Below, in pieces: positions 1-35,569 of a stretch of DNA of 35,569 nt. Location of the stretch: IMG/VR virus record IMGVR_UViG_3300022865_000014, positions 1-35,569 of that record. The stretch is one strand, 5' to 3'. Numbering within the stretch: the first letter of the stretch is position 1; the number at the start of each line of letters is the position of its first letter. This DNA comes from a virus. The notes below the pieces were generated by a model. That model was not told the DNA's origin and did no database searches. It saw only the letters and a program-made list of their open reading frames with translations. The position numbers and the translations under genes are program-made.

Positions 1-45
1 CCTCTTCTTTTTGTGTGAGCTGATTTCCCTGAGAGTTGGTGGGCC

Positions 46-276
46 GTGAGTCGTGTTGATGATCTGCGAGATGACTACGACCTTTTGGGCTCAGCGATGC
101 AGGCGGCCGAAGGTTCGTGGCTGGCGTCACTCGCCCGCGAGCGCCGTGTGATTGGCGAGTTACTAGAAGCCCTCGAGACTCCCGAAGAGGTGACCGTTGT
201 CGACGAATTGGACGCTCAACGTCGAGCCCGCACCGGCGATTCTGGTTCTTCCTCCCGACGCCGCAAGTCTGGATGA
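46..276 (+). CDS. Putative terminase small subunit, version A
   Basis: A 76-aa protein starting at GTG 46. It is highly charged, predicted mostly helical, and ends in a Ser/Arg/Lys-rich basic tail (RARTGDSGSSSRRRKSG). Its identity rests on position: it lies directly before the large terminase and overlaps its start by 80 bases, as small DNA-recognition subunits often do. A second, dissimilar protein of similar size (34375-34629) holds the same place before the second large subunit. I see no clear HTH signature. The ribosome-binding site is weak. The first 10 bases of the window match bases near 34317, so the true upstream context is probably the leader seen at the other end. Confidence 0.55.
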   Translation: MSRVDDLRDDYDLLGSAMQAAEGSWLASLARERRVIGELLEALETPEEVTVVDELDAQRRARTGDSGSSSRRRKSG

Positions 277-1678
277 AGCTCACGCAGCTATTGAGCTGTG
301 GGAGCACTATTCACGCAAGACGCTCGACCCGACACAGCGGCTAGCTGTTGAGGTGATGATGGCCGAAACGGCCGATCATCGCTGGGCTGCTCAGACGACC
401 GGTCGCGAGATGGCCCGCCAGAATGGCAAGGGCGACGAGATCGAGGTCGTTGAGTTCTGGGGCATCGTTCAGCGCGCCGAAGCAATCCTTCACACGATCC
501 ACGACGCTGTCCTGCTGGCGACCGAGACACAGGCCCGCATGTTGATGGTTCTCGATCACAAGGATCTCCGCTCGAAGATCAAACGTAAATGGACCGGCAC
601 CGGTCAGCAGATGATCGAGATGCGTAACGGTGGTCAGATTTGGTATCGCACCAGAACGGGGGGCGGTGGCCGAGGCACTGACGATATCGATCGCGTGGTT
701 GTTGATGAAGCTCAGCACGCTACCGCCGAGCAACTGGCAGCAATGACGCCGACGCTATTTGCCAACGCCAACCCTCAACTCAACATGATCGGCACCGCCG
801 CTCTCCCGAAGATATCGAAGCCGTGGTGGGCTGTTCGTAAGCGTGCGCTACTGGCTGACCCTGGCCCGTTCGGTTACGTCGGCCACACCGCTGAGACGCT
901 AAGCCTCAGTCCGAACGGTGATGTCGTTTCGGTTGTGCCTTTAGATTTCACCGACGAGTCGGTATGGATTGCGACCAACCCAGCCGTCACCCACCGACCT
1001 GCAGGCAAGATCGAGTTTCTTCGTGAGCAGTATTACCTGCTCGGCCCGATTGGTTTCGGCCAAGAGCATCTCTGTATCTGGGCTGTTGAGCCTGGCACTG
1101 ATGGCGAGGCTGGCCCGATCGATCTCGACATGTTCGCATCACTCGGCCGCGTCAACGTTGAGTATGACCATTCGACGGTGTCGCTTGCGTGCGTCGTTGC
1201 CTATGACCGTTCGTGGACTTCGATCGTGGCGGTCGGTTTGGCGCCTGATGGTTTTGAGCAGGCGAAGCTAGTCGCCACTCGGCCAGGTACTCAATGGGCC
1301 GCTGAGCGTGTCCGTGAGTTGTGCCAGGAACTCGGCGGTAAGCCGGTCGCAATGGTCAAAGACGAACCGCTTATCGACGACATGATTGCTCTCGGCGTGA
1401 CGGTTGTCCCAGTGTCCGGTGCTGATCAAGCCAAGTCTTCACAGAAGCTCATTGACGCATGCTCCGGCGAAGCACCAACACTCCGCCACCGTGGGGAACC
1501 GGCGCTAACGAAGGCGCTCGAGCTGGCCGCCACGAAGCCTTACGGCGACGGCAACACTGACTTTAGTAGCCGGGCATCGAACGGTGACATCTCGCCACTT
1601 AAAGCACTGACGCTCGCCTACGGCCGGCTAGGTGCTGAACAAGCTTTAGGCGATCCGCTCGCCGCCATTCTTGCCTGA
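197..1678 (+). CDS. Terminase large subunit, version A
   Basis: A 493-aa packaging motor: ATPase plus nuclease. The N-terminal half has a Walker A-like ARQNGKG at about residues 73-79 and Walker B VVVDEAQ at about 166-172. The C-terminal half, from about residue 318, is the RNase H-like nuclease, with acidic positions in VAYDRSW, a KDEP segment and a C-terminal DISPLKALTLAYG. The start chosen is TTG 197, with GAGGTGA shortly upstream; the second terminase also begins with TTG inside the end of its small-subunit gene, which supports this. Length fits phage large terminases. From base 1148 the DNA is nearly identical to the end of the window (35489-35569), while the ATPase half is clearly different from the other copy. 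Confidence 0.9.
   Translation: MSTNWTLNVEPAPAILVLPPDAASLDEAHAAIELWEHYSRKTLDPTQRLAVEVMMAETADHRWAAQTTGREMARQNGKGDEIEVVEFWGIVQRAEAILHTIHDAVLLATETQARMLMVLDHKDLRSKIKRKWTGTGQQMIEMRNGGQIWYRTRTGGGGRGTDDIDRVVVDEAQHATAEQLAAMTPTLFANANPQLNMIGTAALPKISKPWWAVRKRALLADPGPFGYVGHTAETLSLSPNGDVVSVVPLDFTDESVWIATNPAVTHRPAGKIEFLREQYYLLGPIGFGQEHLCIWAVEPGTDGEAGPIDLDMFASLGRVNVEYDHSTVSLACVVAYDRSWTSIVAVGLAPDGFEQAKLVATRPGTQWAAERVRELCQELGGKPVAMVKDEPLIDDMIALGVTVVPVSGADQAKSSQKLIDACSGEAPTLRHRGEPALTKALELAATKPYGDGNTDFSSRASNGDISPLKALTLAYGRLGAEQALGDPLAAILA
1148..1228 (+). repeat. Copy 1 of terminal homology (terminase nuclease start)
   Basis: These 81 bases match 35489-35569 with two differences (1177 G versus A, and the last base). 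They encode the start of the nuclease domain, RVNVEYDHSTVSLACVVAYD and onward. Sequence upstream of 1148 diverges sharply from the other copy. This is either an assembly overlap between variants of one circular genome or a partial gene duplication. Confidence 0.9.
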
Positions 1679-1691
1679 TTAGGAGGCCAAC

Positions 1692-1835
1692 ATGCCGAGT
1701 CTTTCGACGTTCGTGCAACTTGCTGGCGGCTGTGTCTTTGTGGGCGGCTGCTTCGTTCTGACGGTATGGCTTGGCCTTATCGTGGGCGGCGCGCTGCTCA
1801 TGCTTACCGCTGAGGCAATGGAGCGCACATCGTGA
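1692..1835 (+). CDS. Small membrane protein between terminase and portal
   Basis: A 47-aa protein with one of the strongest ribosome-binding sites in the window (AGGAGG at 1681-1686, 5 bases before ATG 1692). After a short N-terminus it is a continuous hydrophobic, Gly/Val/Leu-rich stretch (about residues 10-38) compatible with one membrane span or a helical hairpin, with an acidic/basic tail. The stop overlaps the portal start (GTGA). I do not recognise a family. The position suggests a head-assembly or membrane-associated accessory role, but that is inference; the strong RBS and exact coupling make it a real gene. Confidence 0.7.
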   Translation: MPSLSTFVQLAGGCVFVGGCFVLTVWLGLIVGGALLMLTAEAMERTS

Positions 1836-3001
1836 CGTTGGGCTCTTCGTTTCAGAAGCGGTCGATCTCGCATCAGGATGTGTTTGGTTCTGGCGGCAAT
1901 TGGTCTGACGTTTCGGGCGGTTCCGCCACAGTCTCGAAGCAGCTTGCTATTACTTCGACGCTAGCGTGTGTCGACATCAAGGCGGCGTCGATCATGTCGA
2001 TGCCGCTTCACGAGTACACGCCGTTAGGTGATGGCCGGACGAAGGTCACGAAGTCGGCAATCCTCGATTCGCCGTCGGAAGTGTTCAGTCCTGAAGAATG
2101 GCTTTACGCCTGCTCGGCGTCGCTGTCGTTGTGGGACGAGGCCATCGGCTTTATCACCGCATCTGCTCGCGGTGGCTGGGCGACGAAGCTCGAATGGTTG
2201 AACCCTGACGACGTATCGAAAGAGAAGTTTCAAGGCCGAGTCAAGTACGGCTACGCCGGCAAGTTGCACGAGAAGTGGCCGCTCGGCCCGATCGTACATA
2301 TCCGTCGTCGTCCGCTGCCTGGTTCTCTCGGTGGTGGTGCGTCGATCGGCAAGGCGCTCGATCAGTTGGTCACGTTGGGCACGGAGGGCGCTAAGGCGCA
2401 GGTTGCTTCATATCTGGCTGGTGGCCTACCGCTCGCCCACCTTGAGTGGGAGGGGCAGCTCGACAGTGAGCAGGCCAAAGCGACAGCGGACCGTTACGAA
2501 ACGTCTCGTCGTACAAATCCAGGCCGACCATTCACGACCGGCAAGGGTTGGAAGCTGACACCCATTTCCCGTGGTGACGCCACTTCTGACATGGTTGCGA
2601 TGCGTGAGCGGATCGCTACAGAGATCGCGGTGGCGCACGGTGTGCCGCCCGAGCTTGTTGGTGGTTCTACCGGCAGTTCAATGACGTACAGCACGCTTGA
2701 GGGCGTGACACGTTCGCTTGAGGTGCGGGCGTTGTATCCGGTTTATGTCGCGATGGAGCGGACGTTCTCACGGAACCTGCTGCCAGGCGATCGTTTCTGC
2801 AAGTTCAACGCCAACGCAACTGTCCGTACATCACTAGCTGACCGTTACAAGGCGCACGACACAGCTATCCGCGCCGGTATGGCGTCGCCTGATGAACGTC
2901 GAGCGCTTGAGGACGAGGCACCAATCCCGAATGGCGCAGGCGACGTGTACTTGTGGCCGCCATACGCAACGACACCGACCCCTTCGGAGGTTCAGCAATG
3001 A
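1832..3001 (+). CDS. Portal protein, HK97 type
   Basis: A 389-aa protein forming the dodecameric ring at the capsid vertex through which DNA is packaged and to which the tail joins. Typical portal features: an N-terminal TSTLACVDIKAASIMSMPLH segment, a central segment around GYAGKLHEKWPLGPIVHIRR, and the conserved Gly/Ser-rich region VAHGVPPELVGGSTGSSMTY followed by a long helix (SLEVRALYPVYVAMERTF). Length is normal for the HK97 portal family. GTG 1832 overlaps the preceding stop, and its own stop overlaps the protease ATG 2998. The C-terminus is Pro/Thr-rich. Confidence 0.92.
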   Translation: MTLGSSFQKRSISHQDVFGSGGNWSDVSGGSATVSKQLAITSTLACVDIKAASIMSMPLHEYTPLGDGRTKVTKSAILDSPSEVFSPEEWLYACSASLSLWDEAIGFITASARGGWATKLEWLNPDDVSKEKFQGRVKYGYAGKLHEKWPLGPIVHIRRRPLPGSLGGGASIGKALDQLVTLGTEGAKAQVASYLAGGLPLAHLEWEGQLDSEQAKATADRYETSRRTNPGRPFTTGKGWKLTPISRGDATSDMVAMRERIATEIAVAHGVPPELVGGSTGSSMTYSTLEGVTRSLEVRALYPVYVAMERTFSRNLLPGDRFCKFNANATVRTSLADRYKAHDTAIRAGMASPDERRALEDEAPIPNGAGDVYLWPPYATTPTPSEVQQ

Positions 3002-3726
3002 TCGACACACTCACGACCCGCCGCGGGATCATCGAGTCCGGCACGCCAGCGAAGGGTTACGCCTATCGCGCTGAGGGCGTCAAAGTCCAGATGAGGGCCG
3101 CAGGTGACGGTGAGTCCACTATCACGGCGTACGCGGCCGTGTGGAACCGTTACAGCCAGAACCTCGGCGGCTTCGTTGAGCAGCTCGACCCCGACGCTTT
3201 CACCGAGTCACTGCGCGACGACGACCAGATCGCAAGCTACAACCACGATTACGCCGCACTGCTCGGTCGTCGTTCGGCTGGCACGCTGATTGTTGAGGCC
3301 GACGAGTTCGGGCTCCGCTACGACATCCCGTTCGACGGCGCAGACCCTGACCATGTTCGGGTGAAGCGCAAGATTGAGCGCGGCGATCTTCGCGGCTCTT
3401 CGTTCACGATGCGGACATCGCCTGACGGTGAGGATCTGACATACACCGACGAGGGCACTCTTCTCGTCACGGTGAAACGGGCCAGCATTATTGAGGTGGC
3501 TCCCGTTGTCTGGCCGGCGTATCTGTCAACCGAGGGCGAGGGTGCTGCTGTTGCTCTCCGGTCGTTGATGGATCGGCACCCTGATGCCGCCGCCGAAGTT
3601 CTTGAGCGCATGACCGACCCGGTTGTTCGTGCTGCTCTTCTCGCCACTGCTGCCGACGTACCAATCGTCGAACGCGGTGTGTCGCTTGGCTGGGCGCGTT
3701 TGCGTCTCGCTGAGCTGAATGCCTGA
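2998..3726 (+). CDS. Prohead maturation protease, HK97 / S78 type
   Basis: A 242-aa serine protease that cleaves the capsid delta domain during head maturation. The hallmark pattern is present: ITAYAAVWNRYSQNLGGFVE, then PDAFTESL, the catalytic His in YNHDY, and the catalytic Ser in RGSSFTMR, followed by the EVAPVVWPAY segment. I use ATG 2998, which overlaps the portal stop (ATGA), rather than an upstream in-frame ATG at 2953 inside the portal gene. Separate from the capsid gene (62-bp gap), so this is a stand-alone protease. The residual C-terminal region (about residues 190-242) is family-variable. Confidence 0.92.
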   Translation: MIDTLTTRRGIIESGTPAKGYAYRAEGVKVQMRAAGDGESTITAYAAVWNRYSQNLGGFVEQLDPDAFTESLRDDDQIASYNHDYAALLGRRSAGTLIVEADEFGLRYDIPFDGADPDHVRVKRKIERGDLRGSSFTMRTSPDGEDLTYTDEGTLLVTVKRASIIEVAPVVWPAYLSTEGEGAAVALRSLMDRHPDAAAEVLERMTDPVVRAALLATAADVPIVERGVSLGWARLRLAELNA

Positions 3727-3788
3727 TTGACGGGACCAAACCCGCGGGCGCAACCCACACCACTTCTAGTTGTCTGAAAGGACACACG

Positions 3789-5006
3789 ATGAGCGATCTG
3801 CTCAAGAATCTCAAGGGTAAGCGCGACGGCCTCGTTGCCGAAATGCGGACCCATCTCGAAGATGCCGAGAAGCGCGACGACGGCCCCGGCGCCGAAGATG
3901 ACGCCAAGCTCCGCGCGTACGACACCGATATCGCTTCACTCGATCAGCGCATGTCTGACATCGCCGCCACGCTCAAGCGTGCCGATGAAGTCGATCCTGA
4001 CGTGCAGCGTGCTCTGGATGCCATGACGGCACCGGATACCCGCTCGGATGCTCCGACCGACGCAGTCCTGCTTCGCGACTTCTTGGACGGCAAAACCCGT
4101 TCCGTGTCGTTCAAGGGTGGCGCTGTTCAGCGTGACCTGTCGAAGGCCACGGCTGGCGCTGGCGGTGCCACTGTCCCGACGTCGTTCTACGACCAGCTCC
4201 AGGCCCACCTGATCGAAGTATCGGGCGTGCTCCAGGCTGGCCCGACGCTTCTTCGTACCAGCTCAGGCGAAGAGATCCAGGTGCCGGCAACGACCGGTCA
4301 CAGCTCGGCGGCTCTCACCGCTGAGAAGGCTGCAATCTCCGAGTCTGATCCGGCGTTCGCTTCGCGTTCGCTGCCGGTCTACAAGTACGCCACGCTGATT
4401 CAGGTGTCGACCGAACTGCTCACCGACACCGGTATCGACCTGACTGGCTACCTTGCCATGCAGGCCGGTCGCGCTGTCGGTAATGCGTGGGGTGCACACC
4501 TCACCGCCGGTACGGGTACGGCTCAGCCGCAAGGTGTCGCTACTGCGGCATCCGCTGGCGTGACCGGATCAGCGACGGTGTTCGTCCCGACGAGCGACAA
4601 CCTGATCGACCTGTACCACAGCGTCATTTCGCCGTATCGCAATTCGGCGTCGTGTGGCTGGCTGCTGGCTGACAGCAACGTTGCTGCCATCCGCAAGATC
4701 AAGGACGGCGACAATCAGTACATCTGGCAGCCCGGCCTTGTTGCTGGCGCACCGGACGTTCTGCTCGGCAAGCCGGTCTACGTCGATGTCAGCATGGCGG
4801 CTGCTGCCGCCGATGCAAAGACGGTCCTGTTCGGTGACTTCTCGACTTACTTCGCCCGTCAGGTGAACGAGGTTCGTTTCGAGTCGTCGACTGACTTCGC
4901 GTTCAACACCGACATGACGACGTTCCGTTGCGTCGTGCGCGGTGGCGGCGTGCAGGCTGACACGACGGGCGCCATCAAGGCGTACGTCGCAGGCGCAGCT
5001 TCCTGA
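3789..5006 (+). CDS. Major capsid protein, HK97 fold
   Basis: A 405-aa capsid subunit. Residues about 1-115 are charged and helical (the delta/scaffold domain expected to be removed by the protease); the mature shell probably starts near the ATAGAGGATVPTSF segment. The following VPATTGHSSAALTAEKAAI, PVYKYATLIQVSTELL, GTGTAQPQGV and DVLLGKPVYVD segments are typical HK97-family motifs. The delta domain means no separate scaffold gene is needed, and none is seen. RBS GAAAGG lies 9 bases before ATG. A very stable hairpin follows the stop, which would let capsid mRNA accumulate above downstream genes. Confidence 0.95.
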   Translation: MSDLLKNLKGKRDGLVAEMRTHLEDAEKRDDGPGAEDDAKLRAYDTDIASLDQRMSDIAATLKRADEVDPDVQRALDAMTAPDTRSDAPTDAVLLRDFLDGKTRSVSFKGGAVQRDLSKATAGAGGATVPTSFYDQLQAHLIEVSGVLQAGPTLLRTSSGEEIQVPATTGHSSAALTAEKAAISESDPAFASRSLPVYKYATLIQVSTELLTDTGIDLTGYLAMQAGRAVGNAWGAHLTAGTGTAQPQGVATAASAGVTGSATVFVPTSDNLIDLYHSVISPYRNSASCGWLLADSNVAAIRKIKDGDNQYIWQPGLVAGAPDVLLGKPVYVDVSMAAAAADAKTVLFGDFSTYFARQVNEVRFESSTDFAFNTDMTTFRCVVRGGGVQADTTGAIKAYVAGAAS

Positions 5007-5014
5007 CCTGATTG

Positions 5015-5048
5015 AACGGGGCGCGGCCATCTTCGGTCGCGCCCCGTT
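5015..5048 (+). terminator. Hairpin terminator after capsid gene
   Basis: AACGGGGCGCG (5015-5025) pairs perfectly with CGCGCCCCGTT (5038-5048). With the next bases the stem reaches 14 bp including one G-U, around a 6-base loop. No T-run follows, so it may be an attenuator or mRNA-stabilising 3' end rather than a complete intrinsic terminator. Confidence 0.75.
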
Positions 5049-5084
5049 CGTAAGGCCCGTCACACCGAACATCAAGGAGGCGTA

Positions 5085-5324
5085 ATGCCGAAAGTAACAA
5101 TGACCCGCCAGATCAGCGGCACCCGCAACGGGCAGTCGTGGCCGAATCCTGGCGACTCGATCGACCTGCCCGCCGCCGAAGCCGAAGGCCTCGTGTCTCT
5201 CGGCATGGCGACACGCAACGACGAGGCACCGACGCCCCGTCCAGAGACACGCACGGCCGAGCCGACCCGCTCCGCTGTGCACCCGCCACGCAAGCCCACA
5301 AAGCCCGCTACGGCCCGCAAGTAA
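5085..5324 (+). CDS. Small protein after capsid, possible head decoration or neck accessory
   Basis: 79 aa, with a strong AAGGAGG RBS 5 bases before ATG 5085. Residues 1-45 look folded (GTRNGQSWPNPGDSIDLP, then EAEGLVSLGMA); the rest is a Pro/Thr/Arg-rich basic tail ending PRKPTKPATARK. The folded part resembles that of the 66-aa gene at 6310 (WCGQSFSAGDEVTGDALAALL), suggesting a small shared fold or old duplication. Its place between capsid and connector is common for small head-tail or decoration proteins in actinophages. Function not recognised. Confidence 0.65.
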   Translation: MPKVTMTRQISGTRNGQSWPNPGDSIDLPAAEAEGLVSLGMATRNDEAPTPRPETRTAEPTRSAVHPPRKPTKPATARK

Positions 5325-5339
5325 CGGAAGGGGAGCGTC

Positions 5340-5921
5340 ATGGCGTATTGCACTGCAAACGAAGTAATCGAACGGATGGGCGAAGCAACAGTCGGCGCGG
5401 CGCTCCTCGGCCGTGTTACTGACTCGATCGAAGCGGCAACCGTCGCTATCGACAACGACACCGGCCGGACGTTCTTACCCGTAACAGCAACCAAGATATT
5501 CGGTGTTGGTGGCTACAGCCTCGAGGTGCCCGACCTCATCAGTGTCACGACGTTGAAACTTGACGACGACGACGACGGCACGTTCGAGACAACGATTACA
5601 GCCAGCGAATATGAACTCGACGCCTACCACCAGATTGCAGACGGTTGGCCGTACGACACGCTCCGAATGCTCGACCGCGAGTTTCCGCACGGTGGCCGTC
5701 GTCGCCGTCGCATTGAGATCGTCGGTTCTTGGGGTTTCGCTGCCGTGCCTTCACCGATCAATCAGGCATGTTCGCTGCTTGCTGCACAGTTGGCGCAGCG
5801 TGCAACGTCGGCACTGTTCGGCGTCCAGTCGTTCGGTGATCTTGGGGCGCAAGGCATCCGCACCACCGACCCGCAATACATGAAGCTGATCGGCACATAC
5901 TCGAAGCCGGCGTTTGCATGA
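5340..5921 (+). CDS. Head-tail connector (HK97 gp6-like)
   Basis: A 193-aa neck protein expected to form the ring below the portal. It starts with the usual small helical segment (CTANEVIERMGEATV), then a long helix carrying Ser/Ile/Glu (RVTDSIEAATVAIDNDTGR), a beta-rich insertion with VPDLISVTTLKLDDDDDGTF, and a C-terminal helix with NQACSLLAAQLAQRATSALF. This matches the alpha-helical gp6-type plan in length and order. RBS GGAAGGGGAG upstream of ATG 5340. Stop overlaps the next start (ATGA). Confidence 0.78.
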   Translation: MAYCTANEVIERMGEATVGAALLGRVTDSIEAATVAIDNDTGRTFLPVTATKIFGVGGYSLEVPDLISVTTLKLDDDDDGTFETTITASEYELDAYHQIADGWPYDTLRMLDREFPHGGRRRRRIEIVGSWGFAAVPSPINQACSLLAAQLAQRATSALFGVQSFGDLGAQGIRTTDPQYMKLIGTYSKPAFA

Positions 5922-6298
5922 CGACGCCGGCTGAACATATCGCCAACGCGATCGCTGCAGCGTGCGACGTCGAGCATGCGCTCCCGTATCGCCCGCCGAG
6001 CTTCGCGGCGAAGTCGGCTTTCGTTGCACCCGCTGAGTCGTATATGACGCTCAGTGAAACCTTCGGTGAGATCTCAATCGGCCTTGACGTCTGGATACTC
6101 GCGAGCACCGTCGACATGTTGACGTCTCAGGCCTGGATTGAGGCTCAAGCGCTGATTCTAATTAGGGCCGCACCGATTGACATTGGCGGCGACGAGGTCA
6201 CTGTCAGCGGCGTTAGTGATGTCGGTTTGTCCTCCTTCCCAGACGGCACGACCTATCTCGTTTGCCGCATTTCTTACACCAGATATTCGATCGTATGA
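5918..6298 (+). CDS. Putative neck / tail-terminator protein
   Basis: A 126-aa protein with an N-terminal helix (AEHIANAIAAACDVEHALPY), then alternating beta strands (ESYMTLSETFGEISIGLDVWIL) and a C-terminal strand GTTYLVCRISYTRYSIV. Size, fold pattern and position between connector and tail tube candidate fit a stopper or tail-terminator protein. I do not recognise a specific family signature. Coupled to the connector by an ATGA overlap. Confidence 0.6.
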   Translation: MTTPAEHIANAIAAACDVEHALPYRPPSFAAKSAFVAPAESYMTLSETFGEISIGLDVWILASTVDMLTSQAWIEAQALILIRAAPIDIGGDEVTVSGVSDVGLSSFPDGTTYLVCRISYTRYSIV

Positions 6299-6309
6299 AA
6301 GGCACACCA

Positions 6310-6510
6310 ATGAGCAAGTCACCCGTTTATGAGGCGCAGGCCGATCTTCAGTGGTGCGGCCAATCGTTTTCCGCAGGCGACGAGGTGACCGGCGACGCGC
6401 TGGCTGCCCTGTTGCCGTACGGCGACCGTTTCGCCGCTCTCCGTAAGCCCGCACCAGTCGCAACACCAACCCCGAAGGCCTCAGGCCCGACCACAGAGAA
6501 GGAGGCCTGA
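6310..6510 (+). CDS. Small hypothetical neck-region protein
   Basis: 66 aa from ATG 6310, chosen over an upstream in-frame start at 6262 because GAAAGG sits 7 bases ahead of it. Residues 5-45 (YEAQADLQWCGQSFSAGDEV, then ALAALLPYGDRFAAL) form a compact domain like that in the 5085 gene: a strand, a GD turn and an Ala/Leu helix. A Pro/Thr-rich tail follows. It may be a head-tail joining accessory protein; function unknown. Confidence 0.6.
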   Translation: MSKSPVYEAQADLQWCGQSFSAGDEVTGDALAALLPYGDRFAALRKPAPVATPTPKASGPTTEKEA

Positions 6511-6511
6511 C

Positions 6512-6883
6512 ATGGCCGGATACAGGATTATTACCCCGAAAATCTCAATCAACGGAACCGACGTCAAAGCGATGTCGAAGACTGTCAGCGTCACGCCTGG
6601 CGACGACCTGAACTTCGTTGAGAAGGAATGGACCTGCTCGATTGACGTGGAGCTCGCTTACGGTTCCGGTCTGTCGCACACCGTCATTTCGGCTTTGCGT
6701 GACACGGTGGTTGAGATCATCATCGCCCCGACGAATGCTGTCGTTGGAGCCGGTAACCCGTTCTGCACGTTCAACGCTCGCATTCCGGCGATCCCGTTTA
6801 TGATGGGCGCCGAAACCGGTCAGCGTCAGACGTTCACCCTGGATCTCGTTTCCGAGGGTGAACCCGTCTTCACGGTGTCGTGA
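6512..6883 (+). CDS. Putative major tail (tube) protein
   Basis: A 123-aa, beta-rich protein: YRIITPKISINGTDVKAMSK, EKEWTCSIDVELAYGSGLSH, then PFMMGAETGQRQTFTLDLVS and a closing EGEPVFTVS. The pattern of an N-terminal strand pair, a central helix (HTVISALRDTV) and a final SEGEP strand fits tail-tube folds, although it is shorter than most. It has an excellent RBS (GAGAAGGAGG) as expected for an abundant protein. The order is slightly unusual, since the gp10-like gene follows rather than precedes it, so the tube assignment is probable, not certain. Confidence 0.6.
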   Translation: MAGYRIITPKISINGTDVKAMSKTVSVTPGDDLNFVEKEWTCSIDVELAYGSGLSHTVISALRDTVVEIIIAPTNAVVGAGNPFCTFNARIPAIPFMMGAETGQRQTFTLDLVSEGEPVFTVS

Positions 6884-7260
6884 CCAAGCCATCGATCGAG
6901 GTGGAGGGCGCGCGCCAGTTGAAGCGTGCTCTCCGCCAGATCGAAGGCGGCTCGAGCGACCTGAAAGAGATTCACGCGAAGGCCGCGAAGATCGTCGAGG
7001 ACGAGGCAATAGCTCGCGTACCGCGGCGCTCGGGCCACCTTGCCAACACTCTACGTTCGTCCGGCATTGCGTCGGGCGGCGTCGTTCGTGCCGGCTTCGC
7101 AAAAGTCCCGTACGCCGGCCCCATTCACTTCGGCTGGGGCAAGCGCAACATCTCGCCTAACCCGTTCCTTTATGACGCTCTCGACCAGCGTCGCATGGAA
7201 GTTACCGGCGAGTACGAGTACCACGTCAAAAAGCTAATCAAGAAACATGGCCTTGATTGA
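6880..7260 (+). CDS. HK97 gp10-like tail component
   Basis: A 126-aa protein from GTG 6880, overlapping the previous stop (GTGA). It has the gp10 plan: an N-terminal helix IEVEGARQLKRALRQIE, a second helix with KAAKIVEDEAIARVPRRSGHLANTLR, then a beta hairpin VVRAGFAKVPYAGPIHFGW with the typical Y-A-x-x-x-HFG-W segment, and PNPFLYDALD near the end. In this family PRRSG-L plus YA-x-I-x-FG is characteristic. Role: head-tail joining or tail completion. Confidence 0.82.
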   Translation: MTKPSIEVEGARQLKRALRQIEGGSSDLKEIHAKAAKIVEDEAIARVPRRSGHLANTLRSSGIASGGVVRAGFAKVPYAGPIHFGWGKRNISPNPFLYDALDQRRMEVTGEYEYHVKKLIKKHGLD

Positions 7261-7281
7261 GGCCCAACATTGGGGGAAACC

Positions 7282-7599
7282 ATGAAACTGCAGCTCAACA
7301 TCACGAAGACTGACGGCACCGAAGAACTGGTGCCCGTCCGACCGCGTACACAGGTCGCCTATGAGCGGCACTTTAAGGCGCAGCTGAATAGTGACATTGG
7401 CATGGAGCAGCTCTATTGGCTGGCGTGGCATTCGGCCGGCGTTGTCTCCAAGTTCGACAACTGGCTGGACGATGTCGAACTCGTCGCGGCCGTAGTTGAC
7501 GATGGCGAAGGTGACGACCCTTTGGACGCGAATCAGTCCTCTGGGGAGTTGTTGCCGTCGCCATTGAGTCAGGCGCCGGGATCACCATCGACGAGTTGA
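7282..7599 (+). CDS. Tail assembly chaperone, short form (gpG-like)
   Basis: A 105-aa protein from ATG 7282 (GGGGGAAA RBS just upstream; an in-frame TTG at 7270 lies before the RBS and is less likely). The N-terminal part (TDGTEELVPVRPRTQVAYER) and AWHSAGVVSKFDNWLDDVELV match actinophage tail chaperones, which coat the tape measure before tube polymerisation. The acidic linker DDGEGDDP leads directly to the slippery site at 7518. The zero-frame C-terminus is a short Ser/Pro-rich tail, as expected for the unshifted product. Confidence 0.85.
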   Translation: MKLQLNITKTDGTEELVPVRPRTQVAYERHFKAQLNSDIGMEQLYWLAWHSAGVVSKFDNWLDDVELVAAVVDDGEGDDPLDANQSSGELLPSPLSQAPGSPSTS

Positions 7600-7673
7600 T
7601 GGAGGACGGCGACCTGTTCACGGTCGCCGCCAACTATCTGAACTGGCGATCCGATCAGCAGTCCCGCAAGTAA
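7282..7673 (+). CDS. Tail assembly chaperone, frameshifted long form (gpGT-like)
   Basis: Predicted -1 frameshift product: the short chaperone up to 7524, then the -1 frame, giving an added domain beginning RESVLWGVVAVAIESGAG and ending FTVAANYLNWRSDQQSRK. The TIDELMEDGDLF segment and the helical, aromatic C-terminus are typical of T-extensions that contact the tape measure. The extension has no good start codon of its own. This arrangement, directly upstream of the tape measure, is conserved in long-tailed phages. The total is about 130 aa, small for the family. Only the length of the product and the exact slip fraction are uncertain. Confidence 0.82.
7518..7524 (+). other. Programmed -1 ribosomal frameshift site CCCTTTG
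   Basis: The heptamer fits X XXY YYZ in the chaperone reading frame (GA-C CCT TTG). The -1 frame has a stop at 7512-7514, immediately before it, and then stays open to TAA 7671. The opening of the frame and the site coincide, leaving a narrow window for slippage exactly here. Confidence 0.85.
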
Positions 7674-7701
7674 TCCGAGTTATGACGAAAGGCGGGCGAG
7701 C

Positions 7702-10221
7702 GTGGCATCTAAGTCGGTCATCAACGTAAAGATATTGGGCGACAATAAGGGTCTGAAGGCCAGCCTCGACGACTCGTCGAGCAAGATCGGCAACTTCGTC
7801 AAGACAGCCGGGAAGTCTGCTGCTGCGGTCGGTATCAGTTTAGGCGTCGCCGCTGTCAAGGGCATCGCCGCGTTCGCTGATTTTGAGAAGTCGATGAACG
7901 AGGTGTTCACGCTCCTGCCGGGGATCTCGGCCGAAGCGATGGACGACATGTCTGGGCAGGTGAAGGAATTCTCCAAGAAGTTCGGCGTACTCCCCGAGGA
8001 GACAATCCCGGCGCTGTATCAGGCGCTCTCGGCTGGCGTGCCCGAGGGCAACGTCTTCGACTTCATGGAGACGGCGCAGAAGGCGGCGAAGGGCGGCGTC
8101 ACTGATCTAACGACAGCCGTCGACGGGATCTCGTCGGTCGTGAATGCTTACGGCGACGAGATCATTTCAGCGGCTGAAGCGTCGGACCTGATGTTTACGA
8201 CGGTGCGTCTCGGCAAGACGACGTTCGAGGAGATCAGCGCAAGCATATCGAACATCACGCCGATCTCGTCGGCTCTCGGTGTCGGCTTCGACGAGGTGTC
8301 TGCGGCCCTCGCGGTGCTCACATCGAAGGGTGTCCCGACAGCGGGCGCGACAACCCAGATCAAGGGTGCGCTGGCCGAGCTCGGCAAAGAAGGGACGATT
8401 GCCGACAAGGCGTTCCAGGCGATGACCGGTGGCGGTTTCCAAGACTTCATCGACCAGGGCGGCACGATGGGCGACGCCTTCCAGCTCATCGCTGATGGTG
8501 CTGAGGCGTCGGACAAGTCGGTGCTCGATATGTTCGGTTCGGTCGAGGCCGGGCAGGCAGTCTTGGCGCTCACCGCTAACGGCGGCGAAGCGTTCACCGA
8601 TGTCATGGGCGAGATGTCTAAGTCGGCCGGCGCGACCGAGGATGCGTTCGACACAATGGACGGCGGCCTAGCGTCGGCGTTCGACAAGATCAAAGCGACG
8701 TTCGCTGTCATCCTGATCGAGATCGGTGAGAAGCTGGCGCCGACCATCCAGAAGGCCGCCGACTGGATCACGGAGAACTCCGAACGGATCTCGGCGGCGT
8801 TCGACAGGGCGATGGCGTTCCTCGGCGACGCGATCGACATCGGCGTTGCAGCGATCTCGACGCTGGTTGAGTTCGTCAGGCGCAATTTCCCGACAGTGCG
8901 CGAAGCCATCGAGGACGTGTTCGACTGGCTGACCGGTACAGCATGGCCCGCAGTCAAGCCAGTCTTTGAGGCGATAGGCGACGCGGCCGAAGAGGTGGCG
9001 ACCTTCTTCGTCGATAACTGGCCGAAGGCACTTGAAGCAGCTCGAGGCGTGTTCGACTTCCTCAAGAAGAACAAAGACGAAGTGATCGGGGCGCTGGCAG
9101 CGCTCGGCGTGGTGCTGCTCGTTTCTGTCGTTGCTCCACTCCTCGCTGCGGCTGCGGCTGCGATCGTTGCCGCCGCGCCGTTCGTCGCTCTTGTGGCTGT
9201 TGTGGCTGCCATTGGCGCCGCCCTCGTTTACGCCTACCAGAACTTCGAGCCGTTCCGAAACGCCGTCGACGCGGTCGTTCAGTATCTGATGAACGACGCC
9301 TGGCCGATGATCCAGATGGTCGCCGCCGAAATCGTCAAGGCATTCGACGCGGTCGTCGCGTGGTTCAAAATGATCTGGCCCGACATCCTGACGGTCGTCT
9401 CGTTCGTTGTCGACGCCGTCAAGAAGTACATCGAGATTTGGGTTGCGACCGTCACCAAAATTTGGGAGACGTTCGGCGACACGATCCTCCAGTACGTCGC
9501 CGACGTTTGGGATTTCATCCAGTCCTACATCGACGGCGTGATCAAAGCTGTCCGAGGCGTCATCCAGACGGTGACGGCTCTCATTAAGGGCGATTGGTCG
9601 GGCGTCTGGGAAGGCATCAAGACGATCCTTTCGGGCGTCTGGGATGGCATCAAGGCGGTCGTTCAGCTTGCAATCGACATCGTGAAAGGCGCGATCAATA
9701 TCGGGCTCGACGCGATTAAGGTTGCATGGTTCGCCGTATGGGGCGCCGTTTCCGGTTTCGCTGACGACATTTGGGAAGACATCAAGGGCTTCGCCTCGAG
9801 CGGCATCGATGCCGTTGTCGGCTTCGTTACCTCGCTACCTGGCCGCATCGCCTCAGGCGTTGCCGGTGCGTTCGATTCGATCTACGACGGATTCAAAGGC
9901 GTCATCAACCGTGTGATCGATGCATGGAACGGGCTCAGCCTCCCCGGCTTCACGATCGGCGGTTGGGACCCTCCCGGCCCTGGCCCCTCGTTCCCGTCGC
10001 TGACCATCCCGTCAGTCGGCACGCCGAACATCCCGCGGCTCCATAGCGGCGGCGTTGTGCCGGGGCTGCCCGGTACGGATCAGGTGACGATGTTGCAGGC
10101 CGGCGAGCGTGTCTCGTCGATAGGCGATTCGCGGGCCACTGAGCCCGACTGGAAAGCCGTGGCCCGTGAGATGGCCCGAGAGTACGCCCGGACGTTGCAA
10201 CAAGAAAGGCGGGCGGCGTGA
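7702..10221 (+). CDS. Tail tape measure protein
   Basis: An 839-aa protein that sets tail length; by the usual rule of about 0.15 nm per residue the tail would be about 125 nm. Residues about 60-330 form the TP901-type tape measure domain (ADFEKSMNEVFTLLPGISAE, ALSAGVPEGNVFDFMETAQK, ALAVLTSKGVPTAGATTQIK). A strongly hydrophobic stretch at about 458-512 is the expected membrane-inserting region. Repeated Trp/Asp helices follow (VWEGIKTILSGVWDGIKAVV, WEDIKGFASSGID), then a Pro/Gly-rich segment and an arginine-rich C-terminal helix. Start is GTG 7702 after GGCGGGCGAG. No peptidase or lysozyme domain is visible. Confidence 0.95.
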   Translation: MASKSVINVKILGDNKGLKASLDDSSSKIGNFVKTAGKSAAAVGISLGVAAVKGIAAFADFEKSMNEVFTLLPGISAEAMDDMSGQVKEFSKKFGVLPEETIPALYQALSAGVPEGNVFDFMETAQKAAKGGVTDLTTAVDGISSVVNAYGDEIISAAEASDLMFTTVRLGKTTFEEISASISNITPISSALGVGFDEVSAALAVLTSKGVPTAGATTQIKGALAELGKEGTIADKAFQAMTGGGFQDFIDQGGTMGDAFQLIADGAEASDKSVLDMFGSVEAGQAVLALTANGGEAFTDVMGEMSKSAGATEDAFDTMDGGLASAFDKIKATFAVILIEIGEKLAPTIQKAADWITENSERISAAFDRAMAFLGDAIDIGVAAISTLVEFVRRNFPTVREAIEDVFDWLTGTAWPAVKPVFEAIGDAAEEVATFFVDNWPKALEAARGVFDFLKKNKDEVIGALAALGVVLLVSVVAPLLAAAAAAIVAAAPFVALVAVVAAIGAALVYAYQNFEPFRNAVDAVVQYLMNDAWPMIQMVAAEIVKAFDAVVAWFKMIWPDILTVVSFVVDAVKKYIEIWVATVTKIWETFGDTILQYVADVWDFIQSYIDGVIKAVRGVIQTVTALIKGDWSGVWEGIKTILSGVWDGIKAVVQLAIDIVKGAINIGLDAIKVAWFAVWGAVSGFADDIWEDIKGFASSGIDAVVGFVTSLPGRIASGVAGAFDSIYDGFKGVINRVIDAWNGLSLPGFTIGGWDPPGPGPSFPSLTIPSVGTPNIPRLHSGGVVPGLPGTDQVTMLQAGERVSSIGDSRATEPDWKAVAREMAREYARTLQQERRAA

Positions 10222-10598
10222 CAATTTTGACGCTGACCAAGACCGCGATGGCGCCGATATCGGATCTGTCCGACGTGTTGCTGTTGCCGCAGTCGTCGGA
10301 GATGGTGACGCACGCCGCGCCGTCGTTGGTGCGGGTCTATGCCGGCGGTGTCCGCCGGATCGTTTCGACGCCGGGCGAGGCCGAGGTTGTAACGGTGACG
10401 TTCGGCCGGATGGATCGGGCCGACTATACGTCGATGCTCGATCTGCTTCGTGTGGCGATCCTGTTCCGCGATCAGCGTGGCCGGCAGTTGTACGGCGTAT
10501 TCTCGAGCATCTCGGGCGAAGAGGTGCGGACGCATCCTGACAGGGTGATGAACGTCGCGATCGTTGTCGAGAACATTACATATTCGGAAATCGTATGA
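10218..10598 (+). CDS. Minor tail protein, small
   Basis: A 126-aa beta-rich protein starting with GTG 10218 inside the tape measure stop (GTGA). Segments APSLVRVYAGGVRRIVSTPG, VVTVTFGRMDRADYTSMLDL and HPDRVMNVAIVVENITYSEI suggest a jelly-roll or tube-like fold. The site between tape measure and hub is where distal tail (Dit-like) proteins lie, but this one is much shorter than a standard Dit, so it may be only the ring-forming N-domain. No family recognised with certainty. Confidence 0.65.
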   Translation: MTILTLTKTAMAPISDLSDVLLLPQSSEMVTHAAPSLVRVYAGGVRRIVSTPGEAEVVTVTFGRMDRADYTSMLDLLRVAILFRDQRGRQLYGVFSSISGEEVRTHPDRVMNVAIVVENITYSEIV

Positions 10599-11719
10599 CG
10601 GTTCTGCTCTGGTCGTCGCTGACGCCGGCTGAGCAGGTCACGCTCATCGAGGGGCGCCAGGTCTTCTACGATGCCGGCTGTGATCTGCTCGACTCTGACG
10701 ACGTTTTGATCGAATCGCTCGGCTCCGACTTTCTGGCGGCGGGGTCAAGTGTCGACCGTGGCATCTTTCGGACGCTTCACGGGTCGTGTCGGCTGAACCT
10801 TGCCCGCGAGGTGGCGTGGGGCTCGCAGCGGCTCCGGCCGTACATGCTGGTTTCGTCCGACGGTGCGACGTGGTATCGGCTGAACCTGGGTGTGTTTTTG
10901 CCGTCTACACCGGAGCGCCGTATCGGTGAGATCCCGCCGACATGGCAGGTCGAAGGTTTCGACAAGCTCGACGTGTTGAACACGCCGCACGGCGTCACTT
11001 ATTCGCTGGCGTCGGGTAGTGCGATCATCGCTGCCGTCGAGGCGTTGATCACCGGGGCGGGTGAGGCGAAGGTCAGCATCGACCAGACGGCGGCCGCTAC
11101 AACGTCGGCTGCTGCTCGGGTGTTCCCGTTGGCCGACGAGACAACGACGCTGCAAATCGTCAACGACCTCCTCGAGTCGATCGGCTACCGGGCGTTGCGT
11201 GTTGACCGTGACGGATGGTACCGGTCGGTCCCGTATCTGTCGCCCACCGATCTGCCGACGGTCTGGACGTACAGCGCCGATTCGGTGTCTACGACGGTGA
11301 GCGAATCCCGCACCAGCATTTCGGACTATTACCAGGCGGCTAACGAGATCATCGGTGTCAATGATGATGCGACGGCGGCGGCGGCACCGGTCGCCGGTAC
11401 CGGGCTTTACACGCTAACGAATCAGTCTGACGGTTTGACTTCAATCGACGGTCGTGGCGGGCGAACGATCCGCCGTATTATTCGCGGCACGTACGCCTCA
11501 CAGGATGCGTTGGAGACTGCGGTGTTGCGGGTCATGGATGCGGAGTCTCGTGTTGCCCGGCTGTTCGAGCTGTCGGTGTCACCGAATCCGATTCACGGCC
11601 ATTCCGGCGTCGTCGATTTCGTTGATAGTTCCGTTCCGGTCGATGGCCGGTTTCTGGTCACAGCATGGTCTTTGCCGCTCGACGGCAGCGATATGAAACT
11701 CAGTTTAAGGGGAGTGTGA
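10595..11719 (+). CDS. Minor tail / baseplate hub protein
   Basis: A 374-aa protein overlapping the previous gene by ATGA. The N-terminus (RGIFRTLHGSCRLNLAREVA, QRLRPYMLVSSDGATWYRLN) and middle (DETTTLQIVNDLLESIGYRA, VDRDGWYRSVPYL) match the hub-type minor tail proteins of actinophages that form the central tip beneath the tape measure. The segments TTVSESRTSISDYYQAANEI and ASQDALETAVLRVMDAESRV support this family. The final SLPLDGSDMKLSLRGV strand is typical. Function in host-surface contact or tail closure is inferred from family and order. Confidence 0.75.
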   Translation: MTVLLWSSLTPAEQVTLIEGRQVFYDAGCDLLDSDDVLIESLGSDFLAAGSSVDRGIFRTLHGSCRLNLAREVAWGSQRLRPYMLVSSDGATWYRLNLGVFLPSTPERRIGEIPPTWQVEGFDKLDVLNTPHGVTYSLASGSAIIAAVEALITGAGEAKVSIDQTAAATTSAAARVFPLADETTTLQIVNDLLESIGYRALRVDRDGWYRSVPYLSPTDLPTVWTYSADSVSTTVSESRTSISDYYQAANEIIGVNDDATAAAAPVAGTGLYTLTNQSDGLTSIDGRGGRTIRRIIRGTYASQDALETAVLRVMDAESRVARLFELSVSPNPIHGHSGVVDFVDSSVPVDGRFLVTAWSLPLDGSDMKLSLRGV

Positions 11720-11720
11720 A

Positions 11721-11933
11721 ATGTTGGTAACTGGTGGGCGAACCCAAGAGATTACTTGGGGTGAGGTGGCGGCTACGTCGCCGTTGACAGTGTTATTCGC
11801 GGGGGATGCTACGGCATCTCCGGTCGCGTTGAAGGATGCGTCGTTGACGTTGTCGGTTGCCGACAAAGTGATGCTCGCGAAGGTCGGCAAGCCTGACGGC
11901 TGGGCCGTCGTGTTGAAGCTGGGAGCGACCTGA
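11721..11933 (+). CDS. Small tail-tip associated protein
   Basis: A 70-aa protein one base after the hub gene, with GGGGAG upstream inside the hub's end. It is mainly beta (TQEITWGEVAATSPLTVLFA; ALKDASLTLSVADKVMLAKV; GKPDGWAVVLKLGAT) and looks like a small barrel, possibly of OB type. Similar tiny genes commonly follow the hub gene in actinophages. Its stop shares bases with the next start (TGATG). Confidence 0.65.
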   Translation: MLVTGGRTQEITWGEVAATSPLTVLFAGDATASPVALKDASLTLSVADKVMLAKVGKPDGWAVVLKLGAT

Positions 11934-13702
11934 TGGGCACATATCTTTCAATTGCCCACCAAACATCCCCGTTCGTAACCACGTATAAACGGGCGGGCGA
12001 CGTACTCACTAAACTCTCCAACCCTGCCACCCTGCCGACGGGTGTTGGCTACGGCGCTTCATGGTCGCCTGACGGTACATATCTTTCAATTGGTCACACC
12101 ACATCTCCGTTCGTTACGACGTATAAACGGACCGGTGACACCCTAGTCAAACTCTCCGACCCCGCCACCCTCCCGACGGGTCTTGGCCTCGGCGCTTCAT
12201 GGTCGCCTGACGGTACATATCTTTCAATTTCCCACCAAACATCCCCGTTCGTAACCACGTATAAACGGGCGGGCGACGTACTCACTAAACTCTCCAACCC
12301 TGCCACCCTCCCGACGGGTCTTGGCCTCGGCGCTTCATGGTCGCCTGACGGTACATATCTTTCAATTGCCCACCAAACATCCCCGTTCGTAACCACGTAT
12401 AAACGGGCGGGCGACGTACTCACTAAACTCTCCAACCCTGCCACCCTCCCGACGGGTCTTGCCAGCGGCGCTTCATGGTCGCCTGACGGTACATATCTTT
12501 CAATTTCCCACCAAACATCCCCGTTCGTAACCACGTATAAACGGGCGGGCGACGTACTCACTAAACTCTCCAACCCTGCCACCCTGCCGACGGGTAATGG
12601 TCGAAGCTCTTCATGGTCGCCTGACGGTATATATCTTTCAATTGGTCACAGCACATCTCCGTTCGTTACGACGTATAAACGGACCGGTGACACCCTAGTC
12701 AAACTCTCCGACCCCGCCACCCTGCCGGCGAGTTCCGGCCGAGGCGCTTCGTGGTCGCTCAACCTGAACGCCCCACCGACGGCTCCGACATGGACGGCAC
12801 CAGCAGACAACAGCTACAACGACATCGACTCGGCCCTGCTGCTCGACTGGACCTTCAACGACCCCGATGCTGATTCGCAGTCATCCTACGCGCTCAGCAA
12901 GTCGGTTGACGGTGGCGCGCTCAGCTACTGGAATGCGGGCACGTCGGCGTGGGTCGGCGCCGAGGTCGAGAACCCGACAGCGACCACGTCGGTTACGCTC
13001 GCTTCGTCGTGGGCCGCCGACGGCGAAAGCATCGAGTACAAGGTCAAGACGTGGGACGCCGCCGCTGCTGGCCCGTATGGCTCCGGCCTGACGGTTAACG
13101 GTGCGACCGCGACACCGCCGACGATCACGGCCCCGGCAACGTCCGCCGTCCTCGCGTCATCTTCGGAAGATGTCTCATGGACGGTGGCAGCACAGGCCGC
13201 CTACCAAGTCCGCGTTCTGTCATCGGTCGACGCCGAGCTGTATACGACCGGCAAGGTCACGGGCGCGGTCACGGAGGTGACGCTCGGCTACGTCTTTACT
13301 GACGGGCAGACCGGCCTTAAGATTGAACTGACGACCTGGAACGCCAGCGACGTCCCCGGCGTCGATACGAACACCGGCATTTCCGTCAGCTTCACGCCAC
13401 CGGCCACGCCTGTCCTCACCGTCTCGGCCAACGCTGCCGGATATATTTCGGTGGCGATAGCGGACCCGACCCCGACCGGATCGCAGCCGACCGTCGTTAC
13501 GCACGACATTTACGTGCGGGTTGCCGCTGGCGGCAGGCAGTCAGGTCAGCGAACCGTCAATGACGACGGTATCCGAATCTCAACGGGCACAGTCCCGACG
13601 AACGGCACCTACCTCGACTACGCCGCGGCTTCTGGCGTAGCGTTCGAGTACAGGACGCTGGCCGTAGCGGGCGGAGCCACGGCCTACTCGGCCTGGACGT
13701 GA
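11933..13702 (+). CDS. Repeat-rich tail protein, candidate receptor binder
   Basis: A 589-aa protein. Residues 3-278 are six tandem 46-aa repeats of the type YLSIAHQTSPFVTTYKR..GDVLTKLSNPATLPTG..GASWSPDG, which read like beta-propeller (WD40/PD40-like) blades. Similar YLxVAH-SP-x-T-YKR repeats are, from memory, common in tail proteins of Firmicutes phages. The rest (about 280-589) is three beta-sandwich, fibronectin-III-like units (TPPTITAPATSAVLASSSED; TPPATPVLTVSANAAGYISV). The repeat DNA is visibly more A/T-rich than neighbours and near-identical between copies, which suggests recent import or recombination. Place and design fit a receptor-binding or adhesion tail component. Confidence 0.75.
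   Translation: MGTYLSIAHQTSPFVTTYKRAGDVLTKLSNPATLPTGVGYGASWSPDGTYLSIGHTTSPFVTTYKRTGDTLVKLSDPATLPTGLGLGASWSPDGTYLSISHQTSPFVTTYKRAGDVLTKLSNPATLPTGLGLGASWSPDGTYLSIAHQTSPFVTTYKRAGDVLTKLSNPATLPTGLASGASWSPDGTYLSISHQTSPFVTTYKRAGDVLTKLSNPATLPTGNGRSSSWSPDGIYLSIGHSTSPFVTTYKRTGDTLVKLSDPATLPASSGRGASWSLNLNAPPTAPTWTAPADNSYNDIDSALLLDWTFNDPDADSQSSYALSKSVDGGALSYWNAGTSAWVGAEVENPTATTSVTLASSWAADGESIEYKVKTWDAAAAGPYGSGLTVNGATATPPTITAPATSAVLASSSEDVSWTVAAQAAYQVRVLSSVDAELYTTGKVTGAVTEVTLGYVFTDGQTGLKIELTTWNASDVPGVDTNTGISVSFTPPATPVLTVSANAAGYISVAIADPTPTGSQPTVVTHDIYVRVAAGGRQSGQRTVNDDGIRISTGTVPTNGTYLDYAAASGVAFEYRTLAVAGGATAYSAWT
11939..12766 (+). repeat. Six tandem 138-bp repeats in tail gene
   Basis: Copies begin at 11939, 12077, 12215, 12353, 12491 and 12629. 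There are two sub-types. Type A (copies 1, 3, 4, 5) encodes RAGDVLTKLSNP; type B (copies 2 and 6) encodes RTGDTLVKLSDP and has many synonymous changes. Coding differences cluster at three places per unit: the residue before His, the residue after His, and the loop after LPTG. Confidence 0.97.
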
Positions 13703-13706
13703 CCCG

Positions 13707-15131
13707 ATGCGGATGATCGCGACGGGGAGCGGGCCGGGGACCGGCTGGGTCACTACCGGCCCCGGCATCCAACGCAACGCCACAGCGGGCAACGTAGACG
13801 CACGAGGATCGTACTACCGGTTCGCGTCCGAGCAGGATTACGCACCGCCCTACGTCTGGTCTGGCTCCGTCCGCACCATCTCGCTGATGTCGCCGCCCGT
13901 ATTCGAGGACGGCACGCCGGCGCACTATCGGCCGGGGCTCGTCTTCCATCCGATGTACGGGTCGAGCACGACGCCGGCCGCCGGCAACGACGAGAACGTA
14001 CTGATCGGCCTCGGCACATACGACCGGCCCGCCGGCCATGTCGGGATCTCGGCGGAGCTGAGGATGGAGCGGCCGTCAAAACCGTACGGTTCGCGGTCCG
14101 GTTATGCCCGTAAGCATGTCCGCGGTGTTACGCCGTCGCCGTTCTTCGATGGCGAATGGCACGACTTCGAGGTCACCGTCCACAGCCACGATCACTACAC
14201 GCTCACATGGGATGGCGTCGTGTTGGCCGACGTGCTCGAGAACTCGCCGGCCACGATGGCGGGGCGCAACCGGGTCGGGCTGCGCTGCGACTTCACCGAC
14301 ATTGAAATCAAAGACTTCAAGGTCACGACCGAACAGGGGGCCGCCACTATGTCAACGGTTCACCCTCGCGAAGACTGGCAGGATCCGGCGCGACCGGTCG
14401 CCGGCCCAGCGGTAAAGAGTGTCGGCGGTGCGTGGGTCATCCACTATCCCGGCGGCGGCAGTTTCGAGCCGCTCACCGACGATCAGGTCGCCAAGTATCT
14501 TCGCGGCATCCAGGCCAGCTACCTCGACGGCCGCGGCTACTCGATCGGATACAGCTTCGGCGTCGCCCAATCCGGCAGCACCTGGGAACTCCGAGGCAAC
14601 GACATCAACCCAGCGTCGAACCCTGGCCGCAAGCTCAACGCCGGCAACTTCAACGACGTGTCACGCTCCATCTTCGTCATGGTCGGCAACGACAACGAAG
14701 CCAGCCCCGAAGCGGTTGCAACCATCAACGCGATCATCGCAACCCGCCCCGGTTGGCCCGTCGTCACGCACGGAGACGTCGACTATACGGCGTGCTGTGG
14801 TACAGGGCTCATCGCCCAGGTCCGCGCCGGCACCATCGGTCAGCAGGTCGCACCCCCAAAGACATCTCAACCCGACATCACACCAATGACAGACGAGGAC
14901 GACATGCTCAACGCAACATCACTATGGCGGCCCGAGGGGTACGCCAACATCTTCGCTGTCACACCGGACGGCGCCCGGCACCTCGGCGGCGAAACATTCA
15001 ACGACCTGACCCGCAGACTCAACGCCGCAGGGCAAAGCTCGGCGGTCATCGTCTCAGGCCACAAGCAGGAACTTAAAAGTGTGTTGGCTCTCGCCGGACT
15101 CACGACCGCCGACCTGATTAAGACCATCTGA
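13707..15131 (+). CDS. Lectin-amidase fusion: tail-associated lysin / endolysin
   Basis: A 474-aa two-part protein. Residues 1-210 are a concanavalin/LamG-like sandwich (SYYRFASEQDYAPPYVWSGS; DGEWHDFEVTVHSHDHYTLT; LRCDFTDIEIKDFKV), probably sugar binding. Residues about 215-385 are an N-acetylmuramoyl-L-alanine amidase (amidase_2/PGRP) domain with zinc ligands H246 (VIHYPGG), H355 (THGDVDY) and C363 or C364. A C-terminal 80-aa module (LWRPEGYANIFAVTPDGARH; LKSVLALAGLTTADLI) may bind the wall. No other endolysin is seen, so this gene probably supplies lysis activity. An internal ATG at 14349 with AGGGGG 8 bases before it could make the amidase alone (260 aa). Confidence 0.82.
   Translation: MRMIATGSGPGTGWVTTGPGIQRNATAGNVDARGSYYRFASEQDYAPPYVWSGSVRTISLMSPPVFEDGTPAHYRPGLVFHPMYGSSTTPAAGNDENVLIGLGTYDRPAGHVGISAELRMERPSKPYGSRSGYARKHVRGVTPSPFFDGEWHDFEVTVHSHDHYTLTWDGVVLADVLENSPATMAGRNRVGLRCDFTDIEIKDFKVTTEQGAATMSTVHPREDWQDPARPVAGPAVKSVGGAWVIHYPGGGSFEPLTDDQVAKYLRGIQASYLDGRGYSIGYSFGVAQSGSTWELRGNDINPASNPGRKLNAGNFNDVSRSIFVMVGNDNEASPEAVATINAIIATRPGWPVVTHGDVDYTACCGTGLIAQVRAGTIGQQVAPPKTSQPDITPMTDEDDMLNATSLWRPEGYANIFAVTPDGARHLGGETFNDLTRRLNAAGQSSAVIVSGHKQELKSVLALAGLTTADLIKTI
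14335..14351 (+). promoter_or_regulatory. Internal ribosome-binding site and start for stand-alone amidase
   Basis: AGGGGG at 14335-14340 followed by an in-frame ATG at 14349, exactly at the boundary between the lectin part and the amidase part. It would give a 260-aa endolysin (14349-15131). The RBS is stronger than the one at 13707. Confidence 0.5.
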
Positions 15132-15132
15132 C

Positions 15133-15405
15133 ATGTGGTCGCTCATCGCATCCGCGGCCACCGATAACCAGTCGTCGATAGCGATCTACGGCGCGTTCTC
15201 GTTGCTGACCGTCGTCGTCTCCACCGCCGGCCTTGTCATCGTGCAGAGAATGAAACGGTCCAACACTGTCGACCACGGCCAAGTCATCTCCGAACTGAAA
15301 CTGTTGACCGTCGGCCAAGAACAACTGTCAAACATCGTTGTACGACATATCGAACACGACCACAACCAAAGGGGAACCAATGAACATCATCGCCGCACTG
15401 CGTAA
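15133..15405 (+). CDS. Membrane-anchored coiled-coil protein, holin or antiholin candidate
   Basis: 90 aa. One transmembrane helix at about residues 17-38 (IAIYGAFSLLTVVVSTAGLV), then a charged helical region (HGQVISELKLLTVGQEQLSN) and a His-rich tail. The start is 1 base after the lysin stop and the last 26 bases overlap the next gene. The one-TM-plus-coiled-coil plan is common among phage lysis-cassette proteins placed between endolysin and holin. Function inferred from place. Confidence 0.65.
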   Translation: MWSLIASAATDNQSSIAIYGAFSLLTVVVSTAGLVIVQRMKRSNTVDHGQVISELKLLTVGQEQLSNIVVRHIEHDHNQRGTNEHHRRTA

Positions 15406-15673
15406 CGAAGCCCGAATGATCTGGTCACTAGCTGACGACGGCACCAAAGCCGCGATCCGCACCGCCTACCAGAACGTACAAGCCGCAGTCGCCATCGCAC
15501 TGTTCGCTGCCGCATCATCCGTTGTTGCTTGGGCATCAGGTGCCGACGTTGACCTGCTCGACACGATCGCTGTCGGCCGCACCGCTATCGGTGTCGCCGC
15601 GCTCGCCGCGATCGCATCGTTGAAGGCCTACTACATGAACCGTGGAGACAAGGGCGCACGCTACGACAACTGA
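15380..15673 (+). CDS. Holin candidate
   Basis: 97 aa from ATG 15380, with AAGGGGAA 4 bases ahead (chosen over an upstream in-frame start at 15338, which lacks an RBS). Two predicted membrane spans: about residues 28-45 (AAVAIALFAAASSVVAWAS) and 56-74 (IGVAALAAIASLKAY), separated by an acidic turn (GADVDLLD), with a charged N-terminus and tail (YYMNRGDKGARYDN). Size and topology fit small phage holins that permeabilise the membrane so the amidase can reach the wall. Confidence 0.72.
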   Translation: MNIIAALRNEARMIWSLADDGTKAAIRTAYQNVQAAVAIALFAAASSVVAWASGADVDLLDTIAVGRTAIGVAALAAIASLKAYYMNRGDKGARYDN

Positions 15674-15721
15674 GAGACACCACCGAACACCCGAAACCGT
15701 GAAGGCAACCAAAGGGGAAAC

Positions 15722-15955
15722 ATGGGATTAGCAGACGCAATCAACGAAACACGCAACACACCCGCCAAACGGCTCAAGGTGGACGTCATGCTCGAACAGA
15801 TGGACGCAGACGACGCCGCAGCGCTCGACGTCGCGCTCCGCGACCTGACGCTGACCGCCGGCAAACTGTCCGAAGCGCTCCGCCGCAACGGCACGCCTAT
15901 CACCGAAAACCCAATCCAAGAATGGCGGCGCCGGAATCTGGAGGTTGCAGCATGA
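15722..15955 (+). CDS. Small helical protein upstream of phosphoesterase
   Basis: 77 aa, RBS AAAGGGGAAA directly before ATG 15722. Charged and helical (LKVDVMLEQMDADDAAALDV; LTAGKLSEALRRNGTPITEN), ending PIQEWRRRNLEVAA. The central part resembles a small helix-turn-helix or oligomerisation unit. Coupled to the phosphoesterase gene by the junction word GCAGCATGA. Not recognised; a DNA-binding partner of the phosphoesterase is possible. Confidence 0.65.
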   Translation: MGLADAINETRNTPAKRLKVDVMLEQMDADDAAALDVALRDLTLTAGKLSEALRRNGTPITENPIQEWRRRNLEVAA

Positions 15956-17106
15956 GTTTACGAGACGCACTCAAAGCTGGCGATGACAAGCGCGTTGGCA
16001 ACAAACTCATCATGGACATGGCCGAAGGTCTAATTGCCCGCGGCATCGACGCATCCGAACTCGGCAGACTCGCCAGCCTTAAAGTCAACTCTTCGGAGTG
16101 GAACAGTCTGACAAAAGACGCCGACGGCGAAGCACACCTACACGACCTCCGCGGCATCAAGCTGTCAGCCGAATGGTTCACTGAGCCCGAATGGCCGGTA
16201 GTCCAGCAGGCGAAGCCGATCAAGTACGTCCCGGCCAAGACGCGAAGTGTAAACGGCGCGAAACATACCGTCATCTTCCCTGACCAACAGTACGGGATAC
16301 GACGCATCGACGGCGAATTGATCCCATGTCACGACCGCGAAGCCATCACCGCATCGCTTGTCGTCGCGAAGGCCATCAAGCCCGACCGGATCACCAACCT
16401 CGGGGACCTCATCGACCTGCCAGAATGGTCGCTCAAGTTCACACAAACACCCGAACTACAAGAGACAACCCAACCAGCAGTCGATGAGGCGTACCGGGAT
16501 CTGACCCGTCAGCGTGAGATTTGCGACGACATCGACATCCTCGAGGGCAACCACGACGACAGGCTTGCTATCGCCGTCACCACGAACGCCCAGGCGGCGC
16601 TCAGGTTGCGTCAGGCCAACACGACACCGGACACGTGGCCCGTGTTGTCTCTGCCCCACCTGCTGCGTCTGGACGAACTCGGGATCACCTATCACGACGG
16701 CTACCCGGCGAACCGTACGAAGATCGCGAACGGCACCGACGAGCAGACGCCGCTCTACGCCGTGCACGGCGAGGCGCTCGACATGATGAAGCTCGCTAAG
16801 CAGTCGCGGCAGTCCTACATTCAGGGCCATATCCATCGGCGCGCGTCGTTCACTGAGACGTTTGAGATTGACGGTCGGCCAACGATGGTGACTGCGATGA
16901 CACCGGGCTGTCTCTGCCGGATTGACGGTGCGGTGCCTTCCACGAAGTCGGCTAAGACACGTAAGCGGCCGCTGACCCGTTGGGAGAACTGGCAGCAAGG
17001 TATGGCGGTTATCACTGAATGGGATGATGGTGATTGGGCTGCAGAGATCATCCCGATTCACCGTGGTCGCGCCTTGTATCGCGGCAAGACGTTCGATGCG
17101 GCATGA
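15952..17106 (+). CDS. Calcineurin-like metallophosphoesterase
   Basis: 384 aa from ATG 15952 (ATGA overlap). An N-terminal helical part (about residues 1-95) precedes a metallophosphoesterase domain with NLGDLIDL, LEGNHDDR, VHGE and QGHIHRR, i.e. the GD, GNHD, H and GHxH metal-binding blocks in order. The first block, normally DxH, reads FPDQQYG, so the expected histidine is glutamine. This family includes nucleases and nucleotide or phosphoprotein phosphatases; the substrate cannot be told from sequence. Its position at the end of the late operon, after the holin, suggests a late, non-structural or injected role. Confidence 0.82.
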   Translation: MSLRDALKAGDDKRVGNKLIMDMAEGLIARGIDASELGRLASLKVNSSEWNSLTKDADGEAHLHDLRGIKLSAEWFTEPEWPVVQQAKPIKYVPAKTRSVNGAKHTVIFPDQQYGIRRIDGELIPCHDREAITASLVVAKAIKPDRITNLGDLIDLPEWSLKFTQTPELQETTQPAVDEAYRDLTRQREICDDIDILEGNHDDRLAIAVTTNAQAALRLRQANTTPDTWPVLSLPHLLRLDELGITYHDGYPANRTKIANGTDEQTPLYAVHGEALDMMKLAKQSRQSYIQGHIHRRASFTETFEIDGRPTMVTAMTPGCLCRIDGAVPSTKSAKTRKRPLTRWENWQQGMAVITEWDDGDWAAEIIPIHRGRALYRGKTFDAA

Positions 17107-17216
17107 GGTACACACTCGTCTTCGCTGCCGGTGCCGTGTCCGGTGCTGTTGCTGTGATGGTCGTCGACATGGTCGAAATGTTGATCCAAATGTTCAGCGA
17201 CGATGACATGATGTAG
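17103..17216 (+). CDS. Small single-span membrane protein
   Basis: 37 aa, starting at ATG 17103 inside the phosphoesterase stop (ATGA). One hydrophobic helix (YTLVFAAGAVSGAVAVMVVD) with an acidic C-terminus FSDDDMM. Its stop codon TAG is the first base pair of the following terminator hairpin. It may be a lysis accessory or superinfection-related protein; function unknown. Confidence 0.5.
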   Translation: MRYTLVFAAGAVSGAVAVMVVDMVEMLIQMFSDDDMM

Positions 17217-17257
17217 CTATAACCCTTCGTTGCCGTTCGGTGGCGAAGGGTTATAGC
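17216..17257 (+). terminator. Terminator at end of late operon
   Basis: Perfect 14-bp inverted repeat: GCTATAACCCTTCG at 17216-17229 and CGAAGGGTTATAGC at 17244-17257, loop 14 bases. It ends the plus-strand late region where it meets the minus-strand genes. Confidence 0.85.
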
Positions 17258-17449
17258 CGACACAGATCGAGTAAGCCGGGGTCTCCCCAGGTGCGGCCAA
17301 GGTCGTTGCCCCGGCGCACGTCACTGACGTGTCCTTTGCAACGCCGGCAACGGTATATGTGGCCTACTCGGGCGAGGTGAGGTACGGCGTCGGGCAGACG
17401 TGTCCGGCGCCCTCACTGAAACAAGATCCCCGCTACCACGGGGTAGATC

Positions 17450-17489
17450 GACGCATCGGCTCGCGCCTCCCCCTGCGAGCCGATGCGTC
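17450..17489. terminator. Terminator between late region and RNA ligase
   Basis: Perfect 15-bp inverted repeat: GACGCATCGGCTCGC at 17450-17464 and GCGAGCCGATGCGTC at 17475-17489, followed on the plus strand by TTTCGTCGTTTT. It ends 11 bases beyond the RNA ligase stop on the minus strand and is likely bidirectional. The 17258-17449 stretch between the two hairpins holds no convincing gene. Confidence 0.8.
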
Positions 17490-17500
17490 TTTCGTCGTTT

Positions 17501-18565
17501 TCAGGCAGCTTGCTGGTCGTTCCAAAACGCAGGTGTCGCTAGTGGCTTAATCAGTGGCCAGATGCGACAGGCGTGATCCTTGCCGTCAAGCATGGCGAAC
17601 ACGACGCCAGGGTGATCGCATGTCTTGATGATCTCAGCCAACTGTCGACGCTCGCCGCCAGCTGGCAGGGACTTAAACACCAAGCAGGCCCCATCCTCGA
17701 TCAAGGTGAACTGTTCCATGATGTCGGCAACAGTCGCGTGCACCCAGTCGTAGAACTCATCCGGCACCGTTTCCAGTAGTTCTGTGAGTGGGTGCCCGTT
17801 GCTCAGCAGCTCCCAGATCGTACGCGTGTTAACACCGGTCAGCAGTTTGTGCAGTCGCACGTAGTTCGGGAACTTGGCCTTAGCTCGCGTTCCGTTCGGC
17901 CAGCGCAGCACGTACCCCTCGGCGTTCGGTTCGTCCATCCCCGCAATGTCGGCAAGCGTGAGATGGTGCTGGGCTGCCGACGACCCCGGCCAACCAAGCG
18001 CACCGCAGTCAACACCGGTTTCAATGTCGATGCAGGTGAGTAGGACCAACTCGGCGCGCTCGCCGTACTCAACAACGATTCTGTTCTCTGGGTAGATGAT
18101 TTCAAAGAGCGGCGTCGTGCCGTCAATGAGCATTGACTGAAGCCAACTGGCGCACCTGGGGTTTGATTCCAGCCACCCCATTGCCCATATCGCCTGCTCT
18201 GATGTGAACGAACCGCGAGTCGAGATAGCGGGGTCGCCCTCCGGCGTCAGGTAGCCAATACCAAGAGAGCCGTCCAGCTTCTCATCAACGACCGGGACAC
18301 CGTCAGGGATGGTCGCGAGCTGTTCAAGGTTGAAGAACTTTCGGAACGGCCGAGCGACGACGTCCCCGCTCGTCGTGGTGATGAGTCCGCGCGATATCAG
18401 CGTGGCGTCGTTCCACTCATTGTCATACTGGGCGCGCTGCGCGTAGTTATGGATGAACAGTCGACCAGTTTCATCGGTCTTGCGGTGCACGAAGCCCTCA
18501 TCAATCATGCGTTCCATCAATTCAAGGTCGACAATGTCGCCTAAGTGGGTTACTGTCTTGCTCAT
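17501..18565 (-). CDS. RNA ligase, T4 Rnl1-like
   Basis: A 354-aa ATP-dependent RNA ligase (T4 RnlA family). Nucleotidyltransferase motifs are complete and at nearly T4 Rnl1 spacing: motif I EKLDGSLG with nucleophile K96 (T4 K99), motif III/IIIa FEIIYPENRIV with E155, motif IV EGYVLRW with E216, motif V RAKAKF with K229/K231. The Rnl1 signature PFRKFFNLEQ precedes motif I. Rnl1 seals tRNA-Lys cut in the anticodon loop by the host PrrC nuclease; a similar RNA-repair role here is inference. RBS AAGGAA upstream of ATG. It is 42 bp downstream of the integrase in the same direction, so it is probably expressed with integrase and perhaps in the lysogen. Confidence 0.88.
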   Translation of the reverse strand: MSKTVTHLGDIVDLELMERMIDEGFVHRKTDETGRLFIHNYAQRAQYDNEWNDATLISRGLITTTSGDVVARPFRKFFNLEQLATIPDGVPVVDEKLDGSLGIGYLTPEGDPAISTRGSFTSEQAIWAMGWLESNPRCASWLQSMLIDGTTPLFEIIYPENRIVVEYGERAELVLLTCIDIETGVDCGALGWPGSSAAQHHLTLADIAGMDEPNAEGYVLRWPNGTRAKAKFPNYVRLHKLLTGVNTRTIWELLSNGHPLTELLETVPDEFYDWVHATVADIMEQFTLIEDGACLVFKSLPAGGERRQLAEIIKTCDHPGVVFAMLDGKDHACRIWPLIKPLATPAFWNDQQAA

Positions 18566-18607
18566 TGGCTCAATTCCTTCTCTCGTAGGTCTGTGACCAG
18601 GGACTAT

Positions 18608-19828
18608 TCACACAGGGCCGTCTAAGGCGTTCAAACCGGCACCGTGGGCACTGATGGCAGGCGTTTCCAACCCTAAAGCACGATCAGACGCCGAACCAAT
18701 CAACTTGCGGCCCTCCGGTGTCGCATGAACGTAAATCATCGTCGTCGCCAACTGGGCATGACCCAACTGATCCTTGACCACGGCGAGCGGGACACCAGAG
18801 TCCGCGGCCATCGTCGCATACCAGTGGCGAAGATCGTGAATACCGATCGTGTCGAGGCCGTGCAGCTTACGGAACCGCGACCACGTGACGTTCAACGACC
18901 CCGGCGACCTCGGCACACCGCCACCAGCATCAGCACGCCAGTTCGGGAACACCCACTGCGACGACCCGTTAGCATTAACGTAGACCCACTGCTCGATCAG
19001 GACGGCGTTACCGGTCGCGCCAAGCTCAACCTCACGCGTCCGTTTACCCTTCGTCTCCTTGATCGTCATAGCCTTACCCGCAGGCTGTACTACCGAATGG
19101 CGTATGACCATCACGGCAGCATCCCGATCCCAGTCAGCCCACTTCAAACCGACGACCTCGCCACGGCGTACACCTGTCGACAAGATTAGTTCGATACAAC
19201 GCGACCATTCGGCACGCATCCGGCTCGAGCTGGCGGTCACGCCTCTACCGTCAGTATCGGTGCCGGCGCGCAGTAGCTCGCGTATCCGTCTGATGTCGTC
19301 GTCGGATGGTGGTGTGATCTCGGCCGGCACATGGATCGACGGTGTGGCTTGACGGGTAGCGACCCTCGGCAAATCCTGTTTATGGTTGCCGTACATGAGC
19401 ACCATCCGTAGATGTTTGGCGGCGTTCGCAACTGTCGCTTTCGTTGCTCCTGCCGCCAACAGCTCGTCGTAGTAGTCGTCAATCATTTGGCCTGTCAATG
19501 ATGCCGCTTGAATCTTTCCGAAACGAGCCGTCAAACGCTTCGCCCAATGCTCGTAGCCGTAGATGGTGGTCGGGCTTCGTTCCTGGCGCATCTTGGCCCG
19601 CAGCCAGTCATCGACGAGCTTGCCGACCGTGCCCTGCCCGAGCACGCCGGTTGTCAGGTCGGCTTCAAGCTCTTTGGCGACACCCGGAGCTTTACGTCGC
19701 GCTGCTGTCAGGTTGTTGGCCTCAAAGTTCCGTGACCGTTGCACCCGCTTGCCTCGCACTTGGGGCATCTCCATACGGACACGCCACTTGGGGCCCTTGA
19801 TGTGCTGCAACTTCCAGGGCGTCGTCAT
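18608..19828 (-). CDS. int: Tyrosine integrase
   Basis: 406 aa from ATG 19828, which overlaps the upstream stop (ATGA); a longer reading from 19915 exists but its extra 29 residues are Arg-rich noise. N-terminal arm-binding domain (about 1-60), core-binding SAM-like domain (about 64-150), and catalytic domain with R221 (STGVRRGEV), K260 region (KETKGKR), H331 and R334 (HDLRHWYATM), H357 (LGHAQLATT) and nucleophile Y366 (MIYVHAT). All catalytic residues are present. It recombines attP with the host attB, here evidently a tRNA-Lys gene, lying about 630 bp from the attP core. Length and motifs are typical of temperate actinophage integrases. Confidence 0.95.
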   Translation of the reverse strand: MTTPWKLQHIKGPKWRVRMEMPQVRGKRVQRSRNFEANNLTAARRKAPGVAKELEADLTTGVLGQGTVGKLVDDWLRAKMRQERSPTTIYGYEHWAKRLTARFGKIQAASLTGQMIDDYYDELLAAGATKATVANAAKHLRMVLMYGNHKQDLPRVATRQATPSIHVPAEITPPSDDDIRRIRELLRAGTDTDGRGVTASSSRMRAEWSRCIELILSTGVRRGEVVGLKWADWDRDAAVMVIRHSVVQPAGKAMTIKETKGKRTREVELGATGNAVLIEQWVYVNANGSSQWVFPNWRADAGGGVPRSPGSLNVTWSRFRKLHGLDTIGIHDLRHWYATMAADSGVPLAVVKDQLGHAQLATTMIYVHATPEGRKLIGSASDRALGLETPAISAHGAGLNALDGPV

Positions 19829-20340
19829 TCGGGCTTCACGGGGTAGGCGACTCCGCCAGGGACGAGCGTGCCAGCAACGGTATGGAGAACGTGCGTGTCT
19901 ACGACGAAGCCGCACAGCCTCAACCTGGTGAGGTTTGGCCCGAGCGTCGTCCTCATATCGAAGCAGTTGTCAGGAATATCACGAGACTTTGACGAGTCCA
20001 CGACTGCAACGGGTGCCCCGAGCGCAAGCCGACCGTGCACCGTGCGTAGGAGCCTGTGATTCAGTTCGGCACCGATGACGAGCGTCTGGTCGCTGACGAT
20101 CTCCACGATAGGCGGATAGCCGAGGCCGTTGCAGTGTTCGCAATGTTCCGTGCTGTCGCCTGGTTGCATCCCGACCCATCCGCCATAGCACGAATCCTGA
20201 TCGCATTTCACCCAGCCTGCCAGCCATGTGATCGACGGCATCTCGTTGGGTAGCAGCCATTTGCTGTCTGCCGGGAACATCTTTCGGGCCACAGCTTCCG
20301 GTAACACAACCTGCTGGACCCGCCGTTCTGTCGTCGTCAT
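19825..20340 (-). CDS. Zinc-ribbon protein upstream of integrase
   Basis: 171 aa from ATG 20340 (MTTTERRVQQVVLPEAVARK). A longer form from ATG 20400 is possible, but its first 20 residues overlap GTGACA repeats likely to be integrase arm sites. Two Cys pairs (CDQDSC and CEHCNGLGY, the latter a CxxCxGxG DnaJ-type knuckle) suggest zinc binding. The C-terminal half is beta-rich (VEIVSDQTLVIGAELNHRLL; RLRLCGFVVDTHVLHTVAGT). Not recognised. Its place as first gene of the integrase-RNA ligase operon suggests an integration- or lysogeny-linked role. Confidence 0.72.
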   Translation of the reverse strand: MTTTERRVQQVVLPEAVARKMFPADSKWLLPNEMPSITWLAGWVKCDQDSCYGGWVGMQPGDSTEHCEHCNGLGYPPIVEIVSDQTLVIGAELNHRLLRTVHGRLALGAPVAVVDSSKSRDIPDNCFDMRTTLGPNLTRLRLCGFVVDTHVLHTVAGTLVPGGVAYPVKPE

Positions 20341-20444
20341 TGCTCGCTCGTTTCCGTAGGATGTTCTCGGTAGTGCATTCCGTGTCACACTCGGTGACAT
20401 GGCCTAAATCGGCCGGACTTGAAAATCGGTTGTTACACCAGGTC

Positions 20445-20473
20445 AGTATACACAAAGCGCCTCTCTAGCTCAA
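20445..20473 (-). promoter_or_regulatory. Promoter for zinc protein / integrase / RNA ligase operon
   Basis: On the minus strand TTGAGC (20473-20468), 17-base spacer, TATACT (20450-20445); transcription would start near 20438. The -35 box is the D-arm of the tRNA-Lys fragment, so integrase transcription starts inside the attP core and the same -35 is present in the host tRNA gene. Confidence 0.65.
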
Positions 20474-20500
20474 TGGTAGAGCAGTGGACTTTTAATCCAT
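20459..20500 (+). other. attP: attP core: 5' half of a tRNA-Lys(TTT) gene
   Basis: The sequence folds as a tRNA 5' half: acceptor strand GCCTCTC (20459-20465), T8 A9, D-arm GCTC/GAGC, anticodon stem GTGGA/TCCAT with loop CTTTTAA, anticodon TTT at 20491-20493. Beyond 20500 there is no T-arm (no GGTTCGA-like motif) and no acceptor 3' strand, so it is not a tRNA gene. Next to an integrase this is the attachment core. The exact right end of the core needs the host sequence. Confidence 0.85.
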
Positions 20501-20596
20501 CTCGGGCTAGATGTGAGCGAATGTCAGCGTAGGCGTAAGGCTGTGAGCAGGTGTTATGCAGAAGGCTTATGAGTTTCCCCTTGTAATCGGGTCGAT

Positions 20597-20619
20597 TTCC
20601 GTGACATTTTCCGTGACAT
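20597..20619 (+). repeat. Direct repeats TTCCGTGACAT, possible integrase/Xis arm sites
   Basis: Two identical 11-mers at 20597-20607 and 20609-20619, 12-bp period, on one side of the attP core. A related GGTGACAT lies at 20393-20400 on the other side, with GTGTCAC just before it in inverse sense. Placement on both arms of attP fits arm-type sites. The 20501-20663 stretch contains no gene I can support. Confidence 0.5.
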
Positions 20620-20663
20620 GGTGAGAGTTCGCACTTGCGTACTACACCACGCAGACGGCTCGT

Positions 20664-21059
20664 TCATGTAGCGTCCTTCCGGTTTGGTGCTTGGAGGGTG
20701 CCGACACAGACCTGATCGATCACGTCACGGATGCCAGCCTCCGCCGGCCAGTCGTTCGTGAGGTCGTTGGCGTAACGGTAGACCGCACGCTTCGTGGCCT
20801 CAGCGATCTCGGCAGCGAACAACTCGGCCGCATCAGCGCGCCCCGTCACCGCTATCAACGCCTGCTCGGCCTCTTCGAGTTTCACGATTGAGTCAAATGC
20901 TCTGGCGGCTCCCGGCACCACGGCGCACAGAGGCACCGGCCACGCCGCGCTCAGGTTGAGCGCCGCCAGCCGAAACGGTAGACGCTTGGCGTTCTCGTCC
21001 GTCCCTGTCAGGCCGGCAATCGTTACCGATCTTCTGCTTGTCGGTTGCTGGTCGCTCAT
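20664..21059 (-). CDS. Helical protein, last gene of minus-strand small-gene operon
   Basis: 131 aa from ATG 21059 (ATGA overlap). Begins MSDQQPTSR, the same nine residues (and 24 identical bases) as the upstream gene, then Ala/Leu-rich helices (FDSIVKLEEAEQALIAVTGR; AAELFAAEIAEATKRAVYRY) and VIDQVCVGTLQ. I do not recognise a family. It is the final gene before attP; the helical content could suit a small regulator. Confidence 0.65.
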   Translation of the reverse strand: MSDQQPTSRRSVTIAGLTGTDENAKRLPFRLAALNLSAAWPVPLCAVVPGAARAFDSIVKLEEAEQALIAVTGRADAAELFAAEIAEATKRAVYRYANDLTNDWPAEAGIRDVIDQVCVGTLQAPNRKDAT

Positions 21060-21271
21060 GGTTCCCTCTTCCGGTACTTGCGTGGCATTATGCCGCCCGG
21101 TGACTCGGTGACGACGGTAGTAACCACGCCATCGATCTCCGTGGTCGTCGTGACTGTGCCGTCAGGGTCCGTGCGTTTCGTCCTGTGATTCCACGGGCCA
21201 CCCTCAACCCAATCCCACTCGATGCTGGCCACGCCCACACCCCATCTACTTGTCGGTTGCTGGTCGCTCAT
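21056..21271 (-). CDS. Small beta-rich protein
   Basis: 71 aa from ATG 21271, overlapping both neighbours by ATGA; an upstream in-frame start lies inside the previous gene and is not used. N-terminus MSDQQPTSR is shared with the next gene. The middle GVASIEWDWVEGGPWNHRTK and TVTTTTEIDGVVTTVVTESP form a likely beta hairpin, with a basic end PRKYRKREP. Unknown function. Confidence 0.6.
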   Translation of the reverse strand: MSDQQPTSRWGVGVASIEWDWVEGGPWNHRTKRTDPDGTVTTTTEIDGVVTTVVTESPGGIMPRKYRKREP

Positions 21272-21612
21272 GCCGTCACCTCGGCTGGTGTGGCGTACGT
21301 GGCGCAAGAGGTGAAGCCGGACTGGCCGGGCGTCTTTGATACGTGGTGCCATACGATCGTCCATCTCGGCAGGTAGATCCCTTCGCCGCAGTGCTTGCAC
21401 AACGTGGCGGGCTTCGTGAGGCGCTGCCATTTGGCACTTGCTGTGCCGTAGCTCAGTGACCCGTACTCGTTGACCATCGCGAAACGGTCGGGATTGACCG
21501 GGCTGACACCAACAAAATATTCGGCGTCAGGATCGGGCCATTCAGCAACGGCGATCAGGTCGCCGTTCACCATCTCATCGACGGTGACGGGTGTACGTGT
21601 CATGGCGGTCAT
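21268..21612 (-). CDS. MTRTPVTVDEM-family zinc-ribbon protein, lysogeny-side copy
   Basis: 114 aa, RBS AAGGGG 5 bases before ATG 21612. Begins MTAMTRTPVTVDEMVNGDLI, then a beta-barrel-like part (EYFVGVSPVNPDRFAMVNEY), RLTKPATLCKHCGEGIYLPR with a CxxC knuckle, WHHVS, and a second Cys before ATYATPAEVTA. The N- and C-termini are nearly identical to those of the plus-strand gene at 22817, and the CxxC/IYLP/WHH part to the gene at 24132. So the phage holds a paralogue family on both sides of the genetic switch. Function unknown. Confidence 0.7.
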   Translation of the reverse strand: MTAMTRTPVTVDEMVNGDLIAVAEWPDPDAEYFVGVSPVNPDRFAMVNEYGSLSYGTASAKWQRLTKPATLCKHCGEGIYLPRWTIVWHHVSKTPGQSGFTSCATYATPAEVTA

Positions 21613-21845
21613 GTCGTCCCCTTCTCTGTCATTTTCGTACCCTTTTTGGTACTGTTTCGGCTTCGGGTTTTGACGTCCCGCTGATAGTTGCGCTCAGCCA
21701 CCAGGCAAGCGGCACAGACCGGCTCACCGTTGCGTCGATGCCGAACCGCTGCCGAACGCGTTCCGCACGGCTGCAACACTCGAGGCAGACCACCACGGAG
21801 GCGGGCCCGGTACTCGCGGGCCCGCTTGGCCTCGGCCTCCGTCAC
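21609..21845 (-). CDS. Small Arg-rich protein with H-R..C-x2-C..Y module
   Basis: 78 aa from GTG 21845. Very basic (RAREYRARLRGGLPRVL), then CGTRSAAVRHRRNGEPVCAA and CLVAERNYQRDVKTRSRN. This G-T-x-x-A-x-x-H-x-R-x-x-x-x-x-C-x2-C-x3-x-x-x-Y module recurs in this phage at 23349 and in the tail of the WhiB protein at 31177, and in my experience is common in small actinophage proteins. Probably a zinc knuckle binding nucleic acid or a protein partner; unproven. Confidence 0.65.
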   Translation of the reverse strand: MTEAEAKRAREYRARLRGGLPRVLQPCGTRSAAVRHRRNGEPVCAACLVAERNYQRDVKTRSRNSTKKGTKMTEKGTT

Positions 21846-21979
21846 GCTGCCTCATAGAACATCGGAGCGCCGTCGCAATCGCTGTCTGACTCAATGAACC
21901 CGTAGGCACAGTCGTCGTCACCCTCGACCAACACGCCGCCATGAGTGACGCAATACTCCATCCCCTCAACCTCGGTCAT
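21842..21979 (-). CDS. Small acidic Cys-containing protein
   Basis: 45 aa from ATG 21979, overlapping both neighbours by four bases (ATGA and GTGA). Sequence MTEVEGMEYCVTHGGVLVEG, then DDDCAYGFIESDSDCDGAPM. Three Cys and one His (C-x3-H ... C ... C) could bind a metal; strongly acidic. Like the short C-x-x-H-GG proteins found among actinophage accessory genes. Real because it exactly fills the gap in a chain of overlapping genes. Confidence 0.6.
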   Translation of the reverse strand: MTEVEGMEYCVTHGGVLVEGDDDCAYGFIESDSDCDGAPMFYEAA

Positions 21980-22218
21980 GCCGGGCGCCGAGCAAATGAC
22001 GACATCACCGGGAAGGAGTTGGACCTCACTGAGTATCGGACGTAAACGTGCGAATCATCCCCACCGCTCGGCTCCGCCATCTCAAGCGCTGAGGCGATGG
22101 CTGCGGCGACTCGCTTGTTGAAAGCGTCCGGCAGCGGCTGGCGCTTGCTCGGAACGCAATCAAAATCAACTATCAGCTCCCCATCAATGAGGAGCTGATA
22201 GTTTGACTTGACGCTCAC
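21976..22218 (-). CDS. Small hypothetical protein
   Basis: 80 aa from GTG 22218 (GTGA overlap). Begins MSVKSNYQLLIDGELIVDFD, a beta hairpin, then KRQPLPDAFNKRVAAAIASA and LEMAEPSGGD, an amphipathic helix, and a final strand (SHVYVRYSVRSNSFPVMSS). No family recognised. Confidence 0.6.
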   Translation of the reverse strand: MSVKSNYQLLIDGELIVDFDCVPSKRQPLPDAFNKRVAAAIASALEMAEPSGGDDSHVYVRYSVRSNSFPVMSSFARRPA

Positions 22219-22397
22219 TTACCCCACCCGGTCATCAGGCGCACGTGATCGGCTGCCCAGGTCTCGGTCATCGACCGGATCGAGAAGGCTGCGGAGTGTC
22301 CGCATCCGTGGCACGTGGCCTTGAAGCCGTCGAGCGCTCCATCTTCCGTGGCTGGCGAGGCCGCGACCGTGGTCTTGGTTGCGAGGGTGTGGGCCAT
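22215..22397 (-). CDS. First gene of minus-strand operon, small CxxC protein
   Basis: 60 aa from ATG 22397, chosen because AAGGAGG lies 5 bases upstream; longer in-frame starts at 22448 and 22466 fall in the promoter leader. Sequence MAHTLATKTTVAASPATEDG, then FKATCHGCGHSAAFSIRSMT and a helix ETWAADHVRLMTGWGK. CHGCGH is a zinc-knuckle half. As first gene after the leftward promoter it would be the best-expressed of the operon. Function unknown. Confidence 0.65.
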   Translation of the reverse strand: MAHTLATKTTVAASPATEDGALDGFKATCHGCGHSAAFSIRSMTETWAADHVRLMTGWGK

Positions 22398-22455
22398 GAT
22401 GGCCTCCTTGGCCGTTTGGCCGGTAGCGGGGAGCGGGGTTGCTTCCATGTAGGTA

Positions 22456-22484
22456 ACTGTAAACACATACCGTCACAGTGTCAA
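22456..22484 (-). promoter_or_regulatory. Leftward promoter of the small-gene operon
   Basis: On the minus strand TTGACA (22484-22479), 17-base spacer, TACAGT (22461-22456): close to the sigma-A/70 consensus. Start near 22449, giving a 52-base leader to ATG 22397. Confidence 0.8.
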
Positions 22485-22527
22485 GCACATTTATCGTCGC
22501 CAGCGAAAACAAATCTGAAATTACCTC

Positions 22528-22556
22528 TTGCGCTGCCCGTAACAAAAGATTACGTT
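22528..22556 (+). promoter_or_regulatory. Rightward promoter of the XRE regulator / early operon
   Basis: TTGCGC (22528-22533), 17-base spacer, TACGTT (22551-22556). The predicted start falls at 22562-22564, i.e. on the ATG of the regulator gene, so the mRNA would be leaderless. No RBS is present upstream of that ATG, in agreement. Confidence 0.65.
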
Positions 22557-22559
22557 ACG
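22538..22559. promoter_or_regulatory. Operator candidate: CGTAAC...GTTACG inverted repeat
   Basis: CGTAAC at 22538-22543 and GTTACG at 22554-22559 are exact inverse copies spanning the spacer and -10 of the rightward promoter; CGTAA/TTACG (22538-22542, 22550-22554) forms a second, tighter pair. A further GTAAC lies at 22453-22457 at the leftward -10. Likely sites for the adjacent XRE protein. Confidence 0.5.
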
Positions 22560-22563
22560 TGAC

Positions 22564-22776
22564 ATGCAGTTGAACCGTGAAGCGCTCAAGGCGATTCGGA
22601 AACGGTCAAACATCAGCCAAACGGCGTTCGCCGCAACCGCTGGGATTGACCGCCCGACATACGCCCACATCGAAGCCGGACGCCGCCAAGCGACCGACTC
22701 CCAAATCATTGCCATAGCGGGGGCGCTCGTCGTTCCGCTCGCAGCGGTCGCTACCACCGTCGAGGTGGCGGCGTGA
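22564..22776 (+). CDS. XRE-family regulator (Cro/CI-like)
   Basis: A 70-aa one-domain helix-turn-helix protein: LKAIRKRSNISQTAFAATAG is HTH helices 1-2 and IDRPTYAHIEAGRRQATDSQ the recognition helix and following helix, the standard lambda-repressor-like fold. No C-terminal oligomerisation or cleavage domain, so it is Cro-sized; no larger CI-like repressor is visible in the window. It is first in the rightward operon and faces the leftward operon. The start is ATG 22564, predicted leaderless. It either represses the leftward lysogeny operon or is the immunity repressor itself; sequence cannot decide. Confidence 0.85.
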   Translation: MQLNREALKAIRKRSNISQTAFAATAGIDRPTYAHIEAGRRQATDSQIIAIAGALVVPLAAVATTVEVAA

Positions 22777-22820
22777 TCGTCATTCTTCTCCGCCTTCGTC
22801 TCAAGGCGTTCACCCGATGA
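22773..22820 (+). CDS. 15-codon bridging mini-ORF
   Basis: GTG 22773 overlaps the regulator stop (GTGA) and the TGA at 22818-22820 overlaps the next ATG 22817. The predicted peptide is MIVILLRLRLKAFTR. It may serve only to carry ribosomes across the 40-base gap (translational coupling); a hydrophobic, basic micro-peptide is also possible. Confidence 0.3.
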   Translation: MIVILLRLRLKAFTR

Positions 22821-23137
22821 GCGCCATGACACGCACACCCGTCACCGTCGACGAGATGGTCAACGGCGACCTGATCGCACATAGTGACTGGGCCGACGAT
22901 ATGGCCGTGACGTTCATCGGGCGCATCCCGTCAGACCGTAGCTTCGTCACACTCCTACGCAACGGTAATCCTGCCATCCGCTACGACAATGGCAACTGGC
23001 GGCGTCTCACGAAGCCCGCCACGTTGTGTGAGTGCGGCCTGGCGATCGTTGAGTCAGATGCTGGGTGGCTGCATGAGGCCAGCGGCATGATCGTTTGCGT
23101 ATCCCGTAGGGCCACACCAGCCGAGGTGACGGCATGA
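22817..23137 (+). CDS. MTRTPVTVDEM-family protein, early-side copy
   Basis: 106 aa. Begins MSAMTRTPVTVDEMVNGDLI and ends RRATPAEVTA, as does the minus-strand gene at 21268, with the shared RLTKPATLCECG knuckle. The interior is diverged (DDMAVTFIGRIPSDRSFVTL), and here the second Cys pair is CVS rather than the full zinc ribbon. ATG 22817; stop overlaps the excisionase start. Role unknown; possibly a binding partner competing with the other copy. Confidence 0.7.
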   Translation: MSAMTRTPVTVDEMVNGDLIAHSDWADDMAVTFIGRIPSDRSFVTLLRNGNPAIRYDNGNWRRLTKPATLCECGLAIVESDAGWLHEASGMIVCVSRRATPAEVTA

Positions 23138-23352
23138 ACGACTCCGACATCATGGGCATCAAGGCGGCATCGAGACTGCTGCGCCGAGATCCCAAAACTG
23201 TCTACCGGATGGTTGCAGACGGCGACATTCCGACCCTTCAACACCGGACCGAAAACGACAAAGTCCAGTTTTCCCGCACCGCCATCGAAGCGTTCAACCG
23301 TCGCCGTGGCGAACTCGCAGCCGAAGCCGACGCAGAACGGCGCGCATCGTGA
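23134..23352 (+). CDS. Excisionase-like MerR/HTH_17 protein
   Basis: 72 aa. MGIKAASRLLRRDPKTVYRM then VADGDIPTLQHR is the winged-helix excisionase pattern (helix-turn-helix with a hydrophobic wing), followed by VQFSRTAIEAFNRRRGEL. Proteins of this type act as Xis directionality factors or as regulators. Its position in the early rightward operon of an integrating phage suits Xis; the integrase is in the opposite, lysogeny-side operon. ATGA overlap with the gene before. Confidence 0.78.
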   Translation: MNDSDIMGIKAASRLLRRDPKTVYRMVADGDIPTLQHRTENDKVQFSRTAIEAFNRRRGELAAEADAERRAS

Positions 23353-23612
23353 GCGCCCGCACTGATGCCGCCTGGGAGCTGTGGCTCGCCAACCGTCTCG
23401 CCGTCCAAGCGTTACGGCGTGCCGACCGTGCCGGCCTGACCGGACGCGACCGGACACCGAAGACCGGCCCGAACGGTGAAGACCTCGTGCACGGACTCGC
23501 AACCTACAACAAGCACCGTTGCAGCTGCGACGACTGCCGGGGCCCAAAGAACGCCTACATGGCCCAGTGGCGAGCAGAGCAACGCCTAGCCGATCGTGAG
23601 GCAGCAGCATGA
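23349..23612 (+). CDS. Small zinc-knuckle protein
   Basis: 87 aa from GTG 23349. A basic helical N-terminus (RLAVQALRRADRAGLTGRDR) leads to HGLATYNKHRCSCDDCRGPK and NAYMAQWRAEQRLADREAAA. This is the same H-G-x-x-x-Y-x-x-H-x..C-x2-C..Y module as in the genes at 21609 and 31177. Probably zinc-binding. Ends in AAA at a GCAGCATGA junction. Confidence 0.65.
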   Translation: MSARTDAAWELWLANRLAVQALRRADRAGLTGRDRTPKTGPNGEDLVHGLATYNKHRCSCDDCRGPKNAYMAQWRAEQRLADREAAA

Positions 23613-23920
23613 ACAAGCATCAGCGTGACGCACTGATCGCCGCACTCCAAGTGCCGCCGAATGAGGGCGGCTACAAGAAAGGCAAGTACACGCTTGTTGA
23701 GGAAGGGCTCCACGGTAAACCTGACCGTTTCTGTTGTCTCGGTGTTGCCTGCGACATCTTCGGACTTTGGGAGAAGGACGGCTACGACCAGCCCGAAGGC
23801 CTCAACCCGAAGCAAATGCGGACGCTAGGAATGTCAATCTCAGAGCACGACCTACTCGCCAAGACCAACGACAGGAGCGACACGTTCGGCCCGGTCATCG
23901 CAGCATTGCGGGGCATGTGA
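23609..23920 (+). CDS. CCLGVACD-motif phage protein
   Basis: 103 aa. GGYKKGKYTLVEEGLHGKPD then RFCCLGVACDIFGLWEKD is a motif I recall from many phage hypothetical proteins (K-G-x-L...FCCLGVxCD); their function is unknown. The C-terminal part (MRTLGMSISEHDLLAKTNDR; FGPVIAALRGM) is also typical. Stop is adjacent to the next ATG. The family is often found in replication/accessory regions. Confidence 0.72.
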   Translation: MNKHQRDALIAALQVPPNEGGYKKGKYTLVEEGLHGKPDRFCCLGVACDIFGLWEKDGYDQPEGLNPKQMRTLGMSISEHDLLAKTNDRSDTFGPVIAALRGM

Positions 23921-24135
23921 TGAGCGGCACCGACGCACGCCGCCAATGCCCCTGTGGTCGCTGCCAGACAACAACCCCCCGTCGAGCCGACATTGTTGCA
24001 GTTCTTGCACTAGGTGCAACAGGTGCAGCGTGGATCGTTACGTCAACAGGTGGCTGGGGCTCACTGCTCGGCATCGGCTTCCTTGTTGCTTCCGCCGTGT
24101 ACGGGCTCGTTTACGTCGGAGACGGCAGCGAATGA
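23920..24135 (+). CDS. Two-span membrane protein with CxCxxC N-terminus
   Basis: 71 aa from ATG 23920 (TGATG junction). CPCGRC near the N-terminus, then two hydrophobic helices at about residues 24-42 (DIVAVLALGATGAAWIVTS) and 46-66 (WGSLLGIGFLVASAVYGLVY), with a short acidic tail. Possibly an early membrane protein (superinfection exclusion or host takeover). No family recognised. Confidence 0.6.
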   Translation: MSGTDARRQCPCGRCQTTTPRRADIVAVLALGATGAAWIVTSTGGWGSLLGIGFLVASAVYGLVYVGDGSE

Positions 24136-24377
24136 ACTGCTCCGTGTGCCGCAACTGTCGCGAACTGATTTATCTCCCGGCATGGACCTCGCACGTCTGG
24201 CATCACACCTCCCACGGTGACGCCGCATGCCGACGAACCATGTTTGCCGAGCCCGACGAATACACCGGCCCCCGCTGCGTCTCCTGCTGGGAGCCGACCG
24301 CCTACCCCTACAAGGGGCTTTGTACCGCCTGCAACACCCGCACACCACAACCCGCAACCGAAAGGCCAACACCATGA
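24132..24377 (+). CDS. Double zinc-ribbon protein
   Basis: 81 aa from ATG 24132 (ATGA). MNCSVCRNCRELIYLPAWTS and HVWHHTSHGDAACRR form one ribbon; CVSCWEPTAYPYKGLCTACN a second CxxC-x13-CxxC ribbon. The first ribbon is homologous to the C-terminal part of the gene at 21268 (CKHCGEGIYLPRWTIVWHHV). Ends in a Pro/Thr-rich tail. Likely a nucleic-acid- or protein-binding small factor. Confidence 0.65.
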   Translation: MNCSVCRNCRELIYLPAWTSHVWHHTSHGDAACRRTMFAEPDEYTGPRCVSCWEPTAYPYKGLCTACNTRTPQPATERPTP

Positions 24378-25093
24378 CAATCACCAACCCTCTCCGCCTC
24401 GCTGTCGGATCTCACGAAGCCGGTAGCGGCAAAGGATGCGCGATGAACGTAATCAGCTGGGAAAACGGGGACACGAAGATCACCGACTTCCCCGACTGCT
24501 CTGATCAGCTGTTGACCCGCATTGTGCAACGTGTCAACGACACAATTTGCAACCATCGTGACGGTGATCTGTTGTGCGCTCCGTGCTCGCTGATTGTCCT
24601 CAAGTTGGGGCATCGCACGGTCGGTACCGGGACGGTCGATCTGACCGATCTTGAACGTCGCACGATTTTGGTGAGGATTGCTGCCGACCAGGCGCGGCAG
24701 GTGCAGCATTTAAACGCTGACCTGAGGGTTGATGCGGCAATCTTGGCTGCTGAGGCATGGGCTGATAATCCAACCGAAGAGAACGGCAACGCCGCCGCCA
24801 AAGCCAACGTCGCCGCCAACGTCGCCGGCTACGCCGCCGCCTACGCCGCCGCCGCCTACGACGCCGTCACCTACGCCGCCTACGCCGCCACCTACGCCGC
24901 CGCCGCCGCCAGCTACGCCGCCGCCAACGCATCGACTGCCTACGCCGCCACCTACGCCGCCAAAGCCGACCCAGACCAACGACTCAACCTGGCGCACCGG
25001 GCCATCGACTTATTCGAGCAGCTCACCAGCCATGTCGCCCCAGCGCCAGACGAAACCGTCACGCTCAAAGCACTCGAATCGATGCTCGCATGA
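24374..25093 (+). CDS. Protein with Ala/Tyr-rich low-complexity domain
   Basis: 239 aa from ATG 24374 (ATGA). Residues 1-130 are globular (GCAMNVISWENGDTKITDFP; LLTRIVQRVNDTICNHRDGD; TVDLTDLERRTILVRIAADQ). Residues about 139-197 are nearly only Ala with regularly spaced Tyr (AAYAAAAYDAVTYAAYAATY), encoded by GCC/TAC runs, followed by DQRLNLAHRAIDLFEQLTSH. Such Ala-rich Y/D repeats occur in many actinophage proteins. It probably forms a long alpha-helix. Function unknown. Confidence 0.7.
   Translation: MTITNPLRLAVGSHEAGSGKGCAMNVISWENGDTKITDFPDCSDQLLTRIVQRVNDTICNHRDGDLLCAPCSLIVLKLGHRTVGTGTVDLTDLERRTILVRIAADQARQVQHLNADLRVDAAILAAEAWADNPTEENGNAAAKANVAANVAGYAAAYAAAAYDAVTYAAYAATYAAAAASYAAANASTAYAATYAAKADPDQRLNLAHRAIDLFEQLTSHVAPAPDETVTLKALESMLA
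24789..24962 (+). repeat. GCC/TAC codon repeat tract
   Basis: A tract of GCCGCC and TACGCC units coding the Ala/Tyr-rich segment. The same tract leaves the opposite strand open and Gly/Val-rich, which I treat as a by-product. Confidence 0.85.
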
Positions 25094-25371
25094 ACACCGA
25101 CAATCTGAGCCCACGCGAATGGCAAGAACGCCTCGACGAATACGAGAAGTCTGACCTGTTCGCCCGCGACTGTGCATCCAACATGTCCGCAGACCACACC
25201 CCGCCAGAAGCCGCAAGCAAAGCCGTCATCGACGCCTACGGGCCCGAAACCCTGGCAGACGCCGAACACGAACCGTTCCTGCTGGCCCGGCCCTGGCGTA
25301 AAAACCAGCCGACCATGTTGGCCGAAGTCATCGCGCTACGCCCACAGCCAACGCCAGACGACGCCGCATGA
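25090..25371 (+). CDS. Small hypothetical protein
   Basis: 93 aa, ATG 25090 (ATGA). Charged N-terminal helix (SPREWQERLDEYEKSDLFAR), then AASKAVIDAYGPETLADAEH and AEVIALRPQPTPDDAA. No motif recognised. Ends in AA. Confidence 0.6.
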   Translation: MNTDNLSPREWQERLDEYEKSDLFARDCASNMSADHTPPEAASKAVIDAYGPETLADAEHEPFLLARPWRKNQPTMLAEVIALRPQPTPDDAA

Positions 25372-25580
25372 CCGTGACGCTGATCGCCATCGCCATCGCC
25401 GGATTATGCCTCGGCTGGCTTGTGTGCACTTTGACGCTCACCGCTTCCGCCTTAAAGGGATGGAAAAAGTCCAACGACGGATGGAAAAAGTCCATCGACG
25501 GATGGCAACTGACCATCGACGGATGGCAACTGACCATCGAACTATGCCAGGAACTCAACGAAGAGCTGGAGGCGCGATGA
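25368..25580 (+). CDS. Membrane-anchored heptad-repeat protein
   Basis: 70 aa, ATG 25368 (ATGA). One N-terminal transmembrane helix (LIAIAIAGLCLGWLVCTLTL), then four tandem seven-residue units (GWKKSND, GWKKSID, GWQLTID, GWQLTIE) and a charged end. The seven-residue period suggests a helical coiled coil projecting from the membrane. The underlying DNA is a 21-bp tandem repeat (25459-25542). Related TM-plus-repeat proteins occur in actinophages. Role unknown. Confidence 0.65.
   Translation: MTVTLIAIAIAGLCLGWLVCTLTLTASALKGWKKSNDGWKKSIDGWQLTIDGWQLTIELCQELNEELEAR
25459..25542 (+). repeat. Four tandem 21-bp repeats
   Basis: Four units of 21 bases, each beginning GGATGG and coding a seven-residue step. 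Units 1-2 share GGATGGAAAAAGTCC and units 3-4 share GGATGGCAACTGACC, so the array looks like two successive duplications. Confidence 0.9.
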
Positions 25581-25876
25581 CCGTCATCGTCGACGAGCAG
25601 CCCGGTCGCCCAACCATCTGGTGGTTTGTAACTCCTGGCGACGAACGGGAAGCCGGCAACCATCAAGGCCTTTACCTCGAAACACATGTCGGCCAGCTCG
25701 ACCAGGTCGGGCTTTCCGTCGCCGGTGAACGTGACCTGGACTGGGACGAAGCGATCTCCATCGTTGACCACTACGACATCGCTGACCCGTCGCTTGTTCG
25801 AGCCGAGACGCTCGCTATCGCCGCCGCTCTCATCTCCATGACAAACCAAATCACCACAGAACAGGCAGCAGCATGA
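25577..25876 (+). CDS. Small acidic hypothetical protein
   Basis: 99 aa, ATG 25577 (ATGA). Starts VIVDEQPGRPTIWWFVTPGD, then HVGQLDQVGLSVAGERDLDW and SLVRAETLAIAAALISMTNQ. Mixed alpha/beta, acidic. Ends EQAAA at GCAGCATGA. It precedes the RecE-like nuclease but shows no recombination motif. Unknown. Confidence 0.6.
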   Translation: MTVIVDEQPGRPTIWWFVTPGDEREAGNHQGLYLETHVGQLDQVGLSVAGERDLDWDEAISIVDHYDIADPSLVRAETLAIAAALISMTNQITTEQAAA

Positions 25877-26745
25877 CCGACACGACCGCAATCACCGCAC
25901 CAGGCATCTACGACATCAGTGACGAGGTGTATCACGCAGACCCGATCGAAGGCGGCTCACTGTCATCGTCGGGTGCGAAGACCATCCTGAAAGCGCCGGC
26001 ACTGTTCAACCACCAGCAGCACGCCGGCCAAGAATACAAGGACGTGTTCGACTTCGGGACCGCAGCGCATAGCGTCGTTCTTGGCACCGGCTCATTGCTC
26101 GCCGTACTCGACTTCAAGGACTGGCGGGCAAGCGGAGCAGTGGCAGCGAAGAAGGAAGCCCGGCAGGCTGGACTCACGCCGATCTTGACGAAAGACAAGG
26201 TCATTGTCGATGCGATGGCTGAAGCGCTTAAAGGCTGCGCTCAGGCTGTCGGGCTGCTCGACGGCCGGAAGGGTAGGGCTGAACAGTCGGTGTTCTGGGA
26301 GGACTGCGGCGCCTGGTTCCGCGCCCGACCTGACTTCCTTTACAACGAGCCGCGTGACGGCGAAGACTACCTGATCTGCGTTGACTACAAGACGACACTA
26401 GACGCATCGGACTCAGCGTTCGAGAAGACGATCATCAACTACGACTACCACATGCAGGCAGCGCATTACAGCGCTGGTGTTGAAGCGGTCACTGGTCTGC
26501 CAGTCAAGTTTGTGTTCATTGCGCAAGAGAAGACGGCGCCTTACTTGGTTAACACCTTCATCCTGAGTAACTCGCTGCTTGCGATGGGCTCAGAGCGCAT
26601 GGACCAGGCGATCACAGTGTGGCGCGAGTGTCGGGCAACGGGTGTCTGGCCTGGCTATCCGCCCGAGACGAAGATTGCAGTCGCTTCGCATTGGGCGACC
26701 CAGCAGCACGAAGACAACCGTGAGAAGTGGGGGATGGCCTCGTGA
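25873..26745 (+). CDS. RecE-like PD-(D/E)xK exonuclease
   Basis: 290 aa, ATG 25873. A 5'-3' exonuclease that would make single-stranded tails for RecT. The N-terminus ISDEVYHADPIEGGSLSSSG with KTILKAPALF and FDFGTAAHSVVLG is the characteristic RecE/PDDEXK-phage pattern; FRARPDFL supplies the active-site Asp and ICVDYKTT the D-x-K; YHMQAAHYSAGVEAVTG with FIAQEK is the conserved C-terminal helix and strand. Normal length for the phage family. Two small genes separate it from RecT. Confidence 0.88.
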   Translation: MTDTTAITAPGIYDISDEVYHADPIEGGSLSSSGAKTILKAPALFNHQQHAGQEYKDVFDFGTAAHSVVLGTGSLLAVLDFKDWRASGAVAAKKEARQAGLTPILTKDKVIVDAMAEALKGCAQAVGLLDGRKGRAEQSVFWEDCGAWFRARPDFLYNEPRDGEDYLICVDYKTTLDASDSAFEKTIINYDYHMQAAHYSAGVEAVTGLPVKFVFIAQEKTAPYLVNTFILSNSLLAMGSERMDQAITVWRECRATGVWPGYPPETKIAVASHWATQQHEDNREKWGMAS

Positions 26746-26906
26746 GTATTGTCCACGAGGTACAAGACGCAGAGCGCCGGACGCTACGAATCCTGGTGGC
26801 ACGCATCGAGCTACTACTAGCGGAAGCCGACGCCGATATCAGGTCAGGTGACGACTGGAGCGCCGTATCAGTCCACGTCGGTGATAGTGCGGAAAAGCTC
26901 TCGTGA
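26742..26906 (+). CDS. Small helical protein between RecE-like and RecT
   Basis: 54 aa from GTG 26742 (GTGA on both sides). One long amphipathic helix, EVQDAERRTLRILVARIELL, then LAEADADIRSGDDWSAVSVH. Acts perhaps as a recombination accessory; no family seen. Supported by exact overlap with both neighbours. Confidence 0.55.
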   Translation: MSIVHEVQDAERRTLRILVARIELLLAEADADIRSGDDWSAVSVHVGDSAEKLS

Positions 26907-27094
26907 GTACCCGTTACGAAGCGCAGGCCATCGCACCCGGTCGAGGCATCACCGTCTACTCACCGTGGGCCGACATTGAACGCGACCACGTACCCGCAGC
27001 CGTGCAAGAACTGCTCGACCCGGTCGAAGTCCGCTACGTCACGATTGCCGCCCAAGACAACATCGCACATTCCTACCGCAGAAAGAAGCCATGA
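26903..27094 (+). CDS. Small hypothetical protein before RecT
   Basis: 63 aa from GTG 26903. Beta-rich (STRYEAQAIAPGRGITVYSP), then helix DHVPAAVQELLDPVEVRY and a basic end HSYRRKKP. Possibly a recombination accessory. Not recognised. Confidence 0.55.
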   Translation: MSTRYEAQAIAPGRGITVYSPWADIERDHVPAAVQELLDPVEVRYVTIAAQDNIAHSYRRKKP

Positions 27095-27095
27095 C

Positions 27096-27878
27096 ATGAG
27101 CAACGCTCTCGACCTTCCGAATGACAACACCGCAACGAAACGAACGATCGGCACCGAGCTAACCAAGTTTCGGCCTGTCTTCTCCAAACTGCTCGCAGAC
27201 ACAGGTATCAGCGAAGAGTCGTTTATGGCGACGATCGCCCAGGCGTATCGCAGTACACCGAAGCTCGATCAGTGCGACATATCGAGCGTGCTCGGTGCTG
27301 GCCTCCGATGCGCCCAATTAGGGCTCACACCGAACGACCCTCGCAACCTTGCATGGATCATCCCCCGCGGCCACGAAGCCACCTTCCAGCTCGGCTACGG
27401 CGGCATCATGGAGCTTGCCCGGCGTGCCGTTCCTGGCCTCAAGTTTGACGGGCACACCGTCTACCCGAACGACGAGTTCAATCTTGACTACGGCACCAAC
27501 GAACTGACGCACAAGCCGAACCTGCATGACCGGGGCGGCGAAGCGTACGCATGGTATGTGCGGGCAACGTTCCCCGATGGCACCGTACAGATACAGGTGC
27601 TTGACCGGGCTGGCGTTGAGTATCACAAGGGCTTCTCGAAGATGGGGAACGCCGGCATGTGGAAAACGAGTTTCGACGCTGCAGCCCTCAAGTCTTGTGT
27701 GATCGATTTGAAACGTTGGTTGCCAGCATCGCCGCAACTCGCAGCAGCTATCGCCGCCGATGACACGGCTATCAAGATCGAGCAGCTCGAACCGATCGAA
27801 CCTAACCACGTTGAGAGCGCCGGCGACATTCGCCATGAAGTGCTCACACCCGACGCCATCACCAGCGGCGCAGCATGA
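27096..27878 (+). CDS. recT: RecT single-strand annealing protein
   Basis: 260 aa from ATG 27096, 1 base after the previous stop; an in-frame upstream ATG at 26976 lies inside the previous gene. RecT family pattern: FSKLLADTGISEESFMATIA, LDQCDISSVLGAGLRCAQLG, LTPNDPRNLAWIIPRGHEAT, FQLGYGGIMELARRAVPGLK, GMWKTSFDAAALKSCVIDLK and RWLPASP. Pairs with the RecE-like nuclease to promote annealing recombination, which also suits the mosaic terminase seen here. No RBS is obvious, so expression is probably by coupling. Confidence 0.93.
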   Translation: MSNALDLPNDNTATKRTIGTELTKFRPVFSKLLADTGISEESFMATIAQAYRSTPKLDQCDISSVLGAGLRCAQLGLTPNDPRNLAWIIPRGHEATFQLGYGGIMELARRAVPGLKFDGHTVYPNDEFNLDYGTNELTHKPNLHDRGGEAYAWYVRATFPDGTVQIQVLDRAGVEYHKGFSKMGNAGMWKTSFDAAALKSCVIDLKRWLPASPQLAAAIAADDTAIKIEQLEPIEPNHVESAGDIRHEVLTPDAITSGAA

Positions 27879-28036
27879 TGCGACCCACCACATCCGCCGC
27901 TCAAGAATCAGCACGCAGTAAACGCAACTCGAAGCGATACCACCTACGCCAGAAGATGACGGTCGAATGGGTCAAACTCCATGAGCCCGACGTGTGGGAG
28001 CAAATCCGCGGCTACGTCGACAGGCGGCACGCATGA
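27875..28036 (+). CDS. Small basic protein
   Basis: 53 aa, ATG 27875 or 27878 (tandem ATGs; the first overlaps the RecT stop). Arg/Lys-rich N-terminal half (ARSKRNSKRYHLRQKMTVEW), then VKLHEPDVWEQIRGYVDRRH. Perhaps nucleic-acid binding. Unknown family. Confidence 0.55.
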   Translation: MMRPTTSAAQESARSKRNSKRYHLRQKMTVEWVKLHEPDVWEQIRGYVDRRHA

Positions 28037-28275
28037 GCGGCGTCGAGAACCCTGGCCCGTTCACCATCACGAAGACCAGCCATTCCCGCAATCCCTGGCG
28101 TATCACCGACGGCAACGGCACAACCGTTGCCTTCGAGAGCGACGACATCGAGATCCACGGATCAATCCACCGGCTCACACGGCAGGGCTACCCGACTAAA
28201 GCCGCCGCGATCGAAGCACTCGGACGGCTTGCCGGCGAACTACTCCGGCGACTCAACGAGGGGCGCTGGTTATGA
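28033..28275 (+). CDS. Small hypothetical protein (DUF-like, early)
   Basis: 80 aa from ATG 28033 (ATGA). GPFTITKTSHSRNPWRITDG then NGTTVAFESDDIEIHGSIHR, followed by a helix TKAAAIEALGRLAGELLRRL. The strand-strand-helix order resembles small phage proteins that accompany resolvases. Next gene overlaps by ATGA. Confidence 0.6.
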   Translation: MSGVENPGPFTITKTSHSRNPWRITDGNGTTVAFESDDIEIHGSIHRLTRQGYPTKAAAIEALGRLAGELLRRLNEGRWL

Positions 28276-28790
28276 GCGGCGCCGTAACTATCGGCATCGA
28301 CCCTGGCTTAGACGGTGCTATCGCCTACATGCAATACGGCCAGCTCGTCAACGTTGTGGACATGCCGACATTCACGATCAAGGTTGCGGGCAAGATGCGG
28401 CGCGTCATCGACGTTGAGCGTCTCCGATTGGTCATTCAAAACGTCCCCTACGGCACAGACGCCGGCGACATTGTCGTCATCGAGCAGCAGTCGACACGCC
28501 CCGGCCAGTCCGCACAGTCAGGCCTTAAAACCGGTATCGGTTACGGCCTCATTATCGGCGTCGTTGTCGGCCTCGGCCACCCCTACCGGATCGTGACACC
28601 GAAGCAATGGAAGAAGCCGTTCGGCCTCACTGACGTTAAAGCCGAATCGGTTGCACTCGCCGCCGAACTCTGGCCCGACGCAGCGGAGTCGTTCTACGGC
28701 CCTCGCGGTGGCGGCAAAGACGGCCGTGCCGAAGCCGCACTCATAGCCGAATACCACGCCCGCAGCAACAACGAAACGAAGGCAGCATGA
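28272..28790 (+). CDS. RuvC-like Holliday junction resolvase
   Basis: 172 aa, ATG 28272. RNase H-fold resolvase: first acidic strand TIGIDPGLDGAIAYM (D10), second VVIEQQSTRPGQ (Glu), GLKTGIGYGLIIGVVVGLGH helix, VTPKQWKKPFGL, and final GGKDGRAEAALIAEYHAR with the catalytic Asp. Cuts branched DNA made by recombination/replication before packaging. Family and order with RecE/RecT support it strongly. Confidence 0.9.
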   Translation: MSGAVTIGIDPGLDGAIAYMQYGQLVNVVDMPTFTIKVAGKMRRVIDVERLRLVIQNVPYGTDAGDIVVIEQQSTRPGQSAQSGLKTGIGYGLIIGVVVGLGHPYRIVTPKQWKKPFGLTDVKAESVALAAELWPDAAESFYGPRGGGKDGRAEAALIAEYHARSNNETKAA

Positions 28791-30079
28791 CGCCATACCA
28801 GACATTCCTACATACCAAACAGCGACGACAGCAACCGGCTGGCGTGATCGTAGACCTAGCCGACATCAACCCGATACTCCACGAATGGCAAGCCGACATA
28901 ACCCAATGGGCGCTACGTAACGGCCGGTCAGCAATCTTTGCAGACTGCGGCCTCGGTAAGACATTTATGCAACTCGAATGGGCCAGGCTGGTCGCTGACC
29001 GATGCCTGATCGTCGCCCCGCTATCCGTCGCCCGCCAAACAGTCGGGGAAGGATTAAAGCTCGGCATTGACGTCACCTACGCCCGAGACGAAGCCGAATC
29101 GCCTACTGATGGCATCACGATCACGAACTACGAGATGCTTGAGCATTTCAACATGGAGCACTTCGACGCCGTCGTGCTGGATGAGTCGTCAATCCTTAAA
29201 AACGTCGACGGCAAGACCCGCCAACGCCTGACCAGTCAAATGGCCGACGTTAAGTATCGGCTTGCGTGCACGGCCACGCCGGCGCCGAATGACGTATCTG
29301 AGCTTTGTAACCATTCCGAGTTCCTCGGGATGTTGCCTCGTAACGAGATGCTCGCCGCCTACTTCGTGCATGACGATGTCGGCTGGCGTATGAAAGGCCA
29401 CGCCGCCGAACCGATGGCTGAATGGATGGCTACATGGGCAGTAGCGCTACGTCGACCGTCAGACCTCGGATACTCCGACGACGGCTACGACCTACCCCCG
29501 CTGAACGTCATCCCTGAGGTTGTGGAAGTAGAACTCGAAGCGGACGGGCAGTTATTCCCGACTGAGCTTGGCGGCATCGGTGGCCGCTCAAAGGTTCGGC
29601 GGGAAACGCTGGAAGCCCGAGTGGAGCGTGCCGTCGATCTCGTCGGCTCAACCGATGACCAGTGGATCGTATGGTGCGGCCTCAACGACGAAGCGGCAGG
29701 CGTGGCTCAATCAATCGACGGAGCAGTCAACGTGGAAGGCGCATGGTCCGCCGACAAGAAAGCCGACGCTCTTGAACGGTTCCAGGAAGGATCGATACGG
29801 GTGCTGGTCACTAAGCCGAGCATCGCTGGTTTCGGCATGAACTTCCAGAACTGCCATCGCATGGCATTCGTCGGGCTCTCCGACTCATGGGAATCGTATT
29901 ACCAGTGCATCCGACGTTGCTGGAGATTCGGTCAAGCCAGCCCGGTAGACGCTCACATCATCGTTTCCGAATTAGAGCAGCAGATCGCTCACAACATCTC
30001 CCGCAAGGAAGGCGACGCACTCGCAACAGCGAACCGTCTCGCCCGTCACTCACCAATCAGAAAGCAGACATCGAAATGA
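28787..30079 (+). CDS. SNF2-type DNA helicase/translocase
   Basis: 430 aa, ATG 28787. Superfamily 2: LHEWQADITQWAL (Q-like), Walker A CGLGKT (54-59), Ia IVAPLSV, motif II LDESS (about 131-135), motif III CTATPAPND, then helicase C domain with VLVTKPSIAGFGMNFQNC (motif V) and YQCIRRCWRFGQ (motif VI). A phage family that travels with methyltransferases and is suspected to help modification or replication; its exact task is not known. Compact length normal for the phage type. Confidence 0.9.
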   Translation: MTPYQTFLHTKQRRQQPAGVIVDLADINPILHEWQADITQWALRNGRSAIFADCGLGKTFMQLEWARLVADRCLIVAPLSVARQTVGEGLKLGIDVTYARDEAESPTDGITITNYEMLEHFNMEHFDAVVLDESSILKNVDGKTRQRLTSQMADVKYRLACTATPAPNDVSELCNHSEFLGMLPRNEMLAAYFVHDDVGWRMKGHAAEPMAEWMATWAVALRRPSDLGYSDDGYDLPPLNVIPEVVEVELEADGQLFPTELGGIGGRSKVRRETLEARVERAVDLVGSTDDQWIVWCGLNDEAAGVAQSIDGAVNVEGAWSADKKADALERFQEGSIRVLVTKPSIAGFGMNFQNCHRMAFVGLSDSWESYYQCIRRCWRFGQASPVDAHIIVSELEQQIAHNISRKEGDALATANRLARHSPIRKQTSK

Positions 30080-31008
30080 CTAAGAGAGCAATCAACGAAG
30101 CTATGCCAGTCGTGGAACCCCAGCCGTATATCGTTGACGACGCATCCGGCGACATGTGGAACCTAATGCTCGGAGATTCATGCGAACGTCTGGCCGACAT
30201 CCCGGACAATTCTATTGATCTGTCTGTCTACTCGCCGCCGTTTGCTTCACTGTTCACATACTCGCCATCAGACCGGGATCTCGGCAACTCGTCCGACCAC
30301 TCAGCGTTCATTGAGCATTTCTCATTCATCCTGTCCGAGATGCTCCGAGTGACGAAACCTGGCCGTAATAGCTGCGTTCACGTCCAGCAGATCACGACGT
30401 CAAAAGCGGCGCACGGTGAGATCGGCCTGACCGACTTCAGGGGCGACGTTATCGCCGCCCACATTGCCGCTGGATGGACGTTCTACGGCGAGGTGACCGT
30501 GAATAAAGACCCGCAGGCGCAGGCGATCCGCACTAAGGCACACTGCCTCATGTTCGCCACCTTAGACAGAGACTCGGCGTCAAACCGGCCGGCGCTTGCC
30601 GACTATCTGCTGATCTTCAAGAAGCCGGGACAGAACGAGGTACCCGTCAAGCCAGATGTCACTCGGGACGAATGGATCGATTGGGCGCAGCCGATCTGGT
30701 GGAACATCCGAGAGTCCGACACCCTCAACTATCAGACCGCCAAAGAAGACGCCGACGAACGACATATATGCCCGTTGCAGTTGCCGTTCATTGATCGTTG
30801 CGTTCGGCTCTGGTCAAACCCTGGCGAAACGGTGCTCTCCCCGTTCGCTGGCATCGGCTCTGAGGGTGTCATGTCGGTCAAGCGTGGCCGTAGGTTCATC
30901 GGCTGCGAACTCAAGCCCTCGTACTGGGCTTCTGGCGTCAAGAACCTGACGAGGGCTGAGTACGAGGCGCAGATGCCGACCCTACTTGATGAAATTGGCG
31001 CCGCATGA
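30076..31008 (+). CDS. DNA methyltransferase (beta-class N6-A or N4-C)
   Basis: 310 aa from ATG 30076 (ATGA overlap). Catalytic motif IV YSPPFAS (53-57) comes before the SAM-binding motif I SPFAGIGSEGV (about 254-264), the beta-class order. SPP[FY] in place of DPPY/NPPY occurs in N4-cytosine and some N6-adenine enzymes, so the base is undecided. LMLGDSCERLADIPDNSIDL precedes motif IV as usual. No restriction gene is adjacent, so it is likely a solitary protective or regulatory enzyme, together with the helicase. Confidence 0.9.
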   Translation: MTKRAINEAMPVVEPQPYIVDDASGDMWNLMLGDSCERLADIPDNSIDLSVYSPPFASLFTYSPSDRDLGNSSDHSAFIEHFSFILSEMLRVTKPGRNSCVHVQQITTSKAAHGEIGLTDFRGDVIAAHIAAGWTFYGEVTVNKDPQAQAIRTKAHCLMFATLDRDSASNRPALADYLLIFKKPGQNEVPVKPDVTRDEWIDWAQPIWWNIRESDTLNYQTAKEDADERHICPLQLPFIDRCVRLWSNPGETVLSPFAGIGSEGVMSVKRGRRFIGCELKPSYWASGVKNLTRAEYEAQMPTLLDEIGAA

Positions 31009-31031
31009 GTGACGAAGCGGACGCAGTATGA
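31005..31031 (+). CDS. 8-codon bridging mini-ORF
   Basis: ATG 31005 overlaps the methyltransferase stop; TGA at 31029-31031 overlaps ATG 31028. Peptide MSDEADAV. Like the 22773 mini-ORF, it joins two genes that would otherwise not overlap; likely a coupling device, if translated. Confidence 0.2.
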   Translation: MSDEADAV

Positions 31032-31180
31032 GCGACCCGGCAGACATGACGCACTCGCAACGGTTCGCACTAGCCGACCGGATCGAAACCGAGTTCCGCG
31101 CTACCGAATGGGCGCTCCAACCACGCCAACAACGCCACCTCATCGTCTCCATTGCCGACATCACAGGTATCGCAGCATGA
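31028..31180 (+). CDS. Small hypothetical protein before WhiB
   Basis: 50 aa from ATG 31028 to TGA 31178-31180. Helical: MTHSQRFALADRIETEFRAT, then EWALQPRQQRHLIVSIADIT. Coupled to WhiB by GCAGCATGA. Function unknown. Confidence 0.5.
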   Translation: MSDPADMTHSQRFALADRIETEFRATEWALQPRQQRHLIVSIADITGIAA

Positions 31181-31575
31181 ACGACGCCGAATGGTATCAG
31201 TCGCACCCGTGGCAGCCCGTCGCATGGATGGAACAAGCCGAATGTGTCGGCCTCGACATCATGGTGCCAGACACGCAGTCACAAAGCCATCAGGCACAAG
31301 CTGTCTGTGTCGAATGTCCGGTCCGCTCCGAGTGCCTCGAATACGCGCTGGCGGACCCTGGCCTAGTCGGCATCTGGGGCGGCATGACGTACCGGGAACG
31401 GCAACGGGAACGGCAACGGCGTGACATGAAGCCGAGCCAACGGAAGCCGATCAAACACGGCACCTACAGCGGATATGCGGCCCACAAACGTCACGACGTG
31501 CCCATGTGCGACGGCTGCCAGCAAGCCAAAGCGGCCTACGTCGCCCACCGTAAAGCAACAAAGGAGGCCGCGTAG
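31177..31575 (+). CDS. whiB: WhiB-family iron-sulfur regulator with extra C-terminal Cys module
   Basis: 132 aa. [4Fe-4S] ligands C23, C44, C47, C53 (AEC, VCVEC, SEC), then the WhiB turn GIWGGMTYRERQRE (65-78) and a basic patch QRERQRRDM. These bind sigma-A and DNA and alter host transcription. Unusually a further module follows (about 94-132: HGTYSGYAAHKRHDVPMCDG; CQQAKAAYVAHRKATKEAA), the same as in the small genes at 21609 and 23349. Phage WhiB proteins such as TM4 WhiBTM4 inhibit host WhiB2 and block superinfection; here that is a suggestion only. Family limited to Actinobacteria and their phages. Confidence 0.92.
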   Translation: MNDAEWYQSHPWQPVAWMEQAECVGLDIMVPDTQSQSHQAQAVCVECPVRSECLEYALADPGLVGIWGGMTYRERQRERQRRDMKPSQRKPIKHGTYSGYAAHKRHDVPMCDGCQQAKAAYVAHRKATKEAA

Positions 31576-32154
31576 ATGGCCCGCATCAGAACCGTCAAGC
31601 CTGAAATTTGGACTGACGAGAACTTTATCGAGCTTTCACCGCACGCCAGATTGATGCTGATCGCGCTCCTAAATTTTGCCACAGACCACGGTGTTTTGCC
31701 CGATAAACCGAAAACGCTCAAAATGCAATGTCTCCCAGCGGACGACGTAAACGCCGAAGCACTCATTGAGGAGTGTGTGAGTGCTCACTTCCTACTCCGT
31801 GAGGTTGCACCGGACGGCTCAAAAGTCCTGGTCATACGCACTTTCAAGGATCATCAGCGGATCAATCGCAAGACGGATGGACGGTGGGGAGACCCCGAAA
31901 TGTGGGTGAAATCAGTGACCACTCACGGAGTACTCACTGAGGACTCACACACGGAAGGGAAGGGAAGGGAAGGGAAGGGATCTATTACTACTTGCACTTC
32001 TTCTTCGCAAACATCCCCCTCAGGCCGCGTAGATACTTACAAGAGGCCTGTGGATAAGTCGGAGGAAGGGGAGGGGAAATCAAAAACCCTTTCAAAACCG
32101 AAAATCATCGACATCGCCGGCGCATTCCGAACCGTCACCGAGGCCGCATCATGA
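31576..32154 (+). CDS. Replication initiator (winged-helix, replisome organiser)
   Basis: 192 aa starting just after the WhiB stop (RBS AAAGGAGG upstream). N-terminus MARIRTVKPEIWTDENFIEL then SPHARLMLIALLNFATDHGV is the standard phage replication-protein N-domain, followed by IRTFKDHQRINRKTDG. Residues about 115-170 are a low-complexity linker (HTEGKGREGKGSITTCTSSS; RPVDKSEEGEGKSKTLSKPK) containing the likely origin, as in lambda O. The C-terminus IDIAGAFRTVTEAAS probably contacts the next protein. Confidence 0.82.
   Translation: MARIRTVKPEIWTDENFIELSPHARLMLIALLNFATDHGVLPDKPKTLKMQCLPADDVNAEALIEECVSAHFLLREVAPDGSKVLVIRTFKDHQRINRKTDGRWGDPEMWVKSVTTHGVLTEDSHTEGKGREGKGSITTCTSSSQTSPSGRVDTYKRPVDKSEEGEGKSKTLSKPKIIDIAGAFRTVTEAAS
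31921..32057 (+). other. ori: Probable replication origin inside the initiator gene
   Basis: Three ACTCAC iterons at 31921, 31932 and 31943 (11-bp period, one helical turn), an inverse GTGAGTGCTCAC about 135 bp upstream, then 5.6 GGAAG pentamers (31953-31980), and an exact DnaA box TGTGGATAA at 32049-32057, followed by A/T-rich DNA. The placement within the initiator gene matches lambda-type origins. Confidence 0.55.
31953..31980 (+). repeat. GGAAG pentamer tract
   Basis: Five complete GGAAG units and a partial one. It codes a Glu/Gly/Lys/Arg linker. Length slippage of three units would keep the frame. Confidence 0.95.
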
Positions 32155-32582
32155 AACGGCAAGACGCCACCGAGATCGCCACCGAGGTTTGTCAGTTGTG
32201 GCCGAAGGGCCTTAATGCGAGCGTCTGGGAGGAAGTGCTCCAAGACGACTACAGCGACGCAGAACGCGCACGCATCGCCGTCCAAAAAATGAAACGGATC
32301 ATCCACTACGCGCCATCCATCTCACACTTCCACGAACAGTACCTGCTTTCACCGTCAAGCTTCGACGTTGGTGAACCGACCGTCTGCACCGACTGCCTCA
32401 ACGACGGCTGGCTCTTCGCCCCGAGCTATCTGCGGAGCGGCACCGAATACACCGCCGTCAAACCATGCGGCCATTGCAAACACGGCCGCAAAGCCGAACA
32501 TTCCGCCATCTGGAAAGAACGCCTACTCCTCAAACCGTTCACCCCGACCACCGAAACCGACCAGAAGGAGAACGCAGCATGA
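32151..32582 (+). CDS. Putative helicase loader / replication partner with zinc site
   Basis: 143 aa, ATG 32151 (ATGA). Helical N-terminus (ATEIATEVCQLWPKGLNASV; DAERARIAVQKMKRIIHYAP; ISHFHEQYLL), then TVCTDCLNDGWLFAPSYLRS and VKPCGHCKHGRKAEHSA, two CxxC pairs forming a zinc ribbon. Actinophage proteins of this type follow the initiator and are thought to help loading of the host helicase. No Walker motifs, so not a DnaC-type ATPase. Confidence 0.65.
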   Translation: MKRQDATEIATEVCQLWPKGLNASVWEEVLQDDYSDAERARIAVQKMKRIIHYAPSISHFHEQYLLSPSSFDVGEPTVCTDCLNDGWLFAPSYLRSGTEYTAVKPCGHCKHGRKAEHSAIWKERLLLKPFTPTTETDQKENAA

Positions 32583-32800
32583 CCGAACACTTAATCCCCT
32601 GCGAAGGCAGCGGCCGTGACGGGAAACTGACACCGCTCGGAACCGTGGCCTGCGGCATGTGCGGAGGCCAACTCCTAAGCCTGACGCTCGAGATGCCAGC
32701 ACACCACCGCCACAACCGCCACCACGACGAACACGAAGCCCTCGAACGCATCCGCGACCAATTCATCGACGCCCACAACCACCAGGAGCCAGCAGCATGA
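32579..32800 (+). CDS. Small zinc/His-rich protein
   Basis: 73 aa, ATG 32579. CEGSGRDGKLTPLGTVACGM then CGGQLLSLTLEMPAHHRHNR and a His/Glu-rich end (HHDEHEALERIRDQFIDAHN). C-x-G-S-G...C-x2-C-GG is a DnaJ-like zinc knuckle. Unknown function; GCAGCATGA junctions on both sides. Confidence 0.6.
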   Translation: MTEHLIPCEGSGRDGKLTPLGTVACGMCGGQLLSLTLEMPAHHRHNRHHDEHEALERIRDQFIDAHNHQEPAA

Positions 32801-33426
32801 GCATCCACAGCACCGTCACCGAGCACATGTTCCGCCGAGCCGCAAAAGCCGTGACCGCCTTACAAACGATTGAACGTCACCTCAACGCCGAAGAAACCGA
32901 AGCGCTCGAAGGCGTCTCAGTGCCCCGTGACCCGTCGAGGGGACCAACGATGCCCTCAGACGATCCTGAGCCGCCCACAGGCCACAAGGATGCCACAGGA
33001 GACATTGCAACATCAGGGAGACTCGAACACATCCGTCGCAGTCGGGCATCAATCACATTGGCGCTCGGAGGCGTCGACAAAGCCTTCGACCACCTCGACC
33101 GCGTCGCCCGAGCCACACTGTCAACAAACCAGCCGAAACTTGACCCCGCCGACAGCACCGCCCTATGCAGCGGCCCCAACTGCGACCTACACCGGGAACC
33201 AGGCCGCACACTCTGCCTCGGCTGCGGTGCCGCGCTCGCCCGCATGGAACGACGAGAATCGAAGCCATGCTGCGGGATCTGCGGCGAACGTGACGTAGAA
33301 AGCTACCAGACCATTGCAGGCCTCGGATACCGTGGCATGACACACGACGGCACCAACTGGATCGCAGCCACCAGCAAAACCCCGAAATGCCGGACATGCC
33401 GCGACGACCTCCAGGTGGCAGCATGA
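32797..33426 (+). CDS. Cys-rich zinc protein
   Basis: 209 aa, ATG 32797. N-terminal helix (VTEHMFRRAAKAVTALQTIE), a disordered Pro/Asp stretch (about 50-80), a second helix (RASITLALGGVDKAFDHLDR), then three Cys clusters: LCSGPNCDLHREPGRTLCLG-CG, CCGICGERDV, CRTCRDD. About 10 Cys, i.e. two or three zinc ribbons, suggesting nucleic-acid binding. Not recognised; placed late in the early operon. Confidence 0.68.
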   Translation: MSIHSTVTEHMFRRAAKAVTALQTIERHLNAEETEALEGVSVPRDPSRGPTMPSDDPEPPTGHKDATGDIATSGRLEHIRRSRASITLALGGVDKAFDHLDRVARATLSTNQPKLDPADSTALCSGPNCDLHREPGRTLCLGCGAALARMERRESKPCCGICGERDVESYQTIAGLGYRGMTHDGTNWIAATSKTPKCRTCRDDLQVAA

Positions 33427-33605
33427 AACGCCGGTACGGTGCCATCGGTGGCGACTGGATCGTCACCGTCACAGCAACATCGTTCGTTGATGTTGTCGCC
33501 AGAGACGCAGACCACGCACGCCGCATCGTCGAACGGCAACTGGCGGCAGACTACGGGACCACCGCCGGCCGCGTCATCGAGATCGTGGACGTGGAAGCAG
33601 CATGA
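33423..33605 (+). CDS. Small last gene of the early operon
   Basis: 60 aa from ATG 33423. RRYGAIGGDWIVTVTATSFV then DVVARDADHARRIVERQLAA and GRVIEIVDVEAA: strand-helix-strand. Ends at GCAGCATGA like its neighbours, but the ATG there is followed by a stop after four codons, so no gene continues. Confidence 0.6.
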   Translation: MKRRYGAIGGDWIVTVTATSFVDVVARDADHARRIVERQLAADYGTTAGRVIEIVDVEAA

Positions 33606-33638
33606 CAGCTACGTGACCGATGTCATAGTCAAATGACC

Positions 33639-33667
33639 TTGCGCCACCCGCCACGATCTGATATACA
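33639..33667 (+). promoter_or_regulatory. Promoter before HNH gene
   Basis: TTGCGC (33639-33644), 17-base spacer, TATACA (33662-33667); start near 33674. The -35 is identical to that of the early promoter at 22528. It would drive the HNH gene and perhaps the packaging genes. Confidence 0.65.
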
Positions 33668-33685
33668 TGCAATCAGTAGGCGTTA

Positions 33686-33719
33686 CCCGTGTCCGTTGAG
33701 CTCAAAGCTCCGGCACGGG
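33686..33719 (+). promoter_or_regulatory. Hairpin in the HNH mRNA leader
   Basis: Outer stem CCCGTG (33686-33691) with CACGGG (33714-33719), internal loop, inner stem GAGCT (33698-33702) with AGCTC (33706-33710), loop CAA. It lies between the predicted start and the RBS (GGAGG at 33735), with no T-run, so it is more likely an mRNA element than a terminator. Confidence 0.5.
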
Positions 33720-33742
33720 ATCACGCCGAACGGAGGCAGCAA

Positions 33743-34015
33743 ATGTCAAACGGCCCGAAGCACGCAGACCCAGAGTTCAAGCGAATACGTGACGCAATGA
33801 ACCGCAGATCCAACGCCAATCCCGGCACCACCTGCCGACGCTGCGGGCTGACGCTTGCCGAACGACGCAAGGTCAAACCCAAAGACATTTGGACTACAGG
33901 TCATCCCGACCTACCAGGTGACCACGGATACGCACCAGAGCATCGCAGCTGCAACAGCAGCCTCGGAGCACAACACGCCAACGCCAAGCGCCTCGGCTTC
34001 GATCGTGGGCTCTAA
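33743..34015 (+). CDS. HNH endonuclease, packaging-associated
   Basis: 90 aa from ATG 33743 with GGAGG 7 bases upstream; an in-frame GTG at 33689 falls inside the leader hairpin. CRRCGLTLAERRKVKPKDIW, TTGHPDLPGDHG and APEHRSCNSSLGAQ give a zinc Cys pair and the final H-x2-C-N-S-S typical of HNH proteins. HNH proteins next to terminase (HK97 gp74 type) are needed for DNA cutting in packaging. The middle His region is short, so activity is not assured. Confidence 0.78.
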   Translation: MSNGPKHADPEFKRIRDAMNRRSNANPGTTCRRCGLTLAERRKVKPKDIWTTGHPDLPGDHGYAPEHRSCNSSLGAQHANAKRLGFDRGL

Positions 34016-34020
34016 AAGAC

Positions 34021-34048
34021 TTGACAGATGGTGTACGCTGTGTATTGA
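34021..34048 (+). promoter_or_regulatory. Candidate late / leader-RNA promoter
   Basis: Consensus TTGACA at 34021-34026, 16-base spacer, TATTGA at 34043-34048. A second TTGACA overlaps at 34045-34050. The -35 is perfect, the -10 moderate. Confidence 0.45.
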
Positions 34049-34246
34049 CAGGCGATATGAGCCTGACGCCCCCGACTCAGTACGGGGGAAACGCCGAATG
34101 GATTTGCGTACCGCGGTAATGTAGAGGCCAGTCGACTCGGTTAACGCCGACCCTCTGGACCTGTCGTCCTAATTGGTGCCTAAGAAAGCACCCGGCGAAA
34201 AGCATCAGCAAAGTGGTCCAACCGATTCGTCGGCTGGGCCACTTTT
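34049..34246 (+). ncRNA. Structured leader or small RNA upstream of terminase
   Basis: No ORF fits this stretch. Hairpins in series: CAGGC/GCCTG (34049-34065), CCCCCG/CGGGGG (34069-34088), palindrome TACCGCGGTA (34109-34118), AGAGG/CCTCT enclosing TCGG/CCGA (34123-34156), GGTGC/GCACC (34175-34192) and a terminator-like hairpin at 34210-34246. With the TTGACA promoter this resembles a lambda 6S-type late leader (promoter, about 200 nt, terminator, then late genes). A packaging (cos/pac) region is the alternative. Confidence 0.45.
34210..34246 (+). terminator. Terminator upstream of terminase genes
   Basis: AAAGTGG (34210-34216) pairs with CCACTTT (34239-34245), continued by a T-G pair, CCA/TGG, and CCGA-TTCG-TCGG, a UUCG tetraloop. 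The 3' side reads into TTTT. Further hairpins (GGCCTC/GAGGCC, CCCCAA/TTGGGG, AGAC/GTCT) follow up to about 34310; the rest to 34374 shows only a pyrimidine-rich stretch and the Shine-Dalgarno-like GGTGGGG. Confidence 0.75.
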
Positions 34247-34374
34247 GCGTCACGGCCTCTGAGGCCCACCCCAACCCGTTTTTTGGGGAAACAGACCCCC
34301 GTCTAACCCTGCTCCCCTCTTCTTTCTCTCCCCGAAGGCATCGGAGGGGGCCGGCGACTTCGATTGGTGGGGTA

Positions 34375-34629
34375 ATGCCGAACAACCTTACGGCCGCGCA
34401 GACCGGCGACCGAGTCAAAGCGCTCGAGACCTTACGCGACACGCTCGCCGCCCAGATCGACACGACTGAAGCCAATGTCCACGCACAGCTCGCCGCCCAG
34501 TATCGGGCGACGCTCGCAGAGTTGGCCGAGATTGCCGGGACACTGACGAAGCCGAAGGGCAGCCTTGACGAACTCAAGCACCGTCGCGAGGGTCGGCGCA
34601 CAACGTCCAACGCATCTGCTAACGCCTGA
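34375..34629 (+). CDS. Putative terminase small subunit, version B
   Basis: 84 aa from ATG 34375. Helical throughout (AQTGDRVKALETLRDTLAAQ; IDTTEANVHAQLAAQYRATL; AELAEIAGTLTKPKGSLDEL), ending in a basic KHRREGRRTTSNASANA tail. Unlike version A in sequence but equal in size, charge pattern and place: the large-subunit TTG start lies inside its last 65 bases. Function assigned by position. Confidence 0.65.
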   Translation: MPNNLTAAQTGDRVKALETLRDTLAAQIDTTEANVHAQLAAQYRATLAELAEIAGTLTKPKGSLDELKHRREGRRTTSNASANA

Positions 34630-35569
34630 CGGCGACTTCGACTTCACAGACGGCGACGTAGCTATCGAGCTTGCCGCATCGCTTGGCCTTCACTTGCTGG
34701 ACTGGCAGTGTTGGCTTGTCCGCTGGATCTTAGCCGTAGACGAGAACGGTATCCCGGCGTGCAACACGGTCATCCTGGTTGTTCCGAGGCAGTGCGGAAA
34801 GGGCGCCATCCTTGAAGCGCTTGAGTTGTTCTGGCTGATCGTTGCCGGCATCCCGACCGTGATTCACACGGCGCATGAAGCGGACACCGCCGCCGGTCAT
34901 ATGGAGCGCATCGAGTCGCTGACCGCTGACCCCGATATTGACCTTCCGAAGCTCCACACGTACAAGGCGAACGGCAAGGAACGCACCAAGAACCTCGACG
35001 ACAAACTTGTATTACAGTACCGCACCCGCACGAAGGCCACGAAGCGCGGCGCATCGCCGCAACGTGTTGTCTTGGACGAGTCGCAGGAACTGCAAGACGC
35101 CCATCTTGCGGCACTTGTTCCAGCTATGGCTGCTCAGTCAATGAGCCCGGACAAGCTCCCGCAGTTGATCTATACCGGCTCCGCGCCGCTGGCACATTCC
35201 GAGTACATGCACCGGTTGCTTGACAAGGTGATCCGCACCCGGCCGGCGAAGACGCTGCTGGCGATGTGGGCTTGCGAGCCCGACGACGACCCGGAAGACG
35301 TTGACAATTGGTACAAGTCGAATCCGTCGCTCGGCATTCTGATCTCAGAAGAATGGGTGAGGGACACAGAGTTCCTTGTTATGTCACCGTCAGACTTCGC
35401 GGCCGAACGTCTCGGCATACCGGTCAAGCCGGTTGATAAGAGCGCAGGCCACGGCCTCATTGATCTCGACGTGTGGACCGCGCTGGCTCGCGTCAACGTT
35501 GAGTATGACCATTCGACAGTGTCGCTTGCGTGCGTCGTTGCCTATGACCGTTCGTGGACTTCGATCGTT
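34565..35569 (+). CDS. Terminase large subunit, version B (partial, cut by window end)
   Basis: 335 codons are visible, with no stop. TTG 34565 with GAAGGGC 5 bases upstream. Residues: LDWQCWLVRWILA (adenine-contacting Q-like), Walker A VVPRQCGKGAI, coupling-type HTAHEADTAAGH, Walker B RVVLDESQEL, then PQLIYTGSAPL (motif III), CEPDDDPEDVDNWYKSNPSL and SEEWVRDTEFLVMSPSDFAA. It matches the standard actinophage large terminase better than version A. The last 27 codons (RVNVEYDHSTVSLACVVAYD and after) are the start of the nuclease domain and are nearly identical to version A (1148-1228). Confidence 0.9.
   Translation, partial: MTNSSTVARVGAQRPTHLLTPDGDFDFTDGDVAIELAASLGLHLLDWQCWLVRWILAVDENGIPACNTVILVVPRQCGKGAILEALELFWLIVAGIPTVIHTAHEADTAAGHMERIESLTADPDIDLPKLHTYKANGKERTKNLDDKLVLQYRTRTKATKRGASPQRVVLDESQELQDAHLAALVPAMAAQSMSPDKLPQLIYTGSAPLAHSEYMHRLLDKVIRTRPAKTLLAMWACEPDDDPEDVDNWYKSNPSLGILISEEWVRDTEFLVMSPSDFAAERLGIPVKPVDKSAGHGLIDLDVWTALARVNVEYDHSTVSLACVVAYDRSWTSIV
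35489..35569 (+). repeat. Copy 2 of terminal homology
   Basis: Matches 1148-1228 with two differences. Offset between copies is 34341 bases, the likely genome length if the contig is circular. Confidence 0.9.

Follow-up and report, generated by a model that had tools for sequence, protein, structure and literature searches.

The window analysed here, i.e. the whole stretch of DNA under study, is a linear virus record from IMG/VR, 35,569 bases long, with terminase genes at both ends, TerS A and TerL A at the left and TerS B and TerL B at the right. Both pairs are real open reading frames and differ from each other, in agreement with the initial annotation, which had described two distinct small-subunit/ATPase modules. 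The contig comprises a genome unit of 34,315 bp and a further 1,254 bases, read here as a second allele of the first 1.2 kb of the unit. For TerS A no Pfam or PHROG family match was obtained. Relatives were retrieved from other metagenomes by searching IMG/VR with TerL A and TerL B, and in four of them (G001, G002, G003 and G013) TerL B is present in its full length of 484 amino acids.

TerL A consists of an ATPase domain (residues ~1-300), a linker (~292-318) and a nuclease domain (~318-493). Its AlphaFold model (mean pLDDT 79.7) is of low confidence at residues 301-304, and its nuclease domain opens with a strand at 329-334; the model of TerL B was poor (pLDDT 48.9). The best Foldseek match of TerL A was the HK97 TerL (6z6d, E 5e-16), with which it shares the ATPase and RNase H-like nuclease domains (phrog_9), yet the two proteins are only 17% identical in the structural alignment. 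The phage further resembles HK97 in the genes for portal, S78 protease and HK97-fold capsid that follow the terminase in this order (PF04860, PF04586, PF05065); a candidate HNH gene at the right end, suggested by its motif and conserved position and without a Pfam or PHROG match, may be a further parallel. Integrase and WhiB genes in the window point to a temperate phage of Actinobacteria. A host search via genome contigs returned one match only, a Chloroflexi MAG contig with the first bases inside a gene, and was uninformative; no near-identical public phage matched window positions 1-8000 used as query.

Several other features of the genome were observed. A putative tail or virion structural gene (11933-13702) contains several copies of ~138-bp direct repeats, 78-92% alike (11929-12758), and the A contig G004 ends within such a repeat. 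Positions 21533-21612 and 22817-22896 are inverted copies (88% over 81 bp, with more inverted matches alongside) located in two small opposite-strand genes whose proteins begin alike (MTRTPVTVDEMVNGDLIA). Near the integrase lie genes for an RNA ligase (17501-18565, - strand; PF09511, phrog_562) and a metallophosphoesterase-like protein (15922-17106, + strand), possibly an RNA-repair pair. A protein with a weak match to DUF6931 has an alanine/tyrosine-rich stretch encoded by imperfect short repeats at 24789-24968, and at 28787-31008 an SNF2-type helicase gene overlaps the N6/N4 DNA methylase gene that follows.

Features of the window that bear on the terminase modules, with positions, strand and evidence.
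Feature	Position	Strand	Evidence
Left CCTCTTCTTT, putative cosN segment and physical left terminus of the A-type genome	1..10	+	first base of G004, G014 and the window
A-type right flank of cos, starting TTGTGTGAG; candidate TerS-binding (cosB-like) region	11..45	+	motif common to A-type relatives
TerS A, proposed small terminase	46..276	+	position and ORF
TerL A, large terminase	197..1678	+	phrog_9, E 1.3e-33
A/B crossover zone, TerL residues 306-318, inter-domain linker	1112..1148	+	identity profile
110 bp identical in A and the B contig G001, directly after the final B-specific base	1229..1338	+	polymorphism list
Portal protein, in the common backbone to the right of the module that is exchanged	1832..3001	+	PF04860, E 2.9e-41
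PD-(D/E)XK exonuclease-like gene, possible RecT partner	25873..26745	+	PF12684, E 1.6e-22
RecT-family annealing protein, possible exchange driver	26976..27878	+	PF03837, E 2.1e-26
HNH-like small protein gene, directly upstream of cos at the right end	33689..34015	+	CxxCG...GH...PEHxxCN motif
Right CCTCTTCTTT, proposed cos junction: right genome end / B-type left end	34316..34325	+	starts of G001 and G003; read-through in G013
B-type right flank of cos, starting CTCTCCCCGA	34326..34374	+	CYCTCCCCGA motif in L008, L009
TerS B, small terminase	34375..34629	+	phrog_1459 terminase small subunit, E 0.0011
TerL B, incomplete at contig end	34565..35569	+	complete protein phrog_9, E 3e-56
Repeat of 1112-1228, where the common nuclease region begins	35453..35569	+	BLAST/alignment

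The 10-mer CCTCTTCTTT that opens the window occurs on the + strand only at positions 1 and 34316 of the entire window, and its placement relative to TerS and TerL is equal in both copies; the recurrence had been recognised in the initial annotation, which placed it one base off, at about 34317. As such a 10-mer is expected ~0.07 times by chance in 35 kb on both strands, the repeat is weak evidence by itself. The sequences of A and B part ways at base 11. Four other contigs from different metagenomes start with exactly this 10-mer: the A contigs G004 and G014 have window base 1 as their first base and the B contigs G001 and G003 position 34316, while a further B contig (G002) begins four bases later. 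Furthermore, 39 of the 57 contigs of the family start 100-420 nt upstream of their TerL match, where 2.7 are expected from the lengths of the contigs, and the maximum reached in 200,000 runs of a contig-start simulation was 12. Many A relatives have TGTGT[G/T/C] near the contig start, mostly at position 11-14, and in the distant B relatives L008 and L009 the motif CYCTCCCCGA is found exactly 10 nt from the contig start, preceded by 10 nt that differ. The contig starts point to a fixed genome end upstream of terS, and CCTCTTCTTT very probably belongs to the cohesive-end site (cosN). The anchor described earlier as lying in a shared terminase leader is indeed shared, but more than a leader: it most plausibly marks the physical genome end at cos. 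The sequences to the right of the 10-mer may serve as TerS-binding regions. Some contigs of relatives read through the cos site, as expected of circular or concatemeric DNA; among the right ends of relatives examined for overhang polarity, no contig ended at cos and none had both ends there.

The HNH-like gene was also found by tblastn upstream of cos in the B contig L003 and in the A relatives L016, L017, L022, L023 and L030, and immediately before the cos site in G013. The resulting gene order (HNH, cos, TerS, TerL, portal) fits a cos site. The right genome end is itself variable (window 33729-34252 compared with L003 876-1398): about 250 bp of the window before cos (34004-34251) are missing from G013, and about 260 bp of G013 (L003 877-1135) are missing from the window at 33729-33743.

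At the other boundary, positions 35489-35569 differ from 1148-1228 by exactly two mismatches, at 1177 (G/A) and 1228 (G/T, the final base of the contig), the number given by the initial annotation. Similarity of a lower grade reaches left to 1112 (116 bp, 88%) and ends there; the BLAST E of 9e-35 shows that the 84-bp match is non-random. Identity between A and B is ~95-98% to the right of 1148 and at background to the left of 1112, by which the right anchor noted before can now be placed more exactly, at the linker between the TerL domains. The ATPase halves of TerL A and TerL B share 24-26% amino acid identity and the nuclease halves 99%, and a tree constrained to unite the ATPases of A and B, which carry this common nuclease, in one clade was rejected (p-AU 2.6e-74). 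The exchanged cassette runs from the right flank of cos through TerS into the ATPase half of TerL, leaving the 10-mer and the nuclease in place. The contig ends at 35569 because the last B-specific letter precedes the 110 bp identical in A and G001, where the B path probably joins an A path already consumed by the assembler, and both alleles lie on one contig only because the assembly slightly overran one genome length.

Independent contigs carry each version alone. In four contigs (G001, G002, G003 and G013) the sequence continues from B across 1228 and 1229 to the nuclease, portal and capsid genes common to both types, with A absent; this is the continuation from 35569 into 1229 that the initial annotation had proposed to look for. 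G013 contains on a single contig the right genome end, the 10-mer, B and the genes from portal to capsid, again without A. As for the passage from the leader into A, the A-type contigs G004 and G014 have base 1 as their first base, and among the IMG/VR relatives no contig was found that leads from the right genome end across the 10-mer to A. A search for right-end contigs by the HNH gene returned only G013, a search by the helicase gave no close relative, and an exact-pattern search over the right junction gave only G013 and three contigs sharing one unrelated AT-rich sequence. The window is 100% identical to G001 1-1254 over 34316-35569 and to G014 over 1-5660, the latter from a metagenome (3300023227) of Ace Lake, Antarctica (PMC9716671). 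Beyond the junction the B contigs are 92.6-98.5% identical to the window over 6.6-9.3 kb, and the portal of the B contig L004 has 99.7% amino acid identity to that of the window. Across backbone positions 1251-4610, identity is 97.4% between the A sequences of the window and G004, 96.4% between the window and the B contig G001, and 98.0% between G004 and G001, which are identical letter for letter (100%) over 3001-4000; alleles and backbone segments have therefore been reassorted. The backbones beside A and B thus form one recombining pool, which indicates one ~34.3-kb genome with two alleles, and the occurrence of each version alone in independent contigs indicates two alleles in one population and no tandem duplication. 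The genome size and the variable module in two versions suggested by the initial annotation are in line with this. We therefore hold it highly probable that the window represents slightly more than one unit of the 34,315-bp genome of a temperate HK97-type actinobacteriophage, in which a single recombining backbone (95-98% identical) carries the terminal cassette in two allelic forms. This reading brings together the two alleles, the backbone common to them, the TerL linker as the site of crossover and the contig starts at the 10-mer.

A real tandem of two terminases on one phage molecule, raised as an alternative in the initial annotation, would account for the presence of both versions on a single contig, but we regard it as scarcely credible, being contradicted by the B-only contigs that pass straight to the shared nuclease, portal and capsid genes, by A contigs starting at base 1, by the co-occurrence of right end, cos, B and capsid in G013 and by a circularly assembled relative (G023) with a single terminase match. 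Nor does a chimeric assembly of two phage species with a common terminase stretch seem at all probable: the contig does combine a left end of type A with a segment of type B, and the 84-bp match could bridge assemblies, but the B contigs keep their high identity to the window for 6.6-9.3 kb past the junction, over 3001-4000 the A contig G004 is nearer to the B contig G001 than to the A sequence of the window, and G013 joins right end, cos and B independently of the window. With the alleles taken as real, the contig starts at the 10-mer might instead be assembler breaks at the A/B branch and mark no genome end, since the alleles diverge close by, assemblies break at branches and the window terminates on the right in just this way. 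This is improbable, as a branch break would fall at base 11 or a full k-mer earlier and not 10 bases earlier, and distant relatives that have other 10-mers and no known allele pair start there too.

For two alleles on one recombining backbone, the contig would enter at the A-type physical left end and run to the right end, where the path would cross the cos junction into the B-type left end and stop where B merges into the A path. The alleles would be exchanged by one homologous crossover in the linker, with the chromosome end as the other boundary; a single crossover would be enough because the cassette abuts the chromosome end, and the phage's own RecT perhaps aids the exchange. Distant relatives of B (L007-L009) have ATPases 89-90% identical to that of B and a different nuclease (37-38%), while in the A relative L013 both the ATPase and the nuclease are akin to those of A (66% and 76%); it is thus probable that B came into an A-type backbone as a cassette. 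As B's distant relatives begin with 10 bases other than CCTCTTCTTT, the resident 10-mer seems to have been retained at the entry of B.

In the wider family, ATPase and nuclease identities of 63 TerL proteins correlate weakly (Spearman 0.17). Mantel correlations across 55 dereplicated contigs were 0.53 for TerS-ATPase and 0.05 (n.s.) for TerS-nuclease, 0.23 for ATPase-nuclease, 0.37 for nuclease-portal and 0.12 for ATPase-portal. TerS follows the ATPase but not the nuclease, which for its part goes best with the portal, all correlations being modest. Tree tests were marginal, both on the ATPase tree for the main set of nucleases (AU p 0.045) and on the nuclease tree for the B nucleases as a single clade (AU p 0.061). 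Domain shuffling across the family is thus less firm than the A/B case, and quicker evolution of the nuclease may contribute outside that case. Similarly, the TerL halves of Xanthomonas phage PBR31 point to different relatives, for which domain transfer or faster nuclease evolution was proposed (PMC10975493). The ATPase and nuclease domains have different relatives here too, but in contrast to PBR31 one nuclease (99%) is found on two ATPases (~25% identical) in one population, so that differences in rate fail to explain A and B.

In phages lambda and 21, cosN and cosQ are identical and cosB and TerS differ, and each packages its own DNA >1000-fold better (PMC4669245). The layout here is the same as in lambda, 21 and N15, with the specificity element to the right of cosN and adjoining terS, and as in lambda and 21 the 10-mer, presumably cosN, is common and the adjacent flanks and TerS differ. 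Unlike in lambda, 21 and N15, the swapped block also takes in the ATPase half of TerL, and the alleles occur within one population on backbones 95-98% identical. By this comparison A and B would differ in packaging specificity. In HK97 the nuclease ring lies beside the portal and the ATPase below (PMC10359639), an arrangement with which a division of TerL into one part on the side of TerS and another on the side of the portal would agree. We give about an even chance to the proposal that TerL in this actinophage group consists of two exchangeable parts, the ATPase with the cos flank and TerS and the nuclease with the portal, so that one crossover in the linker would swap specificity if the cohesive ends match. 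Conversely, the nuclease halves may have been kept only since homologous recombination needs shared downstream DNA, leaving the linker crossover without functional meaning; B's distant relatives do have a related nuclease (38% amino acid identity), and one crossover anywhere in shared DNA could yield the pattern once. We consider this possible but rather doubtful, as in the family TerS follows the ATPase, not the nuclease, and nuclease-portal exceeds ATPase-portal, modest as these correlations are.

TerL is a frequent marker gene for phage phylogeny and packaging strategy, and if its halves differ in history, whole-gene trees blend two signals. The starts of metagenome contigs can expose cos ends. 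Moreover, the two alleles are a natural matched pair with the same proposed cos 10-mer, nuclease and portal and with different TerS and ATPase, and thus the question of which part of the motor sets packaging specificity becomes directly testable.
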